Below are positions 1-64,000 of a DNA stretch of 64,000 nt, one piece after another. A program made the position numbers and the translations under genes. Under the pieces are notes generated by a model. It did not search any database, was not told where the DNA came from, and was given only the letters and a program-made list of their open reading frames with translations. The stretch's first letter is position 1, and each line of letters starts with the position of its first letter. Origin of the DNA: Zymoseptoria tritici IPO323. Lineage: Eukaryota; Ascomycota; Dothideomycetes; Mycosphaerellales; Mycosphaerellaceae. The DNA lies in the NCBI RefSeq assembly GCF_000219625.1, contig NC_018207.1, positions 992,001 to 1,056,000 on the forward strand. The letters run 5' to 3'.

Positions 1-1322
1 TTAATAAAGTAGAAGCACCTGCGGTCTTCCTCAGACCATGGAAGTGACCCCCGCAATCGAGTCTAGTTACTGAATCGTTTGTTGAATTCTCGGAGGAACG
101 AGGGGAAGTCCTTTGCCATATTAAAGCGATAGCTTGTCATCTGGTCGTACTTGATGAGCGCTGTTTCAATGCCGGTGGAAGTGCTTTTAACATCGAGAAT
201 TTTCAATGCTTCCTGCACCGTTTCGCAGTTAACAACTTTGTCCTGCATGTGCTGTACGCATGAAGATTGGATAAAGCCTAGCAATGATTCATTCTTTCCA
301 TGCCAATCTGCCATTGAAAGCATGTATGCATTTACTTCTTCAGGTTCCAACTCTTCACGTTCTTCGTTTGACAGAGGAATCGGCTCTGGCTCGATTCCCA
401 GAAAGAAATCGATGATGCCCGCCTGTCGGCAGGCGATTTTGATGGAGTTATACCAGTCATTGTAGTTCCCCGAGCCATCTAGCTTTTTCACTTCACTAAA
501 GTTCTTCGCGTCGATAGCAGCCTTCTTCTTCGTTTGACGATAGAGAAGGGATCCGGTCGTCAAGAGGGTAACTCGACGTGCCGGTGGTGGTGGTGGTGGT
601 GGTGGTGCGGGTGCTGCGCGAGCAGCTCGTCTTGGAGGCATAGTAGTTGTATATGTTACTCCACCGATGGGAGCAGATGCGAAGCGACGAGTGGTTTCGT
701 CTCGGATGGGTGAGGGTTCCCTCGAGACTGGTGGGATAGTGCGTGATTCGTCGTCGGTGACTCCGTAGAGATCGTCTTCGTCGCCTTTGTTGTTTTCACC
801 AGTTGTCTCTGGGACCGAGTTTACCTTGGTCTAAGGTGTCTCTTCTTCTTCCGCTTCTTCTTCCGCTTCTTTAGCTCGTGCTGCAGCTCGTCGCTCTTTC
901 TTTGCTTTCTTTCGTGCTGCCTTTGAAGGGCGTGGTGAATCGGTAGTTGAAGTAGTTGTAGCCTCGGTACGGCGCTTAGATTTCAGATTTTTTGGTGGGT
1001 GTACAGAATTTTCATCGCCTTGCACCCCTTCAGTCGAGACTGGAATTGTGTTGCCGTCCATGTCGATGTCGTCGAACGTGCGTCTTGGGATAGTTTCACC
1101 TCCGTTCTCGAGTGATGAGAACGTCTTTTGTTGCTTATTAGCGAGTGCAGTCCTTCGTTGTTCGGCAATCAACTTCTGGGTCTCTCTCGCTCGTCGTTCA
1201 GCAGCCTTAGCACGGAGTTTCTCTTCTCGCTTCTTGTCTCGGTACTTTTGACTAGAGTCTCTTTGTGATTGTAATCGAATAGCGCGTGCTTCAGGTGTTT
1301 CGCTAATTAGTGCCTTTGCCAT
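1..1322 (-). pseudogene. Copia gag-like gene with two in-frame TAG stops, partial
   Basis: A single minus-strand frame runs from ATG at 1322 to the window edge. It is interrupted only by TAG at 831-833 and TAG at 60-62, and stays open on both sides of each. The N-terminal third is a Lys/Arg/Glu-rich coiled-coil-like region. The middle is acidic and proline-rich, including a (GGT)n-encoded proline run at about 580-607. The C-terminal part is the gag core with K-L-D-G-S-x-N-Y-x-x-W. Both TAGs sit where a YCAG to YTAG change would turn Gln into a stop, as expected from RIP. The break could also be read as two ORFs (831-1322 and 63-641), but the shared frame argues for one gene. Confidence 0.7.
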
Positions 1323-1558
1323 CGTTTTTAAGTCTCGCAGTGCATAGAAGGAAAAAAGGAGTCGCAGAGCCACGTGTTAAGAGAAAACCTCTCGCCAAGA
1401 TCATGGAACCATCAACTTTAATAAAGTATTGATTAACATTTGATTAATCGTCAGAAGCCGTCAGGTTTTCAGAAAACGCAACGTGTTACTACCGAGCAAC
1501 CGGTATTTTTGAAGAGTGTCCCCAGTGCGTTGTACTCGGTGCATTAAAAAGGTTCGGC

Positions 1559-1588
1559 CTGTCTTGAAACACGGACCAAGGAGTCTAA
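1559..1588 (+). other. 30-nt match to a conserved segment of 28S (LSU) rRNA
   Basis: The plus strand reads CTGTCTTGAAACACGG, then ACCAAGGAGTCTAA. This matches the near-universal eukaryotic LSU rRNA segment at 29 of 30 positions from memory (the rRNA has CCGTC). The flanks do not continue as rRNA. It lies in the leader of the copia remnant, between primer site and gag. A captured rRNA fragment is the simplest reading; chance is unlikely at this length. Confidence 0.6.
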
Positions 1589-1803
1589 TGATCAAGCGTG
1601 AGGAAATCCAAGAGGGCAGCATTGTGCCATTGAATACCGTAACCAGCTGAGTTTCATGGGACATAGGACAGAGACCACGGAGCTCGAAGACCTCAATGTC
1701 TAGGACTTAACACTAAGACTTGATATCGTTGATATCATTCATTCATGAGGCTCATAATCGTTGAAATACAAGTTATTTGGCTATTGAAGCCGCGGAAGCA
1801 CTG

Positions 1804-1818
1804 CCCGGGCTCATAACC
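1804..1818 (-). other. Primer-binding site matching the initiator tRNA-Met anticodon arm
   Basis: Minus strand GGTTATGAGCCCGGG starts immediately after the CA end of the LTR. It is complementary to the CUCAUAACC region of the initiator tRNA-Met anticodon arm. That is the 'half-tRNA' primer known for Ty1/copia elements of Drosophila copia type, rather than the usual tRNA 3' end. Similar CTCATAA words also occur at 1749-1755 and 1828-1834 (reverse). Confidence 0.6.
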
Positions 1819-1932
1819 TGTTGAAGATTATGAGCCATTAGATTGAGGAAAGAGTCTATCTACCTCTCGTGTGACATATATAGAGGTACCGATATCGGTT
1901 ACCAAGGATCAGCCGAGATCCACCTTCTAACA
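1819..1932 (-). repeat. Putative 5' LTR of the copia element (114 bp)
   Basis: On the minus strand the segment begins TGTTAGAAGG and ends TCTTCAACA, so it has the canonical TG...CA ends and an imperfect short inverted repeat. A TATATA stretch lies at 1876-1882, where an LTR promoter would be. It directly abuts the primer-binding site. The second LTR is outside the window, so the assignment rests on the ends, the TATA box and the adjacent primer site. 114 bp is short even for fungal copia LTRs. Confidence 0.6.
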
Positions 1933-3313
1933 GAGCTGGGGCGGGAAAGGCGCTGGCCGTAGTGTATCCGAGGTCCAAGCTCTTAAGTACCAATTGGCAA
2001 ATGTACGTCAGTACTTTGTGCTGTCATGATGGCACGGTGATGCAAAGGAGAAACGAAGACTGCGACTCGCTTCGCCGCAGCCGCGCAGAATGGAGTCCTA
2101 ACGATCGCGAGAGAAGATCCATGATGAGAGCATGCCGCGATGGGTGGGAGCATAGCATGGTTTGAGCAGGGTATGGGAGAGAGATCTGCTAGTATATGCC
2201 CTGTTGAAGAAGTGCAGCCGCATCGCTTCATGTGTTGGGACTGTCGGTAACGCCCAGCTTTGGAACATGCGATTTTGGTGGGCAGAACGCCCAACTTGAC
2301 GAAGTAATACCGATCGAATTGCGTTCATCGCAAAGTCGCAATGATGATGGGTTGAATTAGGTTGGGAAATCGAAATGCTTGATACTCAGCGATGACGCTG
2401 CAAGTCCCGATAGTGACAGTGCGCAACCAGGAGGATGCCCGTCGCGGTTGGGGATTCAAGACATGGGTGTCGTCTTCAGTTGCCCATCGTTCTGCGGCCA
2501 AGATCGTGGTTCGGACTGGTAATCAATGACAACGCAGGTAGGCGATAAGATGCCCGACAGACACCGGTGTTTGGATTAATGCATAGCATGAGCCCGGCAG
2601 CTCGCTCGCTCACCAGCGGCTCATGGTCTTTACATCATGGTGGTGAACCCAAGTGGATGCTGCTCGATTATTGCTCGCACGCAGGTGCACTTCGCTTGTA
2701 GAGAAAGGCGCAAATCATGGCTCCTCCCACCAGACTCGGCAAGGCGTCCGCAGCTCATCATCCAGCCCAGCATGCTGGGGTCAGGTTCGTGGTTGGACTA
2801 CTGCGATCAGCACTTCAAACCGTGAAAGCTTGGCGTGCAGTAGAGTTGAGCTATCCGAGACGGGACCGAGCCTGCATGAACCTCCCACCAATTGCCCGCT
2901 ACCCTCGAGGATATTCACCTTCTGCTGCTGCCCGTTGGATGTTGCTCTCGATCATTCCTTCCTTCCATAATAACCATTCTGTTCTCCCTTTGCTGACTTT
3001 CTTTCACGATTGCGCAGGTCAGGAACAGAGCCCTCTCCTTCGATTCACACCCTCGTCCTCCGATCGCGGCGCATCAATACCCCTCAACGACTCGAGCGAC
3101 CCTCAACCAGTCCGACTTCGTCTCGGCGTCATTCGTTGAGGATTACCTGTAATGATAACAGCGGTTGATCTCTCCGCTCATCATTGATCTCCGGGAAATT
3201 TCACGATCAATGTCCAGCCGAAGTCAGTGTGGGTAGAAACGGTGGGCGATTTTGCGTCACATCGGAGGAAGGTTCCGACACTGAGCCTGAGCCTAGGTGG
3301 GGGCGGGTTGGCC
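1933..3313. other. Intergenic, no gene recognised
   Basis: Only short overlapping open frames are present, without domain motifs. The last few hundred bases are pyrimidine-rich and are likely the promoter and 5' leader of the kinase gene downstream. Confidence 0.5.
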
Positions 3314-6300
3314 ATGTCGACAGAGTTTTTGATGACAGAGGAGAAGAGTAGGGAAGATGGTGTAGGAGGAGAATACAATGCAGGAGATGTGGAAGATACC
3401 CCGAGATCGGAACTGCCGCCTGCTGTGGAAGCGGTGACTCCAACGGCTCCAGAGGCAACTGCGAGACAAGCGCTGGCCGCATCAGCGGGCGACGGCGTCG
3501 ACTACTTCACACCGCAGCCCGCGACGGCGATCCGGCCACCGACTCACGATCATTTCCAGAATGTGTCTCTGAACTCCTCGACAGCCAGTGTCAGCTCCAG
3601 TGGTGCGACCGCCACTGGACACATCGCTTTGCCCTCGCAACGACCAGAACCCCACACGACGATCTCAAGCATTAGCGCGGAAAGTACGGACAGCACAGCG
3701 ACCGTCCGGCCGTTATACACACCAGAGAAACGATACTACCCTTCACCGAAGCCCTATCCGAATCAATCGTTGGCTGCTCTGCATGAACAGCCGTACGTGC
3801 AAAGATACCGCACAGGACCACCGACCCTGGCCCAAACCAACCAAGTGCGCACATTTGCCTCTGCGATAGCTTCTCAACATACCGGCGGTGTTCGTTCGGC
3901 GCAGCAATCACCTGCAAGTCCTAGCCACGGTTTGTTTCAATTCGCAGGTCCTCCATCAGCGCCCGCCCTGGAGTCGTCAGAGACATCCGGCGGCGTATAC
4001 GCCAGTCCATTCCTGCATTTCACCCACAAGCATGTACCGAAGGAGACCCACATCGCAGATGTCGATGTCGACCCAATCTCTGGCCGCAAGCTGATCAATC
4101 ACTACGAGATTGTTGACGAACTTGGCCGCGGCACGCATGGTAAAGTCAAGCTGGGCCGTGACCTCACCACCGAAGGGACCTTTGTCGCGATCAAGATTGT
4201 CGAGCGATTTTCGAAACGACGAAAGTTGGGCAGACTTGGTACGACGGAAGACAAGGTGAAGAAGGAGGTTGCCATCTTGAAGAAGGCTCGTCACCCAAAC
4301 ATTGTGGGATTGCTGGAAGTCATCGACGATCCGAATCGTAAGAAGGTTTACATTGTGCTTGAATGGGTGGAACGTGGAGAGATCAACTGGCGGGTGAAGG
4401 GCAACAAGGATATCGCCATGATCGAAGCCCGAAGATATGAAAGAGAAAGAAGCAAACTTGAAGACGAGCGACTGAAGGCAGAAGATCGTGCTGTTGTGGA
4501 AGAGGCACAGAAACGTCTTGAAAAGGAGAAGAGACGGAAAGCGCGGGCATTCCGCAAGATGAAACTGATGCACCGTGATAACCCAGCTCACTGGAGTATT
4601 GAGATGGCCGGCGATAGCGAGACCGAAGACGATGAAGACGATAGACTATCACGCGTCTCTTCGATGACCAGCGAATCTGTCACCTCCAGAGCATATCCCG
4701 ACAACAGTCGCCGACCATCGCGCGCGGTTGGGACAGATCAGCTGGAATATTCAGCAAGCTCGTCGAGCCTTGCGAGACATGCAATGTCGGCTGCGGAATC
4801 TGACAGGATGTCTGCCTCTGCCATATCAGTGCCAAACTCATCAGAAGCTGAACTGGCCCGTCGCACCTCAAGTGCATTCAGCCTGACTGGACTTGAAGGG
4901 ACCATGTACGGATCTTATGAACCTGCGGGTTCGTTGCCCAGCCGTGTCGCAAGTCTTCCGAGTAGCCTGCGAGGATCTCAGGAAGGCAGCACGGAAGGTC
5001 TCTCACACATTGCTGCTGAGATACTCGATTCACACTTGGACCCTGAGCTGGAATATGTACCCATCATGACTTTGGAACAGTGTCGAGTCGCATTCCGGGA
5101 TACTCTGCTTGGTCTACAGTATCTGCACTACCAGGGTATCGTCCACCGCGACATCAAGCCTCCCAATCTCCTCGCAACGTACGACAATCGAGTCAAGATT
5201 TCCGACTTTGGCGTGTCGTACTTGGGCAAACCAGTACGCGATGGCGAATCGGAGGACGTCAGCGAAGGCGAGGCGTACGATCTGGACGATGAGGCGAAGG
5301 AGTTGGCAAAGACCGTCGGCACTCCTGCTTTCTACGCGCCGGAACTATGCTTCACGGAGCCCACCGAGGAACCTGTGCCTGTGACAAAGGCGATTGATGT
5401 CTGGGCCATGGGCATCACACTGTTCTGCATGCTGTTTGCGCGCACGCCATTTGTGGATTCAGAGTACGTTGTCATGCGTCAGATCGCTGACGAGGAGATT
5501 TACATCCCCGACAAGAGACTTCAACCCGTGGACAGCAAGCCAAAATCAAGACCTACCTCGCACGCCCGAGCGTACGAGCCAACGGCATCCAGCCGACGCG
5601 GAGAACTCGATTTGATCTACGAAGACATCAGCGATGAACTTCAGGATCTGTTACACCGTCTCCTCATCAAAGACCCACGACATCGAATTACGCTAGAGGA
5701 AGTGCGACATCATCCTTGGGTTCTTGAGGATATTAACAATAAAGACAAGTGGCTCGAGGAAACCGATCCAAGTCGTCACTCGAAGGGCAAAAAGATTGAA
5801 GTTTCCAAGGAGGATGTCAATACCGCCGTCGTGCCTCTGAATCTGGTCGAGCGTATGCGATCGGGCGTGAAGAAACTCACGGAAAAGGTCATGGGTATAT
5901 CCTCGACACGCTCGCGCGCGCACTCCAGTGCAAGCGCCTCTAACCATGCATCGCCTGCACCATCGCCTGGCTCGTCCAGCAGTACGATCAGCCAGGATCT
6001 TCGCCGACAGAGCATGTTTGGTGACGAATCCATCTTCAGCGCCCTCAAAGCTTCCCGAGATCACGAGCATCCACTGTCTAAGAGCGTGGCCGTCAGTCCG
6101 GAGCTGGAGAAGGATGAGAAGTACTTCGACAATACCGCCGCCCGAGTCCACAATGCCAACATGAATCTGACGAGAACACCATCTCGGCCAGATCCACCCC
6201 AGCGCGCCATGACGATGGCATCAGTGGCTGGATCAATGCGTACTGTAAGGCAGTCGGATTATCATAGGAACAGCAACGGCGAATCCCCACCAACATCACC

Positions 6301-7480
6301 TGGCCTGCCAGGCGCACCAACGGCTATTGCATCTCCTGGAGGTAGCCATCTGGGTGGACTATTGGGCGGGACAGGACGCCTCATCAACACTATACGAGAG
6401 CAGAGCAGAAGTCGGCGCTCGGCTCGAGGGCTTTCCAGCGATCGCGGGTCTATAGCATCTGCCGACCAACACGGCGAGCCCAGTCTTGCAGTCAGCCAAA
6501 CTACCGTGGCCGGTCGTGTGCAGCCACCGGAATCACTGAGGGATGATCATACACCCGACTCCAGTCGTCGTAGTAGCCCGACACGGTCGCGCCAAGCATC
6601 CACCACGACAGATCACCTTGCTCCTGAAGTACCAGGCATCCTGTCTAGGATCAGCTCTACCAGCTCCGTCGCCTCAGTCGGCCGCATGATCCGCAATACT
6701 GTCTGGGGCGCCTCACAGGAGAGCAGCGTGGAGGACACCAAGCGAATCAATGAAGAGCGAGTCCGCAAGCTGGTCCGAGAAGGCAAAGATCGCGAGGAGG
6801 AGGCCCTGAGATCAACTCTTTCCTCACCCACTTCCATGACCTCGCCGACCTCCGAGGCCAATCCCTGCCCGCCCAGCCCTGATGATCTCACCGAATCGCG
6901 CTCTTCCTCCGCCGCCGACGTCTCCACCGCGGAGACCTCACTCGACGAGGTTAGTCCACTGAACCACCAGATGGGCCAAACTATGATCTCCAGCTCATCC
7001 GATCTTGCCTCCCAGGTCTCCATGTCCATGTCCAACCCCTCCATCCCATCCGTCATGTCCGAAGCTTCATCCGTTGACAAGCCCAACGGCGTCAACTCCG
7101 ACAAACACAGCAACGAAACCTCCTCAGACGACACCCTTCCCACTCCTTCCAACCACTTCGAAAACTACGACACCTTCGACGAAGGCTACAGTCCCGACCA
7201 AGAAGCCGCTTTCAGCAGCGAGCTGTCCGATGACTACGACTCGTCGGATAGCGACGGCGGATTGGTCATGCGCAGGAAGTCGGCGACTAAGAGTCCGCAC
7301 GCCTTGGCTGTGGCGGTGGAGACTGCGGAGAAGGGTCCTGAGAGGAGAGGTACGGGACTGTCGATGAGGTCGAAGAAGAGCGAGAGGAGTGGGAGTAATA
7401 ACACTATGCGGAAGGTGCGGACGAGGGATAGCGCGGACGGGGAGGGGAGGAGGTCGTTGGAGACGAGGAGGGAGGATTGA
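3314..7480 (+). CDS. CaMKK/Ssp1/Sak1-like serine/threonine protein kinase
   Basis: Upstream kinase of the Ca2+/calmodulin-dependent kinase kinase class, which activates AMPK/Snf1-type or CaMK kinases in yeasts and filamentous fungi. The frame is open from 3227, but ATG at 3314 (context GGCCATGTCG) is the likelier start, giving 1388 aa without introns. Numbered from 3227, the glycine loop G-R-G-T-H-G-K-V is near residue 300, VAIK lysine 323, HRD aspartate 642 and DFG aspartate 660; the kinase domain ends near H-P-W-V at about 830. A charged, Ser-rich insertion of about 200 residues separates the hinge (IVLEW) from the catalytic helix. Long Ser/Thr-rich tails flank the domain and are probably disordered. 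Substrate is inferred from family only. Confidence 0.88.
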   Translation: MSTEFLMTEEKSREDGVGGEYNAGDVEDTPRSELPPAVEAVTPTAPEATARQALAASAGDGVDYFTPQPATAIRPPTHDHFQNVSLNSSTASVSSSGATATGHIALPSQRPEPHTTISSISAESTDSTATVRPLYTPEKRYYPSPKPYPNQSLAALHEQPYVQRYRTGPPTLAQTNQVRTFASAIASQHTGGVRSAQQSPASPSHGLFQFAGPPSAPALESSETSGGVYASPFLHFTHKHVPKETHIADVDVDPISGRKLINHYEIVDELGRGTHGKVKLGRDLTTEGTFVAIKIVERFSKRRKLGRLGTTEDKVKKEVAILKKARHPNIVGLLEVIDDPNRKKVYIVLEWVERGEINWRVKGNKDIAMIEARRYERERSKLEDERLKAEDRAVVEEAQKRLEKEKRRKARAFRKMKLMHRDNPAHWSIEMAGDSETEDDEDDRLSRVSSMTSESVTSRAYPDNSRRPSRAVGTDQLEYSASSSSLARHAMSAAESDRMSASAISVPNSSEAELARRTSSAFSLTGLEGTMYGSYEPAGSLPSRVASLPSSLRGSQEGSTEGLSHIAAEILDSHLDPELEYVPIMTLEQCRVAFRDTLLGLQYLHYQGIVHRDIKPPNLLATYDNRVKISDFGVSYLGKPVRDGESEDVSEGEAYDLDDEAKELAKTVGTPAFYAPELCFTEPTEEPVPVTKAIDVWAMGITLFCMLFARTPFVDSEYVVMRQIADEEIYIPDKRLQPVDSKPKSRPTSHARAYEPTASSRRGELDLIYEDISDELQDLLHRLLIKDPRHRITLEEVRHHPWVLEDINNKDKWLEETDPSRHSKGKKIEVSKEDVNTAVVPLNLVERMRSGVKKLTEKVMGISSTRSRAHSSASASNHASPAPSPGSSSSTISQDLRRQSMFGDESIFSALKASRDHEHPLSKSVAVSPELEKDEKYFDNTAARVHNANMNLTRTPSRPDPPQRAMTMASVAGSMRTVRQSDYHRNSNGESPPTSPGLPGAPTAIASPGGSHLGGLLGGTGRLINTIREQSRSRRSARGLSSDRGSIASADQHGEPSLAVSQTTVAGRVQPPESLRDDHTPDSSRRSSPTRSRQASTTTDHLAPEVPGILSRISSTSSVASVGRMIRNTVWGASQESSVEDTKRINEERVRKLVREGKDREEEALRSTLSSPTSMTSPTSEANPCPPSPDDLTESRSSSAADVSTAETSLDEVSPLNHQMGQTMISSSSDLASQVSMSMSNPSIPSVMSEASSVDKPNGVNSDKHSNETSSDDTLPTPSNHFENYDTFDEGYSPDQEAAFSSELSDDYDSSDSDGGLVMRRKSATKSPHALAVAVETAEKGPERRGTGLSMRSKKSERSGSNNTMRKVRTRDSADGEGRRSLETRRED

Positions 7481-8349
7481 TAAGGAGGAGGATGAATGAA
7501 GACAGCGACATGAAGCAGGACTTCTGAATACCACGACTCCGCCGCCACTACTCCGCTCCAGAACATCACCGGCTCACGAATCGAACGCGACACAACGCCT
7601 GAAAAATTCTCAAGCGACTTTTGCTTTTCAGTACCAGATTCCCCATTTTGCGCACAGCGCCGGCGTTCGAATATAGACGGGGTGTGTTTTTCTTACTTTT
7701 GATACGATGTGAAGACTGAATGGGATGGGTTGGATTCGCGTGTGTTTTGATTGAAAGAAAGGGAAGGAAAAAAGAATTCGGCAGCGTGGAAAATGCGATT
7801 TGCATGATGGCTGTGATGGTTTGTATACTATACTTTTCGATCGGTCTTCTCTTCTCTGAGCGCTGAGGAGGGACTGATGGCAGGCTGCTGGGCTTCACAA
7901 AGGTGAGGAAAGGAAGCTGGCGACGAAATGAGGCATGAGTCTATGAGGTGGAGAGCGAACGATTTGAAATCGTGAATGGTTGTGAGGCTTAGGTATCGCA
8001 GCAGGAAATTCATGTGTTTCAGCTCGATTGATCATGCTTTGGAGTTGCTGTTTGTGATTCTGTGAGGATCGTCGTGACTGTGAATTACACATGCATGAGA
8101 TGCCACTTGTGCGGCCCCCAGCCTTCGTTGTGCAAAGGAGCCAGTCGAATTAGATCGACGTGAAGTCGTTTTTCTTTTCATGTGAATGCTCACGAAGTGG
8201 GCTGAGTGATCGGCAGGGATCTGGGGCCCGCAGATGAATGACGCCGAAGTCGCAGAATTTCGTGCACATTGAAACCACGACTCATCTACTTTGTTTCTTC
8301 TCCAATTGCAACATCACTGCACTCTCAATCCTCTTCCACACCACCCATC
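7481..8349. other. Intergenic, no gene recognised
   Basis: This is the 3' end of the kinase gene and the promoter of ARO2. A C/T-rich leader with CACACC precedes the ARO2 start. No conserved open frame or repeat was seen. Confidence 0.5.
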
Positions 8350-9612
8350 ATGTCGACCTTCGGCCAGTACTACCGCGTCACCACCTACGGCGAATCGCAC
8401 GGCAAAAGCGTCGGATGTATCGTCGACGGTGTGCCTCCGGGCCTCGAGCTCACGGAAGCTGATATCCAACCCTCCATGACCCGCCGTCGTCCCGGACAGA
8501 GCGCACTCACGACACCTCGCGACGAGAAAGATATGGTGGAAATCCAGTCAGGCACAGAGCATGGAATTACATTGGGTTCACCTGTGGCCATGAGGGTCAT
8601 GAACCAAGACCAGCGGCCGAAAGACTACGGAAGCTCGACAATGGACATGTACCCTCGTCCCAGCCACGCGGATTGGACATACCTGGAGAAGTACGGCGTC
8701 AAGTCAAGCAGTGGCGGAGGAAGAAGTAGCGCACGTGAGACGATTGGAAGAGTCGCAGCGGGAGCCATTGCGGAGAAATACCTACGAGTCGCACATGGTG
8801 TGGAGATTGTTGCGTTCACCAACTCAGTCGGACCAGAGCATCTCTTCCCCGCTACGAAGACACATCCATCTCCTTCCACCAACCCTGCGTTCCTCGAGCT
8901 CATCGACAAAGTCACCCGCATAGACGTCGACAAGAACCTGCCCGTGCGCTGCCCGAACGCCGAAGCAGGCAAGAGAATGGAAGACCTCATCGCAGAATAC
9001 CGGGACAAACACGACAGCATCGGCGGCACCGTGACCTGCGTGATCCGCAACTGTCCCTCCGGCCTCGGCGAGCCTTGTTTCGACAAACTCGAAGCCACGC
9101 TCGCGCACGCCATGCTCAGCATTCCGGCCACCAAAGGTTTCGAAATCGGCTCCGGATTCGGCGGTTGTGAAGTCCCCGGCTCCATCCACAACGATCCTTT
9201 CGTCAAAGCACCCGTTGTGGAACCTTCCGTCTCAGGCGCCGAGAAGCCAATCTGGTCCCGCCCGAGATTAACAACCGCGACGAACAACTCTGGCGGTATC
9301 CAAGGTGGCATCTCCAACGGCGCGCACGTGTACTTCACCGTGGCGTTCAAGCCCCCGGCTACCATCGGCCAGGCGCAGAAGACAGTGACCTACGACGAGA
9401 ACGAGGGTGTATTGGAGGCAAAGGGCAGACATGACCCCTGTGTTATCCCTCGCGCGGTGCCGATCGTCGAGTCGATGGCGGCGTTGGTCATTATGGATGC
9501 GGTGTTGGCGCAGAGCGCGAGGCAGAGTGCGAGGGCGTGTTTGCCGGTGTTGAAGAATACGGTGCCGGTTTCGATGACGGCGAATAATTTGACGAATGGG
9601 TCGAAGGAGTAG
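8350..9612 (+). CDS. ARO2: Chorismate synthase
   Basis: Converts 5-enolpyruvylshikimate-3-phosphate to chorismate, the last shikimate-pathway step, using reduced FMN. The protein is 420 aa in one exon; the start at 8350 (ATCATGTCG) gives the family N-terminus [18 protein letters not shown], and the upstream in-frame extension from 8269 is rejected. Signature blocks visible: [10 protein letters not shown] near the start, the R-R-P-G-Q segment, [13 protein letters not shown] near residue 120, and [10 protein letters not shown] near 320. Fungal enzymes also carry their own flavin reductase activity (family knowledge). It is slightly longer than yeast Aro2 (376 aa). Confidence 0.96.
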
Positions 9613-9932
9613 ATGGATGGGGAAGGGGCGAGGTGGTGTTTTCCTTTGAGCGCTGATGTTTGATCAGACATCTGCCTGCACCCTACGCACGGGAAAAAGC
9701 TTAGAACGTGGTATGTCGAATTACAAAAGCGAGCGAATGTAGAACGATGAATGACAAAGCCACGTCGGATTGGTTTCTCCTTCAGCCGCGCGGAGATAGC
9801 ATCTCTGCAGCATCATCCAGACGTGCGTTCGAAGTAGCGAAGCTGGTGGGTGGGATCTCAAGAAGCGCGATCTAAGACTGCGTAGAATGCGCATTCATCC
9901 AACTATCCACAACCAACCAGACCAGTGCACAA

Positions 9933-11862
9933 TTACGTGTGCGCATATTCGGCGAGCATGGCCCAATATCGCTCCATCCGCGAATGAACCTTGAACTCGA
10001 TAACTTCAAGCCTAGAGATATGATGTCTTCCGAGGAGTCCAGGAGCCTCGTCTGCAACTCGCTCTTTTGCTCGCAGAACATCGGGACAGTGGACCGTGAG
10101 CTGGGTAGGATTGCTCGTTGTCCGCGCGACGGAGGTTCGCGGCTTAGAGCGGCGAGCGTATTCGTGGCTATGCCGATCGAGGCGAAATGGCGACTCCGTT
10201 GTGGTTGCTTGTTCGAACCGCTCGAGCTTGAGCATCTTCGTCCTCAGGCCTTCCAAGTTTCTGCCAACGGATGCCATAGTTGTCTGGCTTCGAGTAGGTA
10301 CCGGTGCTGCATCGAATAGCTCTGGCTGGCGAAAGGCTCACAACGATCTTGAGTTCGGAAGTGCAATCGATATGCAACCTAGGTACCTCCCGTACTGCGA
10401 CATCGTCAGCACGAAGAGTAACGAGCACCGGGTAAAGTCAAGATCTCACCGCATGATCCGCCCAGGGCGAAACGAGTTCGAGGGTCTTCAGACGAGGACA
10501 CAGTGTACGCATCTGCGTCAGCAGGCTTTCAGGTCCCAATGGTCGTGAAGGCATGGGATCAGTACTCTCGGTACACTCATATAAGGTGAGACTTTCCGGA
10601 CCGGAGCCAATGCTTTTTAAGAGATCGAAATCGACCACCGGAGTCCCGTTTACCACCTCAAGGTGTCTCAAGCCTTGCAATGACATCAAAGCCGTTCTGA
10701 CCTTCGTATGACAGTCCGTCGAGCACATGGCGTACTGACAATCGTGCCCTGAGCAGAGCAATTCGCCAGGCTTCGGATGCGACTGGATCTCGCGCAGATC
10801 GTTTGCAATAGTCCGACACAAGTGACTTTCAGACATTCCAAATAGTCTCAAGCCACTGGTTCTAACGCGGTATGTCATCGCTGCGGCAGATGCAAATATT
10901 GCGGAGGTCCAGATTCGACAACATAAGTCTCCTGTTCATCGCCGGACCAAGTGGTCGGCGAAGCCAATCGAGCGTGCGGACCGTGACGAACGAGTTCAGT
11001 GCGGTGTCTGTCAAGACATCAGGAACGGAAGCCTTGATCCAAAGCCGTCCAGTCGCATGAACTTGGAGCTCCCGCAGATATGGCGGCGCCCATATCATTC
11101 CCGGAAGTTTGTCCCACAGCAAGTCGACGGCAGCGGGCAAGAGCAGATGCAGCGTGCTAAGTTGCTGTGAGAAAATGCTCAGGTTTTTCATGCTTCTGAA
11201 ATTGGTATACGGATCAAACTAGAGCGAGGGAAAGTCATCCAGATTGGCGTTCTCTTCGATATAGACTTTGCATCGTGGCATCCTTCTCAACGCTAGACTC
11301 AGCTCTTCGGGAAGCGACAATGCCGCGGACCAAGTGAAACAGACGAGAGACATACACGACACAGCGTCCGCAAAAGCTTGGATCTGGGGCCGGGTAGGAT
11401 CTTTGTGCCGTTGCGTTTCGTTCCACGTGGCGGAAAAGTACTCGCCTACTGCGAGCGGGCTACGTTCATAATACCCGCGTCCGTAGAGGGCCATGTCATC
11501 GAGATACCAGTCTCGGACAGACAGGTGATTGACTGTTCGCCGGAACTCAGCATCACGCTTGAGATGGTGGAAGAGCTTCATATTGCTTGCGGCCGATCGT
11601 GGCCACAGAACAAGGGGTTCGACGCTGGCATCAATGGTCCGCTGTGCGAGGATGTGCCATTTTGAGCAGACTCTCGTAGCTGCGAACGGTGAAGCCCGAT
11701 CGGTGGTATGAATCTGGCGACTATTAGCTTCCATCCCTCTCTCTCATTCATCGTCGCGCTCACAATTTCAAAGACCATCAAGATCAATTCGTCGGACAAT
11801 AAATCGACGGGAGTCGGCGTCGCGAGAGCTTTCGCCCTTCGCTGACTTCTCCTGCTCACCAT
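9933..11862 (-). CDS. F-box protein with LRR-like C-terminal region, multi-exon
   Basis: Likely substrate adaptor of an SCF ubiquitin ligase. The first exon (11862-11764) encodes a basic N-terminus and the F-box core VDLLSDELILMVFEI. A 50-bp intron (11763-11714, GTGAGC...CCAG) joins it to RVCSKWHILA, the second half of an F-box. Further frame changes are explained by a 61-bp intron ending near 10863, a 55-bp intron near 10447-10393 (GTGAGA, CTGAC branch, CGCAG) and an intron of about 81 bp ending near 10249. The end is TAA at 9933. One TAG at 11219-11221 lies between in-frame halves; it is either removed by a weak 48-bp intron or is a true nonsense codon. Exon joins downstream of the first are tentative. 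Confidence 0.6.
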
Positions 11863-12689
11863 GTCGTTCGCAATGGTGTGAAGACATGACTGCGTGCGAG
11901 TTCAAGCATATGCGAGTGATGATTTGGCTAAGCGCGCGGCTGCTGTGAGGAGAGCTCGAGAGAGTCATGGAGCACCAATGTATAGTAGGTTGATGTTTGT
12001 TGATGCCTAAGGCAGGAACCTACGTGCTTAGTCACGGACTTCACACAATTGGATGAACCTAAGCCAAAATGGGACCTCATAGGAGAGACAGTGCTTATGC
12101 TGGACCAGGAACGAATGCTGTTCTATTTGGCTGGGAGACGAGAGATCTGATCATCGCTGTCGCTGGCATATCTGCTGTCTCAGTGGTAACACCAGCGACG
12201 GTGAGACTCTCTCGTGCCAAGACAGCTGCCATCTTTCTGCCACACCATCGCCGTCAAGGTAAGATGGCAGGGTGAAAACTATAAGACACTCTTCAGGTCA
12301 CTCTCCTCTTTCTGGACCTGGTCTCTTGTGGAATCATGAATCTACCGGAAGCAAGATGCCCAGGATACCTCCCGGACCGAACGGACATGTCACAACAGGA
12401 CGATCAAACTGGCACAGGGAGATACTGAGAACAGAGAAGTCAAATGAATCAGAAGACATCATGTGTTGAAATCTACAAGAGTCTGTACCGCCAAATCCTC
12501 CGATATCCAACCCAAGGCCACTGCTCTGCTCCATTCGTCTCTCCTCCAAGGCCCTCTCTCCTCCGAGACCTTCCGCTGGTCTATGCTCCGGCACTCTTTC
12601 CTCCGATGGATGATTCGCCGAAGCAATGATGGATATGTTGGCTCAATGAGCTCGAATGTGTTCTGGGCTCAGCCGTCGTCAAGACTTTT

Positions 12690-13330
12690 GTGCCATGGTC
12701 ATTGGTGGGTTGGCATGCTCGGCTCTCCAGCTTGTGCGATGGACTTGAGTGACGGCAGCAGAATCTCTTGCCATCGACCGTGTGGTCTGGGCGAAGCATG
12801 TTGATGTATTCGCCTACATGGCTCTCCGGTTCATGCTATGTTCTTGAGCGATTGTGGCGGACTCTCTTGCCAGTGACCGTGTGGTCTGGTCGAAGCATGT
12901 TGATGTATCCGCCTATGTGGCTCTCCGACTCCCATCATGCTTTGATGCGGCGGCGGTGCGATGTGGTCCCAGCGACTGTGGTTTGCTCGGTGCATGTCGA
13001 GGCATGTGTATGCTTGGCTCTCTGGCCTCTGGCTTGGTCTTGTGCGTTGGTGGTGGATCCTCTTGCCAGTGATTGTGGTGGTGGAGATGGAGATGCGGTT
13101 GAGATGGGCTTCGATGTGAGATTGCTGCACGTCGAGGCGCATGTATTCGCCTTTCTGGCTCTCCGGATCTTGTCATCTCTTGATGCGAGTGTGGTGGGGT
13201 TGCTTGCTAGCGATGGTGGTGATGATGCTGGAGATGGGACTCAAACCGATCGATGTGATGGAGATGGCACTCGATGTGATGTCGATATACGTCGCGATGA
13301 CTGCGTTGGCGCTGGTACGATCACTAACAC
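12690..13330 (+). repeat. Degenerate tandem repeat field, unit roughly 100-150 bp
   Basis: Successive copies share words such as CTTGCCAGTGA, GTGTGGTCTGG, GAAGCATGTTGATGTAT, CGCCTA.GTGGCTCTCCG and CTTGATGCG. The two best units (about 12,765-12,865 and 12,866-12,965) are close to identical over about 70 bp; later ones decay. Several frames are open in part and show a recurring H-V-D-V-x-A-Y-x-A-L-R peptide pattern, but the frame shifts between units, so I do not call a gene. The flanks (11,863-12,690) hold no recognised gene. Confidence 0.7.
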
Positions 13331-13409
13331 AGTGTGGACTTGGAGCCGGAGCTCCTTTCCTCTTCGACGGTCCACGCGCCGACATTTATTCACGAGTTGT
13401 TGTCTCGTT

Positions 13410-14285
13410 TCACCTCCAGGATCCAGCCATCATCTCCTTCTTCTTCGGACTCATCGATCGCTGGCGATCTTGTTGTCTCCACGCCGGAGTGACTGGCATG
13501 GTGAGAGCTGGAACATCGGAAGTCCAGGGATCGCAGCGGGTCGTTCGTCCCGAAGATGGAGGCGAGGGTGGGGGCGTCAGGAGTTGACGAGGTGCCCTGG
13601 ACTCTGGCACCTTTTGTGAGATGCCGTGGATACGGCGATGGATCTCGGCGCGGGTGTAAGCCCATCGCGCGAGGTGAACTGAGTTCGCGGTGAGCTTGCG
13701 CTCGCGACCGCGGTAATGATCCAGGCAGTATGAGGGAATCCAGAAACCCTGCGTGAGGCTCATGTACGATGCCTTGGGCATCTCCGGCCCAGTGTGTTCC
13801 AACCGGTCGATGGTGTCGCACTCGGATGGCTGGGCCCCTTCGGTCCTCATGGAGAGATATTGGGCTGCAATGCTCTCCCGCATCGCCTGGCTGGTGTTGG
13901 CGAATTTCTCGCCGAGTGATCTCCCACCCCACGAGGTCAAAGGTCCCACGAAAAGGAGATCCTTTGCTTGTGGATGGTGCTGAAGAACCACCACGGGGTG
14001 AAAAAATGCGCCAGGCGTGAGGGTGGCTTGCTTGGTGAACCATTCCGAAGGGCGTCGCATCTGGACATCGCTCTCATTCGGAAGCATTGCAATCACTCCA
14101 TTGGAATAGCTCTCAAAGGTATGGTCGCTCGATGAGTGACGGAGAGATTCGGCGTGAAGAATCTCTGACGGCAGGGGATCAACGATGTTGACCAGGTCCA
14201 CATCGCTGTCGACCTGGAGACGCTTGCCGTTTGATGAATGGAATGCTTCCAAGAAGGAAGCAGGCTTGGATGTGCTGAAAGACAT
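13410..14285 (-). CDS. Hypothetical protein (291 aa)
   Basis: Start ATG at 14285 (MSFSTSKPASFLEAFHSSNG) is chosen over the longer frame from 14579, because the extra N-terminus is encoded by a TG/CA-rich microsatellite-like leader. The protein has no recognised domain. It contains W-F-x-K-Q-A near residue 80, a central region with conserved-looking W and Y residues (F-W-I-P-S-Y-C-L-D-H-Y), and a Ser/Pro/Arg-rich tail with several TPPPSPP- and SP-type sites. Its 3' end lies near the tandem repeat field. Codon use looks like that of its neighbours. Function unknown. Confidence 0.6.
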   Translation of the reverse strand: MSFSTSKPASFLEAFHSSNGKRLQVDSDVDLVNIVDPLPSEILHAESLRHSSSDHTFESYSNGVIAMLPNESDVQMRRPSEWFTKQATLTPGAFFHPVVVLQHHPQAKDLLFVGPLTSWGGRSLGEKFANTSQAMRESIAAQYLSMRTEGAQPSECDTIDRLEHTGPEMPKASYMSLTQGFWIPSYCLDHYRGRERKLTANSVHLARWAYTRAEIHRRIHGISQKVPESRAPRQLLTPPPSPPSSGRTTRCDPWTSDVPALTMPVTPAWRQQDRQRSMSPKKKEMMAGSWR

Positions 14286-16604
14286 GTTGTTGGTATGGTG
14301 TGTGTGTGAGTGTGAGAGAGATGTGTGTGAGAGAGTTATGAAGAGGAGGAGAAGAAACCTCACAGACAGCGAGAATGGCCGCCCTCTTGTACGCGAGCAA
14401 GAAACACCCAGTCTTCCAAGAGAGAGCGCTCCATGGTCGACGACACTGCTAAGAAGGCCATTGTACCGTTGGTATGCAGTGTCGTCGCAAGCTCGACGGG
14501 AAACACATTCTTTGGAGGCTCCGGGCCGCTTCACCCATGCGACCGTGGTTGAGGGGATGGAGATACTGCTGGACGGCACAGTCGGAGAGCGGTACGACGA
14601 AGGAGGTCCGGTGGTATCTGCTTATACGGGTTTTTCACAGGATTTACGGAACGATCATGCGTATACTTGCCGGAAACATCGTCGAAAGTCTGCCGAGGCC
14701 AACAAACAGACCCCTGGACCACAAAACACATACACGATTTCAGGAACGCCTGAACCTTATCGCTTGGACTGTACCCTGAATACAACCCGAGACATGCCTG
14801 CCAGCCACTCACAGTCGACGCTCGACGCTGGAAGGTGGCTCAACATGACTTCATGATTCGTTGACGGCACTGGCAGGGCTGAGATATCTGTCCGACGGCG
14901 AAGAGCTTGGATCCGAATGCACTAAAGTATGGGCAAGGGTTTGCAAGGCGATCAAACTTCGACTATGGTATGCTACTTGTGGCACGACCGCGCAAAGACC
15001 TGCGAAAACTCTGCTTTCTCATCTCGATGCCAGGCATCGAAAGCTCTGCAGAAGATGCTGGTCCTCGACCGACCGGGAAGTCTTTTGCAAATGGCCCGAG
15101 TTCACCTGATGCCGCGCTCTCAGATAAAAGCTGCGGTCAATATTGCAGCTATGCCTGGAGCTGCTACTACGTTCTGAGGGAGGCTCTGCAAAGACTTTTT
15201 TCTCTTCCTACTTTTTGGGCGAGAGTATCGGGGGGGACCTTGAAGCGAGTGTCTATTCCTGGAACTAGTGTCTTGTGGTACCCAAATGCTCTAAGGCATT
15301 CAGTCCTACCGTGAAGCGCATGCACCTCCCCATCAGGCACTGAAGAGAATGCACCTTCAGGCCCCTCCATACCCCTCCACATCCACTCCGCTTTCCACCC
15401 GCGACGCTTGTCGGAAGTCTTCCTGAAGCGACCCACCGGCACCCTTGACACCAACTCCTGGATTTTGATCGATTGTTTCTCGCTCTACATGGTACGCGAT
15501 GATGATGACGACGACATCAGAGCACTGACTGCCACCCCATGTCGCATTGACATCCGCTTCGCATTGCTATGTGCGCCCGGTCGCTATCCATGGTACGCTG
15601 CTCATCAACCTCCGGAGACCGAGTCCGACAATTGGAACCGACTCGCAAGTCTCGACGAAACACTTAGAACCAGGAATCGCATCGATCGATACTGCAGCCG
15701 CGCTTCAGAGATTTCATCTAGTGAGAAACTCCGATCATGTTTTTCCGTAACATAAACAGAGTTCACCCTCTAAGTTGGCAGGCGCTATCGCATCCGGACA
15801 TTGTCCTTCCCATCAGGCCATCTCTAAGCACCCTTTCCGCCCGGAAAATCTCATCTTCGGCATATCTCCGAAGATCGACTCGTCACCCTCCTTCCCGAAT
15901 TCCGATCGCAAATCCATGGTACGCACGACCGAACCTTCGCCCGGAAACAATCTCTTGCCTTACGACTGCCGACCCAGACAATCCAGTCAAGCATGGAAAC
16001 TTCTAGATCTGCGAGAACGAAGCGTATACGCCACGTAAGTGCTTCTCATCTACTTGCGGTCTTATCTGTTGCAGATTAAGTTTCTCGCCTTTGAGTTTTT
16101 CAGATATACTTTCACGGTGCCAGCCCAATAGCGACGTTACGATTGGACACTCTTTCCTCGCGAAATCACAAAGCGTCATCCACCGCGCCTGTGCTGCGCT
16201 GCTCGCACACAGTCGCTTCTCGTCGCTTGGACTGCAGTCTGTTATTGATCGTAAAAGGGGTGAGGTCAAGATAAGAATTCGATGTATCACGTGATCCTTG
16301 TGGCCATGTTTCAGGGGATCTGGGGATGAACAAGCAGGGTTCACAAGGGTCCACCGGAGTGAAAAAGAGGCGCACGAGAGAGGCAAACATTTTGAACACA
16401 ATCGATTGATAAACACTCCTTGTACAGTACGCAGCAAGTCCACGATTAGCGGCACTTCAAATAGAAACAGCAAAGCAAACTTCTCCGACAACGCCGTGTC
16501 GAGATCCCATCTGTCCAACATGGTCCCGTTTCCGTCATTAACGCCATTTACATGCCCAGCGACAAAGGAAAGCCTCCTCATTACATCCAAACTCGTGATC
16601 ACGA
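14286..16604. other. Intergenic, no gene recognised
   Basis: 2.3 kb with only short unrelated open frames. The part near 14,290-14,340 is a GT/GA-rich simple-sequence leader of the upstream minus-strand gene. I see no domain, tRNA or transposon end. Confidence 0.5.
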
Positions 16605-19538
16605 TCAACCGCTGCACATGATGCATGACTCTGGGTTCTCTATGCTGCAAGCCAGGACGGCTTCGGCGTAGATGTCACCCTCACGGTCAGCGCTGGCTTC
16701 ACCGTCCTCCTCTTGATCGGTCTTCTTCTCGCCGGCGAGAGCGGGCTCGGGAAGCGCCTCTTCCTTGGGAACAGCCTTTGTGCCATCGACAGCGAGAACT
16801 TCGGGGCTCTCGCCCTCATCCTGATCGGCTGGGAAGGGAGGGTTGACGACAGCTGATGATGTGCGGCCGAAGGTCCTCTTCTGCTTCTCAGGTTGAGGCG
16901 GAGGAGTCGTTGCAGGTGTGACGACATCCTCTGGAACGGACGGAGCCTTGAGCTCCTTGTTCTCGTACATCGGCTTGGGTGCGGCGAGGGCGGCAGCGGG
17001 CTTCGCAGCGCTGACGGCGGTGTATGTGCTTGAAGCGTTTCGCTTCTTAGACGATTTGCCAAGGTTCGTGTCGGCGACCTTGAGCATCTCCTGGTCGACG
17101 GTGAACTGAATGGGCGCAGACGCCGCCATGGTGCGAAGATAGTACATGCCAGTCTTCAGGCCGAGCTTCCAGCCGGCGAAGTGCATGCTGGTGATCTTGC
17201 CCATGGTGGGCTCCTTCATGTGGATGTTCAGGCTCTGAGACTGATCGATGAAAGCACCACGGTCAGCGGACATCTGGACGATGTGGCGCTGGCTAATCTC
17301 CCAGACGGTCTTGTACAGAGCCTTGAGGTCATCGGGAATGTTTGGAATGCGCTGGATGGAACCACCATCGGCGATGATGCGGTTCTTCATGTTGTCTGAC
17401 CAGAGGCCACGCTCGACCAAGTCCTTTAGCAACCACGGGTTGACAACCTGGAACTCACCAGCGAGCACACGACGGGAGTAGATGTTGCTGGTGTATGGCT
17501 CGAAGCACTCGTTGAAGCCCATGATCTGCGAGGTGGAAGCAGTTGGCATGGGAGCGACGAGGAGCGAGTTGCGGACACCATGCTCGGCGATCTTGGCCTT
17601 GAGTGCGGCCCAGTCCCAGAGATCAGTAGGAGTCACACCCCACATATCGTACTGAAGCTCGCCCTTGGAGACGGGAGAGCCCTCATATGTCTCGTATGGT
17701 CCAAGCTTGGCAGCGAGATCGCATGAAGCGGTGAGAGCAGCGTGGTAGATGGTCTCGAAGATCTGGATGTTGAGCTGGCGAGCCTCAGGAGAGTCGAAAG
17801 GCATGCGCAGAGCCAAGAAAGCATCAGCAAGACCGTTGACACCGAGACCGATGGGACGGTGACGGAAGTTGCTCTTGCGAGCCTCTGGCACTGGGTAGTG
17901 GTTGACCTCGATGATCTTGTTCAAGTTCTTGGTGACCGTCTGGGTAACCTGGTGGAGCTTCTCGAAGTCGAAACGCTCGTTCTCAATGTCGACATAGGTG
18001 GGGAGGGCGAGAGATGCAAGGTTGCACACGGCGACCTCATCTGGGGCAGTGTACTCGATGATCTCAGTGCAGAGGTTTGAGCTGCGAATGGTTCCCAAGT
18101 TCTTCTGGTTGCTCTTGCTGTTCGCAGCGTCCTTGTAGAGGATGTATGGGGTGCCAGTCTCGGTCTGGGCCTCGAGGATGGCATACCACAGCTTCTGAGC
18201 GCGGACGGTCTCACGACCCTTGCCCTCACGCTCGTATCGCTCGTACAGCTCCTCGAATTCCGCGCCGTAGACATCAGCCAGACCAGGGCACTCGTGAGGG
18301 CACATCAAAGTCCAAGTGGTGTTCTGCTCAACACGCTTCATGAACAGATCTGGCACCCAGAGACCGTAGAACAGATCGCGGGCACGAACCTCCTCCTTTC
18401 CGTGATTCTTGCGGAGATCCAAGAAGGAAAAGACATCTGCGTGCCATGGCTCGATGTACATGGCAAAGGCACCAGGTCGCTTGTTGCCGCCCTGGTCGAC
18501 ATAGCGAGCGGTGTTGTTAAACACACGCAGCATGGGTACGAGACCGTTGGATGTTCCGTTTGTGCCGCTGATGTATGCTCCGGTTGCGCGAATTCTGTGG
18601 ACGTTGAGCCCAATGCCTCCGGCGTTCTTGGAGATCATGGCGCAGGTCTTCAATGTGTCGTAGATGCCGTCAATGCTGTCATCCTTCATGTCGATGAGGA
18701 AGCAGGATGCCAGTTGAGCGTTGGGTGTTCCGGCGCTGAACAGCGTAGGCGACGCATGTGTGAAGTACTTGTTCGACATGTAGTTGTAGGTCTCAATGGC
18801 AGACTCAATGTCCTCGCCGTGGATTCCCACAGCCACACGCATGATCATCTGTTGTGGTCTCTCGGCAACCTTGCCGTTGATCCTCAAAAGGTATGACCTC
18901 TCCAGCGTCTTGAATCCGAAGTATTGGTAGTTGAAGTCACGGTCGTAAACGATGGCGCTGTTGAGCTCGTCCGCGTGCTTCATGACGGTCGCATATGTCT
19001 CGTCTGAGATCATGGGCGCGGCCTTGTTGGTTTTTGGGTTGATGTAGTGGTATAGATCCGAGACGACAGCGGAGAACTGCTTCTTGGTCTGCTTGTGGAG
19101 GTTGGAGACGGCGATACGTGCTGCGAGGATGGCGTAGTCGGGGTGGGTGACGGTCATGTATGCGGCCGTCTCGGCGGCCTGTGAGAAGTGTTAGATGTGT
19201 CGCGTGTGCCTCGTGTTTCTGGACCGAACCCACCAAATCGTCGAGCTGAATGGTGGTAACACCCTGGTAGACACCAGAAATGACCTTCATCGTGATGGCA
19301 GCGGAGTCGACATGTTCGGGGTCAAGACCATAACAGAGTCTTGACACACGAGCTGTGATCTTGTCGAATTGCACGCGCTCCTTGCGGCCATCTGTGAGGC
19401 GTGTCAGTGAGGTCCAGAGTGGAGGCGTTGTTCTTTATGCTAGTGCTGTGGCGATGCTTGACGGTCTCTTGGGAAGGTTGAACGTGATCAAAGTCGTGCT
19501 TGGGAAGATCTCGACATACCGCGTTTGTAGACGAACAT
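16605..19538 (-). CDS. RNR1: Ribonucleoside-diphosphate reductase large subunit
   Basis: Class Ia ribonucleotide reductase alpha subunit, which makes dNDPs from NDPs. Three exons: 19538-19520 (19 nt, MFVYKR...), 19391-19234 (...[19 protein letters not shown]) and 19178-16605, giving 916 aa in frame. Visible features: N-terminal ATP-cone (residues 1-90), [20 protein letters not shown] with the first active-site Cys, the S-K-N-A-G-G-I-G-L loop-2 region, the N-L-C-T-E-I active-site Cys and ...[14 protein letters not shown] at the C-terminus, the redox Cys pair. A low-complexity linker rich in Ala/Pro/Glu precedes the tail, as in other fungi. An ACGCGT element upstream suggests G1/S control. Confidence 0.96.
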
Positions 19539-19753
19539 CTTGTCGAACGACAGCGAGGTATGGACCTCGAGAGATGGTTCTTTTGGTGGTAGAAGTGGCT
19601 TCTCCTGCGAGTCTAGCTTGCAGACTCTGCTTGTGACGGAGAAAGCGACTCAAGCTGAGGATTCTGATGCTTGAGGAGGGTAGAGAGAAGAGGATGAGGT
19701 TGATGTAAAGTGGGAGAGGAAAGTGGAAGACGCGGCCGAGTTATCAACCTTCT

Positions 19754-19759
19754 ACGCGT
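19754..19759. promoter_or_regulatory. MCB (ACGCGT) element upstream of RNR1
   Basis: A palindromic ACGCGT lies about 215 bp upstream of the RNR1 ATG, with related ACGCGG and GCGCGT words nearby (about 19,726-19,795). MBF (Mbp1/Swi6) binds ACGCGT and drives G1/S and DNA-damage expression of RNR genes in yeasts. Function here is inferred. Confidence 0.5.
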
Positions 19760-20787
19760 GCTTCTGTCCGTGCTGAGGCAGGCAAGCGCGTCCAGTTTGG
19801 CGTGGTTTTCGCGATGTTTTTTGGCGGGGCTGGTTCTAAAAGCACGGCTGCTCCCGCTGGAAAACTTCAAAGGATCCAAATTTCTGCTTGCAAATCATGT
19901 TCTTTCCTCCCAATACTGCTCCTTCTGTCTCCACGTCGATACCATCAAATCCATCATGGCACTCTGGCCGCTCAACTCGAGCATGATGGCACTTCTCGAT
20001 GTTCAAACGGTCAAGTCGGCCATGAGGTCTTACCGTCACTTTTGCACAAGACCTGCGTCGAGATCGCGCGAGATTGGCAACCGCTCCTCGAGAGACAAGA
20101 TCGGAACGCCTTCTCATGTTCCCACAGCGAACTTTCACTCATGGGCACCGCTGGAAGAGACATCCTCCGTCCTGCTTTCACAAAAGAATGGGACGTCCAT
20201 TTATGTCGACTTCCGCTATGCCGTCAAGCTGTTCGCGCATCGCATCACACTACCGCAATGCTCTTATGCCCTGCGACGACCAACAAAATCACTTCTCACA
20301 CAATCACAGTATGGCACTTTCGAAGACTCGGCGACATCGACTTTCACAACAGTCACGAGTTCAATTTGTAGCCTAGAGCAAACCACAAGGTCTGCCAAGA
20401 CCGTCTCACTCGTGTTGCAGTGTCAGAGCTCTGCTATGATGACTTTGCGTCTATTTGTTGAGACACATACCACCGACAGGAAACGAAGGAATGACGCGAA
20501 AGATTCACTTGAAACCCATCGCCGCCGCAAATTGGTCGAAGGACCGGTCTGAAGCCTGGTGGATGGCCTTCAGGTTGCGCAAGGGAGGACAGTCTATCAT
20601 AGGCACAGGCAGCCAAACCACAGGAAATGCATCTTGACCATACTTCAAGCCATTTGCTGCCTTGGATAGCCTCTGGTCTCAAATCCTGTCTGTCCATAAG
20701 TATGTCGATATATCCTGCAATGCCTCTTATTCTATCAAGCCACTCTTCTCTCCTTCTACTTCCATTCTCCGCTACGACTTCTCCATC

Positions 20788-22612
20788 ATGTCAAGCCAAC
20801 ACACCAAGGGCGCTCAATCCGCGCAGAACGCCATCCTCGACGAGCTCCGCAAATCCCTCAAACAACAGGCCCGCACAGCGACCTTCGCCCTCGGCGGCAG
20901 CGTACCCATCTCCACCTCCGAAGAGTCCACCACCAAACCGGCCCTGAACTCCATAGAACGACCTTCTCACATCAGTCACCCTATCCGTCCAAGCACCTCC
21001 ACCCTTCGTCCCAGCAAGCCTGTTCACATCCGCTTCGGTCAGCCCGGCACAGGCAACAATCTCATCCTTCCCACAGCCCCTACCTCCCCTACCCTTCAGC
21101 ACCTCATACAAGCCTGCACTCCCGCCTCCTTTGGTCTCAATGGCAGAGACATCCACGATGCTAATTACCGCAAAGCCGGAAAGCTTGACACCACCGACTT
21201 CGCTACATCTTTCTGCCCCTACGAGACGGGCATCGTGGATGTCATCAACCAGGTCCTCGTCACGGATCCGTGTCTAGGAACCAGAGCCGAGCTGTACAAG
21301 CTAAATGTATACAGCGCGCCGTCGGGACTGTTCCGGGCGCATGTCGATACGCCGAGGGGTGAGGAGCAGTTCGGAAGTCTGGTCGTATCGTTGCCGGTGG
21401 CGCATGAAGGTAAGTTCTCATCGAGTTGAGCATGTAGGACCTGGTTGACGATCGAACAGGTGGCGAGCTCGTCGTTCGACACGGCGGCAAGAACGTGGTG
21501 TTCGATTGGTCCACTTCCGGGTCAAAAGATAGCCAGTCGGCTTTGCAGTGGGCTGCGTTCTACAGCGATTGCGAACATGAGGTGCTGGAAGTCACTTCTG
21601 GGCATCGCATCACTTTGACGTATAATCTCTACACCACTCGAGCTGGGGGAACACTGGCCGGGCTTGAGTCTGCTCTGGAAGCCAGGAGATTTCCTCTGTC
21701 TCTGTATGCTTCTCTGGAGACAGCCTTGGGTCGTCCAGACTTTCTGCCGAGCGGTACGTCAATCATGTCCACCAATGCCATACCACGTGAAAGCTGACCA
21801 TACTCAGGCCGCGTGCTCGCCATCCACCTCACCCACGCATACGCCCATACATCATCCCACCACAGCCTCCTTCCCAGCTCCTTGAAAGGAGCAGACTTCG
21901 CAATCTACGAGACAGCCAAATCCCTCGGATTGAATTGCTACGTGCGACCCATTTTCAGAGACGAATGGGAAGACTGTGACTCGGACGGCGACTTCGATAC
22001 CTCTTGCACGATCCTCGGCGGCAGATTCGCCGAGCTGAGTATGGGACAGCGTGAGATGGAAAGTGGACGCGAGAAGATGGAATTTATGCGTGAGGTACTG
22101 GATGAGGGTGAGAGGTGGAAGCCCAGCAAGGTGACCTGGATTAACCCGGAGCAAGAGGCTTCCATAGCCGCTCAGTCGGCTATCATGGCAGTAAGCTCTT
22201 CCACCCAGTCCCTCTTCGCTTCAATCCGCTGACCTCTTCGCAGTACGGCAACCAAGCGGAGCTAGAATTACAGTACTCTCGGGCCTGCCTCCTCATTCGC
22301 GTTCCTCGATTCGCCGAGCGCGTTGGTCACGAAGTCGCTGGCCACTCCAAGATCTTCCGCGGGATCGAGCGGGACGCCGGGAGGGCTGAGAAAGATGATG
22401 TGAGCAGTACGGACAGCGAGAGGGAAATGCAGATCGACAAGGAAGATATTGGATCTCATTTCACGTCTTTCGATGCTGGACCTCATGTCACGTATTATCC
22501 GAAAGACTACGGCAGACCGATGACGGCTGTGGAACAAATGCTCGAGAGGCAGAGGCAGAAATTCGGGGATTGGCAGGAGGAGAAGGTGAGTTTCGAGAGC
22601 TTCACGGAATAG
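20788..22612 (+). CDS. 2-oxoglutarate/Fe(II)-dependent oxygenase (prolyl 4-hydroxylase-like fold)
   Basis: Four exons, 20788-21409, 21460-21753, 21808-22190 and 22244-22612, join in frame to 555 aa; each intron has GTAAGT/GTACGT-type donors and CAG acceptors. The oxygenase core lies around residues 180-280: Y-K-L-N-V-Y, F-R-A-H-V-D-T-P (iron ligands H and D), SLVVSLPVAHEGGELVVRHG across the first intron, then C-E-H-E-V with the second His and G-H-R-I-T-L-T-Y-N-L with the 2OG-binding Arg. This pattern is common in fungal proteins of unknown substrate. The C-terminal half has no recognised domain. Start MSSQHTKG at 20788 is chosen over 20662 because of its CATCATG context and position. Confidence 0.85.
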
Positions 22613-23732
22613 CCTGGTATTGCATCGCAGGGAACGATTCGTTACTGCAGCGAGGAGAGATGTGAAGTCAATTATTTCCGAAATTCGAGGGGTCGGTTTC
22701 GCCTCACCGAGCGACTCGCTTTCGCAGAGTGACGCCTGTCCTGACGGAATGTTCTCCCATCTTACATCAAATCCATGCCAATGACCGGACATGAAGACAT
22801 CGCCGAAGGATCGGACTGGCCTGCAAATTCGGACATATTCCGTGCGGCGGGCTTGCGACAACAGGACGTCCAACACCTGCGATGCATGATCGCTGAAAGG
22901 CCTGGAATCGCCTGATTTCGAGCACTTCTCGTCGACCCGGCAAGGCTGAGTATACTACAAGGACCCTTGTCGCTGCAACCAACGTCCTTGTCGCACCTCT
23001 CCCGTCTCCGTGTGGGCGGGCAATGATCTCTGTGCCAAGGATGGAGGAGTGCGCAATTGGGATGCGTCCGTTCGTCCTGTGTCGGCCAACTGCCATGGGG
23101 TTGTGGTATGAATTGGAAGATCGCCAAGCCAAGTCGAATCGGATGGTCGTAATTCTAGGGTGAGGCGCAGATCCAGGTCTTCGTCTGCCTCCTTCCTTGC
23201 AAAGAAGCCACCAATGCCAGGGAATGCCCGCAGTCGACGCCGACCACGCCGATATGCCAGCCTACTGTATCGTCACCATCCTGGCGACCGAACCCCGAAA
23301 GTGCGTACAGCTAATCTGACTAAGAAGGCAAGGAAATCCTCGATTGATCCTTGAAACCATTCCGACCTTCCCGGGCTATCGTGATGTGGACTCTTGATCT
23401 GTCCACAAACACCTGAGGAGAATACCTGTGGCAGTACTACTAGGCGAAATCCAGTTTTACAAGATGTCAGGCTGTAGCCATGGGTACTCCCTGCTGGCTG
23501 CCAGTCCGGAAGCTCAGGATGTCCGGGCGAGTGGCACACTCTGGACGGTGCGGAAACGGACGTCCGAGTAAGGCGGGCTGTGCAAGCTTTGTATGTCCAT
23601 CAACACTTATATGCTGTCCCGTTTCCTTTCATTCCTCCCTCTGCATCGCCTCAACAGCCCACTCCGCGTCTCAATCCAATTGCGCTCCACTTCGTCTCAA
23701 AAACCACCAACACACCACACCAACGGACCACA
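22613..23732. other. Intergenic, no gene recognised
   Basis: 1.1 kb between the oxygenase and the secreted protein gene. Short open frames on both strands look fortuitous. The last 130 bp are C/A-rich (ACCACAATG), typical of a fungal leader. Confidence 0.5.
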
Positions 23733-24046
23733 ATGAAGTTCCTCACCTCCCTCCTCCTCGCCGCAACAACCATACTGGCCACGGTCCACGCCGGCGATCG
23801 CATGCAATGCCGCGGCCGGACCGACGCTTACGTCAAGGACTTGTGCGAAAACGCCTCCGGTCGTTACGTAGGTCGCTTCACTATGCCCCGTGCGTGCTCT
23901 TTCAGCTGACTCCTCCGTGCCGGACACAGGAGTCCCCGACTTACTGCTGCCTCTCGGCGGACTATCACGATTATTTCATTGCTCAGTGCAACTCGGTCAA
24001 AGGAGGCGTTGGGTCGGACGCGCCTGCAGACCCTGTGAACTGTTAG
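23733..24046 (+). CDS. Small secreted cysteine-rich protein (83 aa)
   Basis: Exon 1 (23733-23867) and exon 2 (23930-24046) are joined by a 62-bp intron (GTAGGT donor, GCTGAC branch, ACACAG acceptor). The first 20 residues, MKFLTSLLLAATTILATVHA, are a clear signal peptide with an A-x-A-like cleavage site. The mature part has six Cys, C-x(n)-C-x(n)-CC-x(n)-C-x(n)-C, ending ...PVNC. Size, secretion signal and an even Cys count fit fungal effector-like or hydrophobin-like small proteins, though the spacing does not match the eight-Cys hydrophobin pattern. Without the intron, frame 1 ends early. No homologue recognised; function unknown. Confidence 0.7.
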
Positions 24047-24905
24047 TTCCGAATTGGAAGAGGGACACGGTTGTGGAGGAGGAGGAGGAGGAGGGAAGGG
24101 ACAAGGGACCTTGTGTATCGCCGTTCGATGGAGCCGAGGAGAGGGGAGAGGGAGCAGCATGTTGGCAGACCGGAAGAATTGGGACTACTCCTTCCTCTCC
24201 GTACTTATTGGTATTGATCGGCAGTGCAAACGAACTTCTGATTCGGACCTCATCACATTGCCGACGGCATGATCAGACACTCCTGCCTTCGCAAGACCCG
24301 TGTTCCTTCTGCTCGCAGTCGCACATACGCGAGGACCATGGCATTCTTGTGCTGCCGTGTATCCTTCGCCCGTACAAGTCAGGCTAAACTCTTGCCATCC
24401 CTTCGCCTTCTCCTCCGCGCAAATTCACTGAACAACTCAAAGACGCTGTTGAATAATGCTCCGTCGAATAAGTTGATGTGGCATTCTCGCTCGCCGAGCT
24501 GCGAGCACCTTTCCAGTGAACATCTCTGATTGCCACATCTCATATAGATGTATTCGCAGTGGATCGTTTTGGATATGTTGGGAGACCACGGTCCTCTTCA
24601 GCGGATAGACTAGATCCGGACCACCCATCCATCAAACACCAGAAATATCTTCAATACCGCCAAAAGTGTAGACGTGATCGCCATATCGACGCTGAAAGAG
24701 GGCGAGACCTTGGCAATTCCATGTCCAGGATAGCGGAGCTGTCATTGTTGTTCCTTCTTGGAATTACTGCATCTGGACTTGAATATCCACTAGGTCGTCT
24801 CAATAGCCCGCCTCACATTTATCGCCATCAACGCCAACGACCTCACTAGCCAGCATCCCGGTTCTGCAGGCTTCACCCTCGGACATCTTCAACGTGATAC
24901 GTCGC
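24047..24905. other. Intergenic, no gene recognised
   Basis: Contains a GGA/GAG-rich stretch just after the secreted-protein stop and short, unrelated open frames. No motif or repeat was recognised. Confidence 0.5.
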
Positions 24906-26007
24906 TCAGCTGAGTCGCACGACCACTTTCGCGGCACTGACGCCTTTTCTCACTCGATCGATTTCGAGCTGTATGGACTCAAAACCTTCTCCAATAATGA
25001 TAGGGTCAGGCTTGGGTTGCAATATTCCGTTCGCGAGAGCTTTCGCCATCCATTCATGAACGGCGTTGTACGTCTCGGACGCTCGTAATGCTGGTATACT
25101 GACTGTGGGACGGTGTCAGTGAGATGACCTTGAGGGGAGTAGCCAGACTTACGTCGAGTAACCTCTACGCCGCCCTCGTATTTCGTCTTTGCTGGCGTCA
25201 ACACTGCGGCGATCTTTCTCTTCCCTTCCACTTTCGCCAAAATTCGCGCGCAAGCAGGCAGTGTCTTCTCGTCGTCTGAAATGCAGTCCAGGACTCCAAC
25301 GACAGTCTTGCCTTTCAATGCAGCCACAATCTCGTCCTCGACTCTGGGATTCGAGTGATCGAAGACCTGCGCCGCACCCAATGCCTCACACAATCCATGA
25401 TTTCTCTTACTCGCAGTCGCAAAGACTTCATATCCTGCCGAACTCGCCATCTGCATCGCACAGCATCCCACACTCGAACTCCCTCCCCAAACCAACAGCG
25501 TTCCTCGATCTCTCCCACCACCATTCCTCAGCAACCCCTCCGTTGACAACCCCAAACGATCCGCGACAAACAATCCCGCCGCAGCCGTATCGCAAGCCAA
25601 AGGCAACACAACCGCCGGTTCAAGGTTGATACCATCCGGCACGATCGTCGTCGACTCATCGGAAATACTGGACATACCGCTGGAAGGCACTCATTTCCGG
25701 CCGTCTCGATTGGAGTCCACAAGCATTCGCCATAACTCGGTCTTCGGCCTTCCGCGTCGTGACTTTATCGCCGATAGCGACGATGGTGCCAGAGCAGTCG
25801 GCGCCGAGGATGGTAGGATAGATGGTTGGCCGGCCGGCGAGAGGTGGGTTATGGTACTGGATTTTGTGCTCGAGAGGTTTGATGGCTATGTAGGCGGTAT
25901 GGGGCATGATGTCGCTATGACCGGGAATGGGATAGGGAGCTGGAGCGATGAAGAGAGGAGAGGTTTTGGGAGGGGAGCCAGGCTGCGGTGTTGGTGGGTG
26001 TGGTCAT
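24906..26007 (-). pseudogene. Zinc-less alcohol dehydrogenase / enoyl reductase-like (MDR) gene with two frameshifts
   Basis: Family: medium-chain dehydrogenase/reductase of the fungal CipB/ToxD-like group (NAD(P)H-dependent quinone or enoyl reductases). From ATG 26007 the frame encodes NTAAWLP, then the family sequence continues in another frame as APAPYPIPG (shift near 25,960). A second shift near 25,670 separates S-A-F-Q-R-Y-V from S-D-E-S-T-T-I-V-P-D-G-I-N. The cofactor fold W-G-G-S-S-S-V-G is intact, and a good 50-bp intron (25152-25103) leads to the family C-terminus KGVSAAKVVVRLS ending at TGA 24906-24908. Both shifts lie near short homopolymers, so sequencing error is possible; otherwise a pseudogene. 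Confidence 0.7.
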
Positions 26008-26588
26008 GGTGTTTTATTCTTCTTTGACAGACAGAAAGAGAGAATGCTACACGTGAAAATCACACTGGTCCTACCTTGATATATGCGTCAACAGAGATGT
26101 CGTCGTCGTCGTGCCAAATGATTCAGATTCGGAGATAAGCTGCGCAACTGAACTGTGGTTAGTCCGACAGAAGATGCCATGTCCTCCTTCCTACCTCGCA
26201 AGTCGGGTTTGAGGGAGACCGGCCCAGTTGCATTGTTCGAGATTGTGGAAAGAGAAGAGCCTGCGAGCATGCGTATTTGGACGTGCCTTGTCTGCCTCGC
26301 TGTTTGTCCGTTTCAAGCGTCTGATTTGGACAAAAAGCCACATTCCTACTCCATCGAAGGCTGATATGTGTCCGATTGTATATGGAAGTCCGCAGAGTCT
26401 AGATGCCGCAGAAAGCCAAGAGGCGAGTCATGAAGGAGAGAATGAACAAGAAGACGTTCAGCTGGCTGGACTAGGAGCCGTTTGCGAGCCAGGCGTTCAT
26501 TCTAGCACGACTGCGTATTCCGCACAAAAACAGCCCGATTGGCCTACAACGCATCGTGGTCGCCGCCAGCCCTGCAAGGGTGAGACCA
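26008..26588. other. Intergenic, no gene recognised
   Basis: Lies between the reductase-like gene and the transposon. Ordinary base composition, with no TpA excess, so the mutation signal starts abruptly at the transposon boundary. Confidence 0.5.
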
Positions 26589-26597
26589 TTTCTTTCC
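26589..26597 (+). repeat. 9-bp target-site duplication, left copy
   Basis: TTTCTTTCC directly precedes the transposon end and is repeated directly after the other end (33658-33666). A 9-bp duplication is the usual size for Mutator-like elements. Confidence 0.7.
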
Positions 26598-26646
26598 GTG
26601 TATACAGCCCGGCCGACCAGTCGCACATGCCAAGCCGACTAGTTAA
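26598..26646 (+). repeat. Left terminal inverted repeat (49 bp)
   Basis: Compared with the reverse complement of 33609-33657, the last 18 bp (GCCAAGCCGACTAGTTAA) and an internal CGGCCGAC match exactly with the same 11-nt spacing. CAG followed by two C/T differences lies outside these, and the outermost seven bases match at four positions. Most differences are C/T or G/A, as RIP would produce. Confidence 0.8.
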
Positions 26647-26708
26647 ATTCCGACATTTTCGCGTTTAGGGTCGGCCGAGGAAGTGAGGGGTAGGCTTGGC
26701 ATTAGTGA

Positions 26709-29700
26709 AAAATCTTTATACGTAGCATCGCGACGCTGTTTTGTAAAATATTACGCAAAATCACACCTTTCTTTACTATAGATTTACTTAAGGCTTTGTG
26801 TACTAACGGGCTCTATAACGAGGACGATCTTTTCGAGGCTGCTTATACGATTACCCTACGAGACGAGAAGGTAGCCTAATATGTTATGTAACACGTTTCC
26901 GAACGTATTCGCGAACACATTCGAAAACGTGTTTATTCTAGCGTTAACTAACATATCGATCCCTATAGGACGTTCCGCTGCCCGACACTATTATCGCAGA
27001 GTATCGAGGTATCGTAACAATAGTAGCAGATATCGAGGTAGTATCTACAATACTAGAATATCCTAAGACGTATACGGCCGGCTACGCGTATATTATCGAC
27101 GCTCGAATAACGCCTAACCTTAAGGCGAAGCTAGAGAAATCGGGGCATTTGGCAAGCAGCGCTTTAACGTGTTACTAAACGTATTCCCGAACACGTTTAG
27201 TAACACGTTAAGCAATATGTTTCTCTTTCTTTTGCTTGCGACATTCGCTAACATGTTCCCCTACAGACCAAGTATTATATAATAAGAGACTATCTACCTA
27301 AGGACTCTTAGTGTCGATTCCTCGATAATGCTCCGTATATACGTATTGTTAGTACTTATAGCGGAATACGGGCTTACGAATATATTAAGCTATAGTATCT
27401 AACACAGAGCTATACCGAGGTTCCTATTAATTACTAGGAGAATTAGGATACCGAGCGGCTACTAATATCCTTGTTCGAGAGAGACAAGCGGAAGATCGAC
27501 GCGAACAGGTAAGTTACATCTATAACATGTTTTTTAACATGTTCGTTAATGTGTTCGGGAACACGTTAAACTACCGGTTCGGATATACTCGAACCTTAAC
27601 ACAATCGAAAACACGATCTAGGCCTCCGCAACGCCTAAACATGTTCGCGAACATGTTTAGGTTCGCTAACGCCTAACGCTAAAGGGGATAGGCCTAATAT
27701 AAGGAACCGGACTAAGGAGTCTAATATAGCCGAACGTGTTCGCGAACATGTTCTGGCTTTGCGAACATGTTCGAGCTTATGTTTTACCTCGACTAATAAT
27801 TTAATAGGTACTATTACTCGATTACGAGGTCCTTCGAGAGGCGGAGCGCGTGTAGCAATAAGAAGGCGGGTATCTCGCAATAACTAAGCTACTAGCCGGT
27901 ATTCGTGCGTAATATACGAACAGTAAGGGCAACATGTTCCTAAACGTGTTGCAGAACGTGTTCGCTAACGTGTTAAGCAGACTGTTTTAGGGCAACCTAA
28001 GGTTTATATTTAATGCCGATACTATATACCCTACGCCCGGTAGCATTACATTCGGTCGTTTGATCCTTACGGGGAAACCGATATTAACTATTTAGAGCTA
28101 CGGTTCGAGGATTCCTATACCCCCCTAACAGAGGCCTGCGAGATTGTCGAGACTGTTGCATTAAGGCGGCGCCTATGTAGTAAGTAAATACGTTCCTAAA
28201 CATGTTTATAAGTATATTACTTAATATGTCCCCTAATGCTTTTCTAGGTAAGGTCTATATATAAGGCGAGGGCGAGCTTGTTACACATCCGTATCCTATA
28301 AGGTTCGTCGTTTAGATTCCGAAGAATCTTGTCTAAACGCCGTATGCTATTCTTGTCTCTTAAGGCGTTTATAATTACGTTCCGCCGCCGCTAAACAAGA
28401 TGCTGACAGAAGTTCAAAAAGAGCTAAAGGAAATTATCGAGCAAATGTACGATTTAGAGCTAACGACAGGTAAGCTATCTCGAAAGGCCCTTTAAAGATG
28501 TTGTATAAGATGTTTATAAACGTATTACGTAACACGTTGTCGAACATATTAGGCCGCTACTAACTAGTAATAGCTCGGTTCCTCGTTAGCCGATAAGTAA
28601 AGGACTACTAGGAGTTAAAGGGGAAGCCCTCCCTTAGCTAGGTTTATAACTCGTTGAACAATACGGCTAAGATTACAGCTTTAATCGACAAATAGAAGGC
28701 CCTATACTACCTAGACGGCCGTAATTTCTGTACTATGCTCCTAGACTACGAGCGGGAGAAGAGGGATCCTAAGACAGTAAGACCTATCTACCCGAACATG
28801 TTCGTTAATACGTTCTGGAATGTGTTAACGAACATGTTGCTTATTACATCTCCCGCTATATTAGCTAATACGATAAGTAATATATCTAAGGCGTCTTTAA
28901 CGACTATCTCGGCCCTATAGTACTCCTTTTTAACTAAGCATAGGCCTTTATCTTCTAGGAATAAGAATCGTTCGAATGCGATATATCTTTTAAAAGGCTA
29001 TAGGGCGAGAATCTAAACGAGATCCTCTTTACTATTTTTAAGAAGGAGATAGGCAAAAGTAAGTTTAAGGTATTAATAAATATGTTCTAGAACATGTTAT
29101 GCAATATGTTTCCCCTTTTTTAGCGGAGCTAGACGCCCTAGTCCGATCTTAGATGCCTAGGCGTCTAGCTTCGCTTAAAGGGGAAACCTAATATGTTTGT
29201 AGACATGTTTACGAACGTGTTTTCCGGCGTGTTCGTACTAACTTCGTAGTTATAACAATAGCTCGGGTTATTATTAGAACTAAGAATGCGACGACCTATA
29301 AAGTTGCCTTTCGACGTCTTTTTAAACGCATTTAGGAGGTAACAAACCGGCCTGTCGTATAGAAGTATATGTCCGGGCCGGATACGAAGGCCTTCTACGT
29401 AGTTATTATAGACTAGAGCGGGACTTAGTATTATAGTAAGGGGAACGGATCCTTTAATACGTTGCCGAGCGCGTTTGCGGATACGTTAACGAACATATTC
29501 GCTAATCTATTAAATAGGGTTTAGGAACTACCTAGCCTCTATCGATTCCTAGAATCGCCCTTAGTACGAGCACCTCCTCTATACCCTCGTGCTCTGTCGC
29601 GTACACTTTAAACGGAAGATCGAAGAACAGATAGGAAAGTATTAGCCCGAGGACGGTATCTAGCACCGGATGCTAGCTCTTGCCGATATTCAGTCGAAGG

Positions 29701-31056
29701 AGGAGTACTAGGCGCTAGTAAACATCCTAAAGAGTATATTTCGAGACATGTTACTTAATATGTTTAACAACATATTTATTAATGCTTTCGCTAATCTGTT
29801 GTTAGACTTCGAGCAAGACGAGCGCGTCTAGAACTAGGCCCGGAACAAGAGTAATCCTATTATTGCGGCTGCGATTAACTAAAACTGTACGAAGATAGAC
29901 AAAGATCTATACGATCGCGTTCGTAAATATATAAATTCTAACGAGCAGACCGGGCATAAGAGCAACGTAATAGGGCGACGGTAGAAAATAAAGCTAGCAA
30001 TTAAGAAGTAAGGTTCTACTTAACACATTTACGAAGATGTTTACGAATATGTTTACTAACGTGTCTAGATCCCGGATTCTCGACTTAAGGGACTATAACT
30101 AGTACTTTGCCCGGAAGAAGTAGGGCACTCTCTATTTATTCCGGAATCTATCTATAGCGTCGCGGTATGCCGATGTTAATACAAGAGCGCGTAAGTATTA
30201 GACTATAAGGGCAAGAATTACGTCGTAGAAGACGTTTATTAATATGTTAAGTAATATGTTGCCTAATATATTCGCTAACGCCTATTAGGGAATAGGCGAA
30301 ATAAAAAGATTGCGGCGATCTAGTAGGTAATTAACGAGCGGCACGACGACGATCCTAACTAGAGGAGCTCCCTAGACTTCGATAATGCCCCTAAACACGA
30401 TGCTAAACGCGAACAGGAGGCTGCCTACTTTCTAGGCGAGGAGACCGAGTCCGGCTAGCGTAGGAGCACTCTATCCGAAGGGGCTATACAGGGCGGGAGT
30501 GCACCAAAGCGCGCAAGGAGGGGGTCTTCCCCTCGAACGCGTTCGTTATCACGTTCGGCATCGCGTTTAGCATCGCGTTTAGTAGCGCCTCTATCTAGTT
30601 AGATACAGCTAAGCCTACTATAAAGGGCTATATCGGAGAATGTTCTACGGGATACTAGCGGAGGAGCAATGCAACCGCCGTCTTTAACGCGGGACGAATC
30701 CCCTTTAGCGGAATCGTCTATCTCGTTTGTAACGGCTGCTAACACGTACGTAAATACGTTCGCGAATATGTTGCGTAATATATTAATATACTTTTTAGGG
30801 CTGTACCTTCGCGTAAGGCTAAGAGCTAGGATCCTAATTACTAGGAAAGGCAGAGGGCTATATACGAGGTTCAAATGCTTTAGGCAAGGGTTCGGGAGGT
30901 GTAGGCTAATGCCCGGGCGAAGGAAATTAAGAATAAGCGTAAGGAACGAGAGGGTGTGCCGTAACATATTGCCAAACGTATTTACGAACGTGTTCCTCGA
31001 CATATTCGTTACCCTACGCCTGCCCCCTTTTATTCTAACCGGACGAAGGAGTCTAG
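26709..31056 (+). pseudogene. Transposase-like gene of the MULE, about 15 exons, many TAG/TAA stops
   Basis: Exons read by eye: ..26870, 26969-27151, 27267-27508, about 27.8-27922, about 27.99-28.18 kb, 28248-28469, 28574-28776, 28878-29058, 29250-29435, 29518-29733, 29806-30007, 30069-30190, 30289-30724, 30799-30960. Phases agree at most joins. With TAG/TAA read as former Gln/Trp the frame stays open. It shows H-P-Y-P-I-R-F-V-V-W-I-P, then G-V-Y-N-Y-V-P-P-P; Y-V-V-I-I-D-W followed by N-Y-L-A-S-I-D and L-C-R-V-H-F-K-R (DDE-like Asp, then C-x-x-H); and N-S-N-E-Q-x-x-H-K-S-N. I recall such blocks in fungal MULE-like proteins. The tail is basic, with P-K-R-A-R-R and a coiled coil. No stop is TGA. 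No start ATG identified; the 3' end is uncertain. Confidence 0.65.
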
Positions 31057-33405
31057 TATAGGGCCGGCTAACCCTAACGAACATGTTAGGCAACATGTTA
31101 GGTCTAGTAGCTATACCGAATGCCTGCGCTATAAGGTCTTTTAATTTATAGAGCCTCTATAGGATAAATAGACACTCTTTTGTGTTATATCTCGCCCTAT
31201 CGAGCCGTAGTTAAATACATACTAGGTATTTATATAGAGGGGACTGTTACGAGTAGCAAAAGTTATAAAGCTTACTTTCGAGTGCAACAACTAGATATAT
31301 TTAATAACTATATATAATTAGGCCCTATATATAAGATATATGCTCTTACTTAGTCTAGGAGCTCGAAATATATATAGCAAGGCGTGTAATCTACTTAGGA
31401 GACCTTTAGAGGTATATACGCCGGATATAAGCAATTAACATGTTGCTTAACATGTTTAAGGGCATGTTGCCGAATACGTTTCCCCGACTGTTAGACTCCT
31501 TAGTCCGGTTCTCTTTTTTCGGGCCCTTTTTTAGGCAAGGATTAGGCCTAGATTTATAGATAAAACATGTTATAGATTACGTTAACGAACATATTATTAA
31601 ACATATTATATAGTTAAATATTAGCATTAGTATTTAGTTTTTTCTAAAACTGTTAAACGAAGTTTTCTCGCCCTAAAACCTAAGGAAGAAGTCGAATATA
31701 TTCTCTAACATAATAGCGGAGGTAATGCTATTATACGGCGGGAAGAAAAAGAACATGTTCTAGGGTGTAGTAAACGTGTTAGCGAACGTGTTGCGTAATA
31801 TGTCTGCGAACATGTTACTCGCGAAGGCTATCGTCCTTAAAGAAGGTCTAGCTTAGGCAGGTCTCGCTGACCAGATCGTTAAAGTAGGCTAAAACATGTT
31901 AGTAAACATATTCCTTAATATATTAGTAATGTCTTACTCCTCTAACCGTGTTCCTTGCAGCTAGTGCATAGCATATTATAACCCTAGCTCTTTACTATCT
32001 TCTTTATCTCTAAGAAGTTAATCTGAATATGTTAGCAAACGTATTGCTAAACATATTACGGAATATGCTTACAGTATTCTTATTAGGACTACGAGTAATT
32101 ATTAGAACTTCTAGGCGTAGATCCGGGGCGGTAGGAGGAGCGGGAGCCGGAGCGGCGAACGGCTAAATACATTAGCGAACACGTTTGCGAACGTCTTTAT
32201 TAATATATTTAAAACTTACTCTAGTAAGCTTAGCCTTAGTAGGGGTCTTAGTCTTAGGAAGGGCTATACTACTACCCTAGCGCTTCTTGCTACTAGTTAG
32301 AGCCTTATCTATACTAGAATCCTAAACATGTTAGCGAATGCGTTACGGAAGATGTTCGTAAATATGTTACCTCGCTAGACTAAGAGTCCTTAGACTTATT
32401 ACTTAGCTCTACTAAGGTCTTAGACTTCTTTGCCTACTTCTTAGGGGTGCTGTAAACATGTTAGGGAACATAATAGCGAACGTGTTAGAGAACATGTTGT
32501 ACCGGGTACTCTACTTTCCTTAGTCCTCGTTACGCCTTAACTTTATATGCGCCTTAATTATGCCCTTATAGAAGGCTGTAGCAAACGTGTTAGTTAACGT
32601 ATTCCTAAATGTAATAAGGAACATATTACCCTTAGATTTATCTACTACATTTGCCGCCTAACGTCTAGTGCTAGAACCTACCTAGTTAATAACTTCGAAC
32701 TTGTACTAGAATATGTTAGCAAATATGTTATAGGATATGTTAGAAGTGCTAACTTATATAGGTCTTGTAGTAGTTGCGAAGAGCCCTAGTAGTCTCGTAT
32801 ACCTTCTACAATATATTAGCTAACATATTACCTAATAGGTTTAGTATTAATATACACGGTACTAGAGCATAGTCTTCTCCTCCGACTTAGACTTAGAGAG
32901 CTCGAGGTCCGACTCTCTATCTAGTAGCTAGGTACCCTTCTACGAACGTATTAGAGAACGCGTTCTGTAACGTATTGCCTAATATATTGTTTCTTACCTT
33001 AAGACGATATATAATCTCGCCTACCTAAATGTTCTAGCTTAAGATAGACTTCCTATTCTTCTCCTATAGTATATTAACATATTATTTAATATGTTACTAA
33101 ATATAATATATCTCTTATAATTAGCATCTCCTCGAAGCCTAGAATCGGTATGCTATTAGAGTAGTACTTCTTATATTACTCGTATATAGCCTAAATATGT
33201 TAGCTAACATATTTGTTTTCTTATTTAAAATGTCCCTTCTCTTATATAATTCTCTAGCTACTTTCTAGACATATTAGCGATCGTGTTAGGTATCGTGTTA
33301 GGTATCGTGTTCGGTATCGTGTTCGGTTGTGTTCGTATACGGTTTAGGATAGGGGGGGGGGCTACAGGCTCTAATCTTAACGTGTTAGTAAACATGTTCC
33401 TAAAC
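26880..33405. repeat. More than 30 clusters of palindromic 12-bp tandem units, almost all in introns
   Basis: Unit AACRYRTTNNNN (variants AAY/AAG, RYR centre), repeated 2-5 times at exactly 12-bp steps. Clusters begin near 26,891, 27,166, 27,522, 27,638, 27,734, 27,931, 28,189, 28,498, 28,794, 29,074, 29,190, 29,458, 29,752, 30,019, 30,235, 30,541, 30,738, 30,963, 31,079, 31,436, 31,566, 31,752, 31,892, 32,039, 32,166, 32,327, 32,456, 32,584, 32,706, 32,816, 32,944, 33,076, 33,192, 33,269 and 33,376. AACATGTTCGCGAACATGTT at 27,638 is a perfect 20-bp palindrome. Units lie between splice donor and acceptor of both genes, and the last unit often supplies the CTAAC branch site. One cluster (30,541-30,595) falls within an open exon. 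Confidence 0.85.
31620..33190 (-). pseudogene. Second gene of the transposon, unrecognised product, multi-exon, RIP stops
   Basis: Minus-strand exons bounded by GTAAG-type donors and TAG/CAG acceptors: 33190-33098, 33063-32998 (22 codons), 32939-32858, about 32.8 kb, 32321-32220 (34 codons), 32162-32073 (30 codons), 32022-31947, 31888-31819, 31759-about 31630. With TAG/TAA taken as Gln/Trp each reads open, for example S-I-L-S-W-N-I-W-V-G-E-I-I-Y-R-L-K, then a Ser/Lys/Pro-rich basic segment, then M-L-C-T-S-C-K-E-H. The CxxC suggests a small zinc site. I recognise no family. Convergent with the transposase-like gene; the 5' part beyond 33,190 is unclear. It may be an accessory gene comparable to extra genes carried by other MULEs. 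Confidence 0.5.
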
Positions 33406-33608
33406 ATGTCTAGCCTTACTTTACTTTTAGTATGTGCGTATATGCAAATATTGCTTTTGTAGTATACATACGATAAAAGGGAAGTAATAATAGTACTAGA
33501 ATAGTGTAGAATAGTAGTAGATAGTCGTTACTTATATGTTAGTGTAGGGTGTTAAAGAGAGAAAGAATTCAAGTAGTGTGCCGAACTTTTGAGTAGTAGG
33601 CTTGGCAC

Positions 33609-33657
33609 TTAACTAGTCGGCTTGGCGATAACTAATAGTCGGCCGAACTGAATCCTC
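33609..33657 (-). repeat. Right terminal inverted repeat (49 bp)
   Basis: Inverted partner of 26598-26646. It carries TTAACTAGTCGGCTTGGC at 33609-33626 and GTCGGCCG at 33638-33645, ends in CTG plus seven bases and is followed at once by TTTCTTTCC. Confidence 0.8.
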
Positions 33658-33666
33658 TTTCTTTCC
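33658..33666 (+). repeat. 9-bp target-site duplication, right copy
   Basis: TTTCTTTCC, identical to 26589-26597 and placed exactly as far (7 nt) from the CAG/CTG of its inverted repeat as the left copy. Confidence 0.7.
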
Positions 33667-33987
33667 CACGTCCCACGTTGTTGGGACGGGAAGACAAAAA
33701 ACATCATTCCACCTTTTGCTCGCATGAATCTCTTCGAAAGACTATTGCATGCAGGTTCGGCGACGCCGATCAGGCCTGGAAGCTGAAAGCCGGTCAGGCC
33801 ACCACGTGGAGTATCTCCTTCCGGCATGGCGCTGGCGTTCCACGAGTGATCACTGGTCGGAAGTGTGACCTCGTAGACGCCTCGCACGCCAACGACGCCT
33901 CGACCGCGTCGACTTCCACCGTTTCAGGTAGGTGTGTGTGATTTTCCTTAAGCGCGGACGCAGTGAAGGGAGAAATGCAGACCTCCC

Positions 33988-33993
33988 TATAAG
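33988..33993 (+). promoter_or_regulatory. TATA-like box of the GH71 gene
   Basis: TATAAG, 74 nt upstream of the ATG at 34067, within CTCCCTATAAGTACG. The gap 33,667-34,066 holds no other gene. Confidence 0.4.
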
Positions 33994-34066
33994 TACGTGG
34001 CGACCTCCCCTCGGCCTTGTGAGGATGATGTGGAAATCATCATCAATTGTTGACTGACGACCGATC

Positions 34067-35930
34067 ATGCAGTGGCTCACCCTTCTGGCATCTGCCCTTG
34101 CGGGTATGGCGACCGTCGATGCAAAGGCTGTTGTCGCCCATTTCATGATGGTGAATGCCGATTATTACGCTGTTTCGGACTGGCAGACGGATATTGCAGA
34201 TGCACAGGCGGCGAAGATTGATGGGTTTGCTCTCAATTTTGCGGCGGATCAGGCAGATCGACTGGTGAGTATCAATTCGTGTCTTTGTGTCGACTATCCT
34301 TACTGATCCGTGCACCACAGGCAAATCAGGTTGCAAACGCATTCCAAGCCGCAAATGCTGCGGGCTTCAAGCTCATGTTCAGCTTCGACTATGCGGGAGC
34401 CGGAGCATGGGACTCTTCCAAGGTCATCAGCTACCTGAAGCAGTACGGCGGGAACTCGGCTCATCTGCAGTACAACGGAAAGCCGGTGGTCAATACGTAA
34501 GTGGACGAGTTGCTTCTATTCCATCAGAAGCTAACATTTCGTCCAGCTTCGAGGGACCACAAAGCTCGGGCGACTGGCCAAATATCAAGTCACAAACCGG
34601 CTGCTTCTTCATGCCAGAATGGGACTCTATCGGACCCTCACAAGCCGCCACAACTTCAAATAGTGTCGCCGATGGTCTATTCTCTTGGACAGCATGGCCC
34701 AACGGTGCCAACGACATGGGTACTGGGAACGATCAGGCCTACAAATCAGCACTAGGCGGCAAGCCCTACATGATGGCTGTCTCTCCCTGGTTCTACACCA
34801 ACGTTCCTGGCTTCAACAAGAACTGGCTGTGGCGAGGTGACGATCTCTGGTTCGATCGTTGGTCGCAAGTCCAGGCCTTACAACCAGAGTTGGTACAGAT
34901 TGTCACATGGAACGACTGGCCGGAGTCGAGCTACATCAGCCCACTCAGAGGCGACAAGTCCTACAGCGCTTTCTCTGCTGGAAACGCAAACTACAACTAC
35001 GCACTGGACATGCCGCACGACGGCTGGAGAACGCTGTTGCCTTACCGAATCGACATGTACAAGAACAACGCCGCGACCATCACCTCCGAGGCAGCCTCAT
35101 TCTGGTACCGAACCAACCCCAAGGACTCTTGCAACACCGGCGGCACCCTCGCCAACGCTCCCTGGCAGTCACAGCTACAGCCCAGCCAAGTCGTCCAAGA
35201 CAAGGTCTTCTTCACCGCTCTCCTCTCCTCTGCCGCAGACGTCAGCGTCACCGTAGGCGGCCAAACCCAGAACGGCACATGGACGAAGACGCCCGCGAAC
35301 GGCGGCGCAGGTCTCTATCACGGCAGCGCCAACTTCAACGGCCGAACCGGCGCGGTGTCCATCATCATCTCTAGGAAAGGCACCACCGTCCTCCAACAAA
35401 CCGGCAAAACCATCTCCACGAGCTGCACAAACGGCAACTCGAACTGGAACGCATGGGTCGGAAGTGTAACTGGTCGAACATTGCCCAACGCCGTCAGAGT
35501 GGACGCCTCGGGCGCAAGCACTACGATCGGTGCTGTAGCATCTACAACCGCGCCGGTCACGTCTTCGACCACCGCGCCGGCGACTTCTACCTCCGCTTCA
35601 AGGTCAGCCAGCTCCACTCCTGCCAAATCTTCCTCCACGACCTCGAGTCGAACCACAGCTACGAGTCGAGCTAACACGACCACTACGAGGAATAGCTCTC
35701 TTACCAGCTCCGCTACCAGCTCCCCAACCACCCCCGCATCGACGACTCGTGTCTCCACCACAGCCAACACAGCCACAACAGTCACAGCGACTGTAACCGT
35801 CACGGCGAGTGCGACGGCGACAAGTACCGTCACGACGACTGTTGCGCCGACGAGTAATGCTTCCACGTCGGCGAAGTCGACGGCGACATATACGATGCAG
35901 GGAACGTGTACTTGTAAATGCGAGTTGTAG
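34067..35930 (+). CDS. Secreted glycoside hydrolase family 71 (alpha-1,3-glucanase / mutanase)
   Basis: Exons 34067-34264, 34321-34496 and 34547-35930 join to 585 aa. Residues 1-19, MQWLTLLASALAGMATVDA, form a signal peptide. The catalytic module follows: V-V-A-H-F-M at the start of the barrel, I-D-G-F-A-L-N, F-K-L-M-F-S-F-D-Y-A-G, P-E-W-D-S-I-G, G-L-F-S-W-T-A-W-P, and QIVTWNDWPESSYISPL, which is characteristic of GH71. A C-terminal Ser/Thr-rich linker of about 130 residues ends in a short Cys-containing tail (T-C-T-C-K-C-E-L). GH71 enzymes hydrolyse alpha-1,3-glucan of fungal cell walls, in self-remodelling or attack on other fungi. The gene starts 400 bp beyond the transposon, which may have separated it from upstream control. 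Confidence 0.93.
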
Positions 35931-36177
35931 ATTTGGTCTTTCTCTCGATGAGACGGCACGCGGCATGAGAGCAGATGAAATGAGCGTAATGCATGCAACG
36001 CCATGACAGATAGACTATTAGATGATTGCGAGGACGACAGCACTTAGATACCCAATATCGACAGAAAAGTTTCCCAAGAAAATCTTGATCCCTGCTTACT
36101 GCTTCATTAATCCCATCAGTGAGTCCTCACCGCGACCCTACTCTCCACCTCAGCCTCCTCCCACTGACCTCGCAACT

Positions 36178-37029
36178 CTACAACCGCGAAGACCCATCAA
36201 CCCGTCTCCTCACCTCCACCGACTTCTTAACCACATGTCTAAAAGCCCTACTCACCCCACCAATCCTCCTCACTACCTCTCCTCCTCGTTCTCCCTCCAA
36301 CAGAATCCTCTCAATCAACGCATATGTCCCAAACACCCTCTCACTCGCCGTCATCCTCCCCCTCTCATGTCCACCCCTACCAACCCGTCCAGCCGTAGCA
36401 TCTCCTCCCTCAGTCTCACACCCTTGTCGAACTCCGTGTCGACTGGCTCCGGTGGAAGAGTACCCGTTATCAAGCCTCCACCCCGACTCCTCGTCCGCGA
36501 AAGAAGCATCATATACAATCTCGCTGATCCCTCCTCGGCATTTTTTCGCGGCGAGGAGGGCAGAGGTGGTGTATGAACGAGGTAAAGGGGTGGGTTGGCC
36601 GGAGGGGAGGATGTAAGTGGCTATGCCTTGCGCTCCCTCTTCAAGTCCTTGTGTTTTGGGCAGTGGGGAGTTGTCGCGATGGGGTTGAGTGGAATCGAGA
36701 GTTGGGAGGAGAAGAGAGGTAGGAGAAGGCTTGAAGATGGGTGCGTACCAAGATCGTTGGCGGAGTGAGAGGGATTGGATTCGGGGTTGGGAGATTTTGT
36801 TGGCTGCTGTCCAGAGGGGAGTGGAGGGTTCTGTGGGCGAGTTGAGGTTCGGGGAGGTGGAGGAGGAGATGTAGGGTGAGCTGCTGTTGTTGAAGAGGTA
36901 GTCGATTGCTAGGGTGCGGCGTGGGCGTTTGTTGGGTCGGTCTGTTAGGGTTGTTGAAGTGGATGCGATGGAGGTGACAGAGGCGGATGTGTCGTCTGGC
37001 GAGTCTTCTGCTTGTCTTTTGCGCGCCAT
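36178..37029 (-). CDS. F-box-like protein, hypothetical (283 aa)
   Basis: Start ATG 37029 (GCGCCATGG context, M-A-R-K-R-Q-A-E-D-S) is preferred over the upstream in-frame ATG at 37143. The N-terminal 60 residues are Ser/Thr-rich, with basic N-K-R-P-R-R suggesting a nuclear signal. The C-terminal 60 residues, A-S-E-R-V-F-G-T-Y-A-L-I-E-R-I-L-L...V-S-R-A-F-R-H-V-V-K-K-S, resemble the degenerate F-box common in Mycosphaerellaceae proteins (V-F-x-x-x-E-L-L-E-x-I-L-L...V-C-R-x-F-R-x-x-I-x-x-S). Such a C-terminal F-box is unusual; the gene may continue or be truncated. It converges with the GH71 gene. Confidence 0.6.
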   Translation of the reverse strand: MARKRQAEDSPDDTSASVTSIASTSTTLTDRPNKRPRRTLAIDYLFNNSSSPYISSSTSPNLNSPTEPSTPLWTAANKISQPRIQSLSLRQRSWYAPIFKPSPTSLLLPTLDSTQPHRDNSPLPKTQGLEEGAQGIATYILPSGQPTPLPRSYTTSALLAAKKCRGGISEIVYDASFADEESGWRLDNGYSSTGASRHGVRQGCETEGGDATAGRVGRGGHERGRMTASERVFGTYALIERILLEGERGGEVVRRIGGVSRAFRHVVKKSVEVRRRVDGSSRL

Positions 37030-37615
37030 GGTTCGGGTTGTTGCTGGCGAACTAGATAATGTTGGTTTCGATTGAAGGCGGAGAGGGTGTGACGGTAGTG
37101 CACGAGGTGAGTGTGATGGTTGATGAGTCCTTTCATGTGACAATTCGTTTTGAAGTCTGTCGAGGCCAGGCGTCTTTCTTTGGCTGAGGTGCTGCTGTAG
37201 ACGCCGTTGGCTCGACTCTATCGGGAATCTCGCAATTCAGGTTGCATGAGCCGTGTTCAGTAATATTGGAATGGCCTAAAGACGAAGCGATCAGTGTATT
37301 CGAGAGCAGAGCAGAAGTCTTGCGCAGCATAAGCGAGAGGTGAGCGTTTTCGTGAGACATCTGCGCTGAAATCCTTCTGCTCGTGCCAGTCTCTGTCTCT
37401 CATGTGCTGAATACGCATGTGATTGAGACAGGTGAATCGAGAGAGTGAACGAAGTGTGGTCGCTTCGAAGCGGGTTCCTGTCTATCCAGTAAGCTCCAGA
37501 AATGTTCCAAAGCAAAGTATACAAGTTGTGCGCCAAACTCGCCGCCGGATATCGTATCGTCAAGGTCCATCAGAGACGCAATCATTCATTGTCCTTCCCT
37601 CCTCATCCTCATCGA

Positions 37616-38443
37616 TTAGTTCAACACCACCGCCAAGATTACCACAGCCAGCACAATCGCCAGAACCATTAGCAGACAGCACGCCTTTCCTCTCGCACTC
37701 TTCTGATGTCTGCTGGCGGTCCTCAGTTGCTGATCCGCATTTCTCGTATCGTCTCTTGTAGATGTCACGTTCTCCGAGATGATATCCAAGCTCTGTCCTT
37801 GATCATGCACCATCGTTGCAACATCCCGGAACAGCTCATTCAGCTCGCTGACTGAGCTCTCAATGTTGCGAATTTCGGATTCCCGCTCGATGATCAGAGT
37901 TTCCTGGAAGTCGACTTCGCTTTGATCTGCCAGTCGCAGATCTTGCTGCTGAAGCTGCTGCTGTTGTTGCTGCTGTCCACCGCTAGACGACGTCGCACCT
38001 CCACCCTCATTCTCATCCAGGGCCGTCCGTGCCGCAGATGCGCTGGCTCGCTGTTTCTCCAGCGCCGACCTCTGAAGTGTCTGAAATTCCGTCAAGCTCG
38101 CTTTGAACTCCGTGCTCAGCTTCTTCGAGGTGTACTTCTGGCTCGGTCCCAGATCGTGCCATGCTTGGACCTTCTTCAAACCCTCGCCGATCTCCTTGAA
38201 GCCATCTCCTGTCTCTGAGAGCAGGTCCTGCACCCGCTCGCGGACGCGATCTGTTTCGCGGCGAGTTCCGAGTAGTGCGACTTGATTGCTGAGCCGGGAG
38301 ATGTTGCTTGTCAGGGAGAAGAGCTTATCGGAGAGCTGGGTTGTGTAGCGGTTGAACTCGGGGTCGTCGGCGTAGGAGGGATCGTCACTTCGTCGCCATG
38401 TTGTGGGTTGGCTTTCGAGGTTTGGGTTATCTTGGAAGGACAT
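37616..38443 (-). CDS. PEP12: Syntaxin-type t-SNARE, Pep12-like
   Basis: 275 aa, no introns. An N-terminal syntaxin helical bundle region (residues 25-130) is followed by a Gln-rich linker (Q-Q-Q-Q-Q-Q-Q-L-Q-Q-Q), the SNARE motif (about 180-240; L-I-I-E-R-E-S-E-I-R-N-I-E-S-S-V, with Gln at the zero layer in H-D-Q-G-Q-S-L-D) and a C-terminal membrane anchor (C-C-L-L-M-V-L-A-I-V-L-A-V-V-I-L-A-V-V-L-N). Pep12-type syntaxins act in Golgi-to-endosome/vacuole fusion. Assignment to Pep12 rather than another endosomal syntaxin is by overall pattern. It shares an upstream region of 314 bp with NDC1 (divergent). Confidence 0.85.
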   Translation of the reverse strand: MSFQDNPNLESQPTTWRRSDDPSYADDPEFNRYTTQLSDKLFSLTSNISRLSNQVALLGTRRETDRVRERVQDLLSETGDGFKEIGEGLKKVQAWHDLGPSQKYTSKKLSTEFKASLTEFQTLQRSALEKQRASASAARTALDENEGGGATSSSGGQQQQQQQLQQQDLRLADQSEVDFQETLIIERESEIRNIESSVSELNELFRDVATMVHDQGQSLDIISENVTSTRDDTRNADQQLRTASRHQKSARGKACCLLMVLAIVLAVVILAVVLN

Positions 38444-38757
38444 TTCAGAGGTGTTGTGGTGTCAGATTGAGAGGGAAGAGGTCGTTGTTCAAGGTGAAGT
38501 CGTCTGAACTGGCGCCTGACGAGACCCGGATGACGATCATCTGGTCGCGACTACTAGAATCCCCCGAACCCGAAAGCGGAAGCGGTTACCATCAAACAAT
38601 AATCACATGCATCGCTGCTTCTACTTTTTGAGATTCATCTTCAACATTTCCATTGCTCGACGTTTTCGCGTTTCCTTACACTCGTTCGACCATTTCTCAA
38701 CATCCTCGCATAGCGTTTCCTTTCCCATTATTCACGACGACACGTCGCGCGCCCACA

Positions 38758-40965
38758 ATGTCGACAAGCACGATGATCACGCAGAACCCGCCCATCAACT
38801 CCCTCTTCGCGCCGAGAACAACAAATACCAGTACTCCTTCCGCGACACCGATCCCACGCATACGACCATATAAAGACTTCCTCACCGCAGCTCTACACCG
38901 TCGCTTCGTGCGTGCTGCTGGTGTCACATTCATCATCTGCTGGTTCTACAGCTTCATCTTCTCCACATCAGGCTCTCTAATATGGAGCTGGTTTCCTATA
39001 GGACCAGCAGGGATACGCGCACTCTTACTCTTCGCGCCATGTCTTGCCGTGTTCATCGTACGCGTGGCGAACATGCACGTTGCAACGACGAGCGGTGGCT
39101 TGACGCAGATTCTGAAGAAGCCGGGAACAACATTACACACTGTTGGATGGTACGTCTGGAGCGCGTGGTTCTATGGAGAGATCTTCATCTGGACAAGAGG
39201 GTCATCAGGAAGCATAGAGCTTGGTTGGGTGGATCCTGGCAGGTCGGGATATGAACGACCGAGAATGAATGAGAATCCGATCTTCTTGAGGTGTCTGTTC
39301 GTATTGATGGGCTTGGGGCAAGCAAGTCTGCATCTATCGAGGGACTACGATGCAATCGACCTGAGCGAAGGTAATGGACTTTCAAAGAGACGGAATGCTC
39401 TGTTGTCATACTTGGGAGTGCAGGACCAGACGCTCGACAAGCTACCAAGGAGCGCACGTGTACTTGTGGAGAACTCAGGGCTCATTGCCGATCGTGCGTT
39501 CAAGCTGGTATTCTGTGGGACCGTCATGGCGCACTCCCCGTTCTACTTCATCGTGGTCCGTCGGATGGCATGGAGATGGACCTACGCCATTGGTCGCACC
39601 GTATTTCGCGAGCTTCCGCCTACATCACCGCCTACAGGACTTGTCAACGTCGTCCGACTTGCGTGGCAGGCATTCTACTCGTCTCTGCTACTGGTCGCGC
39701 TTTGGGAGGCCTCGAACACCATCTTCGACATCACTGTCCCACAACCACCGACCAAGAAGGGAGAGCCTTTGACTAGTGAGATTAAAGACGCGCGTGGGGC
39801 TGTGGTCCATCGCAGCGCAGATCCCAACGGCAGCCTTCTCAATGGCCTGAAGGCCAAGAGAGAGATTCCCAAGGCCTTTGCATTCTGGGAGCTCAGCCTC
39901 ATCTCAAAGGACTTTGAAGCACGGAGGAAAACCATTTACACCGAAGTCGATCGTCGAGATGGTAGCGCCTGGGAACAGATCTGCCAAGTCTGCCTTTCAG
40001 AAATTCGTGCCATCAAAGTGCGCATCACAGAAGCCAACCGTCCAGCCTTGTCGTCAGCACAGCAGAAAGAGCAAGAGCTACGTCGTCAACAGCACGAGCA
40101 CCTCATCGGCCGAGAAGCAGAAGAGCAACAGATCGTCGGCCTACGCAAAATTGCGGATCGACCTGTCGTAAACGATGCTGCAGTCTTCGCAAGAGGCTCA
40201 AATGGATCGCCCTTCGCGGTCAGCAACCTCGCACGATCCATTGGACAAAGCCCGGGGAGTGATGCTGCTCTACCTGTCGCGCGCAAGGCTCTGCAATGGA
40301 GTGCAGACAGAGCACTGTCAAGAGCAGATCAGGAGCGACTTGCCAAGGTTGGGACCGGAGATGGTTTCATCGCTCAGAAAAGTCAAGGGTACATTCTCCA
40401 ATTCCTGCGCTCTCCCGCTGGCGAGCCATTCCGAAAGACTTTCGATCGACAAGTCGCAGGTGTGATTCTTGGGAGCGGCCCGGCAACGAACAAGCGCAAC
40501 ATCATCTATGCCTCAGAAGCTCTCACGCAGTTGGTGATGTGCTCGCTCGCCGAGGATTCATACGGCAGTGTTTCGAAGGACGTGGCTGAGATCGTGCGGA
40601 CTTTGACTGAAGTTGTCGATGCGGTTGAGAAGTTTGTGGGACACGAAGCGAAGGCGCACTGGACTGATGTTAGCTTTCGAGAAGAGACGAGGTGGCAGGT
40701 CGCAACGGAGGCGGCGGAGGTCTTGCAAGTGCTGAGGAGTGGACTGGAGAGGATCGTGCTGGCGTTCGGAGAATACGCAGGCTCGATCGGTCTCAGCAAG
40801 AAGGAAGTCAGAGAAGCGAGGGAGGCTGCTGTCGGCTCGAGAGGTGGTGCGGGTGCTCTGCCGGCGTCGAAGGAGAAAGCTGCTATTGGAGCTGGAGAGC
40901 GATCACGCGAAGTCGAGCGAAGACCTGAGATGCAAGAGGCGACGTCAAGAAGGAGAAGAAATTGA
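38758..40965 (+). CDS. NDC1: Nuclear pore / spindle pole body protein Ndc1
   Basis: 735 aa in one exon; ATG 38758 (CCCACAATGTCG) is chosen over the longer frame from 38653. Six or so membrane segments occupy the first half: F-V-R-A-A-G-V-T-F-I-I-C-W-F-Y near 50, A-L-L-L-F-A-P-C-L-A-V-F-I-V near 95, and further ones near 140, 190, 285 and 330. The soluble C-terminal half is helical and charged. Layout and the motif R-P-Y-K-D-F-L-x-x-A-L-H-R-R before the first segment fit fungal Ndc1/Cut11, which anchors nuclear pores and the spindle pole body in the nuclear envelope. Confidence 0.82.
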   Translation: MSTSTMITQNPPINSLFAPRTTNTSTPSATPIPRIRPYKDFLTAALHRRFVRAAGVTFIICWFYSFIFSTSGSLIWSWFPIGPAGIRALLLFAPCLAVFIVRVANMHVATTSGGLTQILKKPGTTLHTVGWYVWSAWFYGEIFIWTRGSSGSIELGWVDPGRSGYERPRMNENPIFLRCLFVLMGLGQASLHLSRDYDAIDLSEGNGLSKRRNALLSYLGVQDQTLDKLPRSARVLVENSGLIADRAFKLVFCGTVMAHSPFYFIVVRRMAWRWTYAIGRTVFRELPPTSPPTGLVNVVRLAWQAFYSSLLLVALWEASNTIFDITVPQPPTKKGEPLTSEIKDARGAVVHRSADPNGSLLNGLKAKREIPKAFAFWELSLISKDFEARRKTIYTEVDRRDGSAWEQICQVCLSEIRAIKVRITEANRPALSSAQQKEQELRRQQHEHLIGREAEEQQIVGLRKIADRPVVNDAAVFARGSNGSPFAVSNLARSIGQSPGSDAALPVARKALQWSADRALSRADQERLAKVGTGDGFIAQKSQGYILQFLRSPAGEPFRKTFDRQVAGVILGSGPATNKRNIIYASEALTQLVMCSLAEDSYGSVSKDVAEIVRTLTEVVDAVEKFVGHEAKAHWTDVSFREETRWQVATEAAEVLQVLRSGLERIVLAFGEYAGSIGLSKKEVREAREAAVGSRGGAGALPASKEKAAIGAGERSREVERRPEMQEATSRRRRN

Positions 40966-41032
40966 GCGTGTACACGACAAAAATGGATAAGCTGGTAATG
41001 ACACAATGGACCGTCCCGCCCGCAAGTCGTCC

Positions 41033-42061
41033 TTACGCCCCAGACTTGCTTGATGTCAACCCCACGAAAACGAACAGAACAGCAGCATAGCCGGCGGTCG
41101 CGCTCAGGGTCTGATCGTTGGTCGTACGAAGTGTGATTGAGCACAAGATGGCGAATAGCACGACTGCTATCGTAGTCGTGACCAGGTTCACTGTCCGACT
41201 TGTATGCAGCGCCATGATGTACATCGGGATCAGGATGAACAGCGCTCCGACCGATGCGATGATGAAGCGAGCTATTTTCTCTCCAGCTTCGGACAAGGTC
41301 CTCGGAATCTCCCGTTTCTTGTATCTTTCATTGCGAGCCTTTTTCTCGTCGTTGCTGTAAGTCAACTGCACGAGAAGATACTTCCGGAGCAACTCGCGAA
41401 CGCCGTCAACCAGTTTCGTCGGTTTGGCAGGGAGACGTCGATAACTCTCAGACCTGAAAGGGAGCACATCTCCAAATATGCTTTTGGCTGTGTAAGGAAA
41501 GAACCTATTGGAGTCGCCCTCTCGCTTCTTTTGCTCTGTGTGACTGAGCCAGTCAAGAGACCGGATGTATTCAAGGTCCCTGATGGCCTCCGCTGCGTGC
41601 AAATCTGGTCAGTTGTGGTTGTTCTGCGGCAGAGATGGCACTTTACCTTGCTCGTGAAAAAGCGTACCAACGGCCCTCATGTCCTCATCTCTGGCTCTCC
41701 TGGATTCGAGCAACTTCTTCCGCTGCAAGGCTAGCTGTTTGTTGAGAAACAAGAAGTACGTTCGCCGTAAACGGCCCATCTCCATGAACCACGGCTCGGC
41801 TGGTATGTGATCACCAGGTCTCGCATTGGCGGTACTGCCTTGCTCCGCAGTGTTGGAGTCGACCGGGGTCTTGGTCTGAAGCCGGACGTCATTTCTTAAG
41901 CTTTCAGCAAAATGGAACAAGCCCTGCTCCTCGTCTGCTGCTTCTTGTGCTTCTTGACTGAGGGCTTCAGAGCTGGAGCCGGAGTTGGCTGCGTACGGTA
42001 CGGCGGTTTGTGTTCCTCTGTTGATCAAATTGGAAATGGCTGTGCACGATGCAGCTGCCAT
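41033..42061 (-). CDS. DUF6594 membrane protein
   Basis: Two exons, 42061-41647 and 41604-41033, with a 42-bp intron (GTAAAG...GACCAG), give 328 aa. The DUF6594 pattern is visible: M-G-R-L-R-R-T-Y-F-L-F-L-N-K-Q-L-A, a central helical region with D-L-E-Y-I-R-S-L-D-W, and three C-terminal membrane segments (I-I-A-S-V-G-A-L-F-I-L-I-P-M; L-V-T-T-T-I-A-V-V-L-F-A; A-T-A-G-Y-A-A-V-L-F-V-F-V-G). N-D-Q-T-L-x-A-T-A-G-Y-A-A-V is the most conserved stretch of this fungal family, whose function is unknown. Divergent from the hypothetical gene at 42444. Confidence 0.85.
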
Positions 42062-42443
42062 TCTGCCAGTTTATATCGTCACTCGGAGACTACCGCACAG
42101 ATGGATAAAAGACGGGCGTTCGTTAGGCACATCACGACCGCTGTTCTCGCAGTCGCAGCTGCGAAGTACAGGGCGCAGTCAGCACGTGGCGTCAGCTACG
42201 AGTCATCAAAGTGTCAACATTATAAGCGAATCACATCCGGGAGCTTGCGGGGACATCTCTTGGGCACGGAAGATTCTAAGCGAGGTATACTTGTTACGAG
42301 CGAAACGAGCTACGAGCTTTCTGATGTGCGGAGGATCCGATGGTCGCCATGCAGTCAGCAAAGCTCGAAGACCTACAGTCTACGCCTTCGCTTCCAAGCG
42401 AGACCCACTCACCACACCGTAGTCAACTGCTGTACATTAAGAA

Positions 42444-43224
42444 GTGGAATCCCCAGCTAGCCAGATCTCGACATCGTCTGTCGGAGTCGCCGTGAGAATC
42501 CAAGGGCCATTGGACATGTCACCCAAATTCAATTTGAGCGACCTCGTGTCGCGTGCACGGAAACCACCTCCCGAGGACGAGCCAGATGTCATATCAGACA
42601 TCATATCAGACGTCATATCATCATCGTCGTCTTATCCCGTCGCAGATAACAACGGCAAAGACGCTGCAATCGAAATGGTGCAGCAATACCACAAAGCGAG
42701 CAAGAGCTGGGCTTCGACGGCAAGAGTGGCGCGGCAACACCTAAGTTCTCACCGGACAAGTTTCCAGCACCTGGAAGCGCTCTCACAAATAGCCGTTCCT
42801 CTAGGAGGTATGCTGTTGCGGTCTACGCCGCTGATGAACGGTGTCTAACAAGTTCACAGTCACAGTCAATGGCGAGGCCTATGCGCGAGAAGCAGCTGAA
42901 ATTATCAGGACCTTGAAGTCCTTGACAACCAAACCAGGAAAGCGAAAGGCAGTTGACACCGTTCGACTCGACGACATCGTTCGACTCGACGACATCGGTC
43001 AACTCGACGACATCGGTCAACTCGACGACATCGGGTCCAGAATCACTGCTATGCTCGATACCTACGCGAACGACTTTGACACGGCAATTCAGACGGCCAG
43101 GAAGACCCAGGCTGCGCGAGAACGATTAATCTTGGGCGACAAACTGCCCTCTACTCTGAGGCGGGACAAGCACAGGCAACGAGGAAGTCCAGCATTGGCT
43201 ACGACCAGTTTGGACTCACACTAG
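42444..43224 (+). CDS. Hypothetical protein with short amino-acid repeats (242 aa)
   Basis: Exons 42444-42807 and 42860-43224 are joined by a 52-bp intron with GTATGC donor, TCTAAC branch and TTCACAG acceptor; phases agree. The N-terminus carries I-S-D-I-I-S-D-V-I-S-S-S-S-S, encoded by near-repeats of TCATATCAGAC. Exon 2 carries four copies of a six-residue unit, [VG]-[RQ]-L-D-D-I. The helical central part (K-D-A-A-I-E-M-V-Q-Q-Y...A-L-S-Q-I-A-V-P-L-G-G) resembles N-terminal helical regions of fungal STAND-type proteins only in style; no family is assigned. It ends 50 bp from the convergent permease gene. Confidence 0.6.
42961..43032 (+). repeat. Four tandem copies of an 18-bp coding repeat
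   Basis: The copies read GTTCGACTCGACGACATC twice, then GGTCAACTCGACGACATC twice. They stay in frame and encode V-R-L-D-D-I and G-Q-L-D-D-I pairs. The pairwise identity suggests recent duplication. Confidence 0.9.
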
Positions 43225-43274
43225 GAACAGCTGTCTTTGACTTTCATTCATGATCATTATGTACACAACCATCA

Positions 43275-44973
43275 TCATCGTCCGAAAAATTTATACTCCA
43301 ACCACCTCGCCGGCACATAACTCACCAACGTCACAACAAAACACATCTGATTCGACACATCCCCTCCACTCGTCCCAATCGTCCTCGCAATGGGCCCAAC
43401 AAACCACGTCTGCACCATCCCCAACACCCACACCACGACTCCCAACATAAACGCCATGAGTCCCGCCCACCCCACCGGCAATCTCGCCGGCGTATTCCAC
43501 CCGTCCAGATCATAGTTCGCAAAGTCACCTTTCCTGAAGACGAAGTGTTCGCTGAACACGATAACGAAGTAGCTCGTACACCAGTACCCCAGTAGACTAA
43601 GGAAGTTCTGCAGGTATGCGAGCAAGGAGTTGCGGCCAGCCAGCGCGAGAGCAATGATGACTCCGAAACAGGCGAGAGTCCAGAGAAAGCGTGGAACCTT
43701 GGCGAACGGCCGTGCGAATTGTTGGCAGGATAAGCCAGCGGAGTAGAGTGCTAGCACATTTGTGCCGATCACGGAGAGGACGAGGAGGACGAGGATGAAA
43801 CTTGCGAAGCCGGAGGGATGGAGGACGTCGGCGATGAGGTATCCGAGTCCTTGTTCTTCGTATGCAGTTTTCCATGATGGGTTGTTGTTCATGGCGGAGG
43901 AGACGACGCACCCGGCGACCATGCCGATGGATGTGGGCAGGGCGATTCCGAAGGTCGTCATGAGGAAGACTTTGGTGCGGGAGACGTCTACGGCATATTG
44001 GACGTAGTAGTCGGAGGCGATGGTGGCCCAGGCGGCGGAGGAGCCGTAGACTATGGCGAGCACGGAGAGGACTGCGCCGCTTAGGTCTGCGCCGGTCAGG
44101 GAGGAGGGAGTGCTGTTGTCGGCGTGGGGACCGACTTGGCCGAAGATGATGAGGAAGACTATGAGATATATGCTGTGATCGTGGAGTCAGCAAGTTGTCT
44201 GGCGACGAGTGTGGCGGACCCTCGACTTACAACCATGCGTACTTCTCATACACCAGAATCGCTCGCAGTCCGATGAAGCTAATCACCAGACTGCAAGTAG
44301 CGATGATGATGATCCCCACCACAACCGAGACCCTCCCGTTCGAGACTGCCGTCAACGCAAGTCCACCGGTGATACACCCCGCCGCACTCCAACCCAACTG
44401 CTGAATCGTATTCAACGCCGCGACGATCTTATTCGGGTACCACCCAAAGCTATACCGCGATATCGAAATCTGTCGCAAACCGGTCGGCGCACCCATCGTC
44501 GCACAGAAGCCAGACACGGCGCCACCGAGCAACGAGCCGAAGACGGTGATCAAGATCGACTGCCTGAGACTGAGACCGAATTGCCAGCCGATGAATCCCG
44601 TCGCGAAACAGCTGATGTTCATGGTTCCGGAGGTCCAGATCAAGGCCATGTTCAGTTGGGCGTGCCATGGTTGGGGTCTGCGGTCTTCGGGCAACTTGCG
44701 GTCGATGGCTTCGGATTCGACGCCTAATCTTCGATCGAGCGTTGCTTCGATGTTGCGTAGACGGGAGAGGATGCTGGTATGTGGTTGAATGTGAGACTCC
44801 AAGCCATTGTTGCTTGAAGACGCGTCTCGGGAGTGGATTGTCCTCGAGTCGAATCGGGTGGCTTCGAGTTTCTCTTGTGTTGTTAGAGGTCGTTGTGGCA
44901 ATTGTGAAGGTGCCTCGGTAATGATCTCTTCAGCGAGGCCATGTTGTTTCTCCTCGTCCCAAGACATGGTCAA
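43275..44973 (-). CDS. NCS1-family nucleobase/cytosine permease (Fcy-type)
   Basis: Exons 44973-44231 and 44172-43275 with a 58-bp intron (GTAAGT...ATCACAG) give 546 aa. The N-terminal 110 residues are cytosolic and polar. About 12 membrane segments follow, beginning M-N-I-S-C-F-A-T-G-F-I-G-W-Q-F-G-L. N-M-A-L-I-W-T-S-G-T-M-N, G-A-P-T-G-L-R-Q-I-S-I-S-R-Y-S-F-G and S-D-Y-Y-V-Q-Y match the fungal purine-cytosine permease group (Fcy2/FcyB-like proton symporters). Substrate cannot be read from sequence. It is divergently paired with the FAD oxidoreductase gene (386-bp gap), so co-regulation is possible but not shown. Confidence 0.88.
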
Positions 44974-45359
44974 GTGTTGTTGTTCTTGTTGCTATCAACC
45001 CTCGTATCGGTTGAGAAGTTGTACGAGGGAGATGAGGTCGAGTCCGACATTCGGATCAAAACACGGCGGTGCGGTCGGCTTCACTCACTCGGGCCTAGAT
45101 CCTGGTCTAGTGCGGGGACAAGGATGGAAGGAGCTGTGCCTGTTTCTGGTTAGATCCATCTGGTCTCGGCATGAACCTAATCTGTGTCACGTCGGCAATC
45201 GGACGCGATCCACGTCGTCATCAAAAATGCCCTGGTCATGATGATTTCTAACGATGGGCGTGTCTCGACGTGTGCATTCCATCCCTCTTATAGTCGTGTG
45301 AGTGCGTACGAGGGGCGTCTCATTCTCCCAGCGTCCAGTCTGAGCTTTCACCTCCGGAC

Positions 45360-47227
45360 ATGACCGACAACAGCAATCCCTTCCTCGACCAGCAGCAGCA
45401 GGAACCCGCTCAGACGAGCTTCGACATGAGCAACAAGATGGAGGGACAGGAGAAGAGGAAGAAGAGAGTTTTGATTGTGGGAGCTGGTGCTGCTGGTATG
45501 TTCAACAAAATGTACCAATCTCGATATACCCCTGCTGACGATCATGTCTTTCTCCAGGCATGTCCTGCGCCCACCATCTCGCCAATCATCCCGATCAATT
45601 CGACATCACCCTCGTCGACGCCGTCGACTACTGTGGTGGCCAGGCCTACGCCATTCCGATCGACAAGGAAAAGACAGGAGCATCATGGCTCAATCAGGGA
45701 GTCCAGGGAGGCTCGTACATCTTCCACCACACCATGACCATGTTCGCTCGCAATGGCTTTCGTGCGGATCCCGTCAAGTTGCAGGTCTCCTTCGGCAAGG
45801 GCGAGCAGTTTTGGAGCAATGTATACCCGACAAAGATGTTGAAGAAGCATGCCAAGGAGGTTCAGCGATTCTTCAAGATGTTGAAGATCGTTCGCATGTT
45901 TGAGATATTCTTCGCTTTGATGCCCATCAAGGTTTTGGTCAAATTGTTCCGGTTTTCGGAGGAGTTTGCCAACGTGGTGGCACTGCCCATGATCGCTCTC
46001 TTCCTCGGAACTGGAAACTATACACCAGAAGTGCCTACGATGGTGCTGGAGAGACTGTGCACAAGTCCTACTTACGGCATGTGGTACCCTCCAGACAAGA
46101 ACAGCATTGCGTCGAATCTGCCTCCCATGATTGTGTTTCCCAACCTGTCCGAATTCTACCAAACCTGGAAGGACAACCTCATCAAGAAGGGCGTCAACAT
46201 CCGTCTCTCCACCGAAGTCACCCAAGTCGTCAAGCGAGACTCCACCGGCGTCGTCGTCAAAGTCATCCCTCGCACGAAAGTCGAAGACGGCCACAACCCC
46301 AACTCCGCCTGGACCGGCGCGACACCCCACGCCGACGCCTCCGCCCAGGAAACCACCGAAGAATACGACGAAATCGTCCTCTGCGTCCTCACCGACACAG
46401 CCAAACGCCTCCTCAAACCCACCATCACCAGCCTCGAATCCCGCATCCTCGGCTCCGCCAAATTCGCCAACGACATTACCGTCACCCACCAAGACACCGC
46501 TTACATGAAAAAGTACTACGAAAACTTCTACGACCCTTCCCTCGCCGTCGACGAGATCAACTCCCAAGACATGTCCGACCGCACCTCTTGGGCCAAAGAA
46601 AACTTCAAAGCAATGTACCTCATCCGCATGTACCAGCAAGACCTCACCAAACTGGAAATGTGCTTCGACTGCACGAATTACCAGTCCCAATTTCCGCCTG
46701 AAGTCCCTTTTGAAAACCACGTGTTCCAGACTATCTTCCTCAACAACGACCGCGACTCCCACCTCTGGACGAGAGACGAAATCGACAAGTCGAAAATCAT
46801 CCGCGAGGACTGGTGGCATCAACTCTGCCATTCCTGGACGCACTACCTCTTCGTCGTGCCCTGGATGTGGCTGCTGCAAGGAAAACGACACACCCGCTAC
46901 GCGGCATCCTGGACGCTCGTCAATGCCCACGAGGTGGCGTGTATATCGGGTATTTCCGCGGCGGTGAGTCTGGGCGCGACGTATCCCGAGGACTTGGAGA
47001 GGGATAAGTTTGCGTTTTTGGCTTTCAGGTTGTATTATCTGCTTTGCCATGGGAAGTGGTATAGTCGACGGGCAACGAAGGGTGGCAAGGGGGAGGGTGA
47101 AGGGAAGGAGTGGGCGCAGGGGAATGAGTATGGGAGTACGTATGCGGGGCCGGGTGTGCAGACGAAGAGGGAGAGGGAGTTGTGGAGGGATGAGGTGAAG
47201 AAGGGGAGGAGTTTGGAGGGGTTTTAG
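45360..47227 (+). CDS. FAD-dependent amine-oxidase-like oxidoreductase
   Basis: Exons 45360-45495 and 45558-47227 join in frame (62-bp intron, GTATGT...CTCCAG) to 601 aa. The intron splits the dinucleotide fold V-L-I-V-G-A-G-A-A-G-M-S-C-A. F-D-I-T-L-V-D-A-V-D-Y-C-G-G-Q-A follows, with the acidic ribose-binding position at the end of the second strand. The middle carries I-F-P-N-L-S-E-F-Y-Q-T-W and a second nucleotide-related stretch (Y-D-E-I-V-L-C-V). The family is broad (NAD(P)-binding Rossmann/flavin amine oxidoreductase), and the substrate is unknown. The tail from about 550 is Gly/Lys/Glu-rich. No secretion signal. Confidence 0.85.
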
Positions 47228-47510
47228 ATGGGGCAAGGAGGATGAGTTGAGCTGGATGGCATTTGGAAATTGCGATATAATTGATACCATGTTTGGAGTT
47301 GTGAGAGTATTTACATGGTCTAATTCTCTCAAAACCGTGCGTCTATGTCGATGTCCGAACTATCGTTTGCATCTTGTCTTTTCCGCTTGATTGTCCCAGT
47401 CAGTTGTTCTCGTCCGCCACAACGTCCGATCCTCTGCCCGTGAATACTACAATACACAGGAGACAACCCGCATTCCATGCACTGTCTGGTAAACTGACCA
47501 TGACCTGGTA

Positions 47511-48743
47511 TCATCCTCCTCTTCTCCAGACTCGCACTCCCCTCCCCGACTGCAGAATCTCAACCCCACCGACCACCGTGCGATCAAGCTCTACTCCAGC
47601 TTCCATGACCGAACCACGATGCGCCGCAAGGCGATCAGATCCGAGCTGATGAGGAGAAGATATGGTCGAGCCAGGGTGCTCGTTAGATTGTGTAGCGATG
47701 GCGTACGAGGATTCAGACGCCAGGTGAGTGTGGTATGACGGAGATGAAGACATTGCAGAGGGCGAAGACGGCGAAGTCGATGTGGAAGAGGGCGTGTTGG
47801 GTCGTTGTGGAGGTGGAATCACTTCTCGATGGCTGGAGTGGCGACGACGACCGTGAGCGTAGGCCTCGTAATGATCAAGCTGGCGAGCCTGCAAGGTGAT
47901 GAGATGATCCCTATCGGCGACTGCAACGTACAGCTGGGTGATGAGATGATCCTGCGTGGCGATGATCTCGTTGTCTCGGTCTTGTTGAGATGGTTGTTGC
48001 GAGTCAGGCGAGGCGGCAGCACCACCGTGCGTGGAGGATTCCGAGGCAGCGGGAGAAGCGAGTTGCTGCTCCTCTCGCTCGCCATCGATTGCATGCTCGT
48101 GGGCAGCAGTGACCTCTTCTTGATTCTGGCTCTCGTATAGAGAGATGAAGGTTGCAGTGACCGATTCTTTGGCTTCATCGATGTTTGTTGGAGTCCCACA
48201 AGGTAGCTCAGCAATCTCACGCTCTCTCTCGCGCTCACGGGCGAGCTTGACGCACAGATCGCAATAGCATGGGCTCAATGGAGACGCCCAGCCAAGGGCT
48301 ATCTGGTTGGGTGAGGCGCCGTGACTGTCACGAAGACAGGCTTGTGGATGATTGCGGGATCCTGAGCTGATGGGATCTCCACGTCCTGCTCCAGGCCAGG
48401 TGAGACCGGATCTCAGAGCTGCAAATCGAGCACCGACGGTCTGAACGAGGGCTGTTCCCCAGCTTGAAAGCGAGCTGGCTTCGGAGGGATTCGGTGAGTT
48501 GTGGGTCTGAGTTCCTGGGGTTGACGAGGACAGTACTGTAGAAGGGGCGCTTGAGGCTGACTGGAGCGAAGCAGTAGATCGGACGGCCGAAGCAGGGGAT
48601 GAAGTCGACGCGTTCGAAGCGCTCGAGATGGGGGCTGGTAGAGAAGGAGAAGATGGAGCAGCAATGGGAGGAACCGCATGAGGACGATCAGAGGTGTGGC
48701 GAGAGGCAGGGAAGATCGTGATCTGGAGGAATGGTTCCGACAT
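47511..48743 (-). CDS. Hypothetical Ser/Pro/Gln-rich protein (410 aa)
   Basis: ATG 48743 (CGACATGTCG on the complementary strand: MSEPFLQITIFPASRHTSD) is preferred to the upstream ATG at 48869. Low-complexity Ser/Ala/Pro regions flank a central segment with S-P-C-Y-C-D-L-C-V-K-L-A-R-E-R-E-R-E-R-E (two Cys pairs, then a charged helix) and a likely coiled coil, H-L-I-T-Q-L-Y-V-A-V-A-D-R-D-H-L-I-T-L-Q. No family recognised. Overlapping opposite-strand frames are shadows of its repetitive codons. Confidence 0.55.
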   Translation of the reverse strand: MSEPFLQITIFPASRHTSDRPHAVPPIAAPSSPSLPAPISSASNASTSSPASAVRSTASLQSASSAPSTVLSSSTPGTQTHNSPNPSEASSLSSWGTALVQTVGARFAALRSGLTWPGAGRGDPISSGSRNHPQACLRDSHGASPNQIALGWASPLSPCYCDLCVKLAREREREREIAELPCGTPTNIDEAKESVTATFISLYESQNQEEVTAAHEHAIDGEREEQQLASPAASESSTHGGAAASPDSQQPSQQDRDNEIIATQDHLITQLYVAVADRDHLITLQARQLDHYEAYAHGRRRHSSHREVIPPPQRPNTPSSTSTSPSSPSAMSSSPSYHTHLASESSYAIATQSNEHPGSTISSPHQLGSDRLAAHRGSVMEAGVELDRTVVGGVEILQSGRGVRVWRRGG

Positions 48744-49145
48744 GTTGGTGATCAGCCCAATGGAAGGAATTATTGGTCTTGTCGATTCTGATCTTGGTAA
48801 AAATTGTTTGATGATGGTATGTTTGCTTCGATAGTCGTGCGGTGTGCTTGGAGGACGGATCGCTGGCAACGGGTGACAGTCTGGCGGTATAAGAACACTC
48901 GATCGTTCGTGCGAATCTGCATGTATGAGAAGTTTGTTTGCTGTGCATGCTCACGCAGGTCTCGCACAGCGGATTGAGACATGCAGAGGATCCGACTCTG
49001 TCGATGAGATTTCAATGCATGTTGCTGTTATGCATGCATGTCTCAGGTGTAATTATTCAAATCCCGTTCCCGTTGCAGTCCGCTCACAGAGCGGGATCTC
49101 TCCATTCCGTGAGTGCTGGTACCCGGTCGATCAGAGGCGAGTCTA

Positions 49146-50441
49146 TCATGGGTGGGACTTTTCCTGTTCGTTCTCCTCGCTCAGATATCGTACCATGTAC
49201 TCCGCAGCCAAGCCTGTGGAGATGGCTCCTCCAGTAAACCAGGCTCCCTTACGAAACCAAGCCCAGCAGTCCACCACGTCACTCAGATTGACCTTCCATA
49301 TCATGTAGCCTAATGTTGAGGCAGCTCCTCCAACAGCACCCACAAAGTAAGCCGGTCCCGCTCCAACCGCGACTCCAGCTGCTGCCAACAATCCCACTTG
49401 CAATGTTCCGACAGCCGACAAGAACATTTTCGCATTGGCTTCCTGCGCCAACGCAATGCTTTTGATGCCTGCCTTCGCATCGTCCCGAATATCCTGATAG
49501 GCGTAGATCATGTCGTAGACGACAGTCCAAGCGACGCAGCTTGAGTATAGACACGCCGCAGAGATGAAAGCTGGATTATTTGAGAGTAGGTCTATGCCCA
49601 GAGCTGGGAAGCCGACCATTGCACCCCATGAGAACGTCAGACCTAGCACGAATTGCGGATAATTCGTGACCCGCTTAGCCAGAGGGTATGCTGCCACCAA
49701 GGGAAGTGATGGAACGGCATACCAAAAGCAAGCAGCTGGAAGTTGAAGGAGTAACGCCAAGCCGGAGAACATTTGAAGACCAAGATACGGCACGGCTTGC
49801 TTGGGCGTAAGAGCTCCGCGAGCGAGAGGTCTAAGTCGAGTTCGGGCCACGTTCTTGTCGAGATTGCGATCCCACAGGTCGTTGATGGTGCATCCTGCTC
49901 CTCGCATGATCAGAGCACCGAAGAAGAAGATCGCAGCTGTGGAAACGACTGTGACTGGTGGAGCGATAGGACTGGCCAGTGGAGCGGCGAGGAGAGTTGA
50001 GAACAGACATGGCAGGAAGAGATAGTAGGTTCCGACTGGCTTGTCAAGGCGGATGAGTTCGGCGTAGGGTACGACGGAACTTGGAAGGTAGGATAGCAGT
50101 CCTGTAGTTGGTGGGCTGTAAGGAGAGACTTTGTCGTTCTCAGATGCTTTCTTCGAGGACGGTGTGATCGTCGTTGAGACGAATCGAAGGCTTTCCCTGA
50201 CATGTGATGGAAGTCTGCCCTTGAGAGCGAGCTCTTGCCGGTGGTTCGTTAGCAACGCCAATCGCGAAGCGGGCTTGAACAGTTGCAACACTCGTGGTTG
50301 TGATGATAATATCAGCGGGTCTGTCGATGTTAGCGTCGAAGTGAATGAAAGCCATTGGAAGTGAGGTTTACCAGCGCGTCTCATTCCACGACAGGGCAAC
50401 GAAGCCGGTGAGCGCGACATCGGCGCAACACGAGCAAGCAT
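49146..50441 (-). CDS. COQ2: 4-hydroxybenzoate polyprenyltransferase, mitochondrial
   Basis: UbiA-family enzyme of coenzyme Q synthesis in the inner mitochondrial membrane; it prenylates 4-hydroxybenzoate. 431 aa in one exon. The first 115 residues are Arg/Ser/Leu-rich and fit a mitochondrial presequence. R-L-D-K-P-V-G-T-Y-Y-L-F-L-P-C opens the catalytic domain. The two Asp-rich motifs are clear: N-D-L-W-D-R-N-L-D near residue 190, followed by R-T-R-L-R-P-L-A-R-G, and Y-D-M-I-Y-A-Y-Q-D-I-R-D-D near 310. Several membrane helices follow. It is divergent from the JmjC gene (473-bp gap). Confidence 0.94.
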   Translation of the reverse strand: MLARVAPMSRSPASLPCRGMRRAGKPHFQWLSFTSTLTSTDPLILSSQPRVLQLFKPASRLALLTNHRQELALKGRLPSHVRESLRFVSTTITPSSKKASENDKVSPYSPPTTGLLSYLPSSVVPYAELIRLDKPVGTYYLFLPCLFSTLLAAPLASPIAPPVTVVSTAAIFFFGALIMRGAGCTINDLWDRNLDKNVARTRLRPLARGALTPKQAVPYLGLQMFSGLALLLQLPAACFWYAVPSLPLVAAYPLAKRVTNYPQFVLGLTFSWGAMVGFPALGIDLLSNNPAFISAACLYSSCVAWTVVYDMIYAYQDIRDDAKAGIKSIALAQEANAKMFLSAVGTLQVGLLAAAGVAVGAGPAYFVGAVGGAASTLGYMIWKVNLSDVVDCWAWFRKGAWFTGGAISTGLAAEYMVRYLSEENEQEKSHP

Positions 50442-50914
50442 CGTGATGTTGTCTCCTCCGCCTCTCCTTCATCGCATTGATGCGAACATGTAAGTCAGAT
50501 GCGAACGAAAGAACATGCAGATCGCGCTTGCTGGTAAAAGATGCCGATCTCTAGTGTGGTTCTTGCCTGAGGCACACTTCGTGCCTGTCGAGGGTTCAAC
50601 CTCTACCTCCTAGCTTCGCAAACCATCGAGCTTCCACTACCTCCACTTCACTCTTTGCGCCCACCTCCCGCGCATTGCGCTCCGACTTCACAGTTTTGCA
50701 CCTGATAAATAAATCAGGCTGCTCTCACCGCCGTGCGCTCTCGCAGAAGTCGTGCGCCGTTACTGCAACGCTGTCAAGATCCGACCGCGTTGGCGACTGC
50801 ACGCGACTGAGCGACACACCAGACGCCGCGACTTCAAAGAGTCGCTCCAGCCGCCCGCTCTCACACGATCGATACCATTTCTAGTCATATATCGATCCAC
50901 GTCACACCGCCATC

Positions 50915-53900
50915 ATGCCGGCCCAACGCCCTCGCGCGTCGTTCGAGCCGATCGCACCCGACTTCAACCTGAAAGCCCTTGTCGAGCAGACGCCCAACTT
51001 TTCCTATGTCGACCGGATCAGCTGCGATATGATTGAACAGCAGGGTATGGCCGCATTTGAGAAGCTTGTCACGCTGCATGTCATCGTCGGAGGAAAGCCG
51101 CTTGTCATCGACAACTTCGAGGAGCGATTGGATCCTTGGACCTTCACCCCAAAGTGGCTGCGAGACAACTGCGGAGACAAGGTTGAGAACGCACGCAACT
51201 TGACAGCAAAAGAGAATCTGCCTCTGACCATGGCCCACTACTTGAACAACATGGGCTTATTGACTAACCAATTCTTTGACAAGCCCGGCGCATACAAGGA
51301 AAAGGGAAGGCAAAGAGTCTACCTGAAGGATATTGATTGCCCTGGGGTATGGTGGGACAAGTTGAAAGAGCACATCCCAGCGAATTTGTCATATCTCAAC
51401 GACAGCACGGGCGAGGTCGGTGGCCCAGGTGCTGTACCGGACAACAATGTGCCAGGTCGACGACTCGGCAAGGGCATTGCAAGAGCTGGCGATTTAATGA
51501 GCTCTCTGCCGCCGGACATGCGCGCAGAGAATCTGATGTGCTACATTGGTCACGAAGGAACCTACACGCCATCACATCGGGAGATGTGCGCTTCACTTGG
51601 ACAGAACATCATGGTCGAAGCGTCGAATACCGTCTCCGATGAGGGAAAGGCGGAGAAGCCTGGCTCGTCCATTTGGTTCATGACGGAGTCAAAAGACCGG
51701 CATCTCGTGTCTGAGTATTGGCTCAGTGTTCTCGGTCACGACATTGAAGTCGAGAACCACTTTGCGCAAGTCGTGGCCTGGAAGAAAGCCCCATTCAAGG
51801 TCTACGTCGTGGAGCAACGACCTGGAGATTTCATTCTTATCCCGCCGTTGGCGCCGCACCAAGTCTGGAATCGAGGCACTCGCACCATGAAGGTGGCATG
51901 GAACCGCACCACGGTGGAAACGCTCGAGATGGCGATGAACGAAGCGCTCCCACGCAGTCGCATCGTCTGCCGCGAAGAGCAGTATAAAAACAAAGCGATT
52001 GTCTACTACACTCTTCAGAAATATGCCTCGCTCCTGACGCTCGCCATGACTCAGGCAAAGCGCATGCCTCCGGACGCCGCAAGCCAACTGCTCTATACTG
52101 GAAAAGTCAAACAGCTCATCAAAGACTTCAAACGCTTGTTCGCACTTTACCGCCAGATCATGTTGAGCGAAATGTTTAATCCCGAGGATCGCGATGCTCC
52201 AAAGTCGTTGGAGTATCTGCCATTCGACTCGAACGTGACTTGCGCTTACTGCAGAGGCAACATCTTCAACCGATTCCTGACATGCGGGAACTGCAAGGAC
52301 TTGCTCGGACACCACACCGAGGACGGAGAAGGTGATCCTTACGATGTGTGCATGGACTGCTATACCATGGGACGATCATGCGCTTGCGTCAGTGGATTAC
52401 GATGGGTTGAGCAGTTCAGATGGAAAGAATTGCAGACCAAGTACGATGTGTGGCGTAAAATGATCATTGAGCTTGACCAAGGTCAAAACGCGAAGACTCC
52501 ACTGCCATTGATCGAGGAGCGCAGGAAACTTGGCAAGAAGACTCTTGCGGAAGTGTGCAAGGAGCAGCTGAAGCGTCGCCCATTCAAAGACGTCAAAAAA
52601 TCGGAAGAACCAAAGGACGATGATTCGTCCGACGAGGAAATCGTGGTTGGTGATGATGGCAAGGTCAGGAAGATTACCAAGAAGAAGAGCAAGACTTTTC
52701 TCAAGAACAACCTGCCATGCCACGTCTGCTGCCATCGGCATCCTACGTGGAAAATGGCGAAGTGTACGACTTGCGACCGCTCGTGGTGCTATGGCTCTCT
52801 TTTTCGCGGATGGGACAAGATGCCCATCGATATCATGGAAGATCCCGCTTGGGAATGCCCGCATTGTTTGGGTATCTGCTTCGCCGGCGCATGCAAGAAG
52901 GAAGGCAAAATGCAACCTTACGAGCCCAAGGGAACGCTGCTTGGCCACGACACGAAGAAGGTGGCAGATGCGCGCAGTGTTGAGGCTTTGGTGGACTTCA
53001 GCGTCAGCAACTTGAACTGGCTGAAAGACGATGCGCCCGAGAAGGCGACCGAGTCTCGTCGCTTCCAGAGAGCGAGAGAAGAGGCGAGAAGGAACAAGGA
53101 GAACGGCGACGTCGAAGTCGACGAGGATGACGATATGATCAATACTACTCAGGTCGAAATGGAATACTCGCCAACTGCAGACGCCATTGATCCGGCGTTG
53201 ATGAGCGGTGCCCTGCCTAACGAAGATGAGGAGGCAGCGTTGGCCAGACAGTTGCGAGAGGCCAACTCGTCTCTTGCGGCTCCCGCAGCACCGATGGCAT
53301 CTTCGTCGACAATACCAGAAGGTTACGCACCGCTTGCGCAAGCTGGCTACTCCGGATATGGAGCACCGCCTGCGACGATGTATCCTCAGCCAGGTGACGA
53401 TGATTCGTATCCATACCCAGGCGATGATCGTGACGACAGCGCCGATCCTCCCAACGGCGACGAGCTGCGACCATTCCGAAAGCGGAGCCGCGGTGACGGT
53501 GACGACGATGATTTCGAGGATATCAACATGTCCAAGGCTCCCAAGCAAAAGAAGCCCCGTCTCATGCAAGCTGGATTCCGTTCCTTCGACTTGGCAGAGT
53601 CTGCAGTTGGGGCTTCGGCTAGCAAAGCGAAGAATGAGGCACAACGTCAATTCGAGAAGGAGAAGGAGAGGAAGGCTTTGGAGAAGGCAAAGGCCGAAGG
53701 GCGATTCATCATGCTGCAGGCGGCTATCAAGGGCAAGAAACGAATCGTTAAGCTACCTATTTCGAGCGCGAGGCTTGCCCACGTCCTGGCGCAACAGACT
53801 GCTCTTGCTGCCCTCGCCGCACCCAGCGATGGAAATCAAGCGGACGCCGATGCCGAGCACGAAGATGTCGATGGCGGCGTTGCTGTAAACGAGGAAGAAG

Positions 53901-54940
53901 ACCTTGACGCATTGCTCAAGTCTGATCTTGCGCCAAAGAAAACACCGTCCAACAACCGCGTCAGTCGGGAGCAAAAGATGCGCGATGGAATCATCCTCAC
54001 CGGCTCGACCAAGAAAGCACTTGTGCCGGTCGAGAAGGACGAGGAATATGGCTACCGCTACCGTGAGCGCCTACCCAATGGCAAACGCGTGCAGCGAGAT
54101 ACGATGCCGCCTACTGCCGCAAGTGCGAAGTCCAGGAGAGAAGGTGTCACTCGAGGCGGCAAAGGTCGGGTCGAGTACGAGGAGGTCGACATCGGGTCTG
54201 ATGATGAGTTCGACGAGGAGCTTGATGAAGACAACCAGCGTGCCAACGGTGGCAGCTGGTCGGCAATCAATTCCGCGCCTGGCAAGAAGCAGGAGAGAAA
54301 CAGCCGGCGTAGCCTGCCCAGTTACCTGCAAGAGCGCCAGGGAGATGACGACTTTCCGGAGGCCCTGCCCGAAAACTACCGCGAGAAAGGCATGGCTGCC
54401 AGCCGCGCCGCGAGGGCCAGCACGGGCGCCATTGCTCCAAGTGACCAGCTCCAGGCTGAAGTGCAAGCCACCGTCCCCTCGAAGGCCATCAAGAAGAAGA
54501 AGTCTGTCAACTTCGTTGACGAGCAGATCCCTGCGAGACGGTCCAACGTTGGTGGGAAAGGCCCAAGCATGCGCCCTCCTTCGGCTCCGATCTTGGGCAG
54601 CCATCGTGATACCGCCATCGAATTGGGCGACGACGCCTCCTCTTCGGACGACGATGTTGATGCCGATGGCGACGAGGCGGACACGTTGGATGTGATTAAT
54701 CAAGCCGCTAATGGGGACTTCGGCCAGTCGCAACTCTCGTCGTCCACGTTCATGGGTGACGATGATATTGCCGTGGGTGGAGCGGTGCAGCGGACCAATG
54801 GCGCGACAAATGGAAAGGCGAAGGAGACGGCTCAAAGGCAGCAGCAGGAACGCGCAAGGCAGGCCATGGACGAGGCAAATCGGATGGCGAAGTTGGCTGC
54901 GTTGGAGATGTTCGAGGACGAGGGTGGCTTTGGGCTTTGA
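50915..54940 (+). CDS. JmjC-domain protein with 4CXXC-type zinc finger (putative histone demethylase)
   Basis: 1341 aa, no introns. The JmjC region spans about residues 170-350. Iron ligands are likely His221 and Glu223 (S-H-R-E-M-C) and His315 (A-P-H-Q-V-W-N-R-G). Cys pairs follow at about 440-480 (C-A-Y-C...C-G-N-C...C-M-D-C...C-A-C) and a zf-4CXXC_R1-like domain at about 600-660 (P-C-H-V-C-C-H-R...C-T-T-C...C-P-H-C-L-G-I-C). The C-terminal half is acidic or basic low complexity with nuclear-signal-like K-K-K-S and R-K-R-S-R. JmjC enzymes demethylate histone lysines using 2OG and iron; the substrate and activity here are inferred only. Confidence 0.88.
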   Translation: MPAQRPRASFEPIAPDFNLKALVEQTPNFSYVDRISCDMIEQQGMAAFEKLVTLHVIVGGKPLVIDNFEERLDPWTFTPKWLRDNCGDKVENARNLTAKENLPLTMAHYLNNMGLLTNQFFDKPGAYKEKGRQRVYLKDIDCPGVWWDKLKEHIPANLSYLNDSTGEVGGPGAVPDNNVPGRRLGKGIARAGDLMSSLPPDMRAENLMCYIGHEGTYTPSHREMCASLGQNIMVEASNTVSDEGKAEKPGSSIWFMTESKDRHLVSEYWLSVLGHDIEVENHFAQVVAWKKAPFKVYVVEQRPGDFILIPPLAPHQVWNRGTRTMKVAWNRTTVETLEMAMNEALPRSRIVCREEQYKNKAIVYYTLQKYASLLTLAMTQAKRMPPDAASQLLYTGKVKQLIKDFKRLFALYRQIMLSEMFNPEDRDAPKSLEYLPFDSNVTCAYCRGNIFNRFLTCGNCKDLLGHHTEDGEGDPYDVCMDCYTMGRSCACVSGLRWVEQFRWKELQTKYDVWRKMIIELDQGQNAKTPLPLIEERRKLGKKTLAEVCKEQLKRRPFKDVKKSEEPKDDDSSDEEIVVGDDGKVRKITKKKSKTFLKNNLPCHVCCHRHPTWKMAKCTTCDRSWCYGSLFRGWDKMPIDIMEDPAWECPHCLGICFAGACKKEGKMQPYEPKGTLLGHDTKKVADARSVEALVDFSVSNLNWLKDDAPEKATESRRFQRAREEARRNKENGDVEVDEDDDMINTTQVEMEYSPTADAIDPALMSGALPNEDEEAALARQLREANSSLAAPAAPMASSSTIPEGYAPLAQAGYSGYGAPPATMYPQPGDDDSYPYPGDDRDDSADPPNGDELRPFRKRSRGDGDDDDFEDINMSKAPKQKKPRLMQAGFRSFDLAESAVGASASKAKNEAQRQFEKEKERKALEKAKAEGRFIMLQAAIKGKKRIVKLPISSARLAHVLAQQTALAALAAPSDGNQADADAEHEDVDGGVAVNEEEDLDALLKSDLAPKKTPSNNRVSREQKMRDGIILTGSTKKALVPVEKDEEYGYRYRERLPNGKRVQRDTMPPTAASAKSRREGVTRGGKGRVEYEEVDIGSDDEFDEELDEDNQRANGGSWSAINSAPGKKQERNSRRSLPSYLQERQGDDDFPEALPENYREKGMAASRAARASTGAIAPSDQLQAEVQATVPSKAIKKKKSVNFVDEQIPARRSNVGGKGPSMRPPSAPILGSHRDTAIELGDDASSSDDDVDADGDEADTLDVINQAANGDFGQSQLSSSTFMGDDDIAVGGAVQRTNGATNGKAKETAQRQQQERARQAMDEANRMAKLAALEMFEDEGGFGL

Positions 54941-55347
54941 TTGCAGAAGTCGGTAAGGAGGTGACCATGCTGGGGCACTTGTGCAGTGTTGTGCATACCG
55001 TGCTTTGTGGTTGTGCGTTTGTGCATTTGTGTAGAGGCAAGCAGCGAAGATACCCATGCGCGGGAGAGTATAGCGAGACGAGTCTATTCTCACTTTTGAT
55101 AGTTCAATGGGAAGCTCAATGTCTATTCCTTGAGGCGTTGAATGTCGCCCGATATTGACTCAATCCCGACAGTAATTGATTAAGATCCATCAATCCGATG
55201 CCTACAGAGACACAGACTGCTCGAATCAGGCAGATCCATCACACCATTGATTGGCATCGTCAATGAAACAACAAAATCACGACAAGCGAAGCGGCTTTGG
55301 ATAAGATCATCAAGCTCTCGGAACCTCAGTCGTGAAACTGTACTATC

Positions 55348-56810
55348 ATGCATTCCGAAGAAGAGCTGCTCGCTTTGGCCAACGAACTCCTCCTTCCGCT
55401 CCATCTCGAAGCAACCGAATGTGAAGTCCTACAGCCACTCTGGGCCGACTATGGATCTATATCTCGCCTGACCATATCTTCAAGATCAACGCGCTCTACA
55501 AACTCGCCTGCACCAAAGACTTTGATCCTCAAATCAATCACGCCACCGCCGGTGAAAGGCTCCTCTCCCTCAGAAAGCCATCTCAGAAAACTCATCTCCT
55601 ACGAAGTAGAGCAGCACTTTTATACCAAGCTCGTCCCTCTACTTCCAGAATCTACACCAGTGGCACGCTGTGTGGCTTCCGCGACACCCTTGGATTCAAC
55701 CTCGAAGCAAAATATCACGACGATCCTCACCGATCTCCGCGAAGCATTCCCCATTGCCGCCGAGGAGCAACGTTCGGAGCTCAGCACATCTCAAGTACAT
55801 GCAGCATTGGACTGGCTTGCGAACTTCCACGGATTCTGGTCGACCCGCAATGCAGAATTGAGGTCCAGCCGTCTTCGGCTTCCTCCTTTAGAGGAGCAAG
55901 CGGCCGGCACTTTTACGAAATCACCTGGAGTCTGGCTGAATGGAGGCTACACCTATTTCGCGACACGGCAGTCCGAGTACAAGACTCTTCAAGAAGACTC
56001 TGACTCGCCTTGGCGAGAAGTCCTCTGCAGTCCACTCCCTGACCCGCTCAGCAAGAAGTCCATCGCCGAGCTAGTCGCTGCCATAATCGCTCCATCTCGA
56101 TTGTCCAGCATCCCCAATCCGACGAGCCCATATGAGACCCTCCTCCATGGCGACGTCAAGTCTGCAAACCTCTTTACCACGCCATCTCCATCCTCCTCAG
56201 CTTCAGCGGCGTTCTTCGATTTCCAATATGTTGGTCTCGGACTGGGAGTCTGCGACTTGGCGAAGTTGTTCACATGCTCGGTGCCCATGTCCATGCTAAT
56301 CGGTTCTGGAGATGGGAGTGCTCCTCGACTGAAGGGCAAACAATCGAAGCTGGAGATGAGAGAGGGCGAACGGAGACTGCTGGAGCGGTATAGACAGACG
56401 TATGAGAAAGTCAGCGGCAAGGCGTACCCATGGGAGGAACTGGAACGGCATTGGAATTGTGCATTGGTGGATTGGCTGAGATTTCAGGCTGGCTGGGGTG
56501 AGTCCTCATTGATTTCCTGCGTCCTCCGTTCGATGCTTTTCTGCTGACGCTTTCTAAAAAGGATTCTGGGGCAACACATACTGGCTGGAAGCCAGAGTCC
56601 GATTCATCCTCGCGGACCAAGAGTGGACGAAATGGATGCAGAGGACTGCCGCAGATACATTGGAGGTCAGTTACACAGTCTGAGTGGATGATGTGCTCAA
56701 ATGATTCAGACTGACCAAAGCACCGTTTCCCGTAGTTTGTGGCATTGGCACGGGAGTTCGAGACAAGTGAGACGCAGGCTACCATGTCGGATGCAAGTCT
56801 GAATTCATGA
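55348..56810 (+). CDS. Aminoglycoside-phosphotransferase/choline-kinase-like protein
   Basis: Exons 55348-56497, 56562-56665 and 56736-56810 join to 442 aa, with CTGAC branch sites in both introns. The kinase-like fold is shown by L-L-H-G-D-V-K-S-A-N-L-F (catalytic loop, Asp as base) and F-F-D-F-Q-Y-V-G-L-G-L-G-V-C-D-L-A-K-L (metal-binding Asp and following helix), both typical of APH/EcKinase-type small-molecule kinases. An N-terminal lobe Lys is probable in L-I-L-K-S-I. The substrate is unknown; many fungal copies exist. Exon 2 encodes F-W-G-N-T-Y-W. Confidence 0.85.
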
Positions 56811-57096
56811 CTCCACACCAAGCGGATGACGGTGACAATCGCTGTTGGGCAGTGGGCTACCTGGCGAACACTGTCTCGCCAGCGACAACAAAGACAGTGG
56901 TGATGCAACAATATTCAATGAACAAACGAAATATCGGTAATGAGCTAGACGAGTCTAGCCAGCTAATTCCTTGCCCCTCGACCAGCTCCATCGTGTGTCC
57001 AGCACAAACCAATTACACATTACACATTACTAGATCAGTCTCTCCGCCGTACCAGCACCATTTTCAGCAGTCATGCTATCGCTGCGACGGCTTTTT

Positions 57097-57909
57097 TCAG
57101 GCATCATCTCCGCTGCTCCTCCGAGATCCATCTTCCTGGGCCTCCATATTCACATTCATCGTACCGAGTTCTCGGAGCAGAATCCGAAGATATCCACGGT
57201 TCCTCAGCATGGCTACTTGTACACGCCTCAGAATAGCACTCGGTGCATTCAATGTGGAGCCTCGCAAGTCGTGAGGGAGTCGCAACGCATGAATCGCGCG
57301 GCGAAGAATAGTGGCTGTTGCTGGGACAATCCTTTGATACTCCCTGGAGTCAGACAGACCGTTCTCCATTATCTGCCTCTGTAATGCTGGGTCATTCTGG
57401 ACTCGGAGTGCCTCTATTAGCCTAAGCTGGTTTCTTCTAGCACTTCTCGCTCTCCGCACTGTGAGTCTTGATCGTCTTTCATTTCGGCGGGATGCGGAGG
57501 TCGTCCTCGGAATTGGAGGGAAGATGCGTCCGAGGAGTTCCTCGTATGCCCCAACCACGACGGGATCCGCGTTGTCAGGCTCCGGCAGGGCTCCATTTTC
57601 AGTTGCTGGCTGATGATCACCGCCACCAGTAGCCTGGGAGGCCTGTGGCCGGGCATCGGCAGAGGCTTCAAGAGCTGTCCGGAAAGAGCTGTCAGAATCT
57701 GCGTCGGAAGTAGGTGATGCGGCGTCGAAGTTCTCTGCTGCCGCTGTCCCTTCGCTGCTTCCCTGCTCGGCTGGCGAGGCATCTGGAGGTCCTTGATGTG
57801 GGTCTGCTACCGATGCGTTCGCGGAGGCAGGTTCCAGTCTGTCGACGGCCTGGGCCTCAGAACCTAACGTGCTTGCGCCAGATTTGGTGTTGTTCGATTG
57901 GGCAACCAT
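57097..57909 (-). CDS. Hypothetical protein (270 aa)
   Basis: ATG 57909 (MVAQSNNTKSG) lies in a better context than the upstream ATG at 58062. The first 140 residues are Ala/Ser/Asp-rich low complexity. The rest is Arg/Leu-rich and helical (R-R-N-E-R-R-S-R-L-T-V-R-R-A-R-S-A-R-R), possibly nuclear. No family recognised. It converges with the APH-like gene. Confidence 0.5.
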   Translation of the reverse strand: MVAQSNNTKSGASTLGSEAQAVDRLEPASANASVADPHQGPPDASPAEQGSSEGTAAAENFDAASPTSDADSDSSFRTALEASADARPQASQATGGGDHQPATENGALPEPDNADPVVVGAYEELLGRIFPPIPRTTSASRRNERRSRLTVRRARSARRNQLRLIEALRVQNDPALQRQIMENGLSDSREYQRIVPATATILRRAIHALRLPHDLRGSTLNAPSAILRRVQVAMLRNRGYLRILLRELGTMNVNMEAQEDGSRRSSGDDA

Positions 57910-58145
57910 GGCTGATGATCTGAATGCTGCTTGAGAGTCTTCGAGTTCGTGAGTCGTGGTCGTGAATGTTCGTGAGTTGAGAGATAGTTTGAGTGTTTTG
58001 ACGAAAGAAGAGATATGGTGTTGCTGTGATGAGGCCTGCCTGATGAAGAAGAAGTACCACAAGAGGACGATGGGTGTATTTGAACTCCCACGGAATGGTC
58101 AAGCGGCCGCCTTTGGCAGTCTGAGACCTTGTCCTAGACATCTTG

Positions 58146-58184
58146 ATCTCATGCGGAAGTCAAGACACGACTTCCGCATGAGAT
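58146..58184. repeat. Perfect 16-bp inverted repeat with 7-nt loop
   Basis: ATCTCATGCGGAAGTC (58146-58161), loop AAGACAC, then GACTTCCGCATGAGAT (58169-58184). It lies between the start of the hypothetical gene at 57909 and the end of the SDR gene at 58542. No T-run follows, so it is not a typical Pol III terminator. Confidence 0.9.
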
Positions 58185-58541
58185 ACTTGTCTGATAACGG
58201 GAGCCTACATGAGGCAGTCTATATCCGGAACAAAATGTTAGGAAAGAAGTGTTAAACACTCTTTTCTGCGTGCGGAAGAGCTCGTGGCGCTGGATCGGTC
58301 TCAGAGCCACCGGATCGGTCCCTGATCTGTAGATTACCGTAAGACATTAGCGAACTCTGCATGCTATGTCCTATAGTTCAAGGCTTGAGTGCAAGCCATA
58401 GGGGATAACACTGGCTTCTTCGGAGACTGAAAGGCAGCTGTCGTGGGTCATACGGTCTGCGGATCTCATGTATAAGTAGAGAGCAGGATCGAGACTTGCA
58501 AAACGATGGCTTTGGTCTCAATTTTGGATGGTATTGTAGGA

Positions 58542-59601
58542 TTACATGTGCCCGATGGCAAGCCCGGAGTCTGTCACTAGTCAGTGGTGCTGGCTCCGAT
58601 GCAAGAAAATTCGCCAACTCACCGATATGAATCTCCTGACCAGTCATTGACGTATTTTTCGCAATCATGATAAAGGAATCGGCACATTCACCCAGTTCAG
58701 TCTGCCCATGTGTCAGTCTGTGAACGCAAGACGCGAGGTTTTGGATCAACGCAGAAAGTATACATACCTCCTTCTGGAGAGCTGCAGCCTTTTTCAATCC
58801 ATTAATTCTTTCTTCTCCATACGAGTTACCCCAGTCCGTCAACAATAAGCCCGGTAGAACAGCATTGACTCGCACTTTAGGACCTTGCGTGTTAGCCAGA
58901 GCCTTCATGAGATGGCATCTAAAAGTGAAGGGCGGAGGAGTCAGCAAATTATCAGGAAGCCTGCGTCGTGCGAGCCTTGCGCCAGAAACTGGGAAACCAT
59001 GCTGAACTGGAGCTCGACAGGCTTTCTACCCTTCATTCAACTTACTGAGCTGCCTTCGTTACGCTGTACGCCATCGAAGATCCGCTCAAAGTCTTGCCAG
59101 CGATCGAGCTAGTCATGATGAAGACTCCGCCTTCTTCGTTCTTGTTAAAAATCGGCATGGCGGCTTTGAGCAGAGCATGGTTTCCCTTCACGTTCGTGTT
59201 CCAGCACTTGTCCCACTCCTCGTAGGTCAGAGCATCCAAATCCTTGAAATCGGAGAACTTGGTAAAGCCAGCATTCCCAATGATGATGTCCAGACCACCA
59301 AATGCAGAGACAGTCTCCGAAACGCAACGCTCAATGTCGGCAATCACTCCACCGTCTCCTTGAATGACAGTGGTTTTGACGGAATATTGGGATTCCAATT
59401 CCTCGGCGAGCTTGCGTGCAGGAGCTTCACTCGCGACATAATTTATCGCAACGTTTGAGCCTTCTGCGGCAAATCTCCTGGCGACTTCGGCACCCAGACC
59501 GCTGCGAAATGTTAGCAGAGTTGGACGAGCACCGGAAAGGGGCTGTCTTACCGTCCTCCGCCGGTGATCAGCACATTCCTGCCTTTGAGAGCGTATGGCA
59601 T
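58542..59601 (-). CDS. Short-chain dehydrogenase/reductase (SDR)
   Basis: Five exons (59601-59552, 59501-59046, 58918-58768, 58701-58623, 58570-58542) join in frame to 254 aa, the normal SDR size. Motifs: T-G-G-G-R-G-L-G cofactor loop split by intron 1, I-I-I-G-N-A-G, catalytic Ser in T-S-S-I-A-G, Y-S-V-T-K at intron 3, V-N-A-V-L-P-G-L, and the C-terminal G-Q-E-I-H-I-D-S-G-L-A. The acidic or basic coenzyme-discriminating residue is not obvious, so NAD versus NADP is open. The substrate is unknown. Exon 5 is only 29 nt. Confidence 0.9.
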
Positions 59602-59958
59602 TTTGAACAGTCGTCAATGGAGCTTCGATCGAAAGAGGTCCAGATCAGTAGCAAAGTCAGATACAAGGACGAGACTGTGAAGTGGCAGGTAAGGGTGAGG
59701 TTCAATCTTACCTACCTACCGGATATGGAAATCGGCATTGAGATACCCCGCATGGTGCGGGAATTATCAGGTACCCTGCCGGCGATCCGACCGATTACAT
59801 AAGCCGAAGTGAAGGATGATCGAAATCCGACGGAAACATTGAGCTTCTTCTTGCACATCATCTTCTTCGACATCGCTGGAAAGTTGTTCGGAAGCTACAC
59901 ATAGGAAATGGTGAAAGTGAGTAGGTAGATTCCTCTCATCGAGTGGCTTGGGCCTGGC

Positions 59959-62955
59959 TCATCGAGCATTGACCATGGTTCCGACTCCGAATCTCGCCTT
60001 TGTGACCGCAACCAGTTCGTCCACAAACGTAAGGTCCGACTCTTCGTCGTCCAATTCAATCATCTCAGAGCTCTCCCTTTCAGTACCGCCTGTGGCGTCT
60101 GCACCTGCGCCGCCTTCTTGTATCGATCGATTGCGGACTCTGATGATGTTGGCGACGGATATTCGAGGGAGACCAAGAGATGGTCTGGCCGGTCTCTTCT
60201 CGGTGGGAACGGTCATTACAGCCAGCGGATGATCTCTTATCTTCGAGCCCTTCGAGGAATGGTCTCGCTCGGGATCTTGATTTGGTTTGGCTGAAGAAGT
60301 TCGGGAACCCTTCTGTGCGCCCCCAGGTGAGGATCTGCCGGAAGCATTTGTACCCACTGCATGAATACTACCCAGCAATAACTCTCGCCTATCAGCGGTC
60401 CGTTGATGTCCTGTGTCTCCGTCGGCGGTGCTTGCAGACGTCCTGGTTATGCCGCTGCCGCTCGCTATGCTGCCAGCCTTCCCTCTCTGGGCTCCACAAA
60501 ATTGCTCGCTTTGGACTGTCATCCGGCCCATTTCTCTGCTCAACCCGGTACCCTTCTTACTCACTCGTATGCGGGGCAACATCGATCCTGAGCTGCCTCT
60601 GGAAGGTCGTTTCTCTACTCGCTTTGCAAAGATCGGGACGAACAAATCGTGCACCTCTCGTTTGAACCTGAGTCGTTGCCGACGAGCGAGAAGAGAGCTA
60701 TCGGCGGTGCAGCGATATCGAACTTCGAAGAACGTCCTGGGTATGCGTGTCAAAGTCGTGGAGATACCAGCGGCAGTAGTGGGTAGAGCGCAGGAATCGG
60801 TGCCTGCCGTCGAGGTGGCCGAGACTGATGATGAAAGCGGCAGAAGATGTGAGGTGTGTAAATCTGAGATCGCGGTGAAAGCAAATATCGTTGTTGTTTG
60901 AGTCGCAGGTGCAGGTCGCAGGTCGAGAGGACCGGCTGTAGACGATGAAGGCGAGGACTCCGCAGAGGTGTAATATGCGTGCAGAGGTTTGGCGTAGAAT
61001 CGTGCTTCACTCACCCATGCACTGGGCAGCGAGGCAAAGAGGAGTGGTATAGCTTGACGGAACTCGGACGTGGGGTCCGCGATGGTCTCTTCAGCCTTCG
61101 CAAGCTGAGAGCCAGCTGGTGTCTCAGCCAGTCGACTAAGAATCTGTGTTGCTCGTAGTCCGTCGAACGCCGACAAGAATGCGATCTGCTCGGGGGAAGG
61201 AGCGTTCGGAAAGAGCGGGACATCTGGTAGCAAATCTCTTGCATCTTTCTTGACAACCACGTCGAATCCTTTACCTGCTGTCTTGGGCGACATGGCGAAG
61301 ATTGTCAGCCAGGTGCCTGGCTTGTCGGCGATTCCTCTCTTCGTCGAGACGTATCGCTTGAGTCCAGCGAAGTGTCCAATGAGAGTCGCAAGGGGAATTT
61401 GCATAGCATGTGCAATGTTCCGCCCAACATGCTCCACGTAGGCAAATCTGAAGCCACCGTTCAGTAGTCTGTGAGTCTCTTCCGCGTTCAGTGTCCGAGT
61501 AATGAACATGAGTTGGCCTTTACCGAACAGACTGAGATGCAGCGCCGCTTCTAGCTCGGGAATGGATGGCTGCGTGATTGACGAGAGGTTCTTGTGAATG
61601 CAAATCTTGTGATGAGGTTCGATTCGGAGCGTCCCTGTCTGGATGATCTGATCGTAGAGAACGCCAAGTTGGTCGAGTCGGAAGTGGATCGTCGATGCTA
61701 TCGAAGCGGCGGCGGTGCAGAAGCGTTCGCGGAAGAGTATTTCGTAGTCGTTATAAGTATCGGCATCGTAGATGGCGCTGGCTGGAGAGCTGATGGGTCG
61801 GGAGTCGTCCCCGATACTATCGGCCTGGGCGTGGAGATGGCTTCTCATTCTGGGAATCAGGTCGACCACACTGGCCCAGTTGTGGGTCACACGGTAGATC
61901 CAGAGAAAGACTGGATGGGCAGTATCGAAGTCATCGTTGAAGGTACGATGGTTGTACTTGTCGGTAATCTCGCGTGAAGGAAGAACCCCGTCTGTCGTTA
62001 CAAGCACTCTTCCATCTGGGTCAAACATGACGCACGCCAGCATGACCTTTTGGGACCTCCGCCGCACGATTTGATCCCGCCGGCGAGCTACCAGAAGGAT
62101 GATGACGATCAGTACTGCTGCTGCTCCACAGAGTGCTGCTGCGATGAGTACTTGTGTCTCTCGAGCTCGCAGATCGGCAGCGTCGTTGTAACGTAGTAGC
62201 TTATATTCGCAACTGGTGGACGCTGTGAAATGCATGGCGGAGACTGCAAGTTGTCAGCATATGTAGTTACAATCGAGCGAGTCACTAACCACCACCCGCA
62301 AGAAGTGCGGCACACAGAAGTCTTTTCCACCACGATGAAATCCATCTTTCGCGCAGTCGATAGAATAATAGCAAAACAAGCCAGCAATCCCCGATCGATA
62401 TAACGACCGAGGCCACGAGGAACTTCGCATGGTAATTCAGAACGTAGTTCGTGATTCCCTTGTTTCCCAGGTAGTGCATAGAAACAACTGCCAGACCGGC
62501 GATCACACCAGTGCAGGTGAGTGCAATCCAGTGCAGCACGGTCGAGATATTGGAGAACTCGGCCGCAGAAAACGCAATAGTCAGGCCGATGACAGGCAAG
62601 AAGACTGACAGGACAGTCCAGTTTGATGCGTAGACGAGCTGAATTGAGGGATCTCCATTGCCGAGAACGATAGCACGGTTGCCGATGAAGTGCATGCACC
62701 AGATTCCAACCAGGCCCATGGATATTGCGCATGCAAGACTCTCGACCCTGACCTAGAATTAGTAATAAGGCCAGAATGAAGCAGCGGCCGCCTCCAAACG
62801 TACCAGCTCCGCCAATTCCTCAATGCCGTCCCTCGCCGATGCAAGATCTCAATCGTAAGTATGCAGCCGCATAGACTTGCAAAGTAGGATCCCGCGACAA
62901 TGCCCGCATCGAACGTGCTCGGGATGTTGGACTGAACTCCATAGATCTCGCTCAT
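59959..62955 (-). CDS. MHYT-domain membrane protein
   Basis: Three exons, 62955-62804, 62747-62290 and 62243-59959, give 964 aa. The MHYT sensor region fills the first 260 residues with about seven membrane helices and three M-H-[FY] sites at helix ends: W-C-M-H-F-I-G-N, V-S-M-H-Y-L-G and V-S-A-M-H-F-T-A-S, the last across intron 2. MHYT is proposed to bind copper and sense O2, CO or NO (family knowledge). The long cytosolic tail (V-M-L-A-C-V-M-F-D-P-D-G-R-V-L-V at its start) is conserved in fungal homologues, with a disordered Ser/Arg-rich end. The acceptor of intron 1 was chosen to keep the frame. Confidence 0.85.
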
Positions 62956-64000
62956 GGTGTAAGCCGGCGTCGACGGCGTCGGATCTGTTGCTCAGTCAGC
63001 CGCATTGTAAAGGCATCCCAACGCAGACTTTGCGCCTATCGTTTGCGGCGATCATGACCGGCACGCAGAACGGCGCGGCGCCGTCTCGGCCACTGCAGAT
63101 CACGGATCGTGGAGGAATCCGACATACTGTGTTCTCATTCGACGCCGGCTTCCAAGTTGTGATCCTGCGTTGCCGCCAAAGATATCAGGAGTCGAGGTGA
63201 TATGCCTGTCCCGAATGGCTGCTGCATAAAGGCCAAAGATCTTTTGTCGCTGAGTCCAGTAGCAGATGCGAATGCGCTCGGATCTTGAGATCCGGTCTGT
63301 ACGACAGTTTTGGGTTATGGCATGTTCTAGTGCGAGCGCGACGCAGGTCGAGTTGTGTGAGAACGAGCGCAGAGTGTTGTCGCAAGATGCACTCTCGTGT
63401 GCGCAAGGTTGAATGAGTACTCCTCAGGGCGGTCGACGTCGTACGACTTTCACAGGTTAATCTATTGGGTAGCCTCGACCAACCAGAATGAGCGCTCAGA
63501 AGACATCGGCTTCAAGAGAGCAAGGGATTGATGTCGAAGAAAGATGCCGATGTCGTGCAAGAGGACGTCCAGGGTACGAAGAGTATCGGCAAGGACGAAA
63601 ATGGCAGCGGCCAAGCGCATGATGTAGGAGGTCTTTAAGGTAAAGCCGGTCCGCATGGTGGTATAACAACTCCTGCCCGCCTTTGGTCATGTTCGCCTGC
63701 CCGCAATTCAGATACGTTTGGAGGACGAAGAGTGGGAAGGATCGAGGACGGACCAGAGGCGCGGCAAGCAGAGGCGCGGCAAGCAGCTACAGTGCATCTG
63801 CTTTCGAAGACTCCATCGCAAGTCGTGTATCAATATCATTCGTGCAGATCGCGTCTTGTTCACACAATGCAGATGCACTGCAGAAAGCCACAAAAAATAG
63901 CTTTTAACAGGCGTCGATTGTTTGAAGGCAGGGTGCCGGTTTCGAGAGCATCCTTCATGCACACACTTGACAAGCTTCTGTTGCAATGCAGATTGCTGCA
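62956..64000. other. Intergenic, no gene recognised
   Basis: Short open frames only. A 16-bp direct repeat of GAGGCGCGGCAAGCA lies near 63,757-63,787. No domain, tRNA or transposon end was seen. Confidence 0.5.

Follow-up and report, generated by a model that had tools for sequence, protein, structure and literature searches.

Palindromic 12-bp arrays in the introns of a fungal DNA transposon: candidate binding sites for a family-specific protein

The element and its two genes

The window, a 64-kb stretch of the Zymoseptoria tritici IPO323 genome, contains a DNA transposon with a transposase-like gene (gene 1) and a second, convergent gene made up of many small exons (gene 2) (Table 1). The preliminary description located the element correctly but drew it slightly short, at 26880-33405 instead of 26598-33657. 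Five copies of this family (family 1) are present in the genome; matches between them longer than 300 bp show 92-97% identity, and gaps are few. RIP-type mutation has damaged all five, leaving none intact. A second family (family 2), with ~30% protein identity to the first, is represented by six copies in the same genome.

MULE transposons generate target-site duplications of 8-11 bp, mostly 9 bp, and their transposases have a DDE core with a CxxH motif. Judged by eye, the present element resembles them in its terminal inverted repeats, which are imperfect and share the core CGGCCGAC...CCAAGCCGACTAGTTAA, in its target duplications, and possibly in gene 1, where two D residues and a CxxH-like C-R-x-x-F are common to both families. 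The duplication is 9 bp in both family 1 copies with both ends visible (C12 and C8, of five copies in total; C8 is flanked on both sides by TACGCAACG) and 9-10 bp in five of the six family 2 copies, those with both ends visible, all as read by eye. The MULE label used earlier is borne out only in part, by the 9-bp duplications; a Pfam MULE match is absent for gene 1 of either family. Six read-through frames gave one weak, unrelated Pfam match below cut-off (E 0.036), as did family 2 gene 1 (E 0.051), and gene 2 has no domain recognisable to Pfam. None of these copies is, by coordinates, among the 50 matches listed in a genome search with PF10551, and four PF10551 loci of ~3.3 kb each differ in lacking arrays of the kind described below. 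Protein relatives elsewhere were not found at E <= 0.001 among candidates sharing short words, nor in a scan of IMG/VR.

Table 1. Features of the element, in window positions
Feature	Positions	Strand	Remarks
Target-site duplication, left	26589-26597		TTTCTTTCC, 9 bases; by eye
Transposon, family 1, whole	26598-33657		7060 bp (7.06 kb); ends by eye at flank divergence between copies
Terminal inverted repeat, left	26598-26646	+	Imperfect; by eye
Gene 1, transposase-like	26779-30550	+	3' end may extend to ~31100; broken by in-frame TAG/TAA
Intron 1	26871-26968	+	Unit cluster 26878-26957; modelled
Intron 2 (GC-AG)	27152-27266	+	Cluster 27166-27221, plus unit at branch site; modelled
Intron 3, family 1 only	27509-27807	+	Several clusters; modelled tentatively, exon phase uncertain
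Intron 4	27923-27990	+	68 bp hold donor, four units and acceptor; modelled
Intron 5	28180-28247	+	Five units; modelled
Intron 6	28470-28567	+	Five units; modelled
Intron 7	28777-28877	+	Four in-register units; modelled
Intron 8	29059-29249	+	Two clusters, imperfect hairpin near 29105-29190; modelled
Intron 9	29436-29517	+	Five units; modelled
Intron 10	29734-29805	+	Five units, first overlapping donor; modelled
Intron 11	30008-30068	+	Four units; modelled
Intron 12	30191-30288	+	Four units; modelled
Period-12 array, different unit	30536-30591		Readable as coding
Three clusters outside modelled introns	30741-30784, 30963-31006, 31080-31099		Span 30741-31099
Gene 2, convergent to gene 1	31430-33500	-	Many small exons; limits approximate
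Unit clusters of gene 2 half (17)	31437-33410	-	Centres mostly 90-160 bp apart; minus-strand splice signals adjoin
Period-12 array, different unit	33268-33323		Readable as coding
Terminal inverted repeat, right	33609-33657	-	By eye
Target-site duplication, right	33658-33666		TTTCTTTCC, same 9 bases; by eye

The repeat unit and its intronic placement

The repeat unit is an 8-bp dyad followed by a 4-base spacer, set at a rigid 12-bp pitch. The palindromic 12-bp pattern noted earlier is confirmed, but part of the R/Y variation ascribed to the unit is RIP damage, the least-mutated form of the dyad being AACRYGTT. AACRYRTT occurs at 71 sites in the window, 68 of them within the 26-33 kb bins, and its exact chains at 12 bp comprise 27 starts of two units, nine of three and three of four. 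When the pattern is relaxed to AAYRYRTT to admit RIP products, the element contains 101 exact sites; lags of 12, 24 and 36 give 51, 30 and 17 pairs, respectively, and any other lag up to 60 gives at most three. Consecutive exact family 1 units within 40 bp of each other are spaced 12, 24 or 36 bp apart in 62 of 64 cases. Allowing one mismatch, there are 39 or 40 clusters depending on the merging rule, in line with the more than 30 first reported in the two genes.

We scanned 64 palindromic patterns at lags 9-24 in the element and in 20 control stretches, eight from the window flanks (omitting 21001-26597 and 33658-35000) and 12 from other loci. AACNNGTT at lag 12 forms 69 pairs in the element; the largest count in any control is nine. 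The genome search for (AACRYRTTNNNN)3 that the preliminary description had suggested returns at least 43 matches on both strands, some overlapping; all 43 listed lie, by coordinates, within the five family 1 copies, and the reversed control pattern gives 0. RIP and base composition might be thought to generate such arrays as a by-product, given that every family 1 copy is RIP-mutated. However, RIP does not produce a 12-bp period, and no more than nine pairs are reached at the 12 other loci, of which several share the element's depletion in CA/TG. Further, AACNNGTT pairs are most numerous, at 69, in the family 1 copy highest in CA/TG, that of the window; the remaining copies, some of them incomplete, have 35-47. 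On the control scan we set this explanation aside as having practically no probability.

The 12 modelled introns of gene 1 contain 47 of its 49 exact units and all 27 exact 12-bp pairs. These intron calls are partly circular, the clusters having served as a guide; independent support comes from the strand asymmetry of the splice signals, the reading frame and the matching of exons across families. Next to the clusters, splice signals are oriented according to the gene in which they lie, though the units are palindromic, which agrees with the earlier observation that clusters lie between donor and acceptor. The last unit of a cluster often overlaps a branch-like site in the modelled introns. 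Two period-12 arrays have a different unit and are readable as coding, and three clusters fall beyond the modelled introns (Table 1).

A separate splice model made no use of the units, but was trained on the hand-modelled gene 1 exons and performed poorly. It places 49 of 57 exact units of family 1 gene 1 in introns (42% of the span; one-mismatch pairs 47/60) and 10 of 22 of family 2 gene 1 (introns 12%; 4/11). For gene 2 it places 22 of 34 exact units of family 2 in introns (45%; one-mismatch pairs 18/29) and 6 of 10 of family 1, in a single intron (50%; 4/12). The model supports a probable intronic placement for gene 1, and hardly does so for gene 2.

A second family with a different word

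Family 2 has the same design with another word, TAANNTTA, and intron positions matching those of family 1. In seven family 1 pieces from the five copies, exact pairs at lag 12 number 22-54 for AAYRYRTT and 0 for TAANNTTA; in the six family 2 copies they number 5-28 for TAANNTTA and 0 for AAYRYRTT. If one mismatch is allowed, the other family's word forms 0-7 pairs in family 1 and 1-2 in family 2. Three consecutive TAAKRTTA units occur at least 11 times genome-wide, eight times in family 2 copies and three times in the presumed far half of a split copy. Spacing is again rigid, 24 of 25 consecutive exact units within 40 bp lying 12, 24 or 36 bp apart. The position 4/5 rule of the family 2 word is symmetric on both strands, A being nearly excluded at position 4 (0.01) and T likewise at position 5 (0.01).

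Eight of nine gene 1 exons match across the families in order, some of the matches ending near modelled introns, and for 11 of the 12 modelled gene 1 introns of family 1 a counterpart can be recognised by eye in family 2. The preliminary description had held that related copies lacking introns at these positions would speak against it; this distant relative has them. As modelled, the introns have kept their positions while the word changed between families. Two units in 12-bp register are present in 9 of 12 modelled family 2 introns, and 39 of 61 one-mismatch units are intronic in that model. Within region limits set by hand, other noncoding DNA contains 0 exact units in 747 bp in family 1 and one in 1386 bp in family 2, where the intergenic part also has two pairs with one mismatch. 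Gene 2 looks far more diverged between families than gene 1: only 1 of 11 pieces has a match (E 0.02) at the position and on the strand expected, with gene 2 exons less certain.

Were the arrays in-frame coding repeats, most introns would be misplaced. Two arrays can indeed be read as coding (30536-30591 and, in both families, one at the start of gene 2), the splice model built without units read through several family 2 clusters, and 7 of the 12 introns modelled in family 2 have lengths divisible by three. Yet 11 of 12 modelled family 1 lengths are not, branch and acceptor signals track the gene strand despite the palindromic units, and some cross-family exon matches stop by modelled introns; we consider this reading very improbable.

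Mutually similar fungal introns containing symmetrical sequence are known as introner-like elements and symmetrical stwintrons, which, in the available text of PMC8469720, differ in being whole introns that contain long inverted repeats and turn up at new sites within genes. The introns described here share only a short word and occupy positions common to families at ~30% identity, so insertion of this kind was set aside. Duplication of a branch point was also rejected: C precedes TAAC in only 10% of family 2 units and the dinucleotide ahead of AAC varies in family 1, so that only some units form a branch site.

Candidate functions of the arrays

Entropy per position in the spacers is 1.82-1.89 bits in family 1 and 1.69-1.84 in family 2 (maximum 2 bits); in the core it is 0.25-1.19 and 0.00-1.63 bits, respectively. 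The half-sites vary independently, and self-complementarity of unit centres equals shuffled values (89/148, p 0.39; family 2 24/98, p 0.94).

At the RNA level, neighbouring units might pair as 8-bp stems with 4-base loops, or an RNA-binding protein might read the units, in either case aiding the splicing of short exons. The 8+4 pitch suits a stem and tetraloop, the units lie in modelled introns and scarcely in other noncoding DNA, and a splicing role is kept in play by the last unit, so often placed over the branch site. Against this, the centres of adjacent units, scored for covariation apart from the nearly fixed arms, do not covary (family 1, 159/216 pairings against 159.4 shuffled, p 0.59; family 2, 54/132 against 50.5, p 0.28). 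Nor does the sense strand fold better than the antisense: their energies are -7.24 and -7.16 kcal/mol, respectively, in family 1 (p 0.31) and -3.45 and -4.12 in family 2 (p 0.18). Rfam gave no match at gathering scores. Hairpins aiding splicing, one of three mechanisms first suggested, were set aside as the main constraint on these tests of unit centres, and an RNA role as a whole appears distinctly unlikely.

Somewhat less unlikely is a selfish minisatellite evolving in concert, a functionless repeat tolerated in introns and spread within and between them by slippage, template switching or conversion. Each family has one word across its introns, and spacers repeat more than chance: 62 of 102 are distinct in family 1 against 75.4 expected under independent positions (P < 0.0005), and 31 of 44 in family 2 against 36.7 (P 0.001). 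In copy C1, both ends of a 320-bp inversion lie within or beside two unit clusters. Copying of whole units would, however, carry spacers along, yet most are distinct, of high entropy and fixed in length. Adjacent spacers are hardly more alike than shuffled ones (borderline in family 1, p 0.052; family 2, p 0.32), the few gaps between copies imply that array lengths change little, and scarcely any units have spread into other noncoding DNA. The self-spreading repeat suggested earlier fits only in part, being favoured by the excess of repeated spacers and disfavoured by their diversity. Plain whole-unit slippage was set aside on these statistics, though some copying is still likely.

The preliminary description knew of no MULE or fungal transposon whose introns all consist of one palindromic minisatellite. 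VANDAL/VANC of Arabidopsis, a MULE group, does have family-specific motif arrays in introns, as the available text of PMC5735166 describes. The anti-silencing protein VANC21 binds the motif YAGTATTAY, which forms arrays in the introns of VANDAL21 and elsewhere in its noncoding DNA; VANC6 targets carry other motifs (available text of PMC5735166 and PMC10398659). Literature searches did not turn up the same phenomenon as that described here.

We tentatively propose, with slightly less than even confidence, that the units form an array of DNA sites bound by a dimeric protein specific to each family; of the three mechanisms first suggested, protein-binding sites appear to fit best. Each unit would be a double-stranded DNA site, repeated every 12 bp, in which two half-sites (AACR in family 1, TAAB in family 2) stand in inverted orientation. 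The element itself would most likely encode the putative binder, gene 2 being the candidate. Arrays within spliceosomal introns would cover the body of the element and leave its proteins undamaged, and protein bound along it may mark or protect the element, like VANC on VANDAL; we infer a purpose in anti-silencing or element identity.

In support of DNA binding are the conserved core with its variable spacer, the rigid register, the independent half-sites, family specificity and the confinement of strict triples of both words to their own family. The switch of word at constant intron positions, the apparently greater divergence of gene 2 and the VANC/VANDAL precedent also count in its favour. 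Weighing against it are the last unit's frequent place over the branch site, the presence of two in-register units in only 9 of 12 family 2 introns, and a gene 2 without a recognisable domain. The near lack of units in other noncoding DNA and the repetition of spacers beyond chance keep the RNA and repeat-copying readings alive; the spacer result lowered our confidence in binding from even and made the minisatellite a little less improbable than before.

A broader proposal, possible but rather doubtful, is that a fungal DNA transposon lineage keeps many tiny introns as a docking array for a co-evolving, element-encoded protein, the word having changed from one family to the other in both genes together, at constant intron positions and pitch. 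If so, the introns would be maintained for their role as DNA, which would explain why a compact transposon retains dozens of them and offer a test of DNA-level intron function. The system would parallel, in a fungus, the sequence-specific anti-silencing known from Arabidopsis, and its code, a dyad word set at constant pitch, would be simple. Because the words of two families have diverged within one genome, the change of specificity could be studied directly.

The likeness to VANDAL/VANC lies in family-specific arrays of short motifs in noncoding parts of a DNA transposon, including introns, with different motifs in a related family (available text of PMC5735166 and PMC10398659). In the same sources binding is demonstrated for VANC21, whereas the fungal element is known from its sequence and its binder is putative. 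The VANC21 motif is there a 9-base word in single orientation, its tandem repeats grow and shrink in number, and it is also found upstream of a gene, whereas the near lack of fungal units in other noncoding DNA counts against the DNA-binding reading. The fungal element of family 1 instead has an 8-bp dyad, rigidly spaced at 12 bp, in each of its modelled gene 1 introns.

The family 1 element, its copies and their mutation

The genome searched (39.7 Mb, 21 contigs) holds five copies of the family 1 transposon, on contigs C12, C1, C8, C9 and C10. Later insertions have split at least two of them. The 9-bp target duplications, read by eye, are TTTCTTTCC at the window copy and TACGCAACG at the C8 copy. 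In matches longer than 300 bp the copies are 92-97% identical, with few gaps. The start of gene 1 also finds short matches at C9:253k, C10:1398k and C10:1412k, which are probably displaced 5' pieces; chains of the repeat unit are present at two of these loci.

Two-state polymorphic columns covered by four or more copies number 714, and 687 of them are C/T or G/A changes, chiefly at CpA (TpG) and next at CpG. CA/TG is depleted in all copies. This mutation pattern is that of RIP or a similar process, and together with the style of the genes it suggests a fungal genome. The coding frames carry TAG at positions for which an open frame points to W or Q. The C1 copy contains an inverted segment with its ends in or beside two unit clusters, as if palindromic arrays had recombined. 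The host gene adjoining the window copy has a start that we take to resemble fungal GH71 alpha-1,3-glucanases.

Locations of the element and of individual features
Feature	Location	Remarks
Family 1 transposon	window 26598-33657	7060 bp; imperfect terminal inverted repeats and 9-bp target duplications (by eye)
Near-identical stretch (about ACCGGACYAAGGAGTCTAA)	window 27690-27725, 31030-31070, 31485-31515	close to unit arrays
Same stretch in family 2	L057 (family 2 copy), about 5650
Long imperfect hairpin	window 29105-29190	79% over 91 columns; in modelled intron 8, adjoining unit arrays
Period-12 arrays of a related word (ATCGCGTT, ATCGTGTT)	window 30536-30591, 33268-33323
Period-12 array of a related word (TAAGGTAA)	L057, 8425-8468
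Unit clusters outside modelled introns	window 30741-31099
Adjoining host gene	window 34070-34500	AKAVVAHFMMVNADYY
Inverted segment	L008 (stretch with the C1 copy), about 7053-7372	320 bp
Element interrupting a family 2 copy	L026 (family 2 copy), 6280-10000	CA/TG-depleted
Similar left flanks of two family 2 copies	L057, 213-1759; L058, 1-1570	about 1.5 kb; right flanks unlike

Repeat units and their placement in modelled introns

AAYRYRTT sites in the element form 51, 30 and 17 pairs at lags of 12, 24 and 36 bp, and at most 3 at every other lag up to 60. They gather in about 40 clusters of 2-7 unit lengths, and a span of four unit lengths is the most frequent (17 of 40). Taking the least-mutated base per column, the commonest unit is AACATGTT (28 of 142), followed by AACGTGTT (17), and since these two lead, the word is AACRYGTT; AATATGTT, AACATATT and similar variants fit RIP products. 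CpA is mutated at 343 of 698 positions within units versus 872 of 1375 outside, so that units are hit somewhat less but not spared. For the strict triple pattern that the preliminary description proposed for a genome search, all 43 matches listed lie within the five family 1 copies.

Gene 1 lies on the plus strand and gene 2, convergent with it, on the minus strand. Twelve introns of 61-299 bp (11 GT-AG, one GC-AG) were modelled in gene 1. Counted up to 100 bp beyond intron 12, they contain 47 of 49 exact units and all 27 exact lag-12 pairs, supporting for gene 1 the earlier proposal that the clusters lie in introns. Unit density is 34.8 per kb in modelled introns versus 0.9 in exons. Allowing one mismatch places 68/81 units and 48/51 pairs in the modelled introns. 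Units are in register in all 12, and the length of 11 is not a multiple of three.

Because the clusters had served as a guide in modelling, other support was sought. The units are palindromic, so nearby splice signals should show no strand preference unless the clusters are introns. In the gene 1 half of family 1, a plus-strand branch-plus-acceptor follows 12 of 22 clusters and a minus-strand one follows 1; in the gene 2 half the minus strand leads, with 13 of 17 clusters versus 5 for the plus strand. Donors likewise favour the gene strand (12 versus 4 of 22, and 6 versus 2 of 17). A unit-blind splice model performed poorly, being favourable to gene 1 and hardly so to gene 2. The period-12 arrays of a related word are readable as protein (RSLSRSASR, NTIPNTIP, TLPATSPATLP) and are possible exceptions to the intron rule.

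A distant relative with another word

Searching the genome with the product of gene 1 identified family 2 (30% identity over one exon, E 2.9e-4; 30% identity to the family 1 gene 1 product in alignment). Its six copies are about 7 kb long, have target duplications of 9-10 bp (five copies with both ends seen, by eye) and seem also to carry two convergent genes. A scan of 64 palindromes in the C2 copy found TAANNTTA at lag 12 in 44 pairs, the runner-up pattern reaching 10; AACNNGTT at lag 12 was not found in the same scan. By one rule the gene 1 half has 13 clusters and the gene 2 half 19, making 32. A branch-plus-acceptor on the gene strand versus the opposite strand follows 10/13 versus 0 and 14/19 versus 2 of them, and donors number 11 versus 2 and 10 versus 4, respectively. 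In the gene 1 span, 12 modelled introns contain 19/22 exact units, 39/61 one-mismatch units and 11/11 one-mismatch pairs, and units are in register at 12 bp in nine.

Three tandem TAAKRTTA units match the genome 11 times, eight times in the fetched family 2 copies and three times at C1:1196849-1198743. We read the latter stretch as the distant half of the split copy at C1:1185k, a reading supported by an exon match at C1:1194321. The element interrupting one family 2 copy looks like an LTR retrotransposon from its gag-like translation, read by eye. The two copies with similar left flanks have related yet different target duplications.

The preliminary description named orthologous copies lacking introns at these positions as a refutation. 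In family 2, counterparts within a few residues were seen by eye for all modelled family 1 introns but one (11 of 12), the last two being least sure and intron 3 being seen in family 1 alone. When nine family 2 exons were compared with the family 1 element by tblastn, the best matches of eight (E 1.5e-7 to 0.27) fell in the right order and strand; one exon had no match, and three had additional misplaced matches. Some alignments stop where a modelled intron begins or ends, one of them at 28468, directly before intron 6. Exact lag-12 pairs of the own word number 22-54 in seven pieces that represent the five copies of family 1 and 5-28 in the six family 2 copies, versus none of the other family's word in either; one mismatch admits 0-7 and 1-2 foreign-word pairs, respectively. 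With matching introns and differing words, a common intron set thus carries a different word in each family. The near-identical stretch is also shared, despite proteins only about 30% identical.

Possible roles and comparison with known systems

Conservation is confined to the 8-bp core of the unit; the 4-base spacer keeps its length while its bases vary, with an entropy of 1.7-1.9 of 2 bits. There is a good case that something is under selection, and a moderate case for what that is. The arrays would be sites for a dimeric DNA-binding protein, whose expected trace would be the independent half-sites AACR/YGTT and TAAB/VTTA; judged from sequence, a putative binding array for such a family-specific protein is the best reading, at slightly short of an even chance. 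More tentatively, the introns may be kept as a DNA docking array for a co-evolving element-encoded protein, the word having switched between families. Gene 2 is the candidate binder gene: its divergence between families appears far above that of gene 1 (its exons are uncertain), as would be expected of a binder with a family-specific word. A Pfam search with gene 2 gave no match.

Distinct spacers are fewer than expected for independent positions in both families (62 versus 75.4 of 102; 31 versus 36.7 of 44), so the units are likely to be partly copied or the spacer under some preference. This redundancy brought the binding model down from an even chance, lowered the docking reading slightly and raised from unlikely to rather unlikely the alternative that units spread by copying, against which neighbouring spacers resemble each other hardly more than shuffled ones do (p 0.052 in family 1, 0.32 in family 2) and the spacer varies at fixed length. 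A role at the intron or RNA level, which we consider unlikely, draws its strongest point from the near absence of units in non-intron noncoding DNA as we delimited it (0 exact units in 747 bp of family 1, 1 in 1386 bp of family 2). Against it, no covariation between centres of adjacent units was found in either family, self-complementarity of the unit's own centre is not above the level for independent half-sites, and the sense strand folds no better than the antisense; selection does not seem to act on base pairing.

In Arabidopsis, the motif bound by VANC21 is YAGTATTAY, which forms arrays in noncoding DNA of VANDAL21, both upstream of VANA21 and within VANB21 and VANC21 introns; VANC6 acts on elements with other motifs, and VANC proteins lead to loss of silent marks (PMC5735166, PMC10398659). 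The motif layout is similar here, introns included, but VANC21 is the binder there and gene 2 a candidate here. For this reason, and because units are nearly absent from noncoding DNA outside introns as we delimited it, we do not assign the families to the VANC/VANDAL system. The Pfam MULE profile PF10551 has 50 listed genome matches, most with in-frame TAG, none of them on family 1 or 2 by coordinates, and four loci checked lack 12-bp palindromic arrays. Searches of public predicted proteins, among candidates sharing short words (E <= 0.001), and of IMG/VR found no relatives, and among the papers listed by searches of an open-access library no title or abstract opening describes introns of this kind in a fungal transposon. 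Introner-like elements and symmetrical stwintrons of fungi differ in being whole introns at new places (PMC8469720).
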